The position numbers and the translations under genes were made by a program. The notes under the pieces are model-generated. The model did not search any database. It was not told the DNA's origin and was given only the letters and a program-made list of their open reading frames with translations. Shown here piece after piece: positions 1 to 64,000 of a stretch of DNA of 64,000 nt; the stretch's first letter is position 1; the number at the start of each line of letters is the position of its first letter. This DNA is from Sphingomonas rhizophila (GTDB lineage: Bacteria > Pseudomonadota > Alphaproteobacteria > Sphingomonadales > Sphingomonadaceae), in the NCBI RefSeq assembly GCF_014396585.1, contig NZ_CP060717.1, positions 124,001 through 188,000 of the forward strand. The letters are read 5' to 3'.

Positions 1-312
1 GACGCGCTGGTCGCCCAGGGCGCCAACCAGATCAGCGGCCCCAACCTCACCATCGACAAGCCGGAAGAAGCCCAGAACGAGGCGCGGCTGAAGGCGATCG
101 CCGACGGTCGCGCCCGGGCCGACCTCTATGCCCGTTCGTTGGGAATGCGGGTCGTTCGCATCCTGTCGATCAGTGAAAGCGGCGGTTATGTCCGCCCGCC
201 GATGCCCTACGCCGGCGATGCGGTGATGGTTTCGAGCCGCGCCAAGACCGAGATCGATCCCGGCACGCAGGATATCCAGGTCGGCGTGTCGATGAGCTTC
301 GAGCTTCAGTGA
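1..312 (+). CDS. SIMPL (DUF541) domain protein, C-terminal part
   Basis: The window opens inside this gene; 103 codons remain before the TGA at 310-312. The visible part matches the end of the SIMPL/DUF541 family: a segment rich in small residues (KAIADGRARADLYARSLGM), a linker with SESGGY and PMPYAG, and the final strand ending DIQVGVSMSFELQ, which is how these periplasmic or outer-surface proteins usually end. The molecular role of the family is poorly defined. A hairpin terminator follows directly. The start and any signal peptide lie outside the window. Confidence 0.85.
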   Translation, partial: DALVAQGANQISGPNLTIDKPEEAQNEARLKAIADGRARADLYARSLGMRVVRILSISESGGYVRPPMPYAGDAVMVSSRAKTEIDPGTQDIQVGVSMSFELQ

Positions 313-320
313 TCCAATGA

Positions 321-360
321 AAAAGGGCCGCCAGGCAAATGCCGGGCGGCCCTTGTTCTT
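321..360 (+). terminator. Rho-independent terminator
   Basis: GGGCCGCC (325-332) and GGCGGCCC (345-352) form a perfect 8-bp stem, with an A-run before it and a T-rich tract after it. It sits 12 bases after the SIMPL stop codon. Because A and T flank both sides it could also stop transcription of the converging GlsB-type gene. Confidence 0.8.
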
Positions 361-379
361 TCGTCCGGATGGACGGGGC

Positions 380-640
380 TTAGCGCACCGATCCGCGGCG
401 GACGAGATTGACGATGGCGAGCAGGATCACCGCGCCGAGCAGCGACCACAGGATGTTGGTCAGGTCGAGCGGGTTCGAATTGTTGATGTTGCCGCCGCCG
501 AAGATCAGGCCGGCGATGACGGCGCCGACGATGCCGACGACGATGTTGAGGATGATGCCCTGCTGACCGTCAGTGCGCATGATGAGGCTGGCAAGCCAAC
601 CCACGATACCACCAACGACGAGCCAAAGAATGAAACCCAT
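380..640 (-). CDS. GlsB/YeaQ/YmgE family stress-response membrane protein
   Basis: An 86-residue protein made of three hydrophobic segments with the glycine-rich pattern of the transglycosylase-associated (GlsB/YeaQ/YmgE) family: MGFILWLVVGGIVGWLAS at the N-terminus, GIILNIVVGIVGAVIAGLIFG in the middle and a C-terminal helix ending in RRGSVR. The reading frame is open further upstream, but the ATG at 638-640 is preceded by GGAGG at good spacing and gives the usual family start, so I chose it. The family is linked to general stress; the exact function is unknown. It converges on the terminator after the SIMPL gene and has a candidate EcfG promoter upstream. Confidence 0.9.
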   Translation of the reverse strand: MGFILWLVVGGIVGWLASLIMRTDGQQGIILNIVVGIVGAVIAGLIFGGGNINNSNPLDLTNILWSLLGAVILLAIVNLVRRGSVR

Positions 641-695
641 GTTGCAGTCCCTCCTGTTCACGCCGCCAGAATTAAGCAGCGGCTTCCGGCACCAA

Positions 696-721
696 GACGC
701 CTGATGCCCGCTGATTGTTCC
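696..721 (-). promoter_or_regulatory. Candidate EcfG (general stress sigma) promoter
   Basis: On the minus strand GGAAC (717-721) is followed by 17 bases and CGTC (696-699), close to the alphaproteobacterial EcfG consensus GGAAC-N17-CGTT. It lies about 56 bases upstream of the GlsB-type start. The function of that gene fits, but the -10 element differs by one base. Confidence 0.4.
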
Positions 722-816
722 GGATAAAGAACGGGAAGTCCAGCCGGAGCCGTAACGAATTGGGGCCTGCCGTTTCCGGCAGGCCCCCTAGGGTATTTCA
801 GACAGGAATGGACGGA

Positions 817-1116
817 TTAGTAACGCTGCTGGCGCTCATACTGATCGCGGTAATGCTTGATCCGCGTGACGCGCAGGCCGGGCATGCCTGAACGATCGAC
901 GGCGCGTTGCCAGCTGGTGAATTCCTCGAGGCTCAGCGTGTAGCGCTGGCAGGCTTCGTCGACGGTCAGCAGACCACCGGCGACGGCCGCCACCACTTCC
1001 GCCTTGCGGCGAACGACCCAGCGGGTCGTCGATGCCGGCGGCAGCGAATCTAGGGTCAGCGGTTCGCCGAGCGGACCGATAACCTGTGCTGGCCGAATCT
1101 TCTGGTTCTCGAGCAT
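817..1116 (-). CDS. sciP: DUF1153 protein, CtrA inhibitor SciP
   Basis: A 99-residue helix-turn-helix protein matching SciP/DUF1153, including RPAQVIGPLGEPLTLDSLP and TTRWVVRRKAEVVAAVAGGLLT. In Caulobacter SciP binds the response regulator CtrA and blocks transcription of CtrA targets in G1. The length is close to the Caulobacter protein. The C-terminal YRDQYERQQRY tail is charged. Two TTAA half-sites (1132-1135 and 1157-1160) lie just upstream and would suit CtrA binding, but their 21-base spacing is not the canonical N7, so I do not call an operator. Confidence 0.9.
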   Translation of the reverse strand: MLENQKIRPAQVIGPLGEPLTLDSLPPASTTRWVVRRKAEVVAAVAGGLLTVDEACQRYTLSLEEFTSWQRAVDRSGMPGLRVTRIKHYRDQYERQQRY

Positions 1117-1206
1117 TCACGTCCTCAATCATTAACTTGCTGTCGATGGCCCCTTGTTAAACGCAAGGCCTTGCGAAATTTTGAAGCGCGCTGGTAACCG
1201 CGACCT

Positions 1207-1446
1207 TCATTTCCCCTTACCGCCCGTTAACCCTGTCGCCTTCTCGACCGTCCCGGCGAATGCCCCGCCAAGATGGGCCGCGGCGTCCTTCCACCCTTGC
1301 CCGCCAGAGAGGAAACAGGCGATTGCCTGCCTCCGCCCTTCGTCGCTCGGGCTGCCCGTCGCGAGTGCCTTGAGGAGCTCGACCTCGTCGATCGAAGCCC
1401 CGTCAGCGGCATGAATTTCCCCCTCGAAACGCGACAAGCCGGACAC
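1207..1446 (-). CDS. Small hypothetical protein, 79 aa
   Basis: The reading frame begins with GTG at 1444-1446 behind an AGGGGGAAG ribosome-binding site and ends at 1207, divergent from mnmA. The product (MSGLSRFEGEIHAADGAS...) has an N-terminal half with acidic and small residues and a C-terminal half with GWKDAAAHLGGAFAG and GKGK. There is no signal peptide or membrane segment. I recognise no domain. The strong ribosome-binding site and the tight fit between sciP and mnmA support it as real. Confidence 0.55.
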   Translation of the reverse strand: MSGLSRFEGEIHAADGASIDEVELLKALATGSPSDEGRRQAIACFLSGGQGWKDAAAHLGGAFAGTVEKATGLTGGKGK

Positions 1447-1513
1447 CTTCCCCCTGTTAATCCAACCTTCGCTCTAGCCGGACAGGGTGAATTTCAGGTA
1501 AAGAACGACGCAA

Positions 1514-2629
1514 ATGATCCCCGATTTCGGACTTCCTGCCGCCGCCATCCGGCGCGCCCGCATCGTCGTCGCCATGTCCGGCGGGGTCGACTCGTCCGTC
1601 GTCGCCGCGCTCGCGGCGCGCACGGGGCATGAAGTCATCGGCGTGACGCTCCAGCTGTACGATCATGGCGAGGCGGTGAAGCGGTCGGGCAGCTGCTGCG
1701 CCGGCCAGGACATCTACGACGCCAAAACCGTTTGCGACCGGCTCGGCATCCCGCATTACGTGCTCGACTATGAAAGCCGCTTCCGCGCCGGCGTCATCGA
1801 CCGTTTCGCCGACGAATATGCCGCGGGTCGGACACCGGTGCCGTGCAGCCTGTGCAACCAGGGGGTGAAGTTTACCGACCTTATCGCCTTTGCCCGCGAC
1901 CTTGGCGCCGATTGCCTGGCCACCGGCCATTATGTCCGCCGGGTCGAGCGCGAAGGGCGCGTGGAGCTGTGGAAGGGCCGCGATCCGGCGCGCGACCAGA
2001 GCTATTTCCTCTATGGCACCACTGCCGACCAGCTCGCCTTCCTGCGCTTCCCGCTGGGCGACCTGCCCAAGAGCGAGGTCCGGAAGCTGGCGGCGGAAGA
2101 GGGGTTGATCGTCGCCGACAAGCCCGACAGCCAGGACATCTGCTTTGTCCCCGACGGCGACTATGCTGGCCTCGTCAAGCGCCTGCGACCGGAAACCGCC
2201 GCGCCGGGCGACATCGTCGGCCTCGACGGTCAGGTGCTCGGCACCCACGCGGGCGTGGTCCATTTCACGATCGGCCAGCGTCGCGGGATCGAGATCGGCG
2301 GCCAGCCCGAACCGCTCTACGTGGTCCGGATCGAACCGGACGAGCGGCGTCTGGTCGTCGGCCCGCGCGCCGCGCTGGCGGTCGCCTCGGCCAGCGTCGA
2401 CGGCATCAACTGGCTCGCCGAAGACCAGTGCGCCGTCGAGGCCAAGGTGCGCAGCCTAGCGCGGCCGGTGTCGGCGAGTTGGGACGGCGGTACGCTAACC
2501 TTCGCCACACCGGAATATGGAGTTGCACCGGGCCAGTCGGCGGTCTTCTACCACGGCGACCGCCTGCTCGGTGGCGGCACCATCGTCGCCACCCAGCCCG
2601 CGCAGGCACACGAAATGGCCGCCGCCTGA
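1514..2629 (+). CDS. mnmA: tRNA-specific 2-thiouridylase MnmA
   Basis: A 371-residue enzyme that activates C2 of uridine-34 in tRNA Lys/Glu/Gln with ATP and inserts sulfur received from the persulfide relay. Visible signatures are the PP-loop SGGVDSS (22-28), the catalytic cysteine in [11 protein letters not shown] (Cys114) and the second redox cysteine in DSQDICFV (Cys210), followed by the central and C-terminal beta domains ([13 protein letters not shown]). Length and motif order are those of the family. It is transcribed away from the small gene at 1207-1446 and converges on the DUF2383-type gene. Confidence 0.97.
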
Positions 2630-2668
2630 GGTTGCAACCTCAAGACGACGGCCGGGAAATTTAACGCC

Positions 2669-3124
2669 TTACGAGTTGGCGCCCTCGAGCGAATGCTTGA
2701 GGTCGCGGACGCGGTCATGGCCCTCGACGACCGAGCGATAGGCCGTCTGGATCGCATCGCGGCCCTGCGGCTCGATGTCGTCGGCCTTCAGCGCGGCCTC
2801 GAACTTCTCTTTCAGATAATCTTCACCGCGCTCGACCTCGTTGATGATCGCCTTGTCGTCGCGGCCGGTGATTGCGGCCTTCACGTCCAGCCAGCGTTGG
2901 TGAAGCGAGCCGAGGACCGATCCGTCGCTGTCGTCGGCGGCCGTGCCGGCCGCGGCGCGGATCGTCGACAGCGCCTGCTCGCGCTGCGCACCAAGGTCGG
3001 TGAACAACTGCTTGTACTGCGGATTTTCGACATGCTCGGCGGCGTCGCGGTAGCCATTGACGCTGTCGGCCAGCGTATCGATCAGGGTTTTGAGGACGGT
3101 GGTTTCGGTATCACGTTCGAACAT
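2669..3124 (-). CDS. PA2169/DUF2383-type four-helix-bundle protein
   Basis: A 151-residue, entirely helical and charged protein beginning MFERDTETTVLKTLIDTLADSVNGY and containing HVENPQYKQLFTDLGAQREQ, typical of the PA2169 (DUF2383, ferritin-like) family. The frame is open upstream, but ATG 3122-3124 preceded by AGGAG gives the family start. The role is unknown; relatives are often stress induced. About 215 bases upstream, as far as the aquaporin gene, hold no gene. Confidence 0.85.
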   Translation of the reverse strand: MFERDTETTVLKTLIDTLADSVNGYRDAAEHVENPQYKQLFTDLGAQREQALSTIRAAAGTAADDSDGSVLGSLHQRWLDVKAAITGRDDKAIINEVERGEDYLKEKFEAALKADDIEPQGRDAIQTAYRSVVEGHDRVRDLKHSLEGANS

Positions 3125-3339
3125 TGCACAGGCTCCTGGAGCGAATGGAAGGGGGAGCCCTAAGAATGTTTGCGGTGGCGCCGCGTTCCGCCTGCCTGCT
3201 GGCGATCCGCCAATCAGTTCCGAAACAGGGCTCAATGGCGCGGTCGCGACCAAAGGCGTGAATCCAGTCCGGGAGAAGTGAAGCGGGCGTTCGTGCGGCT
3301 GGCCTTGCAACTGTCACATACCATTTATAGCGAGCGCGA

Positions 3340-4002
3340 ATGACCAAACCTCCAAGGTTGACCAAGCGCATCGCCGCGGAAGGGCTTGGCAGCTTCTTCC
3401 TGTTCGCGACCGTGATCGGGTCCGGGATCATGGCCGCCAATCTTTCCGGCGGAAACGATGCTGTCGCGTTGCTCGGCAATACGCTTGCGACCGGCGCGAT
3501 GCTCTTCGTTCTCATCACCATGTTTGGCCCCGTCTCGGGCGCTCACATGAACCCGGCCGTTAGCTTGATTGCGGTTGCTCGCGGGGATCTGAACGGGACC
3601 GATGCAGCAGCCTACATCGCTGCTCAACTGACGTTCGGTATCCTCGGCGCATGGGCCGCACACCTGATGTTCGACCTTCCGACTCTGCAATTGTCGGTCA
3701 AGGCACGGACCGGTCTTGGCCAGTGGATGGGGGAAGCGATCGCGACATTCGGCCTGATCCTCACGATCCTCGGAACGGTGAGACACCGGCCAAATTGGAT
3801 CCCCGCGACCGTCGCGCTCTACATCACCGCCGCTTACTGGTTCACCTCGTCGACCAGCTTCGCCAATCCGGCGATTACCGTGGCTCGCAGCTTGTCCAAC
3901 ACCTTCGCCGGGATCGCGCCCGATGACGTTCCGATGTTCGTTCTCGCCCAGTTGGTTGGGGCAGCGCTGGGCGCGATCACCGGGAAAGCTGTCTTCGACT
4001 AA
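3340..4002 (+). CDS. MIP family aquaporin/glycerol channel
   Basis: A 220-residue six-helix channel of the major intrinsic protein family. The two half-helix signatures are present as SGAHMNPAVSL and SFANPAITVAR, each with NPA; the conserved arginine follows the second. The N-terminal AEGLGSFFLFATVIGSG is the usual helix-1 glutamate motif. It likely passes water or small neutral solutes. No arsenic genes are next to it, so an arsenite role has no support here. After the stop, a degenerate copy of the window-wide palindromic repeat begins. Confidence 0.9.
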   Translation: MTKPPRLTKRIAAEGLGSFFLFATVIGSGIMAANLSGGNDAVALLGNTLATGAMLFVLITMFGPVSGAHMNPAVSLIAVARGDLNGTDAAAYIAAQLTFGILGAWAAHLMFDLPTLQLSVKARTGLGQWMGEAIATFGLILTILGTVRHRPNWIPATVALYITAAYWFTSSTSFANPAITVARSLSNTFAGIAPDDVPMFVLAQLVGAALGAITGKAVFD

Positions 4003-4019
4003 ACGCTGGCTTCACCCTG

Positions 4020-4063
4020 CGTCGAACTCGGGCGCGGCGGGAATGGGTGGAAACCGGACGCTT
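4020..4063. repeat. Palindromic interspersed repeat, degenerate long form (copy 1)
   Basis: It carries the right-half core GAATGGGTGGAAACCGGACG preceded by a decayed left half (GTCGAACTCGGGCGCGG). It lies just after the aquaporin gene. Confidence 0.6.
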
Positions 4064-4078
4064 CGGCAAGCGCTCAGG

Positions 4079-4255
4079 TCACCACCGCCAAGTCAACAGC
4101 AACGTGCAAAGAGCCAAGACGAATGCAGTGTTCAAAACTGGCTTCCACATTGGCAGCCTGCGTTGCGCGTTGAGCGCGTATCCAGCGCCCGCCGAATGCG
4201 ACGCTACGACAATGACAGCAAGCACTGCAGCTTCTGCGACGTGATTCAGTGCCAT
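4079..4255 (-). CDS. Possible small two-helix membrane protein, 58 aa
   Basis: From ATG 4253-4255 the frame encodes MALNHVAEAAVLAVIVVASHSAG, then a short basic link and a second hydrophobic segment (VLNTAFVLALCTLLLTW). Two strong hydrophobic stretches around a positive turn look like a small hairpin membrane protein. The ribosome-binding site is weak, and the gene is boxed between repeat copies 1 and 2. No family is recognised. Confidence 0.35.
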   Translation of the reverse strand: MALNHVAEAAVLAVIVVASHSAGAGYALNAQRRLPMWKPVLNTAFVLALCTLLLTWRW

Positions 4256-4279
4256 TGTCCCAAGCTCGCATGGGCACCG

Positions 4280-4332
4280 AATGTCCGCAATGGGTCGAGA
4301 GCGGACGCGGTAAGTGGGTGGAACTCGGCCAT
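4280..4332. repeat. Palindromic interspersed repeat, long form (copy 2)
   Basis: The left half AATGTCCGCAATGGGTCGA is followed by GCGGACGCGG and a right half GTGGGTGGAAC that is partly decayed. It lies between the two small genes of this region. Confidence 0.75.
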
Positions 4333-4352
4333 ACGGACGCATACACCAAAGC

Positions 4353-4742
4353 GTGATCTCTCGAACATGCCTCGTCCCGCTTTGCGTAATCTCGGCGTGC
4401 GCCACTCCTGGTGTCAACCAAGGTTCACGTCTCCTTGAGTACGGTTGCGACGATCTCGTCGTCATACGGCCGTCCCGGATACTGGGTATGGAGCCGGTCG
4501 AAAATTCCTATCCTCTGCCGAACTGGCAGTCTCTCCAGAGGCTACAGATCGAGATCAAACGTGTCTTACGTGGGTCAGAACAGCGCCTGTCAGTGCCGGC
4601 CACTGTGATTTCCCACGGCCAGGCACGTGAGGACTTGGACTTCTTGATGGTCCTGAGCCCGAGGCCTTCAGGCGTTTACGCCTTCAAAACCGGAGCGATT
4701 TGGGATGGCGCCCATCCGCAACTTCGCGAGCCTTGTTCCTAA
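4353..4742 (+). CDS. Hypothetical lipoprotein, about 129 aa
   Basis: Starting at GTG 4353 the product opens with a short hydrophobic leader and a lipobox-like CVISAC, so Cys after ISA would be lipidated. The remainder (LLEYGCDDLVVIRPSRI, then QIEIKRVLRGSE, LSVPATVISHGQ, and FLMVLSPRPSGVYAFKTGAIWD) alternates like a beta-sandwich and has no catalytic motif I recognise. The frame is open upstream through the repeat, so an earlier start is possible but would lose the leader. It ends at repeat copy 3. Confidence 0.5.
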   Translation: MISRTCLVPLCVISACATPGVNQGSRLLEYGCDDLVVIRPSRILGMEPVENSYPLPNWQSLQRLQIEIKRVLRGSEQRLSVPATVISHGQAREDLDFLMVLSPRPSGVYAFKTGAIWDGAHPQLREPCS

Positions 4743-4773
4743 CGTCCGCAATGGGTCGAAAGCAGACGCTAGG
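4739..4773. repeat. Palindromic interspersed repeat, short form (copy 3)
   Basis: TAACGTCCGCAATGGGTCG continues through AAAGCAGACGCTAG. It lies between the stop of the lipoprotein gene and the convergent stop of phzF, a typical intergenic 3'-end position for this repeat. Confidence 0.8.
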
Positions 4774-5563
4774 CCGATAGCAGGAACCGCCCCTCGATCG
4801 TCGTTATGCAGTGCCCGCCGAGGATGACGCGGTCGCCCGCCACTTCGCAGTCGAGGTGCCCGCCGCGGCGGCTGGCCTGAAGCGCGGTGAAGCGGGTGCG
4901 GCCAAGGCGGTCTGCCCAGAAGGGAACGAGCGCGGCGTGGGCGCTGCCGGTGACCGGGTCCTCGTCGATGCCGTGATAGGCGGCGAACACCCGGCTGGCG
5001 ATGTCGGTTGCCTCCCCGGGTGCCGTCACGATGACCAGCCGGTCGATCGTGCGAAGCGCGGCGAAATCCGGCGCGACGGAACGGACCGCGGCCTCGTCGG
5101 CGAGCAGCGCAATCGCGGCGCCATTCCCGCCGCGACCGAGGTAGGTCGGGGTGCCGGCGGGCAGGCCCAGTGCCGCGAGCAGGCCCGGCTCGGTGGCGGG
5201 TTCGACACGGTAGGCGGGCAGGTCGAGCTTCAGCAGACTGCCCTCGCCGCGGGTCACGGCGAGGATCCCCGAGCGGGTGGCGAAGCGCACGCGCTCGCCG
5301 TCGATGACGACGTGGGCGCTGGCCAGCGTGGCGTGGCCGCACAGGTCGACCTCCACCTTCGGGGTGAACCAGCGCAGGTCGTAGTCCGCGTCGTCGCGGT
5401 CGGAACGGACCAGGAAGGCGGTTTCGGACAGGTTATTCTCGGCAGCGATCGACTGCATCGCCGCGTCGGGCAGCCACTCGTCGAGCGGCATCACCGCCGC
5501 CGGGTTGCCTTCGAACGCGCGGCGGGCGAAGGCATCGACCTGATAGAAGGGCAAGCCGCTCAT
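4769..5563 (-). CDS. PhzF family epimerase/isomerase
   Basis: A 264-residue protein of the PhzF/diaminopimelate-epimerase fold. The signatures are YQVDAFARRAFEGNPAAV at the N-terminus, the catalytic glutamate in ENNLSETAF (Glu47), DLCGHATLASAHV, and GIDEDPVTGSAHAAL in the second lobe. PhzF itself isomerises a phenazine precursor, but no phenazine genes are present, so the substrate here is unknown. Its ATG overlaps the stop of the CDF transporter gene (ATGA), making it the third gene of a pdxH-CDF-phzF operon. Confidence 0.92.
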   Translation of the reverse strand: MSGLPFYQVDAFARRAFEGNPAAVMPLDEWLPDAAMQSIAAENNLSETAFLVRSDRDDADYDLRWFTPKVEVDLCGHATLASAHVVIDGERVRFATRSGILAVTRGEGSLLKLDLPAYRVEPATEPGLLAALGLPAGTPTYLGRGGNGAAIALLADEAAVRSVAPDFAALRTIDRLVIVTAPGEATDIASRVFAAYHGIDEDPVTGSAHAALVPFWADRLGRTRFTALQASRRGGHLDCEVAGDRVILGGHCITTIEGRFLLSA

Positions 5564-6540
5564 TTCGTCGCTTCGGTCAGGGTCGAGGGCAGCATCGTCT
5601 CCCGGTCGGTGTGCCCCTCCGGATCCAGGTGGATGATGATCTCGGTCCCCGGAAACCGCGCCTGGAGCGCTTCTTCGCAGGCGTCCATGCGGTCGTGGGC
5701 CTCGCGCACGGTCCAGTCCTCGGGGACCCAGACATGGAATTGCGCGAAGCGGTGAGCGCCCGACGAGCGGGTACGAAAGTCGTGAAGGCCGGCCAGTTCG
5801 GGATATTCACGGGCGGCGGCGAGAAAGGCGTTGCGCTCGTCCTCGTTCCACTCGCGATCCATCAGCTGGTCGATCGAATGGCTTGCGGCGCTCCACGCGC
5901 CGTAAAGCAGCCAGGCGGCGATGACGAAGCCGAGCAGCGGATCGGCCAGCCGCCAGCCTAGCATCTGGTCGAGCACCAGTCCGACGATCACCGACAGGTT
6001 GAGCAGCAGGTCCGACTGGTAATGGACATGGTCGGTCTGGATCGCGACCGATCCGGTTTTCCTGATGACGTGCCGCTGATACGCAAGCAGCGCGAACGTC
6101 GCGACCATGGCGATGACCGAAACGCCGATGCCCAGTTCCAGCCCCTGCGTCGCCTCGCCGCGAAGCAGCCGGTCGGCGGCGCGCCAGCCGATTCCGATGG
6201 CGGACACGGCGATCAGGATCACCTGGACCAATGCGGCAAGCGCCTCCGCTTTGCCGTGGCCGAAGCGGTGCTCCGCGTCGGCCGGCATCGCCGCCCAGCG
6301 CACCCCAAGCAGGGTGACGAAGCTGGCGACGAGGTCGAGCGCGGTGTCGGCAAGACTGCCGAGCATGGCGACGGAACCGGTTTTCCAGGCGGCGTAGGCC
6401 TTCAGGAATATCAGGAACATGGCCATCGACACGCTGGCCATCGCCGCGCGGCTGGTCAGCGTCGCTCGTTCGCCGGCCGAGTGGTGGTGGCCGTGGCCGT
6501 GACCGTGGCCGTGGGAGTGATGATGGTGGGCGCCGCTCAT
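5560..6540 (-). CDS. Cation diffusion facilitator (Zn/Fe/Co efflux) transporter
   Basis: A 326-residue inner-membrane transporter. After MSGA comes a histidine/glycine-rich run (about residues 5-20) that can bind metal, then six hydrophobic helices. Metal-site residues appear as LADTALD in helix 2 and DHVHYQSDLLLN in helix 5, and RFGHGKAEALAAL is the usual cytoplasmic loop. The C-terminal domain ends in IIIHLDPEGH, as in FieF-type proteins. I chose ATG 6538-6540, which overlaps the pdxH stop (ATGA). It exports divalent cations in exchange for protons. Confidence 0.93.
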   Translation of the reverse strand: MSGAHHHHSHGHGHGHGHHHSAGERATLTSRAAMASVSMAMFLIFLKAYAAWKTGSVAMLGSLADTALDLVASFVTLLGVRWAAMPADAEHRFGHGKAEALAALVQVILIAVSAIGIGWRAADRLLRGEATQGLELGIGVSVIAMVATFALLAYQRHVIRKTGSVAIQTDHVHYQSDLLLNLSVIVGLVLDQMLGWRLADPLLGFVIAAWLLYGAWSAASHSIDQLMDREWNEDERNAFLAAAREYPELAGLHDFRTRSSGAHRFAQFHVWVPEDWTVREAHDRMDACEEALQARFPGTEIIIHLDPEGHTDRETMLPSTLTEATK

Positions 6541-7130
6541 GGGTAGAGCAGGCCCTCGTCCCAACCGCCGCCGGGCCGGGCCATGAACAGGCGGCGTTCG
6601 TGCAGCCGGTTCGGGCGGTCCTGCCAGAATTCGATCAGCAGCGGGACGACGCGGTAACCGCCCCAGTGCGGAGGCCTTGGAACGTCGCCGCCGTCGAACC
6701 GCGCCTTCATTTCCTCGAACCGGCTCATGAATTTTTCGCGGCTGGCCAGCGGGCGGGACTGTTCGGACGCCCAGGCACCAAGCTGCGAGTCGCGGCCGCG
6801 ACTGGCGAAATAGGCGTCGGCCTCCGCGTCCGGCACGCGTTCGACCTCGCCCTCGACGCGCACCTGGCGGCGCAGCGACTTCCAGTGGAAGAGCAGGGCG
6901 GCGTGAGGGTTCTCGGCGAGCTGCTCGCCCTTGTGGCTGCGCTCGTTGGTGTAGAAGGTAAAGCCATCCGGGCCGTGGCCCTTGAGCAGCACCATCCGGA
7001 CCGAGGGCAGGCCGCCGTCGTCTGCCGTGGCCAGCGCCATCGCCTCCGGATCGTTAGGTTCCGACGCCCTCGCCTCCGCGAACCACGCGTCGAACAGGGC
7101 GAAGGGGTCTTGGGCGGGATCATCGGCCAT
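6537..7130 (-). CDS. pdxH: Pyridoxamine 5'-phosphate oxidase
   Basis: A 197-residue FMN enzyme that oxidises pyridoxine or pyridoxamine 5'-phosphate to pyridoxal phosphate. Visible motifs are PSVRMVLLKG and FTFYTNERSHKGEQL (FMN contacts), ALLFHWKSLRRQVRVEG, and the C-terminal FWQDRPNRLHERRLFMA with the PLP-contact R-x-H. The start at 7128-7130 gives MADDPAQDPFALFDAW, the usual beginning; the open frame upstream reads as non-native residues. It leads the operon with the CDF transporter and phzF. Confidence 0.95.
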   Translation of the reverse strand: MADDPAQDPFALFDAWFAEARASEPNDPEAMALATADDGGLPSVRMVLLKGHGPDGFTFYTNERSHKGEQLAENPHAALLFHWKSLRRQVRVEGEVERVPDAEADAYFASRGRDSQLGAWASEQSRPLASREKFMSRFEEMKARFDGGDVPRPPHWGGYRVVPLLIEFWQDRPNRLHERRLFMARPGGGWDEGLLYP

Positions 7131-7240
7131 CGGCGCCTGACTAGGGAGGGGGCGGGCGGCGGGCAACCCCGCCGGTGCTTGCCGTGGGGCAGCGTACAAC
7201 CCATCTGGCCATGACGCACGGGTTGCGGCAAGGGGATGCG

Positions 7241-8197
7241 ATGGACCTGTACCAGAGACTTGGGATCAACCGCGGCGCGACCGACGCGGAGATCAAGAAG
7301 GCGTACCGCAGCCTCGCCAAGCAGCTTCATCCCGACCGTAACAAGGACAATCCGAAGGCAGCGGAACGCTTTGCGCAGGTGACGCACGCCTATGACCTCC
7401 TGTCGGACAATGCGAAGCGGGCGCAGTACGACCGTGGCGAAATCGACGAGGACGGCAACCCAAAGATGCCGTTCGGCGCAGGCTTCGGCGGCACTCGTCC
7501 GGGCGGAGGTTATTCGGGCGGATATCCCGGCGGCGGCAACGGTGGCGGCGGGTTCGAGGGTTTCGGCGGCGCGGAAACCGCCGACCTTAGCGACCTGTTC
7601 GAAGGATTGTTCGGGGGCGCCAGCGGCCGCCAGCGCGGCGGGGGCGGTTTTTCCAGCTTCGGGCGCCGCGCCGCGCAGAAGGGGGCCGACGTCGCCTACC
7701 GGCTGAAGGTACCGTTCGTCGACGCCGCCCGGCTCGAGCCGCAGCGCGTCACGCTGGCGGGCGGCAAGACCCTGGACCTGAAGCTGCCGAAGGGCGTCGA
7801 GGACGGGTCGAAGATCCGGCTGGCGGGGCAGGGGCAGGAGGGTCCCGGCGGGCGCGGCGACGCGATCGTCACGGTCGAAATCACGCCGCACCGGGTATTC
7901 ACGCGCGAGGGCAAGGACATCCGGCTGCTGCTGCCGGTGACGCTGCGCGAGGCGGTGCTGGGCGCCAAGGTCAAGGTGCCGACCCCGGACGGGTCGGTCA
8001 TGCTGACCATCCCCAAGGGTTCCAGCAGCGGCAAGGTGCTGCGCATTCCCGGGCGGGGGTTTACCGGCAAGGACGGAAAGCGTGGCGACCAGCTGGTCCA
8101 GCTGAGCGTCGACCTTCCGGCCGGCGACGCCGCGCTGGAGGAGTTCGCGGCGAAATGGGAATCTCCGGGCAGCCCGCGGGACGGTCTGGGCGTTTGA
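7241..8197 (+). CDS. DnaJ C-terminal domain chaperone (CbpA-like, no zinc finger)
   Basis: A 318-residue J protein: J domain [14 protein letters not shown]... with LHPDRNKDN (HPD triad near residue 33), a glycine-rich linker (about residues 80-135), then the two C-terminal beta domains ([52 protein letters not shown]). The CxxCxGxG zinc repeats of true DnaJ are missing, so it is of the CbpA/DjlA-II type working with DnaK. The ATG at 7241 has AGGGG upstream; the longer frame from 7175 is not needed. Confidence 0.93.
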
Positions 8198-8204
8198 TCC
8201 TTTC

Positions 8205-9227
8205 GTGAAGGAAATGCATCCCCATAGTCCGGAGGAGCGGCGCAAGCGGCTCGCCACCCTCCACGCCCGCTTCGGCGCCGAATATGCCGAGCGCCTGAAG
8301 CGCGAGCAGTTGGCGCCTTGGGAGGTCGTCAAGCGCGTCGCCGTCGGCGTCTATGACGACGGCTTCATCCATGCCGGCAACCTGGCCTACCTGGCGATGG
8401 TCGCGCTGTTCCCGTTCATCATCCTTGCCGCGGCGATCGCCAGCCTGATCGGCCGGCAGGAGGACGCGCAGCTGACCGTCGCGACGATCCTGGCGCGGAT
8501 GCCGGGCGAGGTCAGCGGGGTGCTGAGCGGCCCGATCAACGAGGTTCTGGCGGCGCGCGCGGGCACGCTGTTGTGGGTCGGTGCCGCGGTTGGCTTGTGG
8601 ACCGCCGGGAGCTTCATCGAGACGATCCGGGACATTTTGCGCCGCGCCTATGGAGTCAAATATTGCGCGCCCTTCTGGGAATACCGGCTGGGGTCGATCG
8701 CCGTCATCCTGGTGTCCGTGCTGCTGTTGATGGCCGCATTCGGCGCGACCGTGGCGCTGACCAGCGCCCACCATTTCGTCGTCACCTACCTACCCTTTTC
8801 GAACGGGCTGGCGCACACGCTGGGACTGTACCGGCTGGTGCCCGGGGTGACTCTGTTCGTCACCTTCTACTTCATCTTCCTGGCGCTGACTCCGTCGCGT
8901 TATCGGAAGATCAGCTGCCGCAAATGGCCGGGTGCCCTGCTGGTGACCGTTTGGTGGCTGGTGACGGTCGAACTGCTGCCCAACGCCATCGCGGCGTTCG
9001 GTGGCTACGACCGGACCTACGGCAGCCTGGCCGGGGTGATGGTCGCGCTGCTGTTCTTCTTCGTCATCGGGCTTGGCGTGGTGATGGGAGCAGAGCTAAA
9101 CGCGGCGCTGGCCGACCATGGCGACGTGGCGCTGGAAGGCGAAACATATGAGGGCCCGTACACCGAGGATCTCGAGGTGCAGCCGGCCGATGCCGACGAG
9201 AAAGTCGAAGAAGGGGTGATCGGATGA
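8205..9227 (+). CDS. YihY/BrkB family inner-membrane protein
   Basis: A 340-residue polytopic protein with the YihY/BrkB pattern: a basic N-terminus, GVYDDGFIHAGNLAYLAMVALFPF in helix 1, PINEVLAARAGTLLWVGAAVGLW, a YRLGSIAVILVSVLLL helix, and the terminal GGYDRTYGSLAGVMVALLFFF. The family has been confused with RNase BN; it is now treated as a membrane protein of unknown transport role. The start may be GTG 8205 or ATG 8214; AAGGA sits between them. Its stop overlaps the fabI start (ATGA). Confidence 0.88.
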   Translation: MKEMHPHSPEERRKRLATLHARFGAEYAERLKREQLAPWEVVKRVAVGVYDDGFIHAGNLAYLAMVALFPFIILAAAIASLIGRQEDAQLTVATILARMPGEVSGVLSGPINEVLAARAGTLLWVGAAVGLWTAGSFIETIRDILRRAYGVKYCAPFWEYRLGSIAVILVSVLLLMAAFGATVALTSAHHFVVTYLPFSNGLAHTLGLYRLVPGVTLFVTFYFIFLALTPSRYRKISCRKWPGALLVTVWWLVTVELLPNAIAAFGGYDRTYGSLAGVMVALLFFFVIGLGVVMGAELNAALADHGDVALEGETYEGPYTEDLEVQPADADEKVEEGVIG

Positions 9228-10027
9228 CGGGATTGATGGCGGGCAAGCGCGGGCTGATCATGGGCCTGGCCAACGACCGGTCGCTGGCATGGGGGATCGC
9301 CAAGGCGCTTTGCGACCAGGGCGCGGAGCTTGCCTTCAGCTACCAGGGCGAGGCGCTGGAAAAGCGGGTCCGCCCCCTGGCCGAGCAGCTGGGCAGCGAC
9401 GTACTGATCGATTGCGACGTTAGCGACATGGCTGCGCTCGATGCGGCGTTCGAAGCGCTGAAGCAGCGGTGGGACAGCCTCGATTTCGTCGTCCATGCCA
9501 TCGGCTTTTCCGACAAGAATGAGCTTCGCGGCGGCTATGTCGACACCAGCCTCGACAACTTCCTGATGACCATGAACATTTCGGTCTACAGCTTCTGCGC
9601 GGTGGCGCAGCGCGCGCGGGCGATGATGAGCGCGGGCGGCAGCCTGCTGACGCTCAGCTACTACGGCGCGGAAAAGGTCATCCCCCACTACAACGTGATG
9701 GGCATCGCCAAGGCCGCGCTGGAAACGTCGGTGAAATATCTCGCCGCCGACCTCGGCCCCGAGGGCATCCGCGTCAACGCGATCAGCGCCGGGCCGATCA
9801 AGACGCTCGCCGCCAGCGGCATCGGCGACTTCCGCTACATCATGAAGTGGAACGAATATAACGCGCCGTTGCGCCGCAACGTGACGATCGAAGACGTCGG
9901 CGGGGCCGGGTTGTACCTGCTTAGCGAGTTGGCGAGCGGCGTGACGGGCGAGATCCATCACGTCGACAGCGGCTACAACGTCGTCGGCATGAAGGCGGAG
10001 GACGCGCCGGATATCACGGTCGCCTGA
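9224..10027 (+). CDS. fabI: Enoyl-[acyl-carrier-protein] reductase FabI
   Basis: A 267-residue NADH-dependent enzyme that completes each round of fatty-acid elongation by reducing trans-2-enoyl-ACP. The nucleotide site is modified as in FabI (RGLIMGLANDRSLAWGIA), and the catalytic pair is Tyr156 and Lys163 in YNVMGIAK with SYYGAEKVIPHYN before it. Further family motifs are VNAISAGPIKTLAASGI and IHHVDSGYNVVGM. It is translationally coupled to the YihY gene. After the stop, 135 bases hold only a palindromic repeat before acyP. Confidence 0.96.
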   Translation: MTGLMAGKRGLIMGLANDRSLAWGIAKALCDQGAELAFSYQGEALEKRVRPLAEQLGSDVLIDCDVSDMAALDAAFEALKQRWDSLDFVVHAIGFSDKNELRGGYVDTSLDNFLMTMNISVYSFCAVAQRARAMMSAGGSLLTLSYYGAEKVIPHYNVMGIAKAALETSVKYLAADLGPEGIRVNAISAGPIKTLAASGIGDFRYIMKWNEYNAPLRRNVTIEDVGGAGLYLLSELASGVTGEIHHVDSGYNVVGMKAEDAPDITVA

Positions 10028-10117
10028 CCGAGCGCAGCAAACGATTGCGCCCGCAATCGCGACGCAGCGCGAAGAGATCAGGCGAGCCGGCCGGCCTGCG
10101 GCTCCGCCGACAGGACC

Positions 10118-10144
10118 GACGTCACGGATTCACTCCGTGATGGC
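10118..10144. repeat. Palindrome flanking acyP, left copy
   Basis: TCACGGA (10122-10128), a 5-base loop and TCCGTGA (10134-10140). The right copy at 10436-10461 is the reverse complement of this element over about 27 bases with one mismatch. Confidence 0.7.
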
Positions 10145-10162
10145 CCACGGAGGACGAACGAA

Positions 10163-10435
10163 ATGACCATCGCTCGCCACGTCATCGTTACCGGGACGGT
10201 GCAAGGCGTCTTCTTCCGCGCTTGGACCAAGCAGCAGGCCGAGGCGCTCGGCGTTTGCGGCTGGGTCCGGAACTTGCCCAATGGTTCGGTCGAGGCGCTG
10301 GTTGAGGGGGAAGAAGCGGCGGTCGCCGAGCTGGTCGAGCGGATGCGGTCGGGGCCTTCGGGGGCGGCGGTGGCGTCGCTGGAGGTGACGGAGGCCGTGG
10401 CTTCTGGCGCTACTCGGTTCGAGGTTCGGCATTAG
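10163..10435 (+). CDS. acyP: Acylphosphatase
   Basis: A 90-residue enzyme that hydrolyses the carboxyl-phosphate bond of acyl phosphates. The two catalytic elements are visible: VTGTVQGVFFRAWT with the phosphate-binding arginine, and GWVRNLPNGSVEAL with the catalytic asparagine. The length is typical. The gene stands alone between two inverted copies of one palindrome, which looks like a small cassette. A good ribosome-binding site (GGAGGACGAACGA) precedes ATG 10163. Confidence 0.94.
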   Translation: MTIARHVIVTGTVQGVFFRAWTKQQAEALGVCGWVRNLPNGSVEALVEGEEAAVAELVERMRSGPSGAAVASLEVTEAVASGATRFEVRH

Positions 10436-10461
10436 CCGTCACGGAGTGAATCCGTGACGTC
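10436..10461. repeat. Palindrome flanking acyP, right copy
   Basis: TCACGGA (10439-10445) and TCCGTGA (10451-10457) around GTGAA. It is the exact inverted version of the left copy and begins next to the acyP stop codon. It could act as a terminator although no T-run follows. Confidence 0.7.
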
Positions 10462-10552
10462 GATCCGGTCGCTGGAGCGCCGGTCGGCCGGCCTTCGCCG
10501 TCTCTCGACATAGCGACGCCTGCTTCGCGCCGCTTACGCTATGCTCGGCGGC

Positions 10553-11842
10553 TCAGGACGCAAAAGGATCCCGGACCAGAATCGTGTCGTCGCGCTCTGG
10601 CGAGGTGCTGACCAGCGCCACCGGGCAGCGGATCAGCTCCTCGATCCGGCGGACATATTTGATCGCCTGTGCGGGAAGGTCGGCCCATGACCGCGCGCCG
10701 GCGGTGGTGCCGCTCCACCCTTCCATCTCCTCGTAGACCGGGACCGCGCGGGCCTGGTCGGCGGCGTGGGCGGGGAAATAGTCGAGCGTCTGGTCGCCGA
10801 TGCGGTATCCGGTGCAGATCTTCACCGTCGCGAACCCGTCGAGCACGTCGATCTTGGTGAGCGCGATGCCGGTCACGCCGCTGACCGCCGCCGACTGGCG
10901 GACCAGCACCGCGTCGAACCAGCCGCAGCGGCGCTTGCGGCCGGTGACCGTGCCGAATTCATGGCCGCGCTCGCCCAACCGCTGGCCGGTTTCGTCGTCC
11001 AGCTCGGTCGGGAAGGGGCCGGAGCCGACGCGGGTGGTGTAGGCCTTGACGATGCCGAGCACGAAGCCCGCCGCGCTTGGCCCCATGCCGGTGCCGCTGC
11101 CGGTCGTCCCGGCGACGGTATTGGACGAGGTGACGAACGGATAGGTGCCGTGGTCGACATCGAGCAGCACGCCCTGCGCGCCTTCGAACAGGATGCGGCG
11201 GCCGCGCTGCTTGGCCTCGTCGAGGTCGCGCCACACCGGGCGCGCGAAGGACAGGACGAAGTCGGCGATCTCGGCGAGGTCGCGCTTCAACCGTTCGCGG
11301 TCGACCGGCGGCTCGTTGAATCCGGCGCGCAGCGCGTCATGGTGGGCGCACAGGCGGTCGAGCTGCGGATCGAGCTCGCCAAGGTGGGCGAGGTCGCAGA
11401 CGCGGATGGCGCGGCGGCCGACCTTGTCCTCATAGGCCGGACCGATGCCGCGGCGGGTGGTGCCGATCTTGCCCGCGCCGCTGGCGTCCTCACGCATGGC
11501 GTCGAGATCGCGGTGGATCGGCAGGATCAGCGGGCAGGTCTCGGCGATCATCAGCACGTCGGGCTCGATTCGTACGCCCTGGCCGCGCAGCTTTTCGACC
11601 TCGGCCTTCAGTGCCCACGGATCGAGCACGACGCCGTTGCCGATCACCGACGGCGTGCCAGTGACGATTCCGCTGGGCAGGAGGGAGAGCTTGTAGACCT
11701 TGTCGCCGACCACCAGCGTGTGGCCGGCGTTGTGGCCGCCCTGGAAGCGAACGACCATGTCGGCGCGGCTGGCGAGCCAGTCGACGATCTTCCCCTTGCC
11801 CTCGTCGCCCCACTGCGCGCCGATGACGGTGACGTTGCCCAA
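10553..11842 (-). CDS. purA: Adenylosuccinate synthase
   Basis: A 429-residue GTP-dependent ligase joining IMP and aspartate in the first committed AMP step. Conserved elements are [19 protein letters not shown] with the catalytic aspartate, [11 protein letters not shown], the switch region [44 protein letters not shown], and the C-terminal [10 protein letters not shown]. The length is standard. It is monocistronic here and faces away from the serine hydrolase, with a palindromic repeat copy in its upstream region. Confidence 0.97.
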
Positions 11843-11909
11843 CGTGATTCCCCTGACGGTTGCGGCAGCGCCTTAGGGGAGCCGGCGGCGAGGGTCAAAA
11901 AGGATGGGA

Positions 11910-11942
11910 GCTAATGTCCGGAATGGGTGGAAAGCGGGCATT
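11910..11942. repeat. Palindromic interspersed repeat, short form (copy 4)
   Basis: GCTAATGTCCGGAATGGGTG followed by GAAAGCGGGCATT. Unlike most copies it lies between two divergent genes, in the 5' region of both purA and the serine hydrolase. Confidence 0.75.
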
Positions 11943-13457
11943 GCGCTCGCCCGACTTCCGGAGCACCTTCCTTAAGGATGGTCAAACATTTCTGGGCCGG
12001 CGAGAATTTCTGGGGCGGGAACATTAGCTCTCACGACGCCTGCGCTGACGGCTGTTTCAGCCGCGGGGTGGGACCGGCTTTCCGCCGCCCGAGAACAGAC
12101 GCGGAAGTTCATCGTCGATGGAGTTCCATCGCTATCGGTAGCAGTTATCCACCGTGGGATCCCGATGTGGGTCGAGGCGTTCGGCTGGGCCGATCGGGAT
12201 CGACGGCTGCCGGCCCACGCGACGACACCCTATGCGATCGCTTCCGCGAGCAAACCGTTTACCGGCATGGCGGTCGCCAAGTTGATCGCCGACGGGCGTG
12301 TGTCGCTGGAGCAACCGATCGAGCGATATATCGAAGGCGTTACCATCAGAGCGCGCGGCGGCTTTCCGGTGACCGTCCGGCAAGCACTCCAGCATCAATC
12401 AGGCATTCCGCGCCATTGGCGAAATTTTTTCGCCGGCCAAGGCAGACCACCGACGTTCAGGAACGTCGCAAGAGAGCACGCATTCGCGACCGCAGCCCAA
12501 GGCAAGAGATACGTTTATTCAAACATGAACTATGGCCTGCTTGCCGCCGTGGTCGAAACGGTAGCGGGTCGGCCATTTCACCAATTCCTGAACGAGATCA
12601 TTTTTCAGCCGCTCGCGATCACGACGGCAAAACCACTCGAAGCGCACTTCCCTAATTGGCATGCCGCCGTTCCTTACGAAGAAGACGGCACTCCGATTCC
12701 GCCCTATCTCGTTGACGAAACGGGGGCCCGAGATCTCGTCATGACCGCCTTCGACCTTGCTCGGGTCGGCCTCGCTAACCTGAATGGACGACTTGGGCAG
12801 GTCAGTCAGTTGATGCTTCGTCACCGAGCGCCATTGAGCCCCAGCGGTGCGAGCAAAGCCTCGTACGGACTGGGCTGGGTCGTCGAGGAAGATAGTCCTG
12901 CGGCGCTGTTCAGCTATGGCCACACCGGTGAAGGGCCGGGGGCGGCTGCAAGCCTCACGATCGTTCCTGGCGAAGAACTTGTAGTGGCGACGATCGCCAA
13001 CCAGCAGGGGGCGCCGGCGTACATGCTGAACGAGATGATCGTGGACGCAATGAGCCCACAGTTTGCCGCGCGCCGAAAGGCGCACCCGTTCGTTTCTGCG
13101 CCGGCCGACGAAGAGGCTTTGCAATCACTCGCGGGTCGTTGGGAAGGCCGGGTCGAATCATCGTCGGGTGTGCATCTCGTGTGGATCGAAATTGACCCCT
13201 CCACCCGATCTGCATTGTCCATCGGTCAGCAAAAATCGCCGATCACACATCTTGTGGTGCGCGACGGCGTGCTGACGGGGCGCGCGGAAGTCACTCTCCC
13301 CGTGCCGGACGCCCGGTCTTGGCCGCATCAATCGAGGTTATCCGTGGAGCTTCGCGCAAACGAACTCGACGGGACGATCGCGGCCTACGCGAATCGAGGC
13401 AAAGTTGCGCATGACCAGTTCTGGCTGAGCTATCCCCTACGACTACATCGGGCGTGA
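11923..13457 (+). CDS. Serine hydrolase, beta-lactamase/class C PBP fold (frameshifted in this sequence)
   Basis: The intact frame from ATG 12165 gives 430 residues and already holds the active-site SASK (Ser27/Lys30 of that frame), the YSN motif in YVYSNMNYG and the HTG-type GHTGEGPG, all of the class C beta-lactamase/esterase fold. But 12165 lies inside the conserved fold. The same frame is open back to 11976 without a start codon and reads TLALTTPALTAVSAAGW, then FIVDGVPSLSVAVIHRGIP. In another frame the preceding bases read RREFLG, a twin-arginine signature. Adding one G to the run at 12012-12015 joins them into a Tat-exported enzyme, so it was probably exported. The true start may be ATG 11923 or later. 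Confidence 0.8.
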
Positions 13458-13460
13458 ACG

Positions 13461-13492
13461 AAAGTTTCCGCAACGGGTCGAAGCGGACACAC
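13461..13492. repeat. Palindromic interspersed repeat, short degenerate form (copy 5)
   Basis: TTTCCGCAACGGGTCGAAGC followed by GGACAC. It sits between the convergent stops of the serine hydrolase and serA. Confidence 0.65.
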
Positions 13493-13511
13493 CGGCTCGA
13501 ACCGCATTCCA

Positions 13512-15092
13512 TCAAATCACCAGCGGGACGACCTTCCTCACCCCTTCGAGCGCGCACAGCGTCTTGACGACGTCCGGGCCGATCTTGCCGTCGACCGCGA
13601 CCAGCGAGGCGGCGTCGCCGCGGGCCTTTCGGCGGCCGAGGTTGAAGGTGGCGATGTTGATGCCAGCCTCGCCGAGCGCGGTGCCGAGCTTGCCGATGAA
13701 GCCCGGCGTGTCGGTATTGACGATGTAGAGCATCGAGCCGCCAAGCTCGGCCTCGATCTCGATCCCGAACAGCTCGACCAGGCGCGGGTTGGCGTTGCCG
13801 AACAGCGTGCCGGCGACGCGGCGCGTGCCCTTCGATGTCGTCGCCTCGACCGCGACCAGCGTGTGATAGGCGCCCTCGCGGTCGTGGCGGACCTCGCGGA
13901 CGTCGAGGCCGCGTTCCTTGGCCAGGAAGGGCGCGTTGACCATGTTCACCGTGTCGGAATAGGTGCCCATCAGGCCCGCAAGCACTGCGCCGGTGATCGG
14001 CTTCGGATTGAGCTGTGCCGCAGCGCCCTCGACCTCGATCGCCACCGCCTTGATGTCCTCGCCAACGACCTGGCCGACCAGCTTCCCAAGGCTTTCGGCC
14101 AGCGCCATGTAGGGGCGCAATTTCGGCGCTTCCTCAGCCGACAGGGACGGCATGTTGATGGCGTTGGTGACGCCGCCGAGGAGCAGGAAGTCGCTCATCT
14201 GCTCCGCGACCTGAATGGCGACGTTGACCTGCGCCTCGCTGGTCGACGCGCCGAGGTGGGGCGTGGAGATGAAGTTGGGGGTGCCGAAGAGCGGCGACGC
14301 CTTGGCGGGTTCGGTTTCGAACACGTCCAATGCCGCGCCACCGACCTGGCCGCTGTCGAGCGCGTCCTTCAATGCCGCCTCGTCGATCAGGCCGCCGCGG
14401 GCGCAATTGATGATGCGCACGCCACGCTTGGTCTTGGCGATGTTGTCGCGGCTCAGGATGTTGCGGGTCTGGTCGGTCAGCGGGGTGTGGAGCGTGATGA
14501 AGTCGGCGCGCTTCAGAAGCTCGTCCAGCTCCACCTTCTCGATGCCAAGGTCGACGGCGCGTTCGGGCGTCAGGAAGGGATCGAACGCAACGACCTTCAT
14601 CTTCAGGCCCAGTGCACGGCTGGCGACGATCGACCCGATGTTGCCGGCGCCGATCAGGCCGAGCGTCTTGCCGGTGACCTCGACGCCCATGAAGCGGTTC
14701 TTTTCCCACTTGCCGGCCTGGGTCGACAGGTCGGCCTCGGGCAGCTGGCGGGCGAGCGCGAACATCAGGGCGATGGCGTGTTCCGCGGTGGTGATCGAGT
14801 TGCCGAACGGGGTGTTCATGACGACCACGCCGCGCGCGGTGGCGGCGGGGATGTCGACATTGTCGACGCCGATCCCGGCGCGGCCGACGACCTTCAGATT
14901 TGTCGCCGCGTCGATGATCTTCGCGGTGACCTTGGTGGAGCTGCGGATGGCGAGGCCTTCGTACTGGTCAATAATCGCAGCGAGCTCTTCCGGGGTCTGG
15001 CCGGTGATCTCGTCGACCTCGATCCCGCGTTCGCGGAAGATGGCCGCGGCCTTGGGGTCCATCTGGTCGGAAATGAGGACTTTGACGGTCAT
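13512..15092 (-). CDS. serA: D-3-phosphoglycerate dehydrogenase
   Basis: A 526-residue NAD enzyme that starts serine synthesis. The N-terminal substrate/NAD domains show GRAGIGVDNVDI, the nucleotide loop GLIGAGNIGSIVASRA, NCARGGLIDEAAL and the catalytic HLGAST. An intervening domain follows, and a C-terminal ACT domain (LYIVNTDTPGFIGKLGTALGEAGINIATFNLGR) is expected to sense serine. The ATG at 15090-15092 overlaps the serC stop codon, so the two genes form a serC-serA operon. Confidence 0.97.
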   Translation of the reverse strand: MTVKVLISDQMDPKAAAIFRERGIEVDEITGQTPEELAAIIDQYEGLAIRSSTKVTAKIIDAATNLKVVGRAGIGVDNVDIPAATARGVVVMNTPFGNSITTAEHAIALMFALARQLPEADLSTQAGKWEKNRFMGVEVTGKTLGLIGAGNIGSIVASRALGLKMKVVAFDPFLTPERAVDLGIEKVELDELLKRADFITLHTPLTDQTRNILSRDNIAKTKRGVRIINCARGGLIDEAALKDALDSGQVGGAALDVFETEPAKASPLFGTPNFISTPHLGASTSEAQVNVAIQVAEQMSDFLLLGGVTNAINMPSLSAEEAPKLRPYMALAESLGKLVGQVVGEDIKAVAIEVEGAAAQLNPKPITGAVLAGLMGTYSDTVNMVNAPFLAKERGLDVREVRHDREGAYHTLVAVEATTSKGTRRVAGTLFGNANPRLVELFGIEIEAELGGSMLYIVNTDTPGFIGKLGTALGEAGINIATFNLGRRKARGDAASLVAVDGKIGPDVVKTLCALEGVRKVVPLVI

Positions 15093-16207
15093 TATGCTTG
15101 CTCCCTGGCCCAGTCGAGCCACGGCCCGAGGGCCTCGATATCGGCTGTGTCGACGGTTGCGCCGCACCAGATGCGAAGGCCCGGCGGGGCGTCGCGATAG
15201 CTGGCGATGTCGAACGCCGCGCCTTCCTGCTCGAGCAGCTTGGCGAAACGCTTGATGGTGTCGGCGTCGGCGCCCTCGACGGTCAGGCAGACGCTGGTCT
15301 TCGACCGCGTGGCCAGATCGGCGGCGAGGTGGCCGAGCCAGTTGCGCTGCTCGACGATCCGGTCGAGCGCGGCGGCATTGGCTTCGGTGCGGGCGATGAG
15401 GCCGCGAAGGCCGCCGAGCGATTTCGCCCATTCCAGCGCGACGATCGCGTCCTCGACCGCCAGCATCGATGGCGTGTTGATCGTCTCGCCGACGAAGATG
15501 CCCTCGGTCAGCTTGCCCTTCGACACCAGACGGAACAGCTTGGGCAGCGGCCGGTCGGGCGTGAAGCTTTCCAGCCGCTCGACCGCGCGCGGGCCGAGGA
15601 TGAGGACGCCGTGCGCGCCCTCGCCGCCGAGCGCCTTCTGCCAGCTGAAGGTCGCGACATCGATCTTGGACCAGTCGATGTCGTAGGCGAACACCGCGCT
15701 GGTCGCGTCGGCGAAGGACAGGCCCTCGCGGTCGGCCGGGATCCAGTCGGCGTTTGGAACTCGCACGCCGGACGTGGTGCCGTTCCAGGTGAACAGGACG
15801 TCGTTCGACCAGTCGACCTGCGCCAGGTCCGGCATGTCGCCATAGTCGGCGCGGATGACGGTGGGGTCGAGCTTCAGTTGCTTGACCGCGTCGGTGACCC
15901 AGCCTTCGCCGAAGCTTTCCCACGCCAGCGTCGTCACCGGGCGGGCGCCCAGCATCGTCCACATCGCCATTTCGAAGGCGCCGGTGTCGCTGCCCGGCAC
16001 GATGCCGATGCGGTGGGTGTCGGGAAGTTGCAACATCTCGCGCATCAGGTCGATGCACAGGGCGAGGCGCTTCTTGCCCAGGCCGCTGCGATGCGAACGG
16101 CCGAGGACGGCGGTGTCGAGTTGGTCGGGGCTCCAGCCGGGCGGCTTGGCGCACGGTCCGGACGAAAAATGCGGACGCGCGGGGCGCGTCGTCGGCTTGT
16201 CAGTCAT
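15092..16207 (-). CDS. serC: Phosphoserine aminotransferase
   Basis: A 371-residue PLP enzyme that converts 3-phosphohydroxypyruvate to phosphoserine. It begins [19 protein letters not shown], as in the alphaproteobacterial subgroup. The PLP lysine is in [23 protein letters not shown], and the phosphate-contact residues lie in [11 protein letters not shown]. The serine it makes also feeds the serine palmitoyltransferase encoded about 12 kb away. The leader holds two hairpins, one covering the ribosome-binding site. Confidence 0.97.
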
Positions 16208-16262
16208 GTAACTCTCCTCACAGAGAGCGCGCGCCGCGTTGGGACGGCGTGGCCCGACGCCG
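16208..16262 (-). promoter_or_regulatory. Possible structured 5' leader of serC
   Basis: In the serC transcript a 6-bp stem (CGGCGT/ACGCCG, 16245-16262) is followed by CTCTC/GAGAG (16212-16227), whose 3' arm includes the GAGGAGAG ribosome-binding site. Two small hairpins ending at the start codon are reminiscent of the serC leader motif described in alphaproteobacteria, but I cannot confirm a match to its consensus. Confidence 0.35.
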
Positions 16263-16389
16263 GAATGGCCGGATTTGCCCGCCGGAGCAAGCGTTTATTT
16301 CGCAAGTGCAGCAAGGGATTCGCGTCCGACGAATCGACGAAACGCAGCGAAATTGGCCGAAAATCTTAATCTCGATCAACCGAATCCAT

Positions 16390-16409
16390 CCGTTCATCCC
16401 GATGAACGG
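16390..16409. promoter_or_regulatory. 20-bp perfect palindrome, likely operator
   Basis: CCGTTCATC, two bases, then GATGAACGG is a perfect 9+9 inverted repeat, and GGTTCATCC follows as an extra half-site. It stands mid-way (about 185 bases each side) between the divergent starts of serC and the M23 peptidase, in an otherwise gene-free stretch of 385 bases. No factor is recognised. Confidence 0.5.
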
Positions 16410-16592
16410 ACGGTTCATCCCTGGAGGGGGAACCGACAGTTGAATTCATTAACCAATGCGGGCCAGTTTCGCCTCTCCAAGACGCGCACGGGCAATTTGC
16501 GTATCTGGAACCGGGGCTGGGGAGCTCCAGACAGACGTAAAACCGGTCCGCGCCATTAGCGCCGCGGGCTTGAGGAATGGAGCGATACGGGG

Positions 16593-17527
16593 ATGACCAC
16601 TTTGACCGGGGCCAAGCAAGGCGTGTTCCGCCGTCGCGACCTGTTCGTGCATGACGGTAGCCACCTGCGCCGCATCAGCCTTACCGCCCCCGTCCAGGCC
16701 GCGATGGCCGTCCTCCTTCTTTTTGTCGTGGGCTGGTCGGCCTTTGCCACCGCCCGAATGGTCACCGCTTCCCCGACCGCCGTCCCCAAGCTTCTGTCTC
16801 CCCCGAAATCGCCCGCCTCGCCGCCGCCACCCAGGAACGCGTTGCCCGGATCGAACAGCGCCAGCAGCTGATCGCCGCAATGCTCGCCACCGACGAAATC
16901 GACCCGGCGATGGTTCGCCGCCTCGTCGCCTCCTCGTCGGCCGAGGGCGCGCAGGGCGGCCCGTTCGAGCCGGTCAAGGGCGGCGACGCCACCTTCAAGC
17001 AGCTGTTCACCAGCTGGAAGAAGCTCGACAATCTGGCCGATGGCGCGATCGCGGTCCCGTCGGAAAAGCCGGTGCGCAGCGCCGAATTCACCTCGGGCTA
17101 TGGCGTCCGCAGCGACCCGTTCAAGGGCCGCGCCGCGATGCACGCCGGCATCGACCTCGCCGGACCGCTCGGCACCCCAATCTACGCGACCGCTGATGGC
17201 GTCGTGTCGACCGCAGGCTACAACAGCGGCGGCTATGGCAACCTCATCAAGGTCGATCATGGCAAGGGCATCGAAACCCGTTACGGTCACTTGTCGTCGA
17301 TGGCGGTCCAGGCCGGCCAGCGCGTCACCCGCGGCCAGCTGATCGGCCGCATGGGCTCGACCGGCCGCTCGACCGGCAGCCATCTTCACTATGAAGTCCG
17401 GATCGACGGTCGCGCCGTCAACCCGATCCCGTTCATGAAGTCGAACGATTATCTGCTCGCCATGCAGCAGAAGGGCAATGCGTCCCATTCGATGGACGCC
17501 GTCGCGCTGGGCGGCCCGAAGCGCTAA
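16593..17527 (+). CDS. M23 family metallopeptidase (frameshifted in this sequence)
   Basis: The N-terminal piece (16593-16871 in the first frame) encodes a basic cytoplasmic start and one membrane anchor (AAMAVLLLFVVGWSAFATARM). The second piece continues in a frame open through VSPEIARLAAATQERVARIEQ, a coiled-coil stretch, into the ATG-containing region at 16880 and the LytM/M23 domain: FTSGYGVRSDPF, HAGIDLAG with the zinc ligands, TRYGHLS and SHLHYEVRIDG. One extra C in the run at 16771-16774 would join them into one protein of about 310 residues. It would cut or regulate peptidoglycan at the periplasmic face. Confidence 0.88.
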
Positions 17528-17576
17528 AGCGCTGACGGCACTTGATCCGGGGCGCCCGCCGCCCCAATTCACGACG

Positions 17577-17906
17577 GTGACCGATACCCCGATCAGCCTG
17601 ACGTCCAGTGCCGCGCGCCGAGTGGCGACGATCGCGGAAAAGCAGGGCAAGCCCGCCATCCTGCGACTGTCGGTCGACGGCGGCGGCTGCGCCGGTTTCT
17701 CCTACAAATTCGGGTTCGGCGAGATCGAGGAGGGCGACGCCATCGCAGTTCGCGATGGGGCGACGCTGGTCGTCGATCCGGTCAGCCTCGACCTGCTCGA
17801 CGGAAGCGAGGTCGATTACGTCGAAGGTCTTGGCGGCGCTTCGTTCAAGGTGACCAATCCCAACGCGGCCAGCGGCTGCGGCTGCGGGTCCAGCTTTTCG
17901 ATCTAG
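17577..17906 (+). CDS. HesB/IscA/ErpA-type iron-sulfur cluster assembly protein
   Basis: About 109 residues from GTG 17577. The fold is that of A-type iron-sulfur carriers: LTSSAARRVATIAEKQGKP, then LRLSVDGGGCAGFSYKFGF with the first conserved cysteine, VDPVSLDLLDGSEVDYVEGL, and the C-terminal GCGCGSSF with the other two cysteines. It passes clusters to target enzymes. The start is uncertain: the frame is open back into the peptidase gene, and 17577 is chosen because family proteins begin just before ISLT. Confidence 0.9.
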   Translation: MTDTPISLTSSAARRVATIAEKQGKPAILRLSVDGGGCAGFSYKFGFGEIEEGDAIAVRDGATLVVDPVSLDLLDGSEVDYVEGLGGASFKVTNPNAASGCGCGSSFSI

Positions 17907-17930
17907 GCCGCGTCGGCTAGGGCGAAGGCC

Positions 17931-18704
17931 ATGAAGCTCGCCACGTTCAACATCAACGGAATCCGCGCGCGCATGCCGCGCCTGCTGGAATGGCTCGAAC
18001 GGGAACAGCCCGACATCGCCTGCCTGCAGGAATTGAAGTGCGCCGATGACGCCCTGCCCATCGCCGACATCCAGGCGGCCGGCTATGGCGCGGTGTGGCA
18101 CGGGCAGAAAGGGTTCAACGGCGTCGCCATTCTCAGCCGCGGCGAGGATCCGGTGCTTCGGATGACCGGACTACCGGGCGATCCGGACGACACCCACAGC
18201 CGCTATATCGAGGCGGAAGTGCACGGGCTGATCGTGGCGTCGATCTACCTTCCGAACGGCAATCCGGTCGGAACGGAAAAGTTCGACTACAAGCTGCGCT
18301 GGATGCAGCGGCTGGCCGAACGCGCCGACGAGTTGCTGGCGCTGGAGCGGCCGACGGTTCTGGCCGGGGACTACAACGTCATCCCGGAAGACCGTGACAC
18401 CTTTTCGCGGCGGGCGATGGCCAACGATGCCCTGTTCCAGCCGGAAAGCCAGGCCGCGTTCCGTTCACTGGTCAATCGCGGCTGGACCGACGCGCTTCGC
18501 GCACTCCATCCGCACGAGCCGAAGTTGTTCACCTTCTGGGATTACACCGCCGGCGCCTGGCCGCGCGACGCGGGGTTTCGGATCGACCACTTGCTGTGCT
18601 CGCCGCAAGCGTCGGACCGGCTGGTCGGGGCGGAGGTTCACAAATGGGCGCGTGACCAGGAGAAAGCCTCCGACCACGCGCCGGTCGCGATCGAGCTCCT
18701 TTAG
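17931..18704 (+). CDS. xth: Exodeoxyribonuclease III
   Basis: A 257-residue Mg-dependent AP endonuclease and 3'-5' exonuclease of base-excision repair. It starts KLATFNINGIRAR, has the metal glutamate in CLQELKC (Glu34), the central LAGDYNVIPEDRD, RIDHLLCSP and the catalytic histidine in SDHAPVAIEL at the end. Its stop codon overlaps the stop of the convergent short-chain dehydrogenase by a few bases. Confidence 0.96.
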   Translation: MKLATFNINGIRARMPRLLEWLEREQPDIACLQELKCADDALPIADIQAAGYGAVWHGQKGFNGVAILSRGEDPVLRMTGLPGDPDDTHSRYIEAEVHGLIVASIYLPNGNPVGTEKFDYKLRWMQRLAERADELLALERPTVLAGDYNVIPEDRDTFSRRAMANDALFQPESQAAFRSLVNRGWTDALRALHPHEPKLFTFWDYTAGAWPRDAGFRIDHLLCSPQASDRLVGAEVHKWARDQEKASDHAPVAIELL

Positions 18705-19563
18705 CCGTTGACGACGTGCCCGCCGTTGGGGTGGAGCACCTGGCCGCTCATGTAGCTGGAATCCTCGCAGGCCAGGAACAGGAACGCCGGCGCGACCTCG
18801 TTGGGCTGGCCGGGCCGGCCCATCGGCGTGTCTTCCCGAAGGTCTTCAGCTTTTCAGGTGACGCACCGCCCATCGGGTTGAGCGGTGTCCAGATGGGGCC
18901 CGGCGCGACACCGTTCACGCGAATGCCGTCCTCGATCAAATTCTCGGACAGCGAGCGGGTGAAGGCAGTAATGGCGCCCTTGGTCGAGCTGTAATCGAGC
19001 AGCTCCTTGCTGCCCTGGTAGTTGGTGATCGAGGTGCAGTTAATGATCGCGCTGCCCTTCTTGAGATGCGGACGCGCCGCCTGGGTCAGGAAGAACATCG
19101 AGAAGATGTTGGTCTGGAAGGTCCGGCGAAGCTGCTCCTCGGTAATGTCACGGATGTCCTTGTCGGGATGCTGCTCGCCGGCGTTGTTGACCAGGATGTC
19201 GAGCCCGCCGAACGTATCGACCACCTTGGCGACGAGTTCGTCGGCGAAGTCTTTCTCGCCGAGATCGCCGGCGACCGCGATGGCGCGAGCGCCCTCGGCT
19301 TCGCACAGCTTCCTGGTCTTTTCCGCATCGTCATGCTCGCACAGGTAGGCGATGGCGACGTTGGCGCCTTCGCGCGCGAAGAGGACGGCCGTGGCGCGGC
19401 CGATGCCGCTGTCGGCGCCGGTGATCAGCGCGGTCTTGCCCTCCAGCCGACCGGAACCCGGATAGCGCGGCTCCCAGTCGGGCTTCGGCTGCAGCTCGCT
19501 CTCGTGCCCCGGAAGCGCATCTTCGTGAATCATCGGTTCGTGGGTGTCGGACGTCATGGTCAT
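18701..19563 (-). CDS. SDR family oxidoreductase, YghA-like (frameshifted in this sequence)
   Basis: Read from ATG 19561-19563, the protein has the long N-terminal extension of YghA-type dehydrogenases (PKPDWEPRYPGSGRLEGK), the NAD site TALITGADSGIGRA, NNAGEQ, and the catalytic serine/tyrosine/lysine in CTSITNYQGS and DYSSTKGAI. The frame as given ends in an arginine-rich non-native tail at 18748. Adding one base to the CCC run at 18835-18837 restores DTPMGRPGQPNEVAPAFLFLA and the usual end HPNGGHVVNG with a stop at 18701. The substrate is unknown. Its ribosome-binding site lies in a hairpin loop. Confidence 0.88.
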
Positions 19564-19589
19564 GGCGCGGGATTCTCCTTTCCCGCGCC
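19564..19589 (-). promoter_or_regulatory. Hairpin presenting the ribosome-binding site in its loop
   Basis: Immediately upstream of the SDR start codon, GGCGCGGGA and TCCCGCGCC form a perfect 9-bp stem around an 8-base loop AAGGAGAA that contains the ribosome-binding site. The ATG follows the stem directly. Such an element could control translation by structure. Confidence 0.6.
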
Positions 19590-19619
19590 AACGCGCCGCG
19601 ACCGGCCCTGTTGCGACCG

Positions 19620-20762
19620 TTACAGGGCCTTATCGTAAATCCGGTAGACGTGGTTGGTGTCGGCGCCCGGCAACTGGGCGATCGACATCATCCCTTCATT
19701 ATCCTCGAGAATCCAGCCGAACTCCCCGCGCTGGACGCCGTAATGGTCCCGGCTCGCCTTGCGCACCCGCTCGATCAGCAGGAATGCGAGCTGGCCGGCG
19801 AGGCGGCTGCCGTGAAGTTTGCGGAGCACGCCCATCAACGGCACGCGGACCCGCTTCACCCGCGGTTTGTGCAGCCGCCACAGCAGCTTGGCGAAGCCGA
19901 ACGGGAACAGGCGGCCGTCGAGGTCATCGGTCATCTCGTTGATGTCGGGAATGGTCAGGATGAAGGCGACCGGTTCCCCGTCATACTCGGCGATCTGGAC
20001 GAGGTCCTCGTAGATGATCGGCTTCAGCTTCTTGCCGGCGTAAGCGATCTCGGCCGGGGTCAGCGGCACATAGCCCCAATTGTCGGCCCAGGCGTCGTTG
20101 AGGATGGTGAGGATGGTCTGCGCCTCGGCATCGAAGTTCGACTTGTCGACGTCGCGCAGGCGGATACGGGGATTCTTTTCCCCAATCTCCAGCAGCCGAT
20201 TGATCGCCGGCGGATAGTCGATGCTGGTCGGCACCTCGTAGGTGACGAGGTCCTTGGCCTTCGCATACCCGGCCTTTTCGATCCAACCGGCATAGTGGGG
20301 CAGGTGATGGCCCATCATCACCACCGGCTTGTCGGCGAAGCCCTTGATGAGCAGGCCCGGCTCGTCCCAGATCGACAGCGAGATCGGACCCATGGCGCGG
20401 GTCATGCCCTCGCCGCGCAGCCAATCCTCCGCGCGGGCGATGAGAGCGAGCGCCGCGTCCTCGTCGAGCGCGTCGAAGAACCCCCATTGACCGAGGCCCG
20501 CCTGCATATGTTCCAGCACCAGATCGTCGACCTGCGCGCTGATCCGGCCGACGACTTCCCCGTTGCGGCGGGCCAGGAACAGCGCGGCCCGGCCATGGCC
20601 GAACCAGGGATTTTTCTTCGGGTCGATCAGGCCGCGGACCTCGTCCTTGAGCGGCGGGGTCCAATAGGGATCGTCCTTGTAAACGGTCCAGGCGAAGTCG
20701 ACGAAGGCCTTGCGGTCGGCCTTGGAAGCGACCGGATCGATGGTGAGCGCGGAAACGGGCAT
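19620..20762 (-). CDS. GNAT-fold acyltransferase, YghO-like; candidate ceramide synthase bCerS
   Basis: A 380-residue protein. It starts MPVSALTIDPVASKADRKAFVDFAW (ATG 20760-20762), has the Y-DDPYWTPPLKDE and NPWFGHGRAALFLARR motifs, and two GNAT-like halves with GEVVGRISAQ and GEPVAFILTIPDINE. This architecture is that of the YghO-like group. In Caulobacter a GNAT protein of this kind acts as the bacterial ceramide synthase, N-acylating 3-ketosphinganine. Assignment here is inference from the family and the nearby spt, acp and cerR-like genes. It is divergent from the desaturase. Confidence 0.75.
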   Translation of the reverse strand: MPVSALTIDPVASKADRKAFVDFAWTVYKDDPYWTPPLKDEVRGLIDPKKNPWFGHGRAALFLARRNGEVVGRISAQVDDLVLEHMQAGLGQWGFFDALDEDAALALIARAEDWLRGEGMTRAMGPISLSIWDEPGLLIKGFADKPVVMMGHHLPHYAGWIEKAGYAKAKDLVTYEVPTSIDYPPAINRLLEIGEKNPRIRLRDVDKSNFDAEAQTILTILNDAWADNWGYVPLTPAEIAYAGKKLKPIIYEDLVQIAEYDGEPVAFILTIPDINEMTDDLDGRLFPFGFAKLLWRLHKPRVKRVRVPLMGVLRKLHGSRLAGQLAFLLIERVRKASRDHYGVQRGEFGWILEDNEGMMSIAQLPGADTNHVYRIYDKAL

Positions 20763-20893
20763 GGGTAAGGGGCTAGCGGGCGATGGCTGCAGCGACAAGC
20801 GCGGCTTCAAGCGCGGTTCAGGAGACGCCTGCTACCTCCGACCGCCTTGATGGTGCCATTTTCCTTTGCGAGTGGCGCCGACTGAAACAGCCC

Positions 20894-21976
20894 ATGATGA
20901 GCGAAATGGCCCTGCACGATCCCATCGTTGAACCCGCGACGACGCGCGTGACCCGCGACGACAAGGCGATGCTGAAGGCCGCGGCGAACCTGACCCGCGA
21001 CCTCAACGTCGCCAATCCGCGCGTTTACTGGGCGGACCTGATCGCGTCGGCGACGATCGGCTATGCCGGGCTGGCCGCGGCGATCCTGGCGCCGACGACG
21101 CTCGCCGCCGTCGCCTGCGGTCTGGTCGCGGTGCTGGCGCTGTACCGCGCCGGAAGCTTCATCCACGAACTGACCCACATCAAGCCGAACGCCGTTCCCG
21201 GCTTTCGCGTGATATGGAACATGATTGTCGGCGTTCCGCTGCTGATCCCGTCCTTCATGTACGAGGGTGTCCATAACCAGCATCACGGCAAGACCTATTA
21301 TGGCACCGTCAACGACCCCGAATATCTCCCGCTCGCGTTGATGAAGCCGTGGACGCTTCCGGTGTTCCTGGTCGCCGCCCTGCTGGCCCCTGTCGCGTTG
21401 CTGTTCCGCTTCGGCGTTCTGGCGCCGCTGTCGCTTTTCGCGCCGAAGCTGCGCGACCTTGTCGTGGCGCGCTATTCGGGGCTCCAGATCAACCCGTTGT
21501 TCCGCCGCCAGCGGCCGACCGGGACCTTCGCGCGCGACTGGGCGATCCTGGAAACCGCCACCAGCATCTGGGCGATCGCGCTGGTGGCGATGGTCGCGAC
21601 GGGCGTCATTCCGCTGCGCGCCTTCTTGATCTTCCTCGCCATTGCGTCGGGGACGATGTTCCTCAACCAGGTGCGGACGCTGGTCGCGCATCTGTGGGAA
21701 AATGACGGCGAGCCGATGAGCGTCACGGCGCAATATCTCGACAGCGTCAATGTCCCGCCGCCGGGCACGCTGCCCGCGCTCTGGGCGCCGGTGGGGCTGC
21801 GGTATCACGCGCTGCATCACCTGCTGCCGGGCCTGCCCTATCATGCGCTGGGCGAAGCGCACCGCCGGCTGGTCAGGGAGCTGGAAGCGGGATCGAGCTA
21901 TCACGAGGCAACCCACCGCGGGCTGTCGCCGCTTGTCGCTCGGCTGGCACGCAGCAGTTGGACCTCGGGCCGCTAG
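20894..21976 (+). CDS. Membrane fatty acid desaturase family protein
   Basis: About 360 residues with hydrophobic helices and the three histidine boxes of di-iron membrane desaturases: HELTH (residues 91-95), HNQHH (127-131) and HALHH in the C-terminal part, the last in YHALHHLLPGLPYHALGEAHRRL. It would introduce a double bond or hydroxyl into an acyl chain. Its place between the ceramide-synthase candidate and lptFG suggests a lipid of that pathway, but bulk phospholipid acyl chains are equally possible. The start is uncertain (20894 or 20906); no strong ribosome-binding site is visible. Confidence 0.85.
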   Translation: MMSEMALHDPIVEPATTRVTRDDKAMLKAAANLTRDLNVANPRVYWADLIASATIGYAGLAAAILAPTTLAAVACGLVAVLALYRAGSFIHELTHIKPNAVPGFRVIWNMIVGVPLLIPSFMYEGVHNQHHGKTYYGTVNDPEYLPLALMKPWTLPVFLVAALLAPVALLFRFGVLAPLSLFAPKLRDLVVARYSGLQINPLFRRQRPTGTFARDWAILETATSIWAIALVAMVATGVIPLRAFLIFLAIASGTMFLNQVRTLVAHLWENDGEPMSVTAQYLDSVNVPPPGTLPALWAPVGLRYHALHHLLPGLPYHALGEAHRRLVRELEAGSSYHEATHRGLSPLVARLARSSWTSGR

Positions 21977-23079
21977 CTACTCCTCGCTCCGGATCAGCAC
22001 CGTTTCGCCGATCAACAGGAACAGGAAGAAGGGTGCCCAGGCCGCCAGCATCGGCGGATAGGCCCCGACATTGCCCAGCGCGAGGCTGAAATTGTCGACG
22101 ACGAAATAGGCGAAGCCCAGCGCCATGCCGATCGTCGCGCGCAGCAGCACCTGTCCCGACCGCGCCAGCCCGAACGCCGCCATTGCCGCCAGCAGCGGCA
22201 TCAGGATCGCCGACATCGGCCCCGACAGCTTGTGCCACCAGCCGGTCAGCGCCTCGTCGGTCGGGCGACCGGCAGCCTCCAGCTCTGCGATCGCCTGCCT
22301 CAGGTCGAAGAAGTCGCGCTCGGCGGGGACAACCTTGGCCAGCGTGAAGCGGTCGGGGCAACGCCGGGCAGCGCGGCCATCGAGTCGAATCGGCGCACCA
22401 CGCCCTGCGCGGCGTCGTACCGGCGCCCGTTGCGGAGCGTCCAGCCGTTGGTGGCGGGATCGCGAACGGCGCTCTCGGCTTCGGTGATGCTGACCACCGA
22501 TCCGCCGCTGCGGCCATAGATGTCGACGCCCTGCAGGGTCAGGCGGGCGCCGCGTCCGGAAAGCTGGTCGACGTGGACAAGGTCGTCACCGGCGCGCAGC
22601 CAGACGTTGCTGGTGACGTTCGATTGCGGCGGGACCTTCCGGTAATCGGCATTGCTCCAAGCGGTCACTTCGCGCTGTGAGCGGACGACGACCGTCTCGT
22701 TGAAGACGAAGGTGGCGATCGCGACGAAGAAGCTGACGATGACCATCGGCGCCAGGATCTGGTGGGCGGACAGGCCGGCGGCCTTCATCGCCACCACCTC
22801 GCTGTTCTGGTTGAGGCTGGTGAAGGCAATCAACGTGCCGAGCAGTACCGAAAACGGCAGGAAGCGCGCGGCGAGCAGCGGCAGGCGCAGGCCCACGTAG
22901 CGCCACAGATCCGCCTCGCTGTTCCCGGGCACCGCCAGGATTTTTCCGGATTCGCCAAGCAAATCGAGCGTCATCAGCACCAGTACGAGCGCGATCAGAA
23001 CCGCAAGCGAGCGGGTCAGGAACAGCCGCGCCATGTAGAAGGTGATCTGGCGCGATGGCAGGAAATCGAAATTGATCAT
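21977..23079 (-). CDS. lptG: LptG-type permease of the LPS export ABC transporter (frameshifted in this sequence)
   Basis: The start MINFDFLPSRQITFYMARLFL and LLAARFLPFSVLLGTLIAFTSLNQNSEVVAMKAAGLS are typical LptG. A periplasmic beta domain follows (VWLRAGDDLVHVDQLSG) and a C-terminal helix set (MSAILMPLLAAMAAFGLA...). The frame breaks at the GGGG run 22355-22358; one extra base joins the halves through DRFTLAKVVPAERDFFDL. It pairs with LptF and LptB2 to pull lipid from the inner membrane. Sphingomonads are known for glycosphingolipid in place of LPS, so the cargo may be a sphingolipid. Its ATG overlaps the lptF stop. Confidence 0.88.
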
Positions 23080-24308
23080 GCCGCCGCCGGCTCCCGCTTC
23101 GTGCGCTTGAGCAGGCGCTGGAACGACTTGCCGAGCTTGGCGAACGCGGCCTCCAGCGCGCCGATCGGCTGGCCGCCGGGGCGATGGGCGATGATGTGGT
23201 ACATCCAGCCGATCAGCGCGACGAAGCCGATGAACGGCACCCACAATGCGACCTCGGGCATCACGCTTCCGCGCGATCCCATGCCTAGCGCGTACTGGTT
23301 GATCTTGTGGTAGGTGACCACCATCACGATCGCGACGAAAATGCCGAGCGCGCTCGACGATCGCTTGGGCGGCACCGCCAGCGCGATCGCCAGCAACGGC
23401 AGCATCAGCATCATCGCCACCTCGACCAGCCGGAAGTGAAATTCCGACCGTGCCGCCAGCCGGTGCTCACGGGTTTCGTCACCGGATCCGTAGGCGTGCT
23501 GCGCCACCTCGGTAATCGTCAGCTCGTCTTCGTCCGACCCGCGTCCCCGGAAGGGGTCGATGGCGGGCAGGTTGATGGGCAGGTCGTAGCTGTTGAACGA
23601 CAGGGTTCGCGGCGTGACGAACTTGTCATTGTCCTGGATCAGGCGGCCGCGCTTCAACCGGAAGATGATGGTGTCAGGATCGTCGGTCGCCAGGAATTGC
23701 CCCTCGGCCGCGGTGGCGGAAACTCGAGTGCCGTTCTTGTCATCGAGCGCGGTGAAGATGCCGTAGAGCTTCGTCCCCTTCTCCTCGCTGCGGTCGATGC
23801 GCAGCGTCATCCGCTTGGAGAAGGTATTGAACTCGCCAACCTTGATCGCCGCTCCGAGGGCACCGGAGCGAAGGTCGAAGCGCAGCCCTTCGTAGCGGTA
23901 ACGCGAATAGGGCTCGGCCCAGCCGACGATGAAGATGTTGAGTGCCATCAGCCCGATGGTGAACATGTAGGGCACGCGAAGCAGGCGGCCATATCCGACG
24001 CCGATTCCGCGCAGGGCGTCGAGTTCGGACGACAGCGCCAGCTTGCGGAAGGCGAGCAGGATGCCGAGCAGCAGGCCGATCGGGATGCCGAGCGAGAAAT
24101 ATTCGGGCAACAGGTTGGCCAGCATCCGCCATACCACGCTGACCGGTCCGCCGGCGTTGATGACGAAATCAAACAGGCGCAGCATCTTGTCGAGGACGAG
24201 CAGCATCGCCGCCAGGATCAGCGTTCCGACCAGCGGGACGGTGATCGTCCGCGCCAGATATCGGTCGATCAGACCCAAACGTCCCACTTTTTGTCGTTCC
24301 TGCACCAT
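23076..24308 (-). CDS. lptF: LptF-type permease of the LPS export ABC transporter
   Basis: A 410-residue protein with three helices, a periplasmic jellyroll-like domain and three further helices. IDRYLARTITVPLVGTLILAAMLLVLDKMLR and LPEYFSLGIPIGLLLGILLAFRKLALSSELDALRGIGVGYGRL are the LptF/LptG family signatures. The tail is basic (LLKRTKREPAAA). It heads an lptF-lptG pair transcribed away from the lipid kinase gene. The 168 bases upstream carry no gene. Confidence 0.93.
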   Translation of the reverse strand: MVQERQKVGRLGLIDRYLARTITVPLVGTLILAAMLLVLDKMLRLFDFVINAGGPVSVVWRMLANLLPEYFSLGIPIGLLLGILLAFRKLALSSELDALRGIGVGYGRLLRVPYMFTIGLMALNIFIVGWAEPYSRYRYEGLRFDLRSGALGAAIKVGEFNTFSKRMTLRIDRSEEKGTKLYGIFTALDDKNGTRVSATAAEGQFLATDDPDTIIFRLKRGRLIQDNDKFVTPRTLSFNSYDLPINLPAIDPFRGRGSDEDELTITEVAQHAYGSGDETREHRLAARSEFHFRLVEVAMMLMLPLLAIALAVPPKRSSSALGIFVAIVMVVTYHKINQYALGMGSRGSVMPEVALWVPFIGFVALIGWMYHIIAHRPGGQPIGALEAAFAKLGKSFQRLLKRTKREPAAA

Positions 24309-24476
24309 GATTTGGCCGCAAAGCAGCCGGAAAACGGCAACTGGCGCACTGCAAGGGCAAGGGCGCTGTCGTGCCTATAGCCCAATGGATGCCGATTTCA
24401 TGCGGATTTCTCGCTTCCCTGCTGATCCGATGCGCTTCGGCGGTGGTGCGGGCGCCCGAGTCGCAGGCGGCGCCCG

Positions 24477-25454
24477 ATGAGCAACCGTCCCCGCATCGCC
24501 CTGCTGTCGAACCCCAAGTCCACCGGCAACATCAATCAATTGCCGAGAATTCGGGCGTTCTGCGACGAGAATCCGGACGTATTCCATTACGAGGTCGAGC
24601 GCGCCTCGCAGATCGGCGAGGCGATGGCGACGATCGCGCGCGTCCAGCCTGCGTTGCTGGTCATCAACGGCGGCGACGGCACGGTCCAGGCGGCGCTGAC
24701 CGAATTGCACAACGGCGGTCACTTTGCCGAAGATGCCCCGCCGGTTGCGGTGCTGCCGAGTGGCAAGACCAACCTCATCGCGCTCGACCTTGGCGCGGCC
24801 GGGGATCCGGTGGTGGCGCTCGGCCAACTGCTCGCCATCGCGCGGGGCGACATCAAGGCGCACATCGTGGCGCGGGAATTGATCGCGCTATCGGGGGGGT
24901 CGGATTCCTCGCCGCCGGTGATCGGCATGTTCCTCGGCGGCGCTGGCCTGGCCGACATCATGCTGTACTGTCGTCACCGCATCTATCCGCTGGGCCTTCC
25001 AAACGGCATCAGCCATTTCATCACCGCGATCGCGGTCATCCTGCGCCAGGTGTTCGGGCTTCGCGCCAGCTTCCTTCCGCCCGAGCCTGCGCAGCTCAGC
25101 GTGTCGATCCGCCGCGAGGGCGAGCTTCGCGGACGCTTCGCGCTGATGTTCGTGACGACCCTGGAAAAGATCCTCCTGTCGAGCGAAATTGCCGCCAAAG
25201 GCCATGGCGTGCTCAAGTTCGTCGCGGTGGAACAGAAGCCGCTGTCGCTGCTGCGCGCCTTTTTCGCCAGCCTGGTCGGACGGCTGGGCCGGGTGAAGAT
25301 GCCGGGCGTCCATATCGAGGAAGCGGACGAGATTTCGATCGAGGGCGACCGCAGCGAAGTCATCCTCGACGGCGAGACGTTCCGCGCCGAAATCGGCAAG
25401 CCGATCCTGCTGCGGCGGACCAATCCGCTGTCGTTCGTCCGCCTCGCCGCCTGA
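24477..25454 (+). CDS. Diacylglycerol/ceramide kinase family lipid kinase
   Basis: A 325-residue protein with the DAGK catalytic domain: SNPKSTGN near residue 11, the ATP loop NGGDGTVQAAL (64-74), a V-LPSGKTNLIA loop in place of the usual PLGTGND, and a C-terminal beta domain ending ILDGETFRAEIG. It phosphorylates a lipid hydroxyl. In Caulobacter a kinase of this family acts in ceramide phosphoglycerate head-group synthesis; by context the same may hold here. Four bases separate it from the next gene, with which it forms a pair. Confidence 0.85.
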   Translation: MSNRPRIALLSNPKSTGNINQLPRIRAFCDENPDVFHYEVERASQIGEAMATIARVQPALLVINGGDGTVQAALTELHNGGHFAEDAPPVAVLPSGKTNLIALDLGAAGDPVVALGQLLAIARGDIKAHIVARELIALSGGSDSSPPVIGMFLGGAGLADIMLYCRHRIYPLGLPNGISHFITAIAVILRQVFGLRASFLPPEPAQLSVSIRREGELRGRFALMFVTTLEKILLSSEIAAKGHGVLKFVAVEQKPLSLLRAFFASLVGRLGRVKMPGVHIEEADEISIEGDRSEVILDGETFRAEIGKPILLRRTNPLSFVRLAA

Positions 25455-25458
25455 GCCC

Positions 25459-26319
25459 ATGCAAAGCCTGACCGACCTGGTCGCCGCCGAGCTGGCCGAG
25501 CCGGTCGACGCGCGGGTTTCGGCCATGGCCGAGGCGATTGCCGCCCGCCACGGCGCGGCCAGCCGGGCGGTACTGTTCTACGGGTCGTGCCTTCGCGAAA
25601 AGCAGCTCGACGGCCTCATGCTCGATTTCTACCTGATCGTTTCCGACTACCGCGCGGCCTATGACAGGCGCTGGCTGGCGACCGCCAACAGGTTGATCCC
25701 GCCCAACGTCTTCCCATTCCAGCATGACGGGCTCGCCGCGAAATATGCGGTGTTGAGCGAATCGGACTTCCACCGGCTGTGCGGCCCGGAAACCCGCAAC
25801 GTCTCGGTCTGGGCGCGCTTCGCACAGCCATCACGGCTGGTGTGGTCAGCCGACGCAGCGGCGCGCGGCGCCGCAGCGAGGGCAGTTGCGCGGGCAGCGC
25901 CGACGCTCCTCGCGGCCGCCGGAAAGGTGACGGGGGAAGCGCCGCTCGACTGGTGGCGGCGTGCCTTCGCACTGACCTATTCGTCGGAACTCCGTGCCGA
26001 GCGGAAAGGCCGCAGCCAGTCGGTGGTCGATGCCGACCCGGACCGTTACCGTCGATTCAGCGAACCCGCCATTGCGGCGATTCCGGCGAGCGCCATTGGC
26101 GGGGGGTGGGCGCGGCGCCGGATCGAAGGGAAGGCGCTGTCAGTCCTTCGCCTGGCCAAGGCCAGCGCGACCTACGCCGGCGGCGCGGAATATATCGCGT
26201 GGAAGATCAACCGCCACGCCGGAACGAACATCACACTGAAACCTTGGCAGCGGCGGCACCCGCTGCTGGCCGCTATCAGCCTGCTGCCGCGCTTGGTTCG
26301 CTCGGGCGCGATCCGCTAG
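25459..26319 (+). CDS. Tam41-like nucleotidyltransferase-fold protein (hypothetical)
   Basis: A 286-residue soluble, arginine- and alanine-rich protein. Near residue 41 it has LFYGSCLRE and then LMLDFYLIVSDYRAAYDRRW, which resembles the GS...D-x-x motif and following hydrophobic strand of Tam41-type phosphatidate cytidylyltransferases. The rest is helical with no further motif. If the resemblance is real, it would charge a phospholipid (for instance the product of the kinase just upstream) with CDP. This is inference from short motifs and context. It overlaps the end of the convergent histidine kinase by 44 bases. Confidence 0.6.
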   Translation: MQSLTDLVAAELAEPVDARVSAMAEAIAARHGAASRAVLFYGSCLREKQLDGLMLDFYLIVSDYRAAYDRRWLATANRLIPPNVFPFQHDGLAAKYAVLSESDFHRLCGPETRNVSVWARFAQPSRLVWSADAAARGAAARAVARAAPTLLAAAGKVTGEAPLDWWRRAFALTYSSELRAERKGRSQSVVDADPDRYRRFSEPAIAAIPASAIGGGWARRRIEGKALSVLRLAKASATYAGGAEYIAWKINRHAGTNITLKPWQRRHPLLAAISLLPRLVRSGAIR

Positions 26320-28254
26320 ACCGGCGCGCGAGCGAGGTGGCGACCGCCGAGGCGAGGGCCCCGACCGTGAAGGGCTTGCGAAGCAATTCGTAGCCGATCA
26401 GGTCGTCGGTTTCGCCCTCTCCGACATAGCCGGTGACGAACAGGACGGCGATATCGGGCCGGCGCTGGCGAAGCTCGCGGACCAGTTCGGGCCCAGTCAT
26501 TTCGGGCATGACCACGTCGGAGATGACAAGGTCGAAGTCTTCTTCCGCGAACCGCTCCATCGCTTCGGCCCCGCCGGAACATGCGACCGGCTCGTAACCA
26601 AGGTCTTCCAATGCATCGACGGTCGCGTTGCGCACGCGCGCGTCGTCCTCGACCAGCATGATCCGCGCGCCGGGGACGGTGAAGTCCTCATCGACCCGCT
26701 GGGCGGCCGGGTGGACGGTGACGTTGGTCGCCTGCGCTTGGGTGCGCGGCAGGTAGAGGGACACCGTCGTGCCCTTACCAACTTCGCTTTCGATCCCGAC
26801 CTCGCCGCCCGATTGATGGGCGAAGCCGAAGATCTGGCTGAGGCCGAGGCCAGTGCCCTTGCCGACTTCCTTGGTGGTGAAGAACGGTTCGAACGCCCGC
26901 TCCCGGACCTCTGGCGTCATGCCGCAGCCCGTGTCCTTGACCGCGATCTCCAGATAGTCGCCGGGCTGGATGTCGCCGACGGCATTGGCGGTCATCGTCC
27001 GATTGGCGAGACTGATGGTCAGCGTCCCGTCACCGTCCATCGCGTCGCGCGCATTGACGGCGAGGTTGAGGATCGCGTTTTCAAGCTGGTGGCTGTCGAC
27101 GAACACCGGCCAGGCGTCGTCCAGCAGATCGGTTTCGACCTTGATCCGTTCCCCGAGTGTACGGTCGAGCAGGTCGCGCATGCCCATGATCAGCATCGGG
27201 CTTTCGACCCGTTCGGGAAGCAGCGGCTCGGAGCGCGCGAAGGACAAGAGGCGCCGGGTCAGCGCCGCGGCGCGAGTGGCACCCTCCATGGCGTTGTTAA
27301 GGTGGAGCTGAACATCGCGACGCGGCCCGGAAAGGCGCCGCCGGGCAAGGTCGATACCGCCAACGACGACGGCCAGCATGTTATTGAAGTCGTGCGCGAT
27401 TCCGCCGGTGAGCTGGCCCACCGCCTCCATCTTCTGCACCTGGCGAAGCTGCGCCTCTGCCGCCTGACGTTCTATCGCCTCCGCCTTCAGCGCCTCGTTG
27501 GCGTCACTCAGTTCCTGCGTACGTTCGGCAACCGCTCGCTCCAGCGCCAGCGCGCGCTCGGTCTCGTCCTCGACCTGGCGGCGTGCGAGCGCGTTCTGTC
27601 GAAGTGCGACCACGGCGACGGCGCCAAGGAAGATCGCCATGACGCCGACGATCAGGCCGAGCCAGCTCAGATAATCGGTAAGCCGGTCGGCACGGGCCGC
27701 GAAATATTGGGTTTCCTGGATCCTGTTGGTGAGGGTCTGCCGCTCGGCGTTGGCAATCTCGGCAAGCTTGGCCCGTAGCGCCTCGCCGGTCGCCGAGCGC
27801 GACGCGGCGTAATAATATCCGGTGCCCCCGGCCCCCGTCCCGCCGCGGTGGCCCGCGCGGCAAGCGCGAACTCCTCGCCGCGCTTCTGGTAAAGTCGCTG
27901 CAACTCCTCGATCCGGGGACGTTGCTCCGGTTCCTTGCGGATCAGCCGCTCGAGTTCGTCAATCTGCTGCCCGGCCAGGCGCCATTGCCCCAGATAGATG
28001 TTGCCGCTTCCCTCGACATTTTCGTCGAGGACGAAGCGGCCGAGCGCCGCTTCCGAGCGCGAGATGGTCGCGTCCAGCGTCCGCGTGAGCAACGTCACGT
28101 CGTAGGTATGGCGTTCGTCGTCGAGCGCGGTGTCGCGGGCCTGGTTGGACATGGTGACGAGAAACACCATGCCGAGCAGGATCAGCGCGGCGATAAGGCC
28201 GCCAGCAGCCGCGCCCCCCCGGCGCCAGTCCATGCGCTCCTCTTCGGCCGTCAT
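26276..28254 (-). CDS. Hybrid sensor histidine kinase with receiver domain (frameshifted in this sequence)
   Basis: N-terminal part (from 28254): one membrane helix, a CHASE3-like helical periplasmic region ([26 protein letters not shown]) and, after repair, a second helix before [13 protein letters not shown]. The C-terminal part has a coiled coil ([19 protein letters not shown]), the H-box [13 protein letters not shown], the ATPase boxes [22 protein letters not shown] and GTGLGLS, and a receiver domain with [10 protein letters not shown], the phospho-acceptor in [13 protein letters not shown] and LRKPF. A missing base in one of two C runs at 27825-27836 splits it. It follows spt after 47 bases on the same strand, so it is probably co-transcribed with acp-spt. 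Confidence 0.88.
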
Positions 28255-28301
28255 CCCGTCGTTCTAGACCTCAGCGGCACGGCGCGAAACCCCCAAGCAA
28301 C

Positions 28302-29504
28302 TCAGCCGATGCACCCCGTCGCCCGGCCTGCCGCTTCGAACATGCCGAGGATCTGGTCGACCTGCTCGCTGCTATGTTCGGCACAAAGGGAGCAGCGCAG
28401 CAGGGTCATGTTCGCTGGAGTCGCGGGCGGGCGCGCCAGGTTCACGTAAAGACCCTCGTGAAGCAGCGCTTCCCACATCGCCGCGCCCTTCTCGAGGTCG
28501 GGCATGATCACCGCGATGATCGCCGATTGCGGCTCGTCGGTGCCGAGTTGGAAGCCGAGCGCCTTCAGGCCCGCGTGAAGCTTCTTCGAATTTTCCCACA
28601 GGTGCGCGCGCTTGTCCGCGCCGTGCATCAGCTTGCGGATCGAGGTCGCGGCGGTGGCGACCACCGACGGCGGCAGGGAGGCGGTGAAGACGTAGGGTCG
28701 GCACACCAGCCGCATGATTTCGAACTTCGGGTGGTTCGAGACGCAGAAGCCGCCGACGGTGCCGACCGACTTGGAAAAGGTGCCGATGATGAAATCGACG
28801 TCGTCGATGCAGCCCTGGGCCTCGGCGACGCCGCGGCCATGTTCGCCGATGAAGCCCATCGAGTGCGCCTCGTCGACCAGCACCATGGCGCCGTGCGCCT
28901 TCGACACCGCGACCATCTCCTTCAGCGGCGCGATGTCTCCGAGCATCGAGTACACGCCCTCAAGCACGACCAGCACGCCAGCGCCCTCGGGCAGGCGCTT
29001 CAGCCGTTTTTCGAGGGCATCGATGTCGTTGTGGCGGAAGGGGACGATGTTGGCATTGCCCAGCGCGCAGCCGTCATAGATAGAGGCATGGCTGTCGATA
29101 TCGAGGACGATGTAGTCGTCCTTGCCGGCGATGGTCGAAATGATGCCAAGGTTGGCCTGGTATCCAGTGGAAAACACCATGGCATGGTCCATGGCGTAGA
29201 AGTCCTTGAGCGCTTCTTCGCACGCCTTGTGCCCGGCGTAGGTTCCGTTGAGCACCCGGCTGCCGGTCGTGCCCGAGCCATATTCGTCGAGCGCCTGCTT
29301 GCCCGCGGCGATGACATCCTGGTCGAACGTCATGCCCATGTAGTTGTAGGTGCCGAGCAGCACCGTTTCACGGCCGTTGCAGATCGCGACAGTCGGGGAC
29401 ACCACCCGCTCCATCACCAGATTGAACGGATCGGTGAGGCCAGTCGCGAGCAATTGCTCACGCGTTTCGATCAGCGGGTCGAACTTGGAGAAGAGGTCGG
29501 TCAT
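28302..29504 (-). CDS. spt: Serine palmitoyltransferase
   Basis: A 400-residue PLP enzyme of the alpha-oxoamine synthase family that condenses serine with an acyl thioester to give 3-ketosphinganine, the first sphingolipid step. It contains LLGTYNYMGMTFD, YGSGTTGSRVLNG, the stacking histidine in DIDSHASIYDG (His139), LVDEAHSMGF (Asp211, His214) and the PLP lysine in GTFSKSVGTVGGF (Lys245). His139 and Lys245 are offset by exactly 20 from His159 and Lys265 of the Sphingomonas paucimobilis enzyme. The acp gene is 7 bases upstream. The soluble form, without membrane anchor, is the bacterial type. Confidence 0.95.
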   Translation of the reverse strand: MTDLFSKFDPLIETREQLLATGLTDPFNLVMERVVSPTVAICNGRETVLLGTYNYMGMTFDQDVIAAGKQALDEYGSGTTGSRVLNGTYAGHKACEEALKDFYAMDHAMVFSTGYQANLGIISTIAGKDDYIVLDIDSHASIYDGCALGNANIVPFRHNDIDALEKRLKRLPEGAGVLVVLEGVYSMLGDIAPLKEMVAVSKAHGAMVLVDEAHSMGFIGEHGRGVAEAQGCIDDVDFIIGTFSKSVGTVGGFCVSNHPKFEIMRLVCRPYVFTASLPPSVVATAATSIRKLMHGADKRAHLWENSKKLHAGLKALGFQLGTDEPQSAIIAVIMPDLEKGAAMWEALLHEGLYVNLARPPATPANMTLLRCSLCAEHSSEQVDQILGMFEAAGRATGCIG

Positions 29505-29511
29505 CGACCGC

Positions 29512-29754
29512 TCAGCCCTTGAGCTTCTCGACCGCGTCGACCAGCTGGCCGACGGTCTCGATCTCGGCCTGCTGGTTCATCGTGATGAGGATGTCGAACT
29601 CGTCCTCGATGTTGGCCACGAAATCGAGGACGGTCAGGCTGTCCCATTCGAGGTCCTGAGCGAAGCGCGTGCTGTCGGTCACCTCGATGCCCTTCTTGTT
29701 GAACGGCTCGATAAGGCTTTTGACCTTGGCGTCGGTGTCGGCTCGGTTCGTCAT
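29512..29754 (-). CDS. Acyl carrier protein dedicated to the sphingolipid pathway
   Basis: An 80-residue acidic protein starting MTNRADTDAKVKSLIEPFNK (ATG 29752-29754) with the phosphopantetheine serine in EWDSLTVLDFV (Ser39) and a helix DEFDILITMNQQAEIETVGQLVDAVE. It is distinct from the housekeeping AcpP sequence. Its position 7 bases before spt suggests it brings the acyl chain to serine palmitoyltransferase or to the ceramide synthase, as proposed for the equivalent gene in Caulobacter. Confidence 0.9.
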   Translation of the reverse strand: MTNRADTDAKVKSLIEPFNKKGIEVTDSTRFAQDLEWDSLTVLDFVANIEDEFDILITMNQQAEIETVGQLVDAVEKLKG

Positions 29755-29866
29755 GCGCTGCGTCCTAATCGGGAGGGGCGCCTTTCGCAATCAAATCGGG
29801 CGGGAAAGAGGCGCGGGGGCTTGCCTTCGCGGCCATTAGGCTGTTGCATGAGCGCAGGGGGCGCTG

Positions 29867-30465
29867 ATGAGCGAGGATCGGCCGGAGCTATCGTCTGAGA
29901 AGGCCGTGATCGCGGCCTCGCCGCCGGCGCCGCGAAAGCCGGTACTCGGCGACCCGGACTATGAATTCCCGAAGGAGGTGCACAACCTCCTGATGGCCGC
30001 CAACCAGACCAACATGACGCTGTCGGAAATGGCGGATTCGAAGGCGTCAATCCTGCTCGGCGCAAGCTTCGTCGTGTTCTCCATCTCGATCGGCAACCTC
30101 GCCGAGGGCAGGACCGACCTGCCCATCCTGGCGCTGACCAGCTTTTCGTTCATCGCGACGCTGTTCGGAGTGATGACCGTGCGGCCCAACCGAATGCGGA
30201 AAGCCAAGGCGCCGATCCCGGCTAGCAAGGTGAACATCTTGTTCTTCGGCAGCTACATCGACTGCCCGCGCGAGGAATATGTCGACGAAGTGATGCGCGT
30301 CCTGTCGTCGGAGGAGGAGGTTTACCGTCGGCTGGCGCGCGACCTGTGGGATCATGGCCACGTCCTTCGCGACAACAAATACAAGTGGCTCTACTGGAGC
30401 TACACCTTCTTCTTCTACGGCATGGTCGTGACGGCCATCGTCCTGATCTTCCAGCTCGCCATGCG

Positions 30466-30469
<4 letters not shown>
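29867..30469 (+). CDS. DUF5706 (PycTM-like) membrane protein
   Basis: A 200-residue protein: a proline/alanine-rich N-terminus, a helix TNMTLSEMADSKASILLGASFVVFSISIG containing the ADxKASILL hallmark of DUF5706, a second membrane helix (LPILALTSFSFIATLFGVMTV), a charged cytoplasmic domain (EEYVDEVMRVLSSEEEVYRRLARDL), and a last membrane helix YGMVVTAIVLIFQL. The same domain forms the membrane effector of Pycsar anti-phage systems. No pyrimidine cyclase gene is nearby, so defence is not demonstrated. It is divergent from acp and converges on the cerR-like gene with overlapping stops. Confidence 0.75.
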
Positions 30470-32468
<1,999 letters not shown>

Positions 32469-32551
32469 TCATCGGCGGATGATGAGGACTCCGTCATGGC
32501 GCGGGGTGCACGGGCGGCAGCACCGTGACCCCATCTCGAACGAGGGAGGAA

Positions 32552-33127
32552 ATGATGAAGGGACGACTTCTTCTGGCCGCGGCGGCAACATTGCTGGCGC
32601 CGACTGGCGCCGAGGCGTCGACGACATTCACTGGAGTCATGAGCGGGCTTGGCGTCGCAGGGCCTTCGGCGACCTGCGCGCCGCTTCCGTTCGGCGGCTC
32701 GATCGATCCGGCGACGACCACCGGCACCTCGAACATCGGCAATTTCACCTATGGGCACACCATATGCCTGGCGAGCGCGGCGGGCGGGCCGATCGTCGGG
32801 ACCTTCACCCTGAGCTTCGCCGAGGGCAATCTGCTGGGCAGCCTGTCGGGAAGTTCCGCACCGACCGGAACGCCGGGCCTGTCGGCCATCAACCTCGACT
32901 ATCTCGTGACCGGCGGTACCGGCCTGTTCGCCGGGGCGACCGGTGCCTTCTCCGGCATCGGCACGACCAACAGTGCGGTCAGGCCGTCGATCGTCAATTA
33001 CGCCTTCGACGGCCAATTATCGATCGCGCCGGAGCCGGGGACATGGGCGATGATGTTGCTCGGCTTCGGCGCGATCGGTTTCGGCCTCCGCCGGCAACGA
33101 CGTTCGGTCCTGCAGGCCGCCGGATGA
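32552..33127 (+). CDS. PEP-CTERM sorting domain protein (PEPxxWAM type)
   Basis: A secreted protein of about 190 residues. A signal peptide MKGRLLLAAAATLLAPTGAEA is followed by a small-residue-rich beta domain (TFTGVMSGLGVAGPSA, GNFTYGHTICLAS, FTLSFAEGNLLGSLSG) and the tripartite tail APEPGTWAMMLLGFGAIGFGLRRQRR typical of the exosortase substrates of sphingomonads. It is processed by an exosortase encoded elsewhere. ATG 32552 and 32555 are adjacent; GGGAGGA spaces better with 32555. Confidence 0.88.
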   Translation: MMKGRLLLAAAATLLAPTGAEASTTFTGVMSGLGVAGPSATCAPLPFGGSIDPATTTGTSNIGNFTYGHTICLASAAGGPIVGTFTLSFAEGNLLGSLSGSSAPTGTPGLSAINLDYLVTGGTGLFAGATGAFSGIGTTNSAVRPSIVNYAFDGQLSIAPEPGTWAMMLLGFGAIGFGLRRQRRSVLQAAG

Positions 33128-33394
33128 TCAGGCGTCGGCGAAGGCGTCCGCCTTTTCGACGATGGTGATCTCGCGCAGCAGCGCATCGACGCTCTGCGTG
33201 AGTTCCGGCAGGAACGTGATCTGGTGCCTGGCACCGCGGTAGGATTCGACCAGCAGCAGCGCGTCGAGCAGGATCGGCACGACCAGCGTTTCGGCATCGT
33301 CCATTTCCGAAAGCGCTTGCAGCTTGGCGAGTGCCTTTTGCCGCGCCCGTTCCGGGTTCGACACTGCTTCCGTACGCCCGATCAACCAACCCAT
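33128..33394 (-). CDS. Small hypothetical protein, 88 aa
   Basis: Begins MGWLIGRTEAVSNPERARQKALAKLQALSEMDD at ATG 33392-33394 behind AGGAGCGAG. It has three predicted helices, the middle one hydrophobic (LVVPILLDALLLVESYRGARHQITFL), ending IVEKADAFADA. No signal sequence or known domain. The strong ribosome-binding site and the compact fit against the PEP-CTERM gene support a real gene. Confidence 0.65.
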   Translation of the reverse strand: MGWLIGRTEAVSNPERARQKALAKLQALSEMDDAETLVVPILLDALLLVESYRGARHQITFLPELTQSVDALLREITIVEKADAFADA

Positions 33395-33491
33395 CCGACT
33401 CTCGCTCCTTCTTGAGGACCAAGGATAGGCGCGATGGGCGGATAAAGAAGTTCGGACTGGCGTTCCGGGGCGCCCGTTCGGCGTAAGCGCG

Positions 33492-34052
33492 TTAGTCGCG
33501 TTTGCCCGCGAGCACCGCGATGACCTGGCTGACGCCGATGTCGCGTGCGGCCGAGCGGGGCAGGCCGCAGGCGCGCGCGACCTCCGAGCCGGCAAGGCTG
33601 TCGCCGATGGCAAGCAGGACGAGGCCAAGGGTTGCCTGGTCGAGAGGACGCGAATCGCCGGGTTCGGAAATGTCGCGGACGACCCCGGCGATGGCATCGA
33701 CGACCGGCTGCAACGCCTCGCGCTGGCGGGTGAGGACCACCCACGCCATCAGCTCGCCAACGCGCTGTTCCTCGAACGCGTCGAACATTTCGCCAATAAC
33801 GTCGCGCAGCCGAACTTCGCCGCGCCGCATCCGGCCGATCGACCCGGTGATCGACCCGGCGACCTGATGGGCGATGTCTTCGGCCAGCGCCCGGTGGAGG
33901 CCGGCGACCGACCCAAAATGGTGGAGAAGATTGGCGTGGGTCCGGCCGATGCGAAGTCCGACCGCCTTTAGCGTGATCGCTGCCACCCCCTCGTCGCGGA
34001 GCAGGGCGCGGGCCGCCGCGACCGCCGCGGTACGGCTTTCGTCGGAACTCAT
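33492..34052 (-). CDS. TetR family transcriptional regulator
   Basis: About 186 residues from ATG 34050-34052. The N-terminal helix-turn-helix reads AAVAAARALLRDEGVAAITLKAVGLRIGRTHANLLHHFGSVAGLHRAL, typical of TetR. The C-terminal ligand-binding part is helical. An in-frame ATG at 34080-34082 exists, but it falls inside the palindrome that is likely this regulator's own operator, so I prefer the shorter form. It is divergent from the metal-dependent hydrolase, which is its probable target. Confidence 0.9.
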   Translation of the reverse strand: MSSDESRTAAVAAARALLRDEGVAAITLKAVGLRIGRTHANLLHHFGSVAGLHRALAEDIAHQVAGSITGSIGRMRRGEVRLRDVIGEMFDAFEEQRVGELMAWVVLTRQREALQPVVDAIAGVVRDISEPGDSRPLDQATLGLVLLAIGDSLAGSEVARACGLPRSAARDIGVSQVIAVLAGKRD

Positions 34053-34072
34053 CCGTTTACGAATCGGCAATG

Positions 34073-34097
34073 TTATTGACATTTATGTCAGCAATAA
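34073..34097. promoter_or_regulatory. Palindromic operator between tetR and the hydrolase gene
   Basis: TGACAT-TT-ATGTCA (34077-34090) is a perfect palindrome nested with TTATTG...CAATAA (34073-34078 and 34092-34097). Two overlapping inverted repeats in a divergent TetR intergenic region are the usual arrangement for autoregulation and control of the neighbour. Confidence 0.65.
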
Positions 34098-34133
34098 GCA
34101 TTTTCGAACATCAAGAGAGTGTGGAGTGGTTCG

Positions 34134-35012
34134 ATGACTGCCGCAAGCGTGACCCCGACCGACCTGACCATCATCCCGCGCGATCGCCGTTTCGGTCGCG
34201 ATGAGCAGACGCCGCGTTGGTGGCTCAATGGCGACCCGGTCGGCACCGCGCTCTACAATGCACTGTCGGCGACCTTCCCGCTGGGCGAGGCCTTTTTCGT
34301 GGAGAGCGTCCGCGCCTACCGCGACGGCGTGCCACCGCGCCTTGCCGAGGACATCCGCAATTTCACGACGCAGGAAGTCGTCCACAGCCGCGAACATCTG
34401 GCGTTCAATCGACGGGCGGCGGACTCCGGCTACGACCTCACCCGGCTTGAGGCCAAGGTCGCCGAGCGGCTGGCCGTCACCAAGGGCAAGCCGCCGATCG
34501 TCAGCCTGGCCGCCACCATGGCACTGGAACATTTTACCGCAATCCTGGCCCACGCCCTGCTTGCCGATCCGCGCCACCTGAAGGACGCCGATCCCCAGAC
34601 CGCAGAGCTGTGGCGGTGGCACGCCAGCGAGGAGATCGAACACAAGGGCGTCGCCTACGATACCTGGCTCCATGCGACGAAGGACTGGACGCGCCGCAAG
34701 CGGTGGACGGTCAAGGCCAAGGTGATGCTCTACGTCACCCGCAACTTCATCGTCGACCGCACCGCCGGCGCGCTCGAACTGCTTCGCCAGGATGGCATCA
34801 CCGGGCCGCGCGCGGTGGCGCGGATGCTATGGTTCCAGTGGGTCGCGCCGGGCATGTTCCGCAAGATCTTTGGTGCCTGGGCGGCCTTCTTCATGCCTGG
34901 CTTCCACCCGTGGAACGAGGACGACCGCGCGCTGATCCGCGAATATGAGGCAATGGCGACCCCGTCGAACCCGTCCGCACGACAGGTTCGCCGGGCCCAC
35001 AAGGCGGCTTAG
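34134..35012 (+). CDS. Metal-dependent hydrolase (PF10118 family)
   Basis: About 292 residues, helical. Metal-binding-like residues occur as TTQEVVHSREHLAFN, TMALEHFTAILAHALL and WHASEEIEHKGVAYD, i.e. repeated E-x2-H motifs as in ferritin-like di-iron proteins, matching the PF10118 family. Its substrate is unknown. ATG 34134 is preceded by GTGGAGTGG; the start at 34119 is less likely. It is controlled in all likelihood by the divergent TetR. Confidence 0.88.
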   Translation: MTAASVTPTDLTIIPRDRRFGRDEQTPRWWLNGDPVGTALYNALSATFPLGEAFFVESVRAYRDGVPPRLAEDIRNFTTQEVVHSREHLAFNRRAADSGYDLTRLEAKVAERLAVTKGKPPIVSLAATMALEHFTAILAHALLADPRHLKDADPQTAELWRWHASEEIEHKGVAYDTWLHATKDWTRRKRWTVKAKVMLYVTRNFIVDRTAGALELLRQDGITGPRAVARMLWFQWVAPGMFRKIFGAWAAFFMPGFHPWNEDDRALIREYEAMATPSNPSARQVRRAHKAA

Positions 35013-35016
35013 GCGG

Positions 35017-35562
35017 CTAGCGCCGGCGGGGACAGTCCTCGCACCCGCGCGACACCAGCGACAGGCGGTAGAGGTTGGTCACGACCTCGGCTCCGCGGGC
35101 GCAGCTGAAGCGGGGCGCGCTCAGCCCGGTCGGACGGAACCCGAGTTTCTCGAGCACTCGCGCCGAGGCGGGGTTGTCGACAAAGTGGCCAGCTTCCAGC
35201 CGGTCGAGGCGAAGCGCACGCGCAATGTCGATCAGTGCCGTGCCCGCTTCGCTGGCAAAACCGCGACCCCAATCGCTGCGGCGGATCCAGTAGCCCATTT
35301 CAATCGCGCCGGATGGCTTGCGGTTGAGGCCGCAGCCCCCGACCAGGCGCGGCGCGGCGGCCGTCCGTTCGAAGATCAGCATGCTGGGAAGGCCGGGATC
35401 CTGCGGCTTGGACAAGCCTGCCTTTGCGTCGGCCAGGCCATAAGGCCAGGGAGCGCTGCCGAGGTTGCGGACGATCTGTTCGTCGGCAATCGCGCCGGCC
35501 AGCGCGGGCGCGTCCTCAGGGAAACCGGGTCTCAACAACAGTCGTTCGGTGCGGGCGAACAT
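35017..35562 (-). CDS. GNAT family N-acetyltransferase (RimJ/RimL type)
   Basis: A 181-residue protein beginning MFARTERLLLRPGFPEDAPALAGAIAD behind AGGAGG (ATG 35560-35562). The acetyl-CoA site is GYWIRRSDWGRGFASEAGTALIDIA and the C-terminal HFVDNPASARVLEKLGFRPTG is characteristic of RimJ/RimL-type enzymes that acetylate amino termini. The target is unknown. Its stop meets the hydrolase stop. Confidence 0.92.
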   Translation of the reverse strand: MFARTERLLLRPGFPEDAPALAGAIADEQIVRNLGSAPWPYGLADAKAGLSKPQDPGLPSMLIFERTAAAPRLVGGCGLNRKPSGAIEMGYWIRRSDWGRGFASEAGTALIDIARALRLDRLEAGHFVDNPASARVLEKLGFRPTGLSAPRFSCARGAEVVTNLYRLSLVSRGCEDCPRRR

Positions 35563-35633
35563 CACTTCCTCCTTCTCCCGCAGCCCAGCTAGGGCCGCTT
35601 CGTGACAGTTTCGGGAGAAGAGTTGGACGCATG

Positions 35634-35672
35634 AAAAAAGGGAGGAGAGGGGGCTTCCCTCTTCTCCCTTTT
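35634..35672. terminator. Bidirectional hairpin terminator
   Basis: An 11-bp purine-rich stem (GGGAGGAGAGG against CCTCTTCTCCC) flanked by AAAAAA on one side and TTTT on the other. It lies downstream of rpmA (minus strand) and upstream of the GNAT gene. Confidence 0.75.
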
Positions 35673-35740
35673 CGAGTCCGCTTTCGTGGACCTGTCCGGG
35701 CGCCCCCTCTTGGGAGCGGCCCTTTATCGACCGGTCCCGA

Positions 35741-36013
35741 TTACTCCGCTGCCTCTGCCATAATGGCTTCGACGTGTACGAATTTGCGGCCTTGGCGTCC
35801 GTCGCGGAAACAGACGCGACCGTCCGTAAGCGCAAAAAGGGTATGGTCCTTGCCCAGGCCGACGTTGTCGCCCGGGTACCAGCGGGTGCCGCGCTGACGC
35901 ACGATGATGTTGCCGCCGCGAACGACTTCGCCGCCGAACTTCTTCACGCCGAGGCGCTTCGATTCCGAATCACGGCCGTTACGCGACGAGCCGCCTGCTT
36001 TCTTATGTGCCAT
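35741..36013 (-). CDS. rpmA: 50S ribosomal protein L27
   Basis: A 90-residue basic protein [28 protein letters not shown] with [33 protein letters not shown], standard bL27. It sits at the peptidyl-transferase centre of the 50S subunit. Three bases separate it from rplU, making the usual rplU-rpmA operon, ended by a strong hairpin. Confidence 0.98.
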
Positions 36014-36016
36014 GAC

Positions 36017-36523
36017 TTACTTCTTCTCGGTCTTGCTGGCGGCGGCCTTCGGGGCTGCCTTCTTGGCTGCGGCCTTAGCAGGTGCAGCATCAGTTGTCGA
36101 CGATTCCTTGACGGCCGCGGGCTTGGCCGCCTTTTCGGCCTTGGCCGGGGCGTCCGCCTTGGTCTCGACCTTGGGCGTGTCAGCCTTGGTCGCGGCTTTC
36201 GGAGCGGCCTTCTTTTCCGCCTTCTGGCCGCCGATCGACACGATCTCGAGGATCGTGTGCTGCTGGCGATGACCCCGCTTGCGGCGATAGTTGTGGCGGC
36301 GGCGCTTCTTGAACACCGTGACCTTTTCGCCCTTCGCCTGCGCGACGATCTTGGCGCCGACGGTCAGGCCGTCGGTTGACTTCAGGTCGGAACCTTCGCC
36401 CGCCAGCAGGATGTCGGTCAGGTCGATCGTGTCGCCGGCTTCGCCAGCCAGCTTTTCGACGACGATCTTGTCTCCGGGGGCAACGCGATACTGCTTGCCA
36501 CCCGTGCGCACGATAGCGAACAT
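36017..36523 (-). CDS. rplU: 50S ribosomal protein L21 with extended Ala/Lys tail
   Basis: The first hundred residues are canonical bL21: [25 protein letters not shown], then [30 protein letters not shown] 36521-36523 is chosen over the GTG four codons earlier. After IGG, about 70 residues rich in Ala, Lys and Pro ([15 protein letters not shown]...) follow, making 168 residues against about 103 in E. coli. Such tails occur in alphaproteobacterial L21 and are expected to be disordered and nucleic-acid binding. Confidence 0.97.
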
Positions 36524-36653
36524 GGGCTCTTTCACTTTCCGTCAGAAATCTTTGCCGCGCGAGGAAAAGCGCCGCGTGGCACAGACGCCCCGCGCGGGAA
36601 GCGTGCCGCCTATGGGCTCATGCCGATTCTGTCAACCGCGCGGGAAGCGCGGA

Positions 36654-37001
36654 TCAGTGTTTCAGGCCGGGCTTCAGCTTGTAACGCTGTCCGTCGAAGC
36701 CTTCGAACATGGAATCGAGCGCGGGATGGTCGACCTCCTCAGCCTCGTCGTCGAGCACCAGGTTCTGCTGGCTGACGTAGGCGACGTAGCTCGATTCCGC
36801 ATTCTCGGCGAGCAGGTGGTAAAACGGCTGCTCCTTCGCCGGGCGCATATGTTCCGGGATCGCCTGGTACCATTCCTCGCTGTTCGAAAATTCCGGATCG
36901 ACGTCGAAGATCACGCCGCGGAAATCGAGCAGCCGGTGGCGAACCACTTCGCCGATGGTGAAGCGGGCGGGGGAGGTGGTGGAAGGCGTGGGCGCGGACA
37001 T
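36654..37001 (-). CDS. hspQ: Heat shock protein HspQ
   Basis: A 115-residue protein of the HspQ/YccV family: ARFTIGEVVRHRLLDFRGVIFDVDPEFSNSEEWY, MRPAKEQPFYHLLAENAESSYVAYVSQQNLV. In enterobacteria it binds hemimethylated origin DNA and tunes Lon. The N-terminal serine/threonine/proline stretch is variable. It lies between rplU and a short-chain dehydrogenase on the same strand but is not overlapping either. Confidence 0.92.
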   Translation of the reverse strand: MSAPTPSTTSPARFTIGEVVRHRLLDFRGVIFDVDPEFSNSEEWYQAIPEHMRPAKEQPFYHLLAENAESSYVAYVSQQNLVLDDEAEEVDHPALDSMFEGFDGQRYKLKPGLKH

Positions 37002-37038
37002 GCTTCATATGTAATGCCGCCAGCGGGCGAGGCAAGCA

Positions 37039-37718
37039 TCAGGCGGGGACCGGATGGCCCTTCCAGTCAAGGCACGCGCCGCTGTCTGCTGGCGTCAGCG
37101 CGTCGATGACGCCGATCAGGGCCCGGGCGCTCTGCGTCGGCGTCAGCAGCTGTCCGTCGGGCAGGTTGCGCTGGAATGGCGCCGACAGGCCCGTGTCGAC
37201 CGTGCCGGGGTGGAAGCCGACCAGGATCAGGCCGGGCCGGGTCCGCGCCAGTTCGATCGAAAAGGTCCGGATGATCTGGTTGAGCGCGGCCTTTGACGCG
37301 CGATAGCCGACCCAGCCGCCAAGCCGGTTGTCGCCGATCGACCCGACCCGCGCCGAAAGGATGGCGATGACGGCTCGGCCGTCCGTCCGCATCAGTGGCA
37401 GGAAGTCGCGCACGACCAGCGCCGGTCCAGTGGCATTGACCCGGAAATAGCGGTCGAACGCCTGCTGGCTGGTCATCCGGATCGCCTTTTCCGGCTCGAT
37501 CCCGTCACCGTGGAGCAGGCCGCTGGCAACGGCCAGCAGGTCGAACGGCCCCTTGCCGGACAGCCCGCCGCGGCCGCACCGATCGACGCTTCGTCTTCCA
37601 GGTCGATGGCGGGCACCGACCGGCGCGACAGCCCGGTGACTTGATCCCCTCTCACTCCCAGCGCCGCTGCGAGGGCACCGCCGATGCCGCCCGACGCGCC
37701 GATGACGATGGCTTTCAT
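37039..37718 (-). CDS. SDR family oxidoreductase, CsgA-like (frameshifted in this sequence)
   Basis: From ATG 37716-37718: MKAIVIGASGGIGGALAAALGVRGDQVTGLSRR, NAD-binding. The frame breaks at the CCC run 37564-37566. One added base continues as SGKGPFDLLAVASGLLH into EKAIRMTSQQAFDRYFRVNATGPALV, the catalytic SARVGSIGDNRLGGWVGYRASKAALNQ and HPGTVDTGLSAPFQ. The whole is about 226 residues, normal for C-factor-like dehydrogenases. Function is not known. Confidence 0.85.
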
Positions 37719-37827
37719 GGCCCTTATCAGACCCGCGCGACGCGGGCTTTGCAAGCAGCCAAACCGCTGCTAGAGGCCGCCGCGACCTGAAGCGCCGGCA
37801 CGTCCGGCCAGCACCGTCTTGTCATGC

Positions 37828-37917
<90 letters not shown>

Positions 37918-38305
37918 CGCACCCCTGAAACCATTCTCTTGTCCGAGAGCCCTTAGCTAAGCCTCGGAACAGGCGCGTACAATTATCCGCGTATCGGGCC
38001 TTGGCCTTCCTCGAATAGGCCGAAACAGGGGCAATCCGCGATATAAACCGATGGCCAGTCTCCGGTCGGAGGCTAGTCGGTACCCTTTGACCTGTTTGGC
38101 TGCTAACAGGGAAAATTCGTCAAATCGGGCTCCGAAACAGGCATCCTGAGCCGACGCGTGGCGCGTCTGCTATGAAAATTTCCTCGAAAACCGTCATTTC
38201 CTGTTCGTCGGAAGCCCCTCCCTCTTATTCGCCATAACAGGGCATTTAATCGACCATATCAGGGTATTTGATCGCTCGGATCAGGCAATTTCGCGGGAAA
38301 ACAGG
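37918..38305. repeat. Non-coding stretch with AACAGG-type repeat array
   Basis: No gene is visible between the tRNA and the recombinase. The stretch contains many AACAGG/ATCAGG motifs (37968, 38024, 38105, 38136, 38236, 38258, 38280, 38300) and two inverted ones (CCTGTTT 38091, CCTGTT 38200). The last four are spaced 22, 22 and 20 bases, each followed by an AATTT-like tract, resembling iterons or multiple recombinase-binding sites on one helix face. Confidence 0.65.
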
Positions 38306-39846
38306 TCAGGACGAAAGTTGCTGGATCCAGCGACGCTGTGCGTCCCAATCAGATGGCATGGGGTTGCGGACCAGGTCTTCCAGCTTGAGGCCAGCAGGCT
38401 GCCGCCCATCGATGATGTCGCGCTGGATATCGGGCGCCAGGAAGGCGAGCCGAATGACGCGGCGATCGTACCTGGGGGCAGGCACCGTCTCGAGAGTTGG
38501 AATGCCATTTCGACAATGGGCAAGCATACCGTGCGCGGCACGAAGCGCCTTGATCAATACGTCGTCGCGCTTCGGTGCAAAGGACTTCGTTGCACGGATC
38601 GACGGACCGCGACGAGTCATCCCAAAGGTTGCCGGCACGCGGACGGAAATCAGATCAGCGTCAGTCGGGTGGGGATCGATCGATTGGTCATGGCTGAGGT
38701 TCCGTTTCAGCGTTCGCGCGAGCCTCGCCGGAAAGCTAAGAGCCATCTCGCCATCGCTGAGCTGTGCCCTGTACACCGTCTCGATCGGATCGGCTGCGTC
38801 GGGCAAGAGCGCCATAACGGTTCCGCGTACAAAGCCCTCAAGCTGCTTGGCCGGAATCCGAACCGACGAGCCTGGCGCACTGGCCCGATGATAGTAGCGA
38901 TAGCGGACGCCGCGAGCGCCGCGCGAATGGGTCGGTGACAATCGCCGACCACTCGCGTCGAATAGCTTGCCTGCCAGCGGGCTGATCTCGGTAAGCACTA
39001 TGACCCGTTCACGACGGTGGGAGGCGAGCATCGCCTGAACCTGATCGAACAGGTCAGCATCAACGATGGCTTCATGCTGACCCCGAAGGTCTGGCTCTTG
39101 TGAACGATGTCGCCGACGTAAACGCGATTCTGAAGCAGGTGAAACATGGCTCCGCGGCTAAAGGGCTGCCCGCCAAGCTTTCGACCTTTCGCTGTGACCC
39201 GCATCTTCGAGCGGATGCCCTCCTGTTCGAGATGGACAAGGAGACGGTGGACCGACTGCAGGTCGAGATAAGTTCGGAAAATCGACCGAACGACCTCCGC
39301 TTCGGCTTCATTCACGACCAAAGCCCGGCTACCGTTTGTCGGCAGGTCGTAGCCGAGCGGCGCTAGACCGCCCATCCACATGCCCTTGGCCTTCGATGCG
39401 GCGATCTTGTCGCGGATGCGCTCGCCAGTGACCTCGCGCTCGAATTGGGCGAATGAAAGCAGGACGTTGAGGGTCAGTCGACCCATGCTGCTGGTGGTGT
39501 TGAACGCCTGGGTGACGCTGACAAAGCTGACGTGGGCGGCATCGAAGGTTTCGACGATCCGCGCGAAGTCGGCCAGCGAACGGGTGAGACGATCTATCTT
39601 GTAGACGACCACGACATCGATCTTGCCAGCGCGAACGTCGACAAGAAGCTGCTGGAGGCCGGGACGCTCCATCGACCCGCCCGAGTAACCGCCGTCATCA
39701 TAGAGTTCGGGGAGAGCCACCCAGCCTTCACAAGCCTGGCTGAGGATATACGCTTCCGACGCTTCGCGCTGAGCGTCTAAGCTATTGAAGCCCTGTTCGA
39801 GGCCTTCCTCGGAGCTCTTGCGGGTGTAGATAGCGCAGCGCTTCAT
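38306..39846 (-). CDS. Large serine recombinase (frameshifted in this sequence)
   Basis: The N-terminal part has the resolvase catalytic domain: MKRCAIYTRKSSEEG with the active serine, DGGYSGGSMERPGLQQLL, VVVYKIDRLTRSLADF and FEREVTGERIRDK, then the recombinase domain FSRGAMFHLLQNRVYVGDIVHK. The C-terminal part (zinc-ribbon-like and coiled region) is in another frame; one extra base in the CCCC run at 39081-39084 connects them through ADLFDQVQAMLASHRRERV. It would catalyse insertion or excision of this block. The ATG overlaps the DUF2924 stop (ATGA). Confidence 0.9.
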
Positions 39847-40244
39847 GGACGTAATCCGAAGAAGCGGGGGCCATTCCATTTGGACCCGGCAATCGCTGTC
39901 GCCGCGGCGGACAGGCTCTTGAACTCCCGGTCGCGCCAGCGGAAGCCACCGGGCGTGACGGTGACCTCGACCTCTTCGCCCTGCCACTCGCGCCTCAGTG
40001 TCGCGCCGACGCCAAGGTGCTTGCCCTCGGCCTCGACCGCGCCCCGTCTTCGGAGAGCTGCACGAGTTTCCCCGTCGAGCCCTCCGTGCACGGCTGCCTG
40101 CATTCGCCAGGCCAGCATCAGGCGCAGTAGGGTTTCGGACCGGAAGCGTGGCGCAGGACCGAATCTACGTTCCCATTCTGCGCGAAGCTGATGGAGGTCG
40201 AGCTGCTCAACGGCCGCTACTTCCTCTTGGAGCAACGTGCTCAC
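39843..40244 (-). CDS. DUF2924 family protein
   Basis: About 133 residues from GTG 40242-40244: an N-terminal helical part with LRAEWERRFGPAPRFRSETLLRLMLAWRMQ, then LRREWQGEEVEVTVTPGGFRWRDREFKSLSAAATAIAGSKWNGPRFFGL, the DUF2924 signature. The family travels with site-specific recombinases in alphaproteobacterial mobile blocks and is likely a DNA-binding accessory. Both its start (GTGA with the DUF3489 gene) and its stop (ATGA with the recombinase) overlap neighbours. Confidence 0.88.
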   Translation of the reverse strand: MSTLLQEEVAAVEQLDLHQLRAEWERRFGPAPRFRSETLLRLMLAWRMQAAVHGGLDGETRAALRRRGAVEAEGKHLGVGATLRREWQGEEVEVTVTPGGFRWRDREFKSLSAAATAIAGSKWNGPRFFGLRP

Positions 40245-40492
40245 GCGGACAGCTCCGTGCGATAACGGCGGATGCCGTCGATCTTTTCGGACGTAACCGT
40301 GAAGCCCTTCTTCCTGAGCGAGCCGGACATGGCGCCCCGGACAGAGTGCTTTTGCCATCCGGTGACGACGACGAGCTCATCGATCGTTGCACCGCCCTTC
40401 TTGCCTAGCGCCGTGACGAGCAGGTCCAGTTTTGATGGCGGTCGCTCAGGCGCAGTGTGGGCAGTCTTCATCTTCGATTTAGGCTTGGTCAT
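40241..40492 (-). CDS. DUF3489 family protein
   Basis: An 83-residue basic protein: MTKPKSKMKTAHTAPERPPSKLDLLVTALGKKGGATIDELVVVTGWQKHSVRGAMSG with SLRKKGFTVTSEKIDGIRRY, a winged-helix-like DUF3489 domain. ATG 40490-40492 is preceded by GGAGAACGAAG. It is the first of three overlapping genes (DUF3489-DUF2924-recombinase) and may regulate or assist recombination. Confidence 0.88.
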   Translation of the reverse strand: MTKPKSKMKTAHTAPERPPSKLDLLVTALGKKGGATIDELVVVTGWQKHSVRGAMSGSLRKKGFTVTSEKIDGIRRYRTELSA

Positions 40493-40565
40493 CTTCGTTC
40501 TCCGGCTCGGGCGCCAGAAGTTGGCGCCGCTACCGAGACGAGCCCCGCGTCGGGGAGAACAAACC

Positions 40566-41930
40566 ATGCCCAATATCCACAGGCTCATCCAGTCCGAAAT
40601 AGGTTACCGCTTTGAAAAGAGTGTAGGTTCGCGCTATGTTCCAACGCATGAGCAAGAGTGTCGCGGGGCGCACCCCAGTCGCCGCGATCTGTCGGTAATC
40701 TACCGGCCGATCGCTGATCTCAAACCGGATCCACGCAATGCGCGGACCCATCCCAAGAAGCAGATCGAGCAGCTGTGCTCGTCGATCCGGAATTTCGGGT
40801 TCACCAACCCAGTCCTGGTCGACGAAACCGGCACGCTTATTGCCGGGCACGGCCGACTAAGAGCGGCCAAGGAGCTTGGCCTTTCCACAGTACCCGTCAT
40901 TGAACTTCTCGACCTTAATGAAGCGCAGAAGAAGGCGCTTCGCCTTGCCGACAACAAGATTGCCCTGAATGCTGGTTGGGACCTCGAAATCCTCAAACTC
41001 GAATTGGCGGACATTGCCACGCTCGACGTCGACTTCGACTTGTCGCTGACCGGCTTCGCTTCCGGCGAGATCGACGTGGTCCTGAAAGCCGCCAACGACC
41101 CTGCAGAGGAAATCATCCCGGCTGTCCCGAACGATCCAAAGACGAAAGTTGGGGATATCTGGATCCTTGGGGATCATCGCATCGGATGCGGAGACGGCCG
41201 CGATGTCGAGTTCCTCCAGCGGGTCGTCGGCGATGGCCAGTCGATCGACGCCGCCTTCATGGACCCGCCCTACAATGTGAAGATCAACGGCCACGCCAAC
41301 ACCAAAGGCAGGCATCGCGAATTCGCGATGGCGTCCGGTGAAATGACCGACAGCGAGTTTCGCACGTTCTTGCGCGAGACGCTTGGCGCTGCCGCAAAGG
41401 TCTCTCGAAACGGCGCAGTTCACTTCATCTGCATGGACTGGCGTCACCTCGACGACGTCAGCGCCATAGGCGCCGGCATTTACGATGAGCTTCTCAACAT
41501 CTGTGTCTGGAACAAGAGCAACGCCGGCATGGGCTCGCTCTACCGGTCGAAGCACGAGATGGTGTTCGTCTATCGGGTAGGCTCGGCGGCGCATGCGAAC
41601 ATGGTTGAGCTCGGCAAGTATGGCCGCAACCGGACCAATGTCTGGGATTACCCGTCCGTCAATTCGATGGCCGGCAGTCGGCGTGAGGACCTCGCCCTTC
41701 ATCCGACCGTCAAGCCCGTCGCAATGGTGGCGGACGCCTACCAGGACGTTACGAAGCGAGGCGACCTCGTCTTCGACATGTTCCTGGGATCGGGAACCTC
41801 ATTGATTGCTGCCGAGCGCACAGGTCGCCGCTTCCGCGGCTGCGACATCGATCCTGCCTACGTCGATGTTGCCGTCGAGCGATGGGCCCAGATGACGGGC
41901 GGCACGCCTCGACTGGAGAAGGCGGCATGA
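40566..41930 (+). CDS. ParB-domain fused DNA N6-adenine/N4-cytosine methyltransferase (5' end possibly frameshifted)
   Basis: A ParB-like nuclease domain (YRPIADLKPDPRNARTHPKKQ, GFTNPVLVDETGTLIAGHGRLRAAKELGL) is fused to a methyltransferase with the catalytic DPPYNV before the SAM motif FLGSGTSLIAAERTGRRFRGCDID, the beta-class order also seen in CcrM. Recognition site unknown; no restriction enzyme is adjacent. In the given frame the start would be ATG 40566. But ATG 40648 in another frame reads MSKSVAG and would join the domain if the GGGG run at 40665-40668 had one more base. Such proteins are common in prophages. Confidence 0.88.
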   Translation: MPNIHRLIQSEIGYRFEKSVGSRYVPTHEQECRGAHPSRRDLSVIYRPIADLKPDPRNARTHPKKQIEQLCSSIRNFGFTNPVLVDETGTLIAGHGRLRAAKELGLSTVPVIELLDLNEAQKKALRLADNKIALNAGWDLEILKLELADIATLDVDFDLSLTGFASGEIDVVLKAANDPAEEIIPAVPNDPKTKVGDIWILGDHRIGCGDGRDVEFLQRVVGDGQSIDAAFMDPPYNVKINGHANTKGRHREFAMASGEMTDSEFRTFLRETLGAAAKVSRNGAVHFICMDWRHLDDVSAIGAGIYDELLNICVWNKSNAGMGSLYRSKHEMVFVYRVGSAAHANMVELGKYGRNRTNVWDYPSVNSMAGSRREDLALHPTVKPVAMVADAYQDVTKRGDLVFDMFLGSGTSLIAAERTGRRFRGCDIDPAYVDVAVERWAQMTGGTPRLEKAA

Positions 41931-42459
41931 GTGGCGGTCGATTTGTCAAAGGACAGAGCGGCAATCCCAATGGCCGTCCCAAGGCACGACGACCAAATGT
42001 CTCAGCCTTCGACATCATCTTCGACAAAAAGCTGTCTTCCTCCCAAGGTGGCGTTGAGCAGGAGATTTCGGTCGACGAAGCTCTCGAGTTGCAGACGTAT
42101 CAAGGAGCTTTGAAGGGCAGCAAAATGGCCGTGCGCGCGGTGCTCAAGATGATCGCAAAGCGAGAGGCGGCAGTCTTGAAGACTGCGCCTCCCGGGCTCC
42201 ATACGCGATGGAATGGAAGTGGGAAGAAGACCCGCGAAACGCCGACGATGCGATGCTGCTGTTGGGGATAACCGTCCCTGATCCCAAGTGGACCGATCGC
42301 CTCTGTAAATATGGCACACGAATGAAGATGTCCGATTGGGCAGCTCAGGCCGGCATCAGCCGACCTGGTCGTCGTGTCCTCGATACCAAGGACATTGAGG
42401 GCATTAAGATGTGCGCCCTCAATCCGCAAAATCTTAAATGGTCGCGGGGTTCCAGATAA
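41927..42459 (+). CDS. DUF5681 family protein 1 (frameshifted in this sequence)
   Basis: Starts MSGGRFVKGQSGNPNGRPKARRPN, the DUF5681 hallmark (FxxGxSGNPxGRP), overlapping the methyltransferase stop (ATGA). The frame breaks at the GGG run 42194-42196; one extra base continues as APYAMEWKWEEDPRNADDAMLLLGIT through to the stop at 42457-42459, giving about 177 residues. These proteins occur beside phage-like methyltransferases and terminases; the function is unknown. Confidence 0.78.
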
Positions 42460-43022
42460 TGACTCAATCAAGGCGTGATGAGCCTGAGCTTGGCTATGGG
42501 AAACCGCCGGTTTCTAATCGCTTCAAGAAGGGTCAAAGCGGCAACCCGAAAGGTCGCCCTAAAAATCGGAAGCGGGGCCTCCCGTATGACCACATTCTCG
42601 GCCAGATGGTGACGATCCGCGAGGGAGGTCGCGAGCGTCGGGTTACTGCTGCGGAGGCGTTCCTGTTGCATCTCACAAAAAAAGGGTTGGAAGGGGACAG
42701 TGCCGCCGCCCGAGCAGCCTTAGCTGCGATCGAGGACGCGCGTAGCAAAAGGCCGGAGGAACAAACGCTAGCGCGCACAATCGTTTGCAAGTCCGTCAGT
42801 CCAGGAAGTGTCGGCCAAGCGATAGATGCGCTTGGAATGGCCGTGAAGCTCCATCCCTATACTAAGGACGCACGCTACGCTCTCAAACCTTGGATTGTCC
42901 AAGTTGCCGTCAATAGGCTGAAGCCGGGCAAACTGACCTTGGCTGACCAACAGGTCGTGGTAGCCGCCACGCGAACGCCAGAGAAAGTGGTCTGGCCCGA
43001 CTGGTGGGAAGCGCGTTCCTGA
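42459..43022 (+). CDS. DUF5681 family protein 2
   Basis: A 187-residue protein with VSNRFKKGQSGNPKGRPKNRKRGLPYDHILGQMVTIREGGRERRVTAAEAFLLHLTKKGLEGDSAAARAAL, a complete DUF5681 domain. ATG 42459 overlaps the preceding stop (TAATG). It is a second, diverged member next to the first, so the pair may form one unit. The 250 bases after it contain nothing I recognise, and the accessory block probably ends here. Confidence 0.82.
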   Translation: MTQSRRDEPELGYGKPPVSNRFKKGQSGNPKGRPKNRKRGLPYDHILGQMVTIREGGRERRVTAAEAFLLHLTKKGLEGDSAAARAALAAIEDARSKRPEEQTLARTIVCKSVSPGSVGQAIDALGMAVKLHPYTKDARYALKPWIVQVAVNRLKPGKLTLADQQVVVAATRTPEKVVWPDWWEARS

Positions 43023-43275
43023 ACGCCTGCTTTGCGCCCTTCGCGGTCATTCAGAGCCAAAAATTGCTTTTCGGAAAGCAGACATTCGATCCCGATGCTG
43101 CGAAAAGGGGTTTGAACCAACCGGAGGTCCAGTTCCACGCAAACTGGCACAAGATTCGATTTCCGGTCTGAAGAATAAGCGAGTTTCGCAAGCCCCGCCG
43201 TCCCATCAAAGATGTTTTAGAGACCGCGTTGCACGCCGCGACGAAGCAAAGGGAAGGCAGAATCATTATTCGAGG

Positions 43276-44901
43276 CTAGGAATTGCGATGTATCCATGTT
43301 CGCAATATCATCAGCGCGCCGGCAGCTGCGCTGCAAACAGCCAAAACTGGCCAATCAGATGAGAGAATCGCAGCCGAAATCAACAGTGCTGCCGGTATCA
43401 CGCCTGGATTGCTCGCTGGCTTTTTTTCAAAGGCCCGCGAAAGGATTTGAAGATCGGTCGCGGAAATGGTCACGGGTATTTTCCCAGTGCGAGCGAATTT
43501 ATCGATTTGCCCGATGATTTCCGGAGTGCTCAGCGTTGCACGCGCTAAGGCCACTCCGATCTTCTTTGCTTCCTTCTTGAGCGTGATAAGGCTCGTTCGT
43601 TCGGCGATCAGCTCTCGTGCGACCGGCGCCAGTTCATCAGCGATATTGAACGCCGGGTCCAGTCGACGAACGAACCCTTCGGCGGTCAATAACGTTCGTA
43701 GTACGAGAGCAAGATCTGGCGGCAATGCCAGCTGAAACTCCCGCAGCAGACGGAAGACCTGCTCGAAGATTTTGGAAAGATCGACGTTCGAGAGCACAAC
43801 ATCCTTGAAGCTATCGATCAATTCGCCCAGCGCGAACTCCAGCCGGTCCCGATCCACTTCAGGATCCCCCGCCCAGATCATCAGGATGTCTGCTACCCCG
43901 GCAACATCGTCGGACGCGATAGAAAGGGCGAGCTGGACCAGTTGATCACGCCGCCGCGGCAAAAGCGTACCAACCGCGCCAAAATCGATGAAACCAAGCG
44001 ACCCGTCTTGCAGCAAAATCACATTGCCCGGATGCGGGTCGGCATGGAACTGCCCGTGGAAGATGATCGACCGCAAGATCGCCTGTGCGTAAGTGCGCGC
44101 TACGGCCTGTAAATCGACCCCGGCCTCACGCGCACGATCAAGATCTGTCGCAGGCGTACCGATCAATCGCTGCTGGACGTTGACGCGCCTTCCACTCAAC
44201 TCCCATTCAAAAGAAGCCGTACGGACGCCTAAGGGGGCGAGAAATGCGCCAATGGAGTCGCTTGATCGCCCTTCGGCCGACAGGTCCATTTCGCGGTCCA
44301 GGCTCTCAGCGAATTGACTGAGTAGTTCATCGGGCTTGAGCCTGGCGAGTTCGGGGATGCGGTTTGCGGCCGTTCGGGCAAACCTGCGCAACAGCCGGAG
44401 GTCGGCGTCGACGATCGCGCCGATGCCGGGACGGCGAATTTTGACGATGACCGATCGCCCGTCGAGCATCGTCGCGGCATGAACCTGTGCGATTGACGCG
44501 GCGGCAAGCGGCTCCCGGTCGAAGCTCGAGAAGTAGCTGTCCAGATCACCGCCGATCGCATCCTCAACCGCCGGAGCGATCTCCTCAAAGGGAACGGCCG
44601 GAACGCGGTCCTGCAAGGTTGACAGGGCGTTGATCCACTGAGGGCCGAGCAAATCGCTGCGCATGGCGAGGATTTGTCCAAACTTGACGCCAACCGGTCC
44701 GATATCCCTGAGCAGCGCGACGACCGCATCGGGGCGGGCATCGACGAACTGCCCATCGTCTGGTGAGCCAAAACCTAGTTTTGCGCTCAGACCGCGCATC
44801 CCGTGCCGCCCGAGAAGTGTGACGAGCTGCGCGAAGCGATCACGCTCCCGCATGCGTTCTGCTTCTTGCCGTCGAGAGCCGGTTGAAGGATTCCGGCTCA
44901 C
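43276..44901 (-). CDS. UbiB/ABC1/AarF family atypical kinase
   Basis: A 541-residue protein with the family motifs: the KxGQ motif in VGVKFGQILAMRSDLLGP, the alanine-rich loop in PLAAASIAQVHAA, the catalytic FHADPHPGNVILL, and metal-binding FIDFGAVGTL. Two hydrophobic segments at the C-terminus anchor it in the membrane. UbiB/COQ8 proteins are ATPases supporting ubiquinone synthesis or lipid trafficking. It starts with GTG (44899-44901) overlapping the marR stop, an unusual link for this family. Confidence 0.9.
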   Translation of the reverse strand: MSRNPSTGSRRQEAERMRERDRFAQLVTLLGRHGMRGLSAKLGFGSPDDGQFVDARPDAVVALLRDIGPVGVKFGQILAMRSDLLGPQWINALSTLQDRVPAVPFEEIAPAVEDAIGGDLDSYFSSFDREPLAAASIAQVHAATMLDGRSVIVKIRRPGIGAIVDADLRLLRRFARTAANRIPELARLKPDELLSQFAESLDREMDLSAEGRSSDSIGAFLAPLGVRTASFEWELSGRRVNVQQRLIGTPATDLDRAREAGVDLQAVARTYAQAILRSIIFHGQFHADPHPGNVILLQDGSLGFIDFGAVGTLLPRRRDQLVQLALSIASDDVAGVADILMIWAGDPEVDRDRLEFALGELIDSFKDVVLSNVDLSKIFEQVFRLLREFQLALPPDLALVLRTLLTAEGFVRRLDPAFNIADELAPVARELIAERTSLITLKKEAKKIGVALARATLSTPEIIGQIDKFARTGKIPVTISATDLQILSRAFEKKPASNPGVIPAALLISAAILSSDWPVLAVCSAAAGALMILRTWIHRNS

Positions 44902-45341
44902 TTCGAGGCAGGTTCAATCAGGTCGACCGCCGCTTCGACCTTGGTCAGCATATCAGCAAATTTATTGAGCTCGTCCTCCGACAGTGCGCCCATGGTCCGC
45001 GAAAGTATCGTTTCGTAGAGCGGCTGGGCCCGCCCGAGCATGGCTCGACCCTCTGCCGTCAGCTCGAGAAGTTTGGTGCGGCGGTCGCCGGGAACCGGCA
45101 TACGCCGTAAGTGTCCGGCAGCTTCGAGAGCGTCAATCGCCTGCGTCACGGTGCGGGGCGCCTGGCCGAAGAATGACGCAATGTCCGTTGAGCGCTTCGA
45201 ACCATCTTCGAGGAATGCAAGGAGACGGATCTTGGCCAGCGAAGCGCCGTGTCGAGAAAGGTTGCGGTCGATGAGGCGCTGCAGGCGAAGATAAACCCAA
45301 GCGAACTGTTTCGAAACGGAAATTAGTTTGTGAGGTTCCAT
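44898..45341 (-). CDS. MarR family transcriptional regulator
   Basis: A 147-residue winged-helix repressor: MEPHKLISVSKQFAWVYLRLQRLIDRN, then LAKIRLLAFLEDGSKRSTDIASFFGQAPRTVTQAIDALEAAGHLRRMPVPGDRRTKLLELTAEG, the full MarR domain with the wing D-R-R. The start ATG 45339-45341 lies inside a CATATCATATG palindrome. It is divergent from the emrA-emrB-nodT-MCE genes and overlaps ubiB, so it probably represses both arms and responds to a transported compound. Confidence 0.93.
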   Translation of the reverse strand: MEPHKLISVSKQFAWVYLRLQRLIDRNLSRHGASLAKIRLLAFLEDGSKRSTDIASFFGQAPRTVTQAIDALEAAGHLRRMPVPGDRRTKLLELTAEGRAMLGRAQPLYETILSRTMGALSEDELNKFADMLTKVEAAVDLIEPASK

Positions 45342-45349
45342 ATCATATG
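45339..45349. promoter_or_regulatory. Possible MarR operator
   Basis: CATAT-C-ATATG is a perfect short palindrome overlapping the marR start codon, 80 bases from the emrA start. Short AT-rich palindromes of this sort serve MarR regulators, but the match is only by position and symmetry. Confidence 0.35.
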
Positions 45350-45428
45350 CTCTTGCTTCATTTGCGAGGATGGGGCAAGCGGCCCTTTTTCTGCAGAAAC
45401 CTGCGACTCCCAATCCTTCCGAGAACGA

Positions 45429-46577
45429 ATGATGGCCACACAAGTGATGGATGCGAACGAAAATTCTGCCGCCGGGTCTGAGCGCAAGTCTCCGCTGCGC
45501 TCGAGAAATGTCCGGATCGCGCTGCTGGTTGTGGCTTTGGCAGCCATCGCTTTCGGAATCTGGTGGTATCTCGACTACGAATCTCGCGGAAAGTATCTGC
45601 AAAGCACCAACGATGCGTTTGTTCAGGCGGATTCGGTCGTCGTCGCTCCCAAGATAGGTGGCTATATCGATCGCGTCTTTGTCGACGAGAACCAGACCGT
45701 CCGCGCCGGCCAGCCCCTCGCGCTGCTCGATGCGCGCGATTACCGGGCCCAGTCGTCGCAGATCCAGGCCCAAATCGAAGCGTCGCGCGCGACCGCTGAC
45801 ACTGTTCGCGCTCAGGTTGGGGAGCAGCAGGCAGCCTTGTCTCAGGCGCAGGCGCAGTTGAATGCAGCGCAATCGGACGTCGCCTTCGCGAGCGAACAGG
45901 TCGCGCGCTTCGAGCCGTTGGCTCGGACCGGCGCGGAGTCGCGCGAGCGGCTTAGCCAGCTGCGAAATCAGCTCCGGCAGGCCCAGGCGCAGGCAGCGAC
46001 GCGCCGGGCGGCTGTTTTGGCGGCGCAACGCCGCTTCGGCACGCTCGACGCCCAGATCGAGCAGGCGCTCTCGCAGGCCCGGGCGGGCGAGGCGCAGCTG
46101 AGGGCCGCCGATGTCAATGTGCAGAGTACGACGATCCGGGCCAGCATCGCCGGCCGGGTCGGGGACCTGGCTGTGCGCGTGGGTCAATTTGTTCAGCCAG
46201 GCACGCGGCTGATGACCTTGGTGCCGGTCGACAAAATCTACGTCGAAGCCAACTTCAAGGAGACGCAGGTCGGGCTCATGCGGGTCGGGCAGCCGGTGAC
46301 CATCAAGGTCGATGCCCTTCCAGGCATTGAGCTGACCGGAAAAATTGCAAGCTTCGCGCCGGGAACGGGGGCTCAGTTCTCAATTCTCCCGCCGCAAAAC
46401 GCGACCGGCAACTTCACCAAGATCGTGCAGCGGATCCCGGTTCGGGTGGCCATCGACGCCTCGCCTGAAGTCCGGCGGCTGCTGGCGCCCGGCATGTCGG
46501 TGCACGTCACTGCCGATACTCGTTCGGCTCGCGGCGAGTTGGATCGGATCCGTAAGGCGCAAGAAGCGAGAAGGTAA
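45429..46577 (+). CDS. emrA: HlyD/EmrA family membrane fusion protein
   Basis: A 382-residue periplasmic adaptor. N-terminal cytoplasmic tail, one membrane helix (IALLVVALAAIAFGIWWYLDY), then LQSTNDAFVQADSVVVAPKIGGYIDRVFVDENQTVRAGQPLALLD (lipoyl half), a long alanine/glutamine-rich coiled coil, and TTIRASIAGRVGDLAVRVGQFVQPG with the beta-barrel domain. It links the inner-membrane pump to the outer-membrane channel. Two consecutive ATGs (45429, 45432) are possible starts. The emrB frame begins 7 bases after its stop. Confidence 0.93.
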   Translation: MMATQVMDANENSAAGSERKSPLRSRNVRIALLVVALAAIAFGIWWYLDYESRGKYLQSTNDAFVQADSVVVAPKIGGYIDRVFVDENQTVRAGQPLALLDARDYRAQSSQIQAQIEASRATADTVRAQVGEQQAALSQAQAQLNAAQSDVAFASEQVARFEPLARTGAESRERLSQLRNQLRQAQAQAATRRAAVLAAQRRFGTLDAQIEQALSQARAGEAQLRAADVNVQSTTIRASIAGRVGDLAVRVGQFVQPGTRLMTLVPVDKIYVEANFKETQVGLMRVGQPVTIKVDALPGIELTGKIASFAPGTGAQFSILPPQNATGNFTKIVQRIPVRVAIDASPEVRRLLAPGMSVHVTADTRSARGELDRIRKAQEARR

Positions 46578-46583
46578 GCGAAG

Positions 46584-48142
46584 TTGGCGGCCTCCATCCC
46601 CATCGGCAAGACTGCAGCTCGGGAGGAACGGGCTGATCTAAGCGCTTGGTTGGCAGTGGCAGCTGGCAGCCTAGGTGCCTTGCTTGCTACGCTCGACGTC
46701 TCGATCGTCAACTCAGCCTTGCCGACCATCCAGGGTGAGATCGGCGCGACAGGCACCGAAGGCACCTGGATCGCGACCTCGTTCCTCGTTGCCGAAATCA
46801 TTATTATCCCGCTCAGCGCGTGGCTGGAGCGCTTGCTCGGACTGCGAACGCTGCTGTTCGTCGCGGTGACACTGTTCACCGGTTTTTCAATCCTGTGCGG
46901 AGTCGCGGACGATCTCACCACGATGATCATCGGCCGTGCAGGGCAAGGCATCACCGCCGGCGCCTTGATCCCCACCGCCATGACGATCGTTGCGACCCGA
47001 CTCCCGCCCCATCAGCAACCGATCGGCATGGCGCTGTTCGGCGTGACCGTCATCTTGGGGCCTGTCCTGGGTCCGCTGATCGGGGCTGGCTGACGGAAAA
47101 TCTCAGCTGGCATTACGCATTCTTTGTCAACGTTCCGGTGTGCATCGTTTTGCTTCTGCTGTTGTGGCTTGGCCTCCCCCATCAACGTCCGGACTGGAGT
47201 TATGTGCGCGAGGGCGACTGGTTTGGCATAGCCGGGCTCATTCTGGGTCTGGGTGGCCTCACCGTCGTGCTAGAGGAAGGCCATCGCGAAGAATGGTTTG
47301 AATCGCCTCTCATCATTCAATTGACGCTGATGACGCTCGTCGGATTCGCGCTTCTGCTGGTTGGCCAGAAATATGCGCGACGACCGGTCCTCAAGCTCAG
47401 TCTCATCTTCACCAGGCAATTCGGCAGTATCGTGATCATGGCGCTGGTGGTCGGCATGGCGCTCTACGGCACCATCTACGTCATCCCGCAATTCCTTGCC
47501 CTCATCTCCGACTACAACGCCCTACAGACCGGGTACGTAATCGCGCTGATGGGCTTGCCGGCGCTGTTCCTGATGCCGATCGTGCCTTTCCTCATCACCC
47601 GGATCGATATTCGGCTCGCGGTGGGCAGTGGTTTGCTGCTGATGGCGATCAGCTGCTGGATCACCACCAATCTGACGACCGAGGCCGGCGGCGGCGCATT
47701 CACGGCCGGTCAGATCCTGCGCGGAGTCGGCATGATCTTCACCATGCTGTTTCTCAATCAGGGGGCGATCGCGGCGGTGTCGAAGGAAGATGCCGGGGAC
47801 GCATCGGGCATCTTCAACGCCGCCCGAAACCTTGGCGGTTCCTTTGCGCTGGCAGCGCTTGCGACCATTCAGGATCAGCGTCTCTGGCATCATAGCCGCC
47901 GGATGGAGGAATCTCTCTCCGCCAACAGCTGGTCCGTGCAGGACTATCTGACGGGTATTCAGGCCGGTCTCGGCAGTGCCGAAGCCGCTATTCGGACACT
48001 CGCGGGTTCCATCCAGCAGCAGGCCTTCGTCATGACCTACAATGACATATTTTTTGTCATGACCGTCGTCATCGTCCTGTCCATTCCACTCGTCCTTTTC
48101 CTGCGTCCGCTGCCCAAGGGCATGTCGCTTTCCATGCACTGA
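46584..48142 (+). CDS. emrB: EmrB/QacA (DHA2) family MFS efflux pump (frameshifted in this sequence)
   Basis: A 14-helix drug/proton antiporter. The first part has LLATLDVSIVNSALPTIQGEIGATGTEGTWIATS and LGLRTLLFVAVTLFTGFSILCGVA, then GRAGQGITAGALIPTAMTI. The frame ends at 47093; adding a base to the GGGG run 47082-47085 restores GGWLTENLSWHYAFFVNVP and the remaining helices to 48142. The start is TTG 46584 behind an AAGGTAAGCGAAG site. EmrB pumps move hydrophobic compounds, fatty acids or uncouplers. Confidence 0.9.
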
Positions 48143-48148
48143 GGTTTC

Positions 48149-49648
48149 ATGCGCACCGCCTACCTCCCCATCCTCGCCGTGCTGGCCCTTGGCGGCTGCA
48201 CTGTCGGTCCAAACTACAAAGGTCCCGTGCCCCTTCCTGCCATCGCGAAACCGGGCGAGACTTTCGTTCGCGCCTCCCAGTCCACTTCGTCGAACCAGCC
48301 GGCACTGGCGCAATGGTGGACTGCGCTCAACGATCCCGTCCTCAATACACTTGAGGCTAGGGCGCTGGCCGGCAATCCGGGACTGGAAGCCGCTCGCGCG
48401 AGAATTGCGCAGGCTCGGCAAAACGTCCGTTTCGAGCGCGCGGATCGACTCCCGGCGGGCTCTGTACAGGGAAGATATGTCTACGCCGACTTGCCGGGTC
48501 TCGATCTCGAGCAGGGTGGCGGCTCGACGTCGGGACCGCCAACCTCGCCACCGACCGGCGACGAGGATTCGGAAGCAGGAACAACGATCGACTTTTTCAA
48601 TCTCGGCCTCAACGCAAATTGGGAAATCGACGTTTGGGGTGGCAAGCGGCGATCGGCCGAGGCAGCGTCCGCCCAGCTTGGCGCGGCCGTCGCCAATGAG
48701 GCCGACGCCCAGGTCCAGCTAACTGCTGAAATCGCCCAAGCCTACACGAACGTTCGCGAACGACAGCATCGTCTGGCTTCGTTGAGACTGGCCTCCGATG
48801 CTGATCGGACGCTTCTCGATCTGGCCGAGCAACGGTTTCGTCGAGGCGCGACCACCGCATTTGAAGTCGAAAAAACCAAAACTCAACTCAGGGCGACCAA
48901 CGCCGACATCGAGAAGGTTCAGGGCGAACTCGAGGTCTATCTCAACGCGCTTTCGGCGCTGACCGGCGCAGCACCCGGCGTTGTGGATCCTTTGCTGGCT
49001 CCACTCGGCTCGATCCCTCTGCCCCCGGCCTCGGTCGAAATAGGAGACCCCGCGTCGCTGATCGCCCGTCGGCCGGACATTCGTGCTGCCGAGCGCAACC
49101 TTGCAGCCGCGACTGCCAGGATTGGCGTTGTCGAGGCTGCACGGCTTCCAAAGATCAGCTTTATGGGAATTTTGGGAATAGGCGGAGCTTCACCGGGCGA
49201 CCTCTTCGACTTGGGTAACATGAGCAAGATAGCCTTGCCGCAAATTGAGTGGGGATTGCTGGATTTCGGCCGCAGCCTGGCGCGTCTTCGACAAACCCGA
49301 TCAGCGCGGGACGAAGCTGAGGCCCAGTATCGACAAGCCGTCTTGACCGCGCTCCAGGACGCGGAATCGTCGCTCTCGCGGTTCGGGCGCCAGCGGCAGT
49401 CGGTTGCCGAGTTGGCAGAAATCAAAGCGTCCGCCGACCGAAGCGCTGCTTTGATGCGACAACGGTACAACGTTGGAGCTGCCTCGCTCCGCGAAGCGCT
49501 CGAGGCGGACCGGCAGAGCCTCGAGGCCGGGCGCAATCTTGTCGCAGCAACGGCTGCGCTCACCGGTAGCTTCATTGCTGTTCAGAAATCACTGGGCCTT
49601 GGCTGGCAGCAGCCGCCATCCCCCGGCAGAGGCGACACAGGACGGTAA
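48149..49648 (+). CDS. NodT/OprM family outer-membrane efflux lipoprotein
   Basis: A 499-residue outer-membrane channel subunit. The lipobox is LALGGCTVGPNYK (Cys after GG), then the pattern ALAQWWTALNDPVLNTLEARALAGNPGLEAARARIAQARQNV, two repeats of the TolC-like coiled coil, and GPNYKGP typical of RND/MFS outer-membrane factors. It completes the tripartite pump with EmrA and EmrB. Its TAA overlaps the ATG of the MCE gene (TAATG). Confidence 0.95.
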   Translation: MRTAYLPILAVLALGGCTVGPNYKGPVPLPAIAKPGETFVRASQSTSSNQPALAQWWTALNDPVLNTLEARALAGNPGLEAARARIAQARQNVRFERADRLPAGSVQGRYVYADLPGLDLEQGGGSTSGPPTSPPTGDEDSEAGTTIDFFNLGLNANWEIDVWGGKRRSAEAASAQLGAAVANEADAQVQLTAEIAQAYTNVRERQHRLASLRLASDADRTLLDLAEQRFRRGATTAFEVEKTKTQLRATNADIEKVQGELEVYLNALSALTGAAPGVVDPLLAPLGSIPLPPASVEIGDPASLIARRPDIRAAERNLAAATARIGVVEAARLPKISFMGILGIGGASPGDLFDLGNMSKIALPQIEWGLLDFGRSLARLRQTRSARDEAEAQYRQAVLTALQDAESSLSRFGRQRQSVAELAEIKASADRSAALMRQRYNVGAASLREALEADRQSLEAGRNLVAATAALTGSFIAVQKSLGLGWQQPPSPGRGDTGR

Positions 49649-50523
49649 TGGAGACGCGATCCAACTTCCGGTTGGTACTGGCGGTCGTGGCAATACTGTT
49701 TCTCGGCCTCGCGTTTTTCGCTTTTTATATTTCGGGCGAATCGCGGTCGCTTGACGCGCGCTATCATGTCCATTTTACGAAGAGCGTATCAGGCCTGGAT
49801 GTCGGATCCGGTGTCACCTTGTCAGGCGTTCCAGTGGGTCGAATTGAAGCAATCTCAATCGACCCGCTCAATCCAGAAATAGTTTTGATCACGCTGGCGC
49901 TGAATGAAAAGGTGCCGATACGACGCGGTGTTCGAGCCGACATCAGCCGATCCTTGATGAGCGGAGATGCGACGCTCGTACTTATTCCGTCTTCTGAGGG
50001 GCCGCTAATCAATCCGGTAGGCCGCGATGATATCGGGCGAATATTAGCGGTCAGCAAACGGAGTAGTGGCGACCCCGCGCAGGAAGCTATGAGTGTCGCC
50101 CGTAAGCTCGACGGAGTCGTCGACAGTCTCGACGCCGAAGGTCAGCAGAAAATCTCGGCGACGCTTGAGGGGGTGGTGGAGCAGACCGCTGGATGGGAAA
50201 AGACCGCCTCACGCCTGACAAGGTCAATCAAACCTCGCAGCATTCGAATGGTGGCGGACGGAATCTCGGGCGCCGGACGAACAGCCGAGCGACTTAGCAG
50301 GTCAATTGAATCCGCTGACGGCGATGTCGCCCGCGCACGAGCAAGAATTCGCAGTTTTGGGGAAGGTGCTGACAATTTTTCCCGATCGTTGGAAGAGGCC
50401 CGTCCGTCGATCCAGCAGACGTCCCGGCAGTTGCGCCAATCAGAGAAAACTATTCGCGGCATCCGAGCCAACGTCGCGACCGGAAAGGACACCATCGAGG
50501 ATATTCTGCCAGATGGAAAATGA
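49648..50523 (+). CDS. MlaD/MCE family protein
   Basis: A 291-residue protein with one N-terminal membrane helix (LVLAVVAILFLGLAFFAFYI) and an MCE domain: YHVHFTKSVSGLDVGSGVTLSGVPVGRIEAISID, PEIVLITLALNEKVPIRRGVRADI, then a long helical tail. MCE proteins shuttle lipids across the periplasm. It is translationally coupled to the outer-membrane factor of the EmrAB pump, an unusual partner, which suggests the pump handles a lipid-like substrate or feeds it to this carrier. Confidence 0.9.
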   Translation: METRSNFRLVLAVVAILFLGLAFFAFYISGESRSLDARYHVHFTKSVSGLDVGSGVTLSGVPVGRIEAISIDPLNPEIVLITLALNEKVPIRRGVRADISRSLMSGDATLVLIPSSEGPLINPVGRDDIGRILAVSKRSSGDPAQEAMSVARKLDGVVDSLDAEGQQKISATLEGVVEQTAGWEKTASRLTRSIKPRSIRMVADGISGAGRTAERLSRSIESADGDVARARARIRSFGEGADNFSRSLEEARPSIQQTSRQLRQSEKTIRGIRANVATGKDTIEDILPDGK

Positions 50524-50667
50524 CCGATCACGCGGAGATGGAGTTTGTGCCAGCCAGAAAATCTCCCGTGCCAATTCTGCGATATCAGTCGGCAAGAATG
50601 GCTCCTGAGCTATCGCAAAGCAGACGGTCAGCTAACGGCCACTCTCGGACATTCGGTAGGCAAAAGG

Positions 50668-50703
50668 GCTAGCGTCCGCTTTCGACCCAAATCGGACGCT
50701 AGC
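50668..50703. repeat. Palindromic interspersed repeat, short form (copy 6), opposite orientation
   Basis: GCTAGCGTCCG (50668-50678) and CGGACGCTAGC (50693-50703) are perfect 11-bp terminal inverted repeats around CTTTCGACCCAAAT. It is the cleanest short copy and lies between the convergent MCE and rtcA genes. The rest of 50524-50790 shows nothing else. Confidence 0.85.
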
Positions 50704-50790
50704 GGTCGGTCGTGTGGCCGTGCCCGGCTGGGCAAAAGCCAATAGGCTGGTTGCTTGAACCTCGATATCGTTGCTGCGATAAGATTCACC

Positions 50791-51807
50791 TCATTGAACC
50801 GTCACGAGATGCGAGCCGTTCTCGCTTTCAGCGAATGTGCACCGCACCGGTAGGAATCGCGCAATCACGTCGGCAGCCGTTCGGCAGTGCTCGCTCGGTT
50901 TGACTGTCGTGAATGATCCGCCTCCGGCCACCGCAAACGGCAAGAGCAATTGGTCGGCCAAGTAAGGTCCCGCGAAAGCGTTCGAGGCGAGGTAGCCCTT
51001 CATGCGATTAGCAGCGGTGGCAGCCAGCTTCTCAGCCGACAGGCCAAGCTTACCAAAGCCGCTCACAATCTCGGTCACGTGCTCGAAAGCAGCTTCCAAT
51101 ACGAGGATCGTGCCGGGCCCCTGCTCTTCGGGCAGCTCCCGAATTGCGAGTGCGTCATCGGGCCACTCCGGCAACATTTTGCGCACGACCTTCAATTCGC
51201 GCTCGGCGATTTCGCGGGGAAGCGCAGCGAAAGTTGCTGTCGCGGCCTGTGACAACTCGGCCCCGCGCTCCTCACAAGCAATGGGTTGCAACGGCGCCGG
51301 ATCAATGTGGATTTCAATGCGTCCGCCACCGCGGGGATAGAACCCGTGACGGACAAGCTTTGTATCCACCGTAGGCCCCATCCGATTGATGACCGGCAAA
51401 AAGGAGCGCGCGATGAAATCGAAGGGAGGCGCGTAAATGTTATGCGTCCCTCCTTCGAGCACGATCCTTGAAGGGGCATCAGCGAGCAGCAACGGTATCA
51501 GAATAGTCTGCAGCACAAGGCTGGTGCTGCCGGCCGTGCCGACCGCAAAGTGATATTCGCCAGGCGATACAGACCCAGGATTAAAGGTGATCTCCGACGT
51601 TCCGACGCTCAAACCGTCACACGTTGCACCGCCGATCGCGCACGCGGCCTCGACTGCAGTGACGTGCTGACGCATGAGACCTGGCTTATCGCGGCCCCCG
51701 CGTGCGTTGATGATTTGGAACGGCTGGCCAGTGACCAAGGAAAGCGCGCACGCATTGCGCACCACCTGGCCACCACCTTCGCCTTCGGATCCGTCGATGA
51801 TGATCAT
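50791..51807 (-). CDS. rtcA: RNA 3'-terminal phosphate cyclase
   Basis: A 338-residue enzyme that uses ATP to convert RNA 3'-phosphate to the 2',3'-cyclic form. It begins IIIDGSEGEGGGQVVRNACALSLVTGQPFQI, the family signature, and includes RGGRDKPGLMRQHVTAVEAA and HGFYPRGGGRIEIHI. The active-site histidine lies near the end in KPSEHCRTAADVIARFLP. Expected length. It follows rtcB by 36 bases and shares its sigma-54 promoter. Confidence 0.96.
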   Translation of the reverse strand: MIIIDGSEGEGGGQVVRNACALSLVTGQPFQIINARGGRDKPGLMRQHVTAVEAACAIGGATCDGLSVGTSEITFNPGSVSPGEYHFAVGTAGSTSLVLQTILIPLLLADAPSRIVLEGGTHNIYAPPFDFIARSFLPVINRMGPTVDTKLVRHGFYPRGGGRIEIHIDPAPLQPIACEERGAELSQAATATFAALPREIAERELKVVRKMLPEWPDDALAIRELPEEQGPGTILVLEAAFEHVTEIVSGFGKLGLSAEKLAATAANRMKGYLASNAFAGPYLADQLLLPFAVAGGGSFTTVKPSEHCRTAADVIARFLPVRCTFAESENGSHLVTVQ

Positions 51808-51843
51808 GCTTTTCTCAGTACTGGGTAGTGCACGTAGCGGGAG

Positions 51844-53066
51844 CTACCCCTTTACGCACACCACCTGCTTCAAAGTGTGGACGATTTCGACCAAGTCGGA
51901 CTGGGCCGCCATGACCGCTTCGATCGGTTTGTAAGCCCTTGGGCTCTCGTCGATCATTCCCTCGTCCTTGCGGCACTCGACGCCAGCAGTGTCAGCGATG
52001 TGCTCGGCGAGCGTCACTTCTTTCTTTGCCTGCGTTCGTGACATCACGCGGCCGGCGCCGTGCGAGCAACTGTCGAACGACTCCTTGTTCCCAAGACCGC
52101 GGACAATAAACGACTTGGCTCCCATTGAGCCGGGAATGATACCCATCACACCCTTGGCTGCGCGGACGGCTCCCTTCCGGGTTACGAGGACGTTCTCGCC
52201 GAAGTGGTTTTCGCGAGTCACGTAATTGTGATGGCAGTTCACCGCCTCCAGTTCCGCGTCGAACGGTTTCGAGATTTGCGTCCGAAGGGCGCGGATGACG
52301 TTAGTCATCATCATTCGCCGATTAAGAGCGGCAAAGTCCTGAGCCCATTCGACCGCTTCCACATAGTCGTCGAAGTGATCGGTTCCTTCCGCGAAGTAAG
52401 CCAGATCCTGGTCAGGCAGGTTGATGAACCACTTGCGCATGTCCTGCTTGGCAAGCTCGATGAAGAATGTGCCAATCGCATTCCCGACGCCGCGCGACCC
52501 GGAATGCAGCATGACCCAAACGCGCTGCTCCGTGTCGAGACAGACCTCAATGAAGTGATTGCCCGTCCCAAGCGTACCAAGGTGCACAACGTTGTTCGTC
52601 TTCGCGAGCTTGGGATACTTTGCGATGATCTGATCGAAGCGAGCAGAAATTGTTGCCCACGCCTCCACGATCGCGGGGGGCGGATCTCCCCAAGAACCAG
52701 TGTCACGATTGCCGCGCCCAACCGTCCTCCCCACTGGAACGGCACGCTCTATCGCCGCGCGAATTCCTTCGAGGTTGTCGGGCAAATCGCTGGCCACCAG
52801 GGACGTGCGCGCGGCCAACATACCGCAGCCTATATCGACGCCTACCGCCGCCGGAATGATTGCACCCTTGGTAGGAATGACTGAACCAACGGTCGCGCCG
52901 ATCCCCACATGAACGTCGGGCATCACCGCAACGTGTTTGAAGACGAATGGCATCCTTGCAGCGCGGGCGAGCTGGTCTCGAGCCTTCTCATCCACCGGAA
53001 CGCCGCGGGTCCACATCTTGATGGGAACACCCCCTCAACGTGCTGGAAGTCAAAATTCTCGTTCAT
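51844..53066 (-). CDS. rtcB: RNA ligase RtcB (frameshifted at its 5' end in this sequence)
   Basis: A GTP- and Mn-dependent ligase that joins 2',3'-cyclic phosphate and 5'-OH RNA ends. Motifs: VGVDIGCGMLAARTSL with a metal cysteine, GRGNRDTGSWG, HLGTLGTGNHFIE, HSGSRGVGNAIG, the guanylylated histidine in SCSHGAGRVMSR, and CRKDEGMIDESPRAYK. The uninterrupted frame begins at ATG 53014-53016 (MWTRGVPV), but relatives start about 17 residues earlier. ATG 53064-53066 encodes MNENFDFQHVEG; one added base in the CCCCC run at 53030-53034 joins it as GVPIKMWTRG. Confidence 0.95.
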
Positions 53067-53165
53067 TGCTTTCGCCTCTTTTCGGCTTGGGGCGACCGGC
53101 CCATTCCGGCCGCCCCTTCCACCGCTGCGTCGGGCTGTTCGATTGCACCCGACCCAATTACAGGT

Positions 53166-53181
53166 TGCAGGTGATGTGCCA
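53166..53181 (-). promoter_or_regulatory. Sigma-54 (-24/-12) promoter for rtcBA
   Basis: On the minus strand TGGCACATCACCTGCA has GG and GC separated by exactly ten bases (consensus TGGCAC-N5-TTGCA with one mismatch at the -12 box). It lies about 100 bases upstream of rtcB. The adjacent gene encodes the sigma-54 activator RtcR. Confidence 0.8.
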
Positions 53182-53280
53182 ATTGCACCGATATTTCGCG
53201 CATCTAACCTAAGTATCTGGATTGCTTAGAATTAAAACATATTCCTTCAAAACCTGCATGTAGCAATCGACTGGCAAATC

Positions 53281-53294
53281 TATCGACATCGATA
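53281..53294. promoter_or_regulatory. Candidate RtcR upstream activator site
   Basis: TATCGA-CA-TCGATA is a perfect 6+6 palindrome about 100-115 bases upstream of the -24/-12 element and just before the rtcR start, the usual distance for an enhancer site. The surrounding 53219-53317 is distinctly AT-rich. Confidence 0.5.
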
Positions 53295-53317
53295 AACATT
53301 TATATCATGGTATCGCG

Positions 53318-54910
53318 GTGAAGCCCGTCGTCGTCATCGGTTTTGTTGGTTCTACGCTCGACGCGAGCAAGCGAGGTCCCACGCGCTGGAACCAGTGGCG
53401 CCCGAGCGTGGGGCTGACAATGCACGAAGATCTCCGTGTCGATCGCTTCGTCATGATACATGGTGGAGTTCATCGAGGCCTCGTTGATTACCTCGCCGAG
53501 GACATTGCGGCTGTCTCCCCGGAGACGATGGTCGAACCGATCCTGATGGACTTCGAAGACGCGTGGGACTTCGAAGAGGTCTACGGTAAGCTACTCGACT
53601 TCGTCCGTAGCTATCCGCTCGATCCCGATGCTGAAGATTATCTCATCCACATCACGACCGGGACGCACGTTGCTCAGATCTGCCTCTTCCTGCTGACCGA
53701 AGCGCACTACCTCCCAGGTCAACTTCTCCAGACCCAGCCTCGTCGCGGAGCCGTCGATCCGAAAGGCGTGTGGAACACCATTGACCTCGATCTGTCGCGC
53801 TATGACAGCATTGCGACGCGTTTTGCCGTGGCGACGGCAGAAAGTACGTCATTTCTGAAGTCCGGCATCGACACTCGAAACGCGGCCTTCAACCGCATGA
53901 TCGACGAGATCGAGCAAGTGGCCGTTCGGAGCCGTGCCCCCATCCTGTTGATGGGGCCGACGGGCGCCGGCAAAAGCCAGCTGGCCCGGCGAATATATGA
54001 TCTGAAGAAACTGCGGCACCAGGTGAAGGGGCCATTTGTCGAGGTGAATTGCGCGACCCTCAAGGGCGACGGCGCAATGTCAGCACTGTTCGGACACAAA
54101 CGCGGGGCGTTCACGGGCGCAGCGAGCGACCGCCCTGGCCTCTTGAAATCGGCGAACACAGGAACGCTCTTCTTGGACGAAATAGGTGAGCTTGGTCTCG
54201 ATGAGCAGGCGATGATCCTTCGCGCCATTGAGGAGAAGCGCTTTTTCCCCATGGGTGCTGACAAGGAAGTTGAAAGTGACTTTCAGCTTATTGCTGGCAC
54301 CAATCGTGATCTCGCGAGCCGCGTTACCGAAGGGCGGTTCCGGGACGATCTCCTAGCGCGGCTCAACCTTTGGACGTTCCAACTTCCCGGCCTAGCCGAA
54401 CGCCGAGAGGACATTGAGCCCAACCTCGATTATGAACTCGACCGCTTCGCTGAACGCGAAGGTGAGCGGGTCACCTTTAATAAGGAAGCGCGAGAGAGCT
54501 ATCTGGCGTTCGCGACCAGTGCGAGCGCCACTTGGCCCGGCAACTTCCGCGATCTTGCGTCAAGCGTCACCCGAATGGCAACTTTCAGCCCCAAGGGGCG
54601 GATCGATAAGAGCTTGGTCGACGCCGAGATAGCTCGACTGTCGGCGGCGTGGCGGCCCACTTCCGTGGCCGAGGATGGTCTAGATGACCTGCTATCAACT
54701 GAAACACTTCAATCGTTGGACCCTTTCGATCGGGTTCAATTGAGTCATGTCGTTGAGGTTTGTCGTGGCAGCCGATCACTTTCAGAAGCGGGCCGCTCAC
54801 TATTTTCTGCATCGCGGGCACAGCGCAGTACGACAAATGACGCTGATCGTTTGCGCAAATACCTAGCTCGCTTCGATCTTACCTGGGCAAACCTCCGTGA
54901 GACGAGATAG
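53318..54910 (+). CDS. rtcR: Sigma-54-dependent transcriptional activator RtcR
   Basis: A 530-residue activator. The first about 180 residues form the CARF-type sensor domain of RtcR (KPVVVIGFVGSTLDASKRGPTRWNQWRPSVGL), thought to bind RNA fragments with cyclic phosphate. The AAA+ domain follows: LLMGPTGAGKSQLA (Walker A), the sigma-54 contact GAFTGA in HKRGAFTGAASD, TLFLDEIGEL (Walker B) and GRFRDDLLARL. The C-terminal DNA-binding part includes LSEAGRSLFS. Start is GTG 53318. It is divergent from rtcBA. Confidence 0.96.
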   Translation: MKPVVVIGFVGSTLDASKRGPTRWNQWRPSVGLTMHEDLRVDRFVMIHGGVHRGLVDYLAEDIAAVSPETMVEPILMDFEDAWDFEEVYGKLLDFVRSYPLDPDAEDYLIHITTGTHVAQICLFLLTEAHYLPGQLLQTQPRRGAVDPKGVWNTIDLDLSRYDSIATRFAVATAESTSFLKSGIDTRNAAFNRMIDEIEQVAVRSRAPILLMGPTGAGKSQLARRIYDLKKLRHQVKGPFVEVNCATLKGDGAMSALFGHKRGAFTGAASDRPGLLKSANTGTLFLDEIGELGLDEQAMILRAIEEKRFFPMGADKEVESDFQLIAGTNRDLASRVTEGRFRDDLLARLNLWTFQLPGLAERREDIEPNLDYELDRFAEREGERVTFNKEARESYLAFATSASATWPGNFRDLASSVTRMATFSPKGRIDKSLVDAEIARLSAAWRPTSVAEDGLDDLLSTETLQSLDPFDRVQLSHVVEVCRGSRSLSEAGRSLFSASRAQRSTTNDADRLRKYLARFDLTWANLRETR

Positions 54911-54970
54911 CGCCTCGCCAAAGGCCGAGGAAAGAGGTTGAGGCGAAAGCCGCCGGATTGAGTCTAATCG

Positions 54971-55005
54971 GCTAGCGTCCGATTTGGGTGGAAAGCGGAC
55001 ATTAG
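54971..55005. repeat. Palindromic interspersed repeat, short form (copy 7)
   Basis: GCTAGCGTCCG (54971-54981), TTTGGGTGGAA core and CGGACATTAG end. It follows rtcR, and its terminal TTA (55002-55004) supplies the stop codon of the small minus-strand gene next to it. Confidence 0.85.
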
Positions 55006-55214
55006 GTTTGACGGCCCACCAGCCCAGCTTTGTGAACAGCCGCTCGGGCGCGGAAGCGGACCCGAGCACAGCGTTCGGTCAGTTCCTTCGGCGCATCTGG
55101 CGGACAATCGCAGCGAGTAGACAGCCAATCAATGTCGGCCGGGTCGAGCCAGAGCGCGATGCGCCCCTGTTGCCGTTCCGCCGCGTCGTCTGTTGGAATA
55201 GGCTCATTCCTCAT
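55002..55214 (-). CDS. Small hypothetical protein, 70 aa
   Basis: The product MRNEPIPTDDAAERQQGRIALWLDPADIDWLSTRCDCPPDAPKE... is rich in Arg and Asp with two cysteines close together and no membrane segment. Similar short proteins with a GRIALWLDPADI core are common in sphingomonads as far as I recall, but I know no function. Its stop lies inside repeat copy 7 and its start is just before copy 8. Confidence 0.5.
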   Translation of the reverse strand: MRNEPIPTDDAAERQQGRIALWLDPADIDWLSTRCDCPPDAPKELTERCARVRFRARAAVHKAGLVGRQT

Positions 55215-55236
55215 AGAGCTACCTTAGGCCGCGACC

Positions 55237-55271
55237 GCTAATGGCAGCAATGGGTCGAAAGCGAACGCTAG
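55237..55271. repeat. Palindromic interspersed repeat, short form (copy 8)
   Basis: GCTAATGGCAGCAATGGGTC followed by GAAAGCGAACGCTAG. The end overlaps the stop codon of the minus-strand gene at 55268. Confidence 0.75.
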
Positions 55272-55750
55272 AAAATGACAAGATGGCCGCCTTCAGGGAA
55301 TGGTCCACGCCATCCGCAGGGGAAGTGACCACGCTCATACCAGTAGGCTTGGCTGGCGTAGAAACCGGGAGGGAAAACGTCCGCAAACTCTGCTTCCATA
55401 CAAAGGTGAAGAATATCCCAGTTCACAGTATCGCTGAACGCACTTGGCAAGCTGTGCGCGGCAACAACATACCGCGTTTTGTCGTGGACTAGCGCCATCG
55501 CTGACGGCTTCACTGCGTTTACGACATCGTTCCATGTTGAAAAAGCTTGAGGTGAGCGTTCGAGCAGACGCTCGCGATAATGATTAGCCGCTTCAAGGCA
55601 CAAGTTCTCCCATTCCGGCGAAGAACAACTTGCGATTGCCGACGGCCAATCTGGTAACGTCGCGACAGCGGAAGAGGTTTGGACGCCGACGTTCGCGAAC
55701 CAATCGGCATTCCTTAGTTGCTCAAGCGTGGCCAATGTTCTCGGATGCAT
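55268..55750 (-). CDS. Hypothetical protein, 160 aa
   Basis: A soluble protein beginning MHPRTLATLEQLRNADWFANVG. It is helical in the first half (LCLEAANHYRERLLERSPQAFSTWNDVVNAVKP) with a mixed second half (LVHDKTRYVVAAHSLPSAFSDTVNWDILHLCMEAEFADV) and a Tyr/Gly/Pro-rich end (GFYASQAYWYERGHFPCGW). No domain is recognised, though the pattern is that of small immunity-like or effector-associated proteins, which is only an impression. Repeat copies flank it on both sides. Confidence 0.6.
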   Translation of the reverse strand: MHPRTLATLEQLRNADWFANVGVQTSSAVATLPDWPSAIASCSSPEWENLCLEAANHYRERLLERSPQAFSTWNDVVNAVKPSAMALVHDKTRYVVAAHSLPSAFSDTVNWDILHLCMEAEFADVFPPGFYASQAYWYERGHFPCGWRGPFPEGGHLVIF

Positions 55751-55771
55751 GCAGTCACTTTGGATGCCGAC

Positions 55772-55832
55772 GCTAATGTCCGCAATGGGTCGAAGCCGGA
55801 CGCGACGGGAATAGGTGGAAAGCGGACACTAG
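55772..55832. repeat. Palindromic interspersed repeat, long form (copy 9)
   Basis: GCTAATGTCCGCAATGGGTC, then GAAGCCGGACGCGACGGGAA and TAGGTGGAAAGCGGACACTAG. It occupies the 5' sides of both neighbouring genes. Confidence 0.85.
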
Positions 55833-55849
55833 TCCGTTATGGTCTGGGT

Positions 55850-56224
55850 GTGTTTGGGAGAGCCAGCTTGCAGGACTTCGTGCTTATCTCAGTGCCGTGG
55901 ATGCTCAATCAACAAGTGACAACACATGACGAGCGTGGAAACATCGTGCCGGAGGATGGTGAGTATCAGCGACATGGGGCGGACGTTGTGTTTGTCTTTG
56001 CCGAGTTCCTGAAGGCCAAGGGCTTGCTGAACCCTACAGTGGATGTGAGCCGTCGCCCCGACCTTGAACTTCGGTTCTCGGAGCTTACGCCCATAGGGCA
56101 GCAGTTCGCTCGGTTCGCCTTGGACAAATGGATGCGCTCGATAGGCCGAGCGGGGCTGAACAAGCCTGTCAATGACCAAGGGTTGGAGCGCCTTTGGGCG
56201 AAGTTCACGCCAAAGACGGCCTGA
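55850..56224 (+). CDS. Hypothetical protein, about 124 aa
   Basis: The frame is open from 55718, but the part before 55833 is translated repeat, so the gene must start later: GTG 55850, or TTG 55868 with GGGAGAG upstream. The product (LQDFVLISVPWMLNQQVTTHDERGNIVPEDGEYQRHGADVVFVFAEFLKAKGLL...) ends with QFARFALDKWMRSIGRAGLNKP and is soluble. No family recognised. Confidence 0.55.
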   Translation: MFGRASLQDFVLISVPWMLNQQVTTHDERGNIVPEDGEYQRHGADVVFVFAEFLKAKGLLNPTVDVSRRPDLELRFSELTPIGQQFARFALDKWMRSIGRAGLNKPVNDQGLERLWAKFTPKTA

Positions 56225-56226
56225 TC

Positions 56227-56262
56227 CCTAATGACCGGAATGGGTCGAAAGCGGACGCTAGC
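56227..56262. repeat. Palindromic interspersed repeat, short form (copy 10)
   Basis: CCTAATGACCGGAATGGGTC then GAAAGCGGACGCTAGC. Located three bases after one stop codon and 15 before the convergent stop at 56278. Confidence 0.8.
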
Positions 56263-56277
56263 AAAAATGCGTAGACG

Positions 56278-56751
56278 TTAGGGCGCATCCCCGATGCGAT
56301 CCGGGTGAACTCTCCAGAACTCGAACGATTCTCGGGCTTTCTCGCCCATCGCTGCACACTGGCCCTCCCGCTTAATCTCGGGAGTGGCATGGTTTCCAAG
56401 CACCGCATCGAAGACGCCGGGCTTATCCGTGTCGATGGAGATCAAGAGCATTTTGGTTTTGTCGGACGGTGCTCCAGCCAACGCAAAGCTGCTTTCCTTT
56501 TTCATCAAGCGCGAGAGAGAACCGCCCTGCAATAAGTCCGACGGGTCGATCACATCGAAGGGAGTGCCAGAAGTAGATTCCAGCCAGTTCGGAATGAGAA
56601 CAGCCAAATAGTCGAATTTCTTGCCGTGCTGGGCCGAACCTTCGACCGGGAAAATGCAGTTGTACGCCACTACATTTGCTGGGGCCGCTGGAGCAACGCT
56701 TGGAACGGCAAAGCACGACGCTACCAGTAGCACTTTGAAAATTTCGCTCAC
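56278..56751 (-). CDS. Secreted hypothetical protein, 157 aa
   Basis: MSEIFKVLLVASCFAVPSVAPAAPA is a clear Sec signal peptide. The mature part (NVVAYNCIFPVEGSAQHGKKFDYLAVLIPNWL, then FALAGAPSDKTKMLLISIDTDKPGVFDAVLGNHA) looks like a small beta-rich periplasmic protein with two cysteines. No domain recognised. It is convergent with the previous gene across repeat copy 10. Confidence 0.65.
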   Translation of the reverse strand: MSEIFKVLLVASCFAVPSVAPAAPANVVAYNCIFPVEGSAQHGKKFDYLAVLIPNWLESTSGTPFDVIDPSDLLQGGSLSRLMKKESSFALAGAPSDKTKMLLISIDTDKPGVFDAVLGNHATPEIKREGQCAAMGEKARESFEFWRVHPDRIGDAP

Positions 56752-56836
56752 GCTCTACTCCACAAAATGGGGTCCAAGGGGACTGGCCTAAGTTCGAATA
56801 GCTTCTCTAAAAAGATTCCTAAGCAATACAGCGCCG

Positions 56837-56898
56837 CCTAATGTCCGCAATGGGTCGAAGCCGGACGCGACAAGTTTGGGTGGAAAGCTGACATTAGC
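56837..56898. repeat. Palindromic interspersed repeat, long form (copy 11)
   Basis: CCTAATGTCCGCAATGGGTC, GAAGCCGGACGCGACAAGTT, TGGGTGGAAAGCTGACATTAGC. A near-complete 62-bp long copy with both terminal repeats. Confidence 0.9.
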
Positions 56899-56915
56899 CG
56901 TGGCACGGTCGCGGC

Positions 56916-57104
56916 ATGAGGAGTGAGCGCGGGATACCCTTGGGCAAGGCCCACTCATCAAAAAATGCGGCAGAGTTTGTCCGCCTTGGCTGGACGCTCG
57001 CGCATGAGTTTCGTGCCGAAGGCGACGAGGAGCCATACGAGTATCTGTTCGAATGGCGGCGCGACACGCCCGTAATCTATCCAAACACCAATTCTATCGA
57101 TTGA
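56916..57104 (+). CDS. Small hypothetical protein, 62 aa
   Basis: MRSERGIPLGKAHSSKNAAEFVRLGWTLAHEFRAEGDEEPYEYLFEWRRDTPVIYPNT: a compact soluble protein with a helix and a strand pair. No family recognised. It is boxed between long repeat copies 11 and 12, ending 7 bases before copy 12. Confidence 0.5.
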   Translation: MRSERGIPLGKAHSSKNAAEFVRLGWTLAHEFRAEGDEEPYEYLFEWRRDTPVIYPNTNSID

Positions 57105-57110
57105 AGCTCA

Positions 57111-57172
57111 GCTAATGTCCGCAATGGGTCGAACCTGGACGCGGCAAGTTTGGGCGGAAAGCGGTCGTTAGC
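57111..57172. repeat. Palindromic interspersed repeat, long form (copy 12)
   Basis: GCTAATGTCCGCAATGGGTC, GAACCTGGACGCGGCAAGTT, TGGGCGGAAAGCGGTCGTTAGC. Its right end provides the TAA of the minus-strand gene ending at 57168. Confidence 0.9.
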
Positions 57173-57485
57173 CGATGGATAGTTCGCCACCGGCCTCGCG
57201 ATGCAGAAACTCGGCGGCCTTGCGAGCCAAGTCAGGGTTCTCGGAGACGATAGCGAGAACGAGTGGCTCGCTCGCTGCCACCTGATCAACGTCTAAGCGA
57301 TCGGTTTCGTTGTCTTGAATAGATTGAGCGGAGCGGAGCGTCACGGTCAACTCCGTCCAATCCGTCGCTTCCGGTTGGCTGCTGTTCCCATCGCTATCGA
57401 AGTTGCAACCTGAACCCCACAGATGTTCGGCTACCCTGTAGTAGGCTGGGCGAGGACCGGGGGAGGTTAATAGAAAGCGAGCCAT
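57168..57485 (-). CDS. Hypothetical protein, 105 aa
   Basis: MARFLLTSPGPRPAYYRVAEHLWGSGCNFDSDGNSSQPEATDWTELTVTLRSAQSIQDNETDRLDVDQ... followed by a helix DLARKAAEFLHREAGGELSIG. Soluble, acidic, no domain recognised. Stop codon contributed by repeat copy 12, start just after copy 13. Confidence 0.55.
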   Translation of the reverse strand: MARFLLTSPGPRPAYYRVAEHLWGSGCNFDSDGNSSQPEATDWTELTVTLRSAQSIQDNETDRLDVDQVAASEPLVLAIVSENPDLARKAAEFLHREAGGELSIG

Positions 57486-57505
57486 TTCCGGCTTCTAAGG
57501 GGTCC

Positions 57506-57567
57506 GCTAATGTCCGCAATGGGTCGTTATCGGACGCGGTGGGAATGGGTGGAAAGCGGTCATTAGC
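57506..57567. repeat. Palindromic interspersed repeat, long form (copy 13)
   Basis: GCTAATGTCCGCAATGGGTC, GTTATCGGACGCGGTGGGAA, TGGGTGGAAAGCGGTCATTAGC. The junction with the following TAGC gives the stop of the minus-strand gene ending at 57563. Confidence 0.9.
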
Positions 57568-57820
57568 TAGCTACCGTCCAAACTTCCCAATGCACGTCAG
57601 GACGGCCCTTTGCATGCACGAAAGCTTCCGCTCTAGCGGCAGCTTCATCGGCTGACAGATTTTCGCCAGAAACGTCGAGCAGCAAGTCCAGAGCGGCAAC
57701 GAAGCCGTTAGCGACAACGACGAACCCATCAAGGCCAAGTATCTGCACGCCAGCATTCGCGCACTTGCGTATGCAAGCGATAGCATCTGCCGTGTCCAGT
57801 CTTGGCGGTGAGCCACTCAT
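57563..57820 (-). CDS. Small hypothetical protein, 85 aa
   Basis: MSGSPPRLDTADAIACIRKCANAGVQILGLDGFVVVANGFVAALDLLLDVSGENLSADEAAARAEAFVHAKGRPDVHWEVWTVAS. A helix-strand-helix arrangement with a terminal tryptophan-rich strand; it is soluble and resembles small immunity-type proteins in size only. No domain recognised. It lies between repeat copies 13 and 14. Confidence 0.55.
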   Translation of the reverse strand: MSGSPPRLDTADAIACIRKCANAGVQILGLDGFVVVANGFVAALDLLLDVSGENLSADEAAARAEAFVHAKGRPDVHWEVWTVAS

Positions 57821-57841
57821 GCCTGCACGTTAACGCAAGAT

Positions 57842-57872
57842 CTAATGACCGCAATGGGTCGAAATCGGACGG
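57842..57872. repeat. Palindromic interspersed repeat, truncated (copy 14)
   Basis: CTAATGACCGCAATGGGTCG then AAATCGGAC; the right terminal repeat is missing and the tRNA-like sequence begins exactly where it should be. Confidence 0.75.
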
Positions 57873-57945
57873 ACCCATGAGCGGGACTCGAACCCGCCAA
57901 ACACATCAGTTTGCCGATGTGCCCACGCCGACCGCGTCAGGGCCC
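57871..57945 (-). other. tRNA-like remnant
   Basis: On the minus strand this 75-base stretch has a perfect T-arm (GCGGG-TTCGAGT-CCCGC), a stem CACATC/GATGTG at the anticodon-arm place and an ACGC/GCGT D-stem, and weak acceptor pairing. The anticodon loop is 8 bases and has no U33, so it is unlikely to be a working tRNA. It is probably a decayed or structurally odd tRNA. Confidence 0.4.
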
Positions 57946-57967
57946 GCTGGAGTCAGTATTGATGTCA

Positions 57968-58003
57968 CTTAGCGTCCGCAATGGGTCGAAAGCGGACGCC
58001 TGA
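57968..58003. repeat. Palindromic interspersed repeat, short form (copy 15)
   Basis: CTTAGCGTCCGCAATGGGTC then GAAAGCGGACGCCTGAG. With copy 14 it brackets the tRNA-like remnant. Confidence 0.8.
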
Positions 58004-58136
58004 GATTGGACGCAAGATGGGCCGCTTCGCCTTGATGGCTTGGCGATAAGCAAAAAAGCGTAGCCCTTGAATTGGCTAGCCTTTGATCGCGACCAACCGT
58101 CCACTGCGAAAGATTCCACGTCGCGTATTAAGATAT

Positions 58137-58150
58137 TCACACGCGTGTGA
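58137..58150. promoter_or_regulatory. Palindromic operator upstream of the TonB receptor operon
   Basis: TCACACGCGTGTGA is a perfect 14-bp palindrome (flanking TTCA...GTGAA extends partial symmetry), about 85 bases before the receptor start. It is probably the binding site of a substrate-responsive regulator encoded elsewhere. Confidence 0.55.
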
Positions 58151-58232
58151 GTGAATGTTGACAATGCGCGATTTGTCGCGCAGCTTTCGATCAGGAAGCC
58201 GACGTACGATCGGTCCGAAGGGGAGATGCTCG

Positions 58233-60535
58233 ATGAAAGCACAGTTGCTCGCGACTGCGTGTGCGATGGCCATAGCTTGGGGGCGCCGGCTTCAGCACAA
58301 ACTACCGACTCAACGGAAATGCAAACCGCTGACTCCGCCTCCGAGGCACAGGAAGTCGTGGTCACTGCGACTCGCCGCGAGGAGCGGATCCAGGACGTTC
58401 CGATCAGCATCACGGCGTTCCAGCAGGAAGAGCTCACCGAAAAGGGCATCGTCGGTTACGAAGGCATCGCCCGTGAGACGCCTGGCGTAGTGCTCAACCG
58501 GCCAACGCAGAACTTCAACAACTTCACCTCACGCGGCATCGCGACCAATGGCTACAACGCCAATTTGCAGAGCTCGGTGGCCGTCTACATCGACGAATTG
58601 CCGGTCTCGACGATCGGCAATACCACGGTCGTCGACCCCAATTTGTTCGATGTGGAGCGGGTGGAGTTCCTTCGCGGGCCGCAGGGAACCTTGTTTGGGT
58701 CGGGCTCGCTCTCCGGCGCACTTCGTATCCTGACCAAGAGTCCGAATCTCAGCAGCTTCGACTGGTCGGGGCTGGTCGACTTTGGGATTACCGGCTCCGA
58801 CAGCATCCGCCAGCGCTACAACCTGATGCTCAACACGCCGATCGTCACCGACAAGTTCGGCATCCGCGCGGTTGGTTTCTACCGTAACGAAGACGGATAC
58901 CTCGAGAACGTCGGGACGGGTGAAGAGAATTCCAACACGCTGGTCGACTGGGGCGGGCGCGCTATTGCGCTGTGGCGGCCGACCGAAAGGCTGTCGATCC
59001 GGGTGCTTGGTTCGTTCGAGGACAGCGATCCGAAGGATTCGTCGCTTACCAGCCCATCGCTGGGACGCGAAAAGCGCGTTTCGGATCAGCCCGACCGCTT
59101 CACGGGCAAGCAGACGATCCTCAACGGCACGATCGAATATGAGTTCGATTTCGCCAAGCTGACGAGTTCGTCGACTTATTCCGATTTCGACCAGCGTTTC
59201 TATGTCGACTTGGCCGGCACCTTCCCGGCGCAGGCCATCTATCCGGGCGCGCCGATCGCGTTCGGCCTCGACGCCGACGCCTATGACAAGGTGTTCGTGC
59301 AGGAAACGCGCCTGGTGTCGTCGCTGGATGGTCCGTTCCAATTCACGGTCGGCGGCTTCTATCTTCGCCGCCGGCGCGACGTCGACTATTTCTACCGGTC
59401 GAGCCCGGAGTTCCTGGAGGAGCGCGGGCTGACCGGCCTTCCCGACCAGTATTACCAGAAGCAATACACGCACCAGATCAGCACAGAACTCGCTGGCTTT
59501 GGTGAGCTGACCTATCGGTTCTCCGACAAGTTCTGGCTGACCGGCGGCATGCGCTACGGCGAGACCACGGCGCAAGGTTTCACCGAAGAGGGCGGTTATC
59601 TCGCGACCGCGTTCGGCTTCAATTATTACACCTTCGCGCTGCTTAACATCCCGGTGAACTTCACCACTTTCACGCCCTACGAAGCGTCGGAGGGACGCAA
59701 GGCCAAGGGATCGAAGCCGTCGTGGAAATTGAGCGCGACCTATAAGCCGAGCCCGGACCTCACCACCTACGCGACCTTCGCGACCGGTTTCCGGGCGCCG
59801 ATCGTCAATGCATTCGCCGGGCGGCCGAGCCTGGTCGACGACACCGATATCATCATCCCGGACGGTGCCTCATCGGATAGTCTGAAAAGCTACGAGATCG
59901 GCGCCAAGGGCCGGTGGCTCAATGGCCGGCTGACCGCCAACGTTGCCGCCTATTGGATCGACTGGAGCAACATCCAGGCGCAGGCCAACCGCGTGTCGGA
60001 CTCGGTGCAGTTCGCAACAAACATCGGCGCTGCCCGCAGCCGCGGCATCGAGTTGGAGCTTGGTTATGCTCCTGTGAAAGACGTCTTCATCGGTGCGAAT
60101 GGATCCTACAACGATTCCAAGATTACCAAGCTGAGCGAGGAAGAAGCGGCCATCTCCGGTGCGGTCCTTGGGCACCGCCTGTCGGCACCGCGATTCCAGG
60201 GATCGCTGTACTCGTCGTACGGCTTCGACCTTAGCAGTACGGTCAAGGGTACGCTGGCCGCCAACGTCCAGTATGTCGGGCCGTACAACAGCAGTTTCCC
60301 AAATACGCCGGGCAATCCGACCCTGCCGCTGTCGACTTTCGGGCGGACCGATGGCTATGTGAACACCAACCTCAGCCTCGGCATCAAGCATCGGGACCTG
60401 ACTGCGCAGCTATATGTAGAGAACGTCTTTGACGATCATTCGATCGTCTACATCCATCCAGAAGCCTTCCTGGTAAGTCGCTTCGGGACGTTGCGGCCGC
60501 GCACGGTCGGGCTCCGCATCGGTTACGGTATCTAA
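58233..60535 (+). CDS. TonB-dependent receptor (frameshifted near its 5' end in this sequence)
   Basis: ATG 58233 begins a signal peptide MKAQLLATACAMAIA, then the frame breaks at the GGGGG run 58279-58283; one more G continues as GAPASAQTTDSTEMQ into EAQEVVVTATRREERIQDVPISITAFQQEEL (plug domain with TonB-box-like EVVVTA). The 22-strand barrel follows (RVEFLRGPQGTLFGSGSLSGALRI, later YATFATGFRAPIVNAF) and ends LRPRTVGLRIGYGI. It imports a large or scarce substrate across the outer membrane. It heads the MFS-esterase-CoA ligase operon. Confidence 0.92.
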
Positions 60536-60572
60536 CCGAAGCGGGTGACCGCTAGTGAAAGGGGTCGGTGAC

Positions 60573-61859
60573 ATGGATCGTGGAGAGCGAACGACGACGG
60601 GCCAGCGCCGTGGATTCGTGCTGGCGACCCTGACCTTCGTCTACGTCCTCAACTTCCTGGATCGGCAGCTGATTGGTATCCTTGCCAAGCCGATCCAGGA
60701 TTCTCTCGGTGTATCCGACGGCCAGCTTGGCCTGATCGGCGGTCTATATTTCGCGATGTTCTATTGCTTCATCGCGATTCCGGTCGGCTGGTTCGCAGAC
60801 CGGAGCAACCGCGTCCGAGTCTTGGCACTGGCATGTGGCATTTGGAGCGCCGCAACCGCTGCCTGCGGAATGGCCGCTAACTACACGCAGTTGGTGGTTG
60901 CCCGCATGGCCGTAGGCTTTGGCGAGGCGGGCGGCGTTCCGCCCTCCTACGCGATCATCACCGACACCTACCCGCCCGGAAAACGAGCCGCTGCGCTCGG
61001 CATCTTCAATCTCGGCCCGGCGATCGGTGCCGCCGCCGGGGTCGCGTTCGGTGCGGCGATTGCGGTGCGGTTCGACTGGCGAACGCCGTTCATTGTCATC
61101 GGCCTGATTGGGGTGGCGATGGCGATCCTCGTCTGGCTATTCGTCAAGGAACCCGAGCGCGGCGCGATGGATGGTGGCCAACCAAGAACGACGGAAGCTG
61201 CGCCGTTCTGGCAGACGCTTCGGATGTTTCTTTCCAATCCGACGCTGATGCTCGCGGCGCTGGGCAGCGGCGCGACCCAGTTCGTGACCTATGGCCTCGG
61301 CAACTTCGCGGTGCTCTTCCTTATGCGGGAAAAGGGCATGACGCTGGAGCAAGTCGCGGTCTGGTATGCGCTGGTCCTGCTGGTCGGGATGGGCGGCGGC
61401 ATGATCGTATCCGGCCGGATCATCGACCGCATGCGCCGGGCGAGCAAGGCCGGCTATGCCACCGCGCCAGCGCTGTCGCTGGCGATCGCAATGCCCTTCT
61501 ATCTGGGCTTCGTATGGGCACCGGGCTGGCCGCTCGCGCTGATACTGCTGACCGTCGTGATGACCTTTAACTATTTCTACCTGTCGGCGTCGGTCGCCTT
61601 GGTGCAGGAAGAAGTGAAGCCGAACCAGCGGGTGCTGTCCGGCGCTCTTCTGCTGCTGATCATGAACTTCATCGGCCTTGGCCTCGGCCCGACCTGGGTC
61701 GGCCAGGCAAGCGACTGGTTCAAGGCACACGGCCATGTGAGCAGCCTGCAGTCGGCGCTTTGGACGCTGTCTCCGTTCTACATCGTCGCTATCGTCCTGT
61801 TCTGCTGGCTCGCCAGACGGCTTCGGCGGGAAGAGATGGCTTCAAAGGTGTCAGCATGA
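60573..61859 (+). CDS. MFS transporter
   Basis: A 428-residue, 12-helix permease: FVLATLTFVYVLNFLDRQLIGILAKPIQDSLGVSDGQLGLIGGLYFAMFYCF, the loop motif GWFADRSNRVRVLALA, and ARMAVGFGEAGGVPPSYAIITDTYPPGKRAAALGIF. This subgroup (spinster-like/ACS) is frequent beside TonB receptors in sphingomonads and probably carries the same substrate or its hydrolysis product across the inner membrane. ATG 60573 fits the AAGGGG site better than GTG 60555. Its stop overlaps the esterase start (ATGA). Confidence 0.9.
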   Translation: MDRGERTTTGQRRGFVLATLTFVYVLNFLDRQLIGILAKPIQDSLGVSDGQLGLIGGLYFAMFYCFIAIPVGWFADRSNRVRVLALACGIWSAATAACGMAANYTQLVVARMAVGFGEAGGVPPSYAIITDTYPPGKRAAALGIFNLGPAIGAAAGVAFGAAIAVRFDWRTPFIVIGLIGVAMAILVWLFVKEPERGAMDGGQPRTTEAAPFWQTLRMFLSNPTLMLAALGSGATQFVTYGLGNFAVLFLMREKGMTLEQVAVWYALVLLVGMGGGMIVSGRIIDRMRRASKAGYATAPALSLAIAMPFYLGFVWAPGWPLALILLTVVMTFNYFYLSASVALVQEEVKPNQRVLSGALLLLIMNFIGLGLGPTWVGQASDWFKAHGHVSSLQSALWTLSPFYIVAIVLFCWLARRLRREEMASKVSA

Positions 61860-63487
61860 TCAAATCGCTAGTGATCGGTTTTGCGACAGGCCTGAGCCTC
61901 ATGGCGCCGGCGTCCGCCGCCAATCCGACCGTCGACGCTCCGGCCGGAAAGATGATCGGTACCGCCGACAACGGGGTCTCGCTCTATCGCGGCATTCCCT
62001 ATGCCGCGGCGCCGGTCGGTCACTTGCGCTGGAAGCCGCCGGTCGCCTTGCCACGCTGGAATGACGTTCGGTCGGCGACTGCGTTCGGCCCTGCCTGCGT
62101 GCAGCCGGTCTACAAAAAGCCGAACATCTACACCAACCCGCCTGCACGAATGAGCGAGGACTGCCTGACGCTCAATGTCTTCGCGCCCGCGGGCGCCAAA
62201 AAGCTGCCGGTGCTCGTGTGGATCCACGGCGGCGCGCTGGTCACCGGCTATAGCCATGAGCCGATTTACGATGCCGTGCGGATAGCGAAGCAGGGTGGCA
62301 TCGTCGTCGTCTCGATCAATTACCGCCTCGGCATACTTGGGTACCTCGCCCATCCGGAATTGAGCGCGGAGAATGCCGCTGGCATTTCCGGCAACTACGG
62401 GCTGCAGGACCAGATTGCCGCCCTGCAATGGGTGAAGCGCAACATCGGCGCGTTCGGCGGCGACAGCGACAATGTCACGATTGCCGGAGAATCCGCCGGT
62501 GCCCTCAGCGCCATGTACCTGATGGTCTCGCCCGCTGCGCGCGGCTTGTTCCACAAGTCGATCGTTCAAAGCGGCTACATGATCAGCTCGCCCGAGTTGA
62601 AGATCGCAAAGCATGGCATGCCATCGGCCGAGGCGGCCGGATCGACGGCGATGGGCGCGCTCGGCGCCAAAAGCCTGGCCGACCTGCGGGCGATGGACGC
62701 CATCAAACTCACCCAGGACGCGGCGACCAAGGGCTATGGCCCGTGGGGCACGGTGGACGGGCATTTCCTGACCCGTCAGCTGGTCGACACCTGGGACCGC
62801 GGCGAGCAAGCGCGGGTTCCGGTGATGGCCGGATTCAATGCCGGGGAAATTCGCTCCCTTGGCGTCTTGCTTCCGCCGGCACCGGCCGACGCGACCGCCT
62901 ATGAAGCAGCGATCCATGCGAAGTACGACGACCTCGCGACCCCGTTCCTACAGCTTTATCCGTCGTCCTCGATCAAGGAATCGATGCTCGCGACGACCCG
63001 TGACGCGCTCTACGGCTGGACCTCGGCGAGACTTGCGATCGGTCAAACCGCGGTCGGCGACCGGGCCTATCTCTACCTCTTCGATCATGGCTATCCCGCG
63101 GCCGACGACAATGGCCTCCACGCCTTCCACGCGGCCGAGCTTCCCTATGTGTTCGGCACCGCATCATCGACGCCGCCGAACTGGCCCAAGATCCCCGACG
63201 ACCTCGCAAACCGGCGCCTGTCGACCGCGATGATGAGCTATTGGACCAGTTTCGCGAAGACCGGTCGCCCGACCGCCGCCGGCCAGCCGGCCTGGCCGGC
63301 CTATGGCAAAGACGGTCGTTACATGCGCTTCGCCGGTACGCCGCAACCGAACGTAAAACTGTTTCCCGGCATGTTCGCGCTCCACGAAGCCAGCATGTGC
63401 CGCCGCCGCGCGGCAGGCGACCAGCCGTGGAACTGGAACACCGGCATCATCTCGCCGGTCCTGACGAAGGCTGCAGGCTGCCGATGA
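61856..63487 (+). CDS. Secreted type B carboxylesterase
   Basis: A 543-residue alpha/beta-hydrolase: signal peptide MIKSLVIGFATGLSLMAPASAA, GVSLYRGIPYAAAPVGHLRWKPP, MSEDCLTLNVFAPA, WIHGGALVTG (oxyanion hole), the nucleophile in IAGESAGALSAMYL, and the acid and histidine in the C-terminal half (HAFHAAELPYVFG). It hydrolyses carboxylic esters in the periplasm. ATG 61856 overlaps the MFS stop, and its own stop overlaps the next start, so the operon is tightly coupled. Confidence 0.93.
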   Translation: MIKSLVIGFATGLSLMAPASAANPTVDAPAGKMIGTADNGVSLYRGIPYAAAPVGHLRWKPPVALPRWNDVRSATAFGPACVQPVYKKPNIYTNPPARMSEDCLTLNVFAPAGAKKLPVLVWIHGGALVTGYSHEPIYDAVRIAKQGGIVVVSINYRLGILGYLAHPELSAENAAGISGNYGLQDQIAALQWVKRNIGAFGGDSDNVTIAGESAGALSAMYLMVSPAARGLFHKSIVQSGYMISSPELKIAKHGMPSAEAAGSTAMGALGAKSLADLRAMDAIKLTQDAATKGYGPWGTVDGHFLTRQLVDTWDRGEQARVPVMAGFNAGEIRSLGVLLPPAPADATAYEAAIHAKYDDLATPFLQLYPSSSIKESMLATTRDALYGWTSARLAIGQTAVGDRAYLYLFDHGYPAADDNGLHAFHAAELPYVFGTASSTPPNWPKIPDDLANRRLSTAMMSYWTSFAKTGRPTAAGQPAWPAYGKDGRYMRFAGTPQPNVKLFPGMFALHEASMCRRRAAGDQPWNWNTGIISPVLTKAAGCR

Positions 63488-64000
63488 TCGACGGAAGCAT
63501 GCAGGATTATCCGCTGACGCTGGACAAATTCCTTCGTCATGCGGCGAAGTGGCACCCGCACCGGGAAGTCGTCACTGCGGCCGAAGGCGGCACGGTTCGC
63601 ACTGGATACGCCGACCTGCTCGATCGCTCGGCTCGGGTGTCGTCAGTCCTTCGCCATGTAGGCGTCAGCGTCGGCGATCGCGTCGCGACGCTCGCCTGGA
63701 ACACGCATTCACATGTCGAAGCCTGGTTTGCGATCATGGGAATGGGCGCAGTCTGCCATACGCTCAACCCGCGTCTGACCGCGGCGCAACTGGCAGAGAT
63801 GGTCAAGGCCTCTGGGGCCCGCATCATTGTCGTAAGCGCCGACCTCTTGCCGCTCGCCGAGCATGTCGTGTCGCGCGCCAGCAACGTCGTGCGCCTGTTC
63901 GTCGTCGACGGAATTGCGGAAGACAAGGTAAGGGGCGGTGCACCGGTGCGGGGTCTTGAAACAGCTCTGTTGGAGGCCCCGGCTGATCCCGATTGGGGGA
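63484..64000 (+). CDS. AMP-dependent acyl-CoA synthetase, N-terminal part
   Basis: The window ends inside this gene. The 172 visible residues (MIDGSMQDYPLTLDKFLRHAAKWHPHREVVTAAEGGTVRTGYADLLDRS, then VGDRVATLAWNTHSHVEAWFAIMGMGAVCHTLNPRLTAAQLAEMV) match the N-terminal domain of long/medium-chain fatty acyl-CoA ligases. ATG 63484 overlaps the esterase stop (ATGA). It would activate the acid released by the esterase for beta-oxidation or a related pathway. Confidence 0.9.
   Translation, partial: MIDGSMQDYPLTLDKFLRHAAKWHPHREVVTAAEGGTVRTGYADLLDRSARVSSVLRHVGVSVGDRVATLAWNTHSHVEAWFAIMGMGAVCHTLNPRLTAAQLAEMVKASGARIIVVSADLLPLAEHVVSRASNVVRLFVVDGIAEDKVRGGAPVRGLETALLEAPADPDWG

Follow-up and report, generated by a model that had tools for sequence, protein, structure and literature searches.

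The window analyzed here, a stretch of 64,000 nucleotides from the Sphingomonas rhizophila contig NZ_CP060717.1, carries six genes in two divergent operons. The reverse strand encodes a MarR-family regulator of 147 aa (44898-45341), assigned by sequence and profile matches, followed by a UbiB/ABC1-type protein of 541 aa from an accessory clade (43276-44901; Pfam ABC1, 191 bits). On the forward strand lie the genes for an EmrA-type periplasmic adaptor of 381 aa (45432-46577; best match NCBIfam TIGR00998, EmrA/EmrK, at 249.5 bits, under its cut-off of 390.8), an EmrB-type MFS transporter (46584-48142; MFS_1), a NodT-type outer membrane factor of 499 aa (48149-49648; TIGR01845, 290.6 bits versus a cut-off of 210.05), and an MCE/MlaD-domain protein of 291 aa (49648-50523; PF02470, 50.7 bits versus a cut-off of 25.1). 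The adjacency of EmrA-type adaptor, MFS permease, and outer membrane factor is that of an EmrAB-TolC-type tripartite pump. The original prediction had named the same six genes and coordinates, all of which were confirmed, as were the two translational couplings it proposed: the stop codon of marR overlaps the start codon of ubiB within GTGA, and that of nodT overlaps the start codon of mce within TAATG.

Both operons run outwards from a single conserved operator-like motif. This candidate operator (45331-45379) overlaps the marR start and consists of TGAGGTTCCATA..AT.TG, then CTTGC-N18-GCAAG; the motif is common to this unit and the loci L146, L149, L160, and L174, and it is weaker in the genomes G020 and G021. 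Promoter and terminator scans gave counts not above those of shuffled sequences, and RNA scans found a serC leader and a tRNA-Ser and nothing else.

In this assembly, emrB is split across two reading frames (46584-47093 and 47093-48142), with the break near 47.09 kb, a feature absent from the original prediction. Each half matches MFS_1 individually, and the gene is a single 519-aa open frame in both near-identical sister copies of the unit described below. Since the second, more distant ubiB of the same genome also lies in two frames and genome completeness is 93.95%, the split more probably reflects an assembly error than a real break. With emrB broken in this assembly, this unit's copy may therefore be non-working.

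Accessory UbiB and MCE proteins

The UbiB-like protein belongs to the ABC1/UbiB superfamily, as it matches PF03109 and carries the KxGQ, Ala-rich loop, HADPHPGN, and DFG motifs; these catalytic motifs are retained in all eight aligned sequences. Its profile also matches the ABC1-family structures 5yjz and 7cy2 and, less strongly, that of COQ8A, and the C terminus is hydrophobic. Unlike UbiB proper, however, the protein scores only 344.5 bits against the ubiquinone biosynthesis equivalog TIGR01982 (cut-off 487.55), and assignment to that equivalog was rejected. It falls instead into a separate accessory clade (SH-aLRT 98), identical members of which occur across different genera, and each of the five genomes with an accessory UbiB in the set examined also holds a second, more distant UbiB.

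The MCE protein comprises an N-terminal helix, one MCE domain (residues 39-114), and a long helical C terminus in a structure model of mean pLDDT 53.7, in which the C terminus is mostly below 50. A membrane anchor is predicted at the N terminus from this low-confidence model helix together with the sequence. Profile matches cover MlaD, Mce, and PqiB structures, and PDB 13HR chain I is matched over the full length. A predicted membrane-anchored MCE domain is shared with the Mla/MCE lipid transport systems, such as those of MlaD, Ttg2, LinM-like, and Mce proteins. In contrast to those systems, the unit is without MlaE, MlaF, or MlaC: a Pfam search of the unit yielded no MlaE permease or MlaF ATPase beside mce, which is coupled to an exporter instead, and a single MlaE was found elsewhere in the genome, at position 1941566, 1.8 Mb distant. 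The pump likewise resembles EmrAB-TolC and RmrAB systems in combining adaptor, MFS permease, outer membrane factor, and MarR-type control, but it differs from them in its tie to a dedicated UbiB clade, often with MCE, and in an EmrA below the EmrA/EmrK cut-off.

Conservation of the gene neighborhood

The original prediction named a lack of conserved co-occurrence of ubiB and mce with the pump in other genomes as its refutation, and a survey showed the co-occurrence to be conserved. Among 57 genome loci with an accessory UbiB, the pump (EmrA and EmrB within 9.5 kb) was found at 40, the MCE gene at 47, and both at 33. At loci with other UbiBs, pump or MCE was present in 0 of 23, a control in which divergent neighbors could be missed because the control UbiBs are mostly betaproteobacterial and the neighbor queries derive from sphingomonads. 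When near-copy loci were merged at 90% UbiB identity, 15 clusters remained, 13 of which have the pump, 7 the MCE gene, and 7 both. The 57-locus survey and the 15-cluster count together rule out a lack of conserved co-occurrence; judged from the 57 versus 23 loci, the association exceeds chance, and the six-gene unit, as recognized by homology, recurs in many sphingomonad bacteria. The MCE gene was not found in 8 of the 15 clusters, some loci of which end early, and no such gene lies in the 21.6 kb available for L146, the closest relative. The firmer core is therefore UbiB, pump, and regulator, the last of which is elsewhere of the TetR instead of the MarR family. As annotated by homology, common additions to this core are MCE, thioesterases, and Mla ABC genes (PaaI in 27/57 and MlaE in 12/57 of the accessory-UbiB genome loci).

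Relatives also occur on eight sphingomonad plasmids; an intact one lies, for instance, on the plasmid of Sphingobium sp. YBL2. Of the eight plasmid records with an MCE match, six have MlaD, regulator, and UbiB adjacent, and the remaining two are from Ruegeria, one of which carries an Mla ABC operon with no UbiB within the 16.7 kb viewed. PaaI thioesterases, alpha/beta hydrolases, P450, and acyl-CoA genes are among the plasmid neighbors. Several of the relative-bearing plasmids are typed as conjugative, and their hosts are soil and water bacteria. Judged by title and abstract opening, none of the papers listed in the literature searches describes this gene combination.

A mobile unit and its site array

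The six genes lie within a mobile unit of 7,608 bp (43034-50641) that occurs with 99.8 to 99.9% identity, the same ends, and the same gene order in two other species (genomes G025 and G062), where the flanks are different and unrelated. Movement of the whole unit between species, together with the survey, backs the proposal that the six genes form one unit. The unit is bordered by two halves of a target site, the left one at 43010-43033, overlapping the stop of a DUF5681 ORF (42438-43022), and the right one at 50642-50657, defined by the flank-joining test. When the left and right flanks are joined, the junction scores 18.1 bits as a site, a value that a proportion of 0.0002 of 20,000 random joins reach. 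In all three species, the flanks thus brought together restore palindromic sites. The ends of the unit (43034-43055 and 50618-50641) each represent one arm of a site of its own in the circle-junction test, where the junction scores 4.9 bits (random joins, 0.0057). A diverged 7.7-kb version forms a 99.35% identical pair in two more species (G020 and G021) and agrees less closely with the site test (0.015 and 0.0022 for random joins, 0.066 for the circle junction). A natural empty site for G062 was sought and rejected, the near flank being mostly without relatives among the matches listed; since genus relatives of this left flank mostly begin about 730 bp outwards among those matches, the empty sites are reconstructed only. 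From these alignments, the unit moved whole and nearly unchanged between three species, apparently like a gene cassette. The original prediction had not seen this mobility.

Next to the unit lies a further palindromic site on the forward strand (50668-50707; hairpin z, -4.15), and a stretch on the reverse strand at 54971-58003 begins an array with nine sites (54972 to 57969, family D2) separated by short ORF-filled intervals. The genome holds 37 merged sites of this array. In 22 of the 24 intervals of 200 to 600 bp, the longest ORF fills at least 0.8 of the interval, versus a mean of 2.4 and a maximum of 7 in 100 dinucleotide shuffles. Inside the array, at 199154-199750, is the gene for a single-domain tyrosine recombinase of 199 aa, which consists of the catalytic domain only; PDB matches to XerD span residues 35-193, and the NCBIfam match begins at model position 111. 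In one species, a relative of this recombinase gene and the unit are separated by about 150 bp.

Like integrons (IntI and attC cassettes) and CALINs, this system has palindromic sites, a recombinase within an array of short one-gene cassettes, and insertions that leave site halves on both sides of the unit. The core of an integron attC site is GTTRRRY; here, the listed sites mostly end, by eye, in ATTAG, GCTAG, or GTTAG and are without that core. The recombinase is XerC/XerD-like rather than an IntI-type integrase with a core-binding domain, ORFs lie in mixed orientation to the sites (16 same, 10 opposite; P = 0.33), and this cassette measures 7.6 kb and has its own regulator. The integrase domain definitions applied are those in PMC8138268. 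A carrier that is itself an integron was rejected on the catalytic-domain-only recombinase and the mixed ORF orientation. Upon single-strand folding of seven site sequences, one short site was strong (z, -4.15) and the others ranged from -2.68 to +0.61.

Shuffling of small cassettes was also rejected: in a comparison that scored two candidate places per genome, a 3-kb part of the array had listed matches in 55 of 148 other genomes, and these coincide with sites or adjoin them, except for 146 bases at 71% in G078 and two short stretches in G081. When 73 stretches were compared all against all (80% identity, at least 150 bases), no common cassette emerged beyond the two large units; the exceptions were presumed recombinase genes and the pair L092/L100. 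Around the module in other genera (65 loci), sites gave 2 weak matches in 1 locus and recombinase relatives gave none at E 1e-15, and the carrier is thus demonstrated solely in the genus of the window.

We tentatively suggest, as a reading about as open to doubt as to belief and slightly nearer the former, that the unit represents a cassette of exceptional size within an undescribed integron-like system of sphingomonads, in which a recombinase of about 199 aa without a core-binding domain inserts cassettes mid-site. The recombinase would sit where arrays of 34- to 63-bp palindromic sites face each other, and cassettes would range from small ORFs to the regulated six-gene pump-UbiB-MCE module. 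PMC9668308 reports integrons to be entirely absent from Alphaproteobacteria.

Proposed function and implications

On balance, we lean towards a module, self-contained and spread horizontally, that confers tolerance to a hydrophobic compound or traffics it, the compound being probably an acid or a phenol. MarR would occupy the single operator from which the two operons diverge and leave it upon binding the compound. The pump would take the compound up at the inner membrane or in the cytoplasm and carry it past the outer membrane. The MCE protein, with its predicted membrane anchor, may form a periplasmic ring or tube that hands on the hydrophobic compound or displaced lipid. The UbiB-like protein may use ATP at the cytoplasmic face, drawing from the membrane hydrophobic molecules that could be the compound itself or quinones and lipids disturbed by it. 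Free acids as cargo would fit the thioesterases and hydrolases beside many relatives.

EmrAB classically exports uncouplers, MarR-type regulators sense phenols, and UbiB relatives serve quinone synthesis. These roles accord with an alternative that we hold to be unlikely yet worth weighing, in which an ordinary multidrug exporter of the EmrAB type shares a regulon, but no cargo, with UbiB and MCE; these two would be separate envelope-repair functions, restoring the quinone content and the order of the lipids as the pump clears an uncoupler or solvent. MCE is variable across loci, as expected for an add-on, but the UbiB forms a dedicated clade tied to the pump in 13 of the 15 clusters, and the second UbiB in the five accessory-UbiB genomes also argues against repair. 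The UbiB-like protein may instead handle drugs in a way that has nothing to do with lipids, because its best solved relatives are bacterial ABC1 proteins and NCBIfam weakly matches it, at 86.7 bits and far below cut-off, to a macrolide-binding ATPase. Uptake, with MCE and Mla-type ABC permeases importing hydrophobic nutrients for catabolism and the pump removing toxic breakdown acids, appears improbable: MlaE adjoins 12 of the 57 relatives, acyl-CoA, P450, or hydrolase neighbors on three plasmids look catabolic, and PMC9947336 describes lipid import by mycobacterial MCE systems, but the unit itself has no permease, the single MlaE found in the genome is far off, and the translational coupling of mce here is to nodT, part of an exporter. 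Chance neighbors or an assembly artifact, which the split emrB and the 94% complete assembly might suggest, are scarcely credible against near-identical copies of the six genes in two genomes with other flanks, the diverged pair in two more, and the wide survey.

Taken together, what was a guess from a single sequence is now a testable module, favored here as one for tolerance or trafficking. The tie between a UbiB clade and a pump connects UbiB/COQ8 and MCE, two poorly understood families, to one selectable phenotype. The integron-like carrier may prove the more important result. The unit's mode of movement points to integron-like capture in a class reported as integron-free in PMC9668308; if true, it would be the missing Alphaproteobacteria counterpart of integrons.

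Gene content and conservation of the unit

The six genes marR, ubiB-like, emrA, emrB, nodT, and mce were found where the original prediction had placed them, with marR-ubiB diverging from emrA-emrB-nodT-mce. The translational coupling claimed for two gene pairs was also borne out: the end of marR (window 44898-45341) shares GTGA with the beginning of the ubiB-like gene (window 43276-44901), and the end of nodT shares TAATG with the beginning of mce. The called start of mce is supported by 14/14 aligned sequences beginning with MET, in which the start codons of relatives were picked by us. Overlooked in the prediction, emrB (46584-48142) is split over two frames in the Sphingomonas rhizophila assembly, and each of its two sister copies has a frame of 519 amino acids. 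This genome has another ubiB, a distant one, which is split as well, so we lean toward an assembly error.

The six genes are a conserved unit. A plasmid search yielded eight records, all from sphingomonads, with UbiB relatives at 54.6 to 64.5% identity, the remaining matches among the best 60 of 118 being at ca. 39% or less. In six of the eight records, ubiB has both an MCE gene and a regulator gene (MarR or TetR) as neighbors, and five of the eight have HlyD and MFS annotations in that stretch; the YBL2 plasmid has a MarR gene and the pump with ubiB, MCE being absent, and S. yanoikuyae pF2 carries ubiB without an MCE or MarR/TetR gene. For the genome survey, an alignment of eight accessory UbiBs (the clade containing the unit's protein) was compared with 84,980 species genomes, giving 354 relatives, the best 80 of which were used: 57 at at least 50% identity and 23 controls at 32 to 38%. 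EmrA and EmrB both lay within 9.5 kb of the accessory UbiB at 40 of the 57 loci, and the gene for MCE was nearby at 47, a MarR or TetR relative at 48, a PaaI-type thioesterase at 27, and MlaE at 12. The predicted co-occurrence of ubiB and mce with the pump was observed at 33 of the 57 loci versus none of the 23 controls, a comparison somewhat favored by the controls being mostly betaproteobacterial and the neighbor queries sphingomonad. No control locus had the pump, MCE, MarR/TetR, PaaI, or MlaE; MlaF alone was present at four. When loci with at least 8 kb on the left and at least 3 kb on the right were counted, the pump was present in 35/44, MCE in 36/44, and both in 29/44, versus pump or MCE in 0/11 controls. 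Many accessory loci are near-copies, and merging at 90% UbiB identity left 15 genome clusters, with the pump in 13, MCE in 7, both in 7, and a regulator in 9, where a gene was scored as present if found anywhere in any cluster member.

In a UbiB tree of 121 rows (quick search with SH-aLRT support, without bootstrap), the 71 accessory rows formed one side of a branch with an SH-aLRT value of 98. Identical accessory UbiB proteins are present in different genera. Accessory UbiBs were also met with under the record titles Massilia, Noviherbaspirillum, Hydrogenophaga, and Camelimonas (among loci L147, L148, L155, L165, L187, and L193), and the copy on a contig titled Arthrobacter, which may be mislabeled, is identical to one from Sphingomonas.

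Movement between species and palindromic sites

Sequence comparison indicated that the unit moves between genomes. Among the MCE matches listed (149 genomes), 100% copies were confined to two comparison genomes, G025 and G062; two others, G020 and G021, have full-length relatives at 40%, and the other matches listed are at 40% or less, those at 37 to 40% spanning only about the first 95 to 122 residues. The stretch at window 43034-50641 is 99.9% identical in G025 and 99.8% identical in G062, with 12 differing columns among the three copies, and no further common stretch of at least 300 bases was found between the window and 60 kb of each genome. G020 and G021 have in common a 7,716-bp version at 99.35% identity, and nothing else of at least 150 bases was common to the stretches compared.

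An array of 37 merged palindromic sites of 34 to 63 bp extends from window position 50668 onwards (genome 174671-221523). The longest open reading frame (ORF) fills at least 0.8 of the interval in 22 of 24 intervals of 200 to 600 bp, whereas 100 dinucleotide shuffles gave 2.4 such intervals on average and never more than 7. The ORFs lie on both strands (16 with the site and 10 against), and the four small ORFs searched gave no Pfam match. Across 71 genomes of the genus, a pattern derived from such sites gave 1,367 matches versus 2 for the reversed pattern, with at least one match in 60 genomes. Since rtcA, rtcB, and rtcR (RNA repair; window 50791-54910) fill the 4.3-kb interval between sites 50668 and 54971, this may be another large cassette. 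An 8.9-kb site-to-site interval (genome 182.0-190.9 kb; window 58003-64000) encodes a TonB-dependent receptor, an MFS transporter, a carboxylesterase, and, judged by eye, the start of an acyl-CoA synthetase-like gene, and is possibly a catabolic cassette. A tRNA-like fragment, GGGTTCGAGTCCCGCTCATGGG, lies on the minus strand between two array sites (window 57869-57960) without an ARAGORN call. Elsewhere in the genome, a second cluster of site matches (1845444-1848340) is accompanied by two other tyrosine recombinases, at 1842263 and 1848460.

Joining the left and right flanks of the unit gave site-like sequences scoring 18.1, 12.7, and 8.9 bits in the three genomes, reached by 0.0002, 0.0012, and 0.0005 of 20,000 random joins, respectively; the junction made from the unit's own ends scored 4.9 bits (random joins, 0.0057). 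Most likely, then, the unit was inserted centrally into sites that were already there. Several findings speak against such entry: the recombinase relative of G062 is only 59% identical and far from the unit, G062 has three site-pattern matches, and the G020/G021 version fits the site test less well. Also against it, a natural empty site and further common cassettes were looked for and not found, and in other genera, sites do not accompany the module, which there is in part plasmid-borne. Left of the unit, window 40464-43022 holds a ParB-N/N6_N4 DNA methylase gene and a DUF5681 gene, a stretch with a phage-like look, and the stop codon of its last gene overlaps the unit's target site.

The tyrosine recombinase of the array

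Inside the array, between facing sites where site orientation flips, lies a tyrosine recombinase of 199 amino acids (genome 199154-199750) that consists of the catalytic domain only; simple tyrosine recombinases are described in an excerpt of PMC8138268 as a core-binding plus a catalytic domain. G025 has a 75% relative ca. 150 bp from the unit, and G020 has a 42-residue remnant ca. 170 bp from the diverged version. Across 30 recombinase loci, 70 site matches fell in 21, versus 0/25 and 1/25 control loci; the 21 comprise 19/19 loci at at least 68% identity, including L053 and L055 from stretches used to train the site model, and 2/11 more distant ones. The 18 genomes with a recombinase at at least 68% have a median of 33.5 sites, versus 10 and 8.5 in the two other groups (p 1.6e-4 in a one-sided Mann-Whitney test uncorrected for kinship). 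Sites are also present in many genomes that lack such a recombinase. Three of the genomes, G014, G050, and G033, have 52, 44, and 62 sites, the best recombinase match of each being only at E 1e-7 to 1e-8, and resemble integron cassette clusters without an integrase. Integron membership tests ruled out the carrier, i.e., the array with its recombinase, as an integron; its mode of working seems to be like that of one. Integrons are entirely absent from Alphaproteobacteria according to an excerpt of PMC9668308.

Protein families and likely cargo

Each protein family of the unit is already known. Among the papers listed, judged by title and abstract opening and drawn from a library with few subscription papers, none describes the pump-UbiB-MCE module or the recombinase-site system; one of them, PMC4730218, on E. 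coli under volatile organic compounds, contains the words ubiB, mlaD, and emrB.

In the UbiB-like protein, the invariant positions of the KxGQ, Ala-rich, HADPHPGN, and DFG motifs are all retained. Its profile best matches the bacterial ABC1-family structures 5yjz and 7cy2, followed by COQ8A; its score is under the equivalog cut-off for UbiB. The MCE protein comprises a helix at its N terminus, a single MCE domain, and a tail that is long and helical (low-confidence model). Its profile matched PDB 13HR chain I over the whole length, and the MCE region also matched MlaD, Mce, and PqiB chains; coiled-coil matches of the tail, though many, were not counted as kinship. At the marR start, the S. rhizophila unit and loci L146, L149, L160, and L174 have in common the motif TGAGGTTCCATA..AT.TG, then TTGC, and, ca. 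18 bases later, GGCAAG, a good candidate for a single operator of both operons. Plasmid neighbors of the relatives include genes for thioesterases, alpha/beta hydrolases, and P450, as well as acyl-CoA genes. Taken together, the protein families, the candidate operator, and these neighbors favor a hydrophobic acid or phenol as the putative inducer and cargo.
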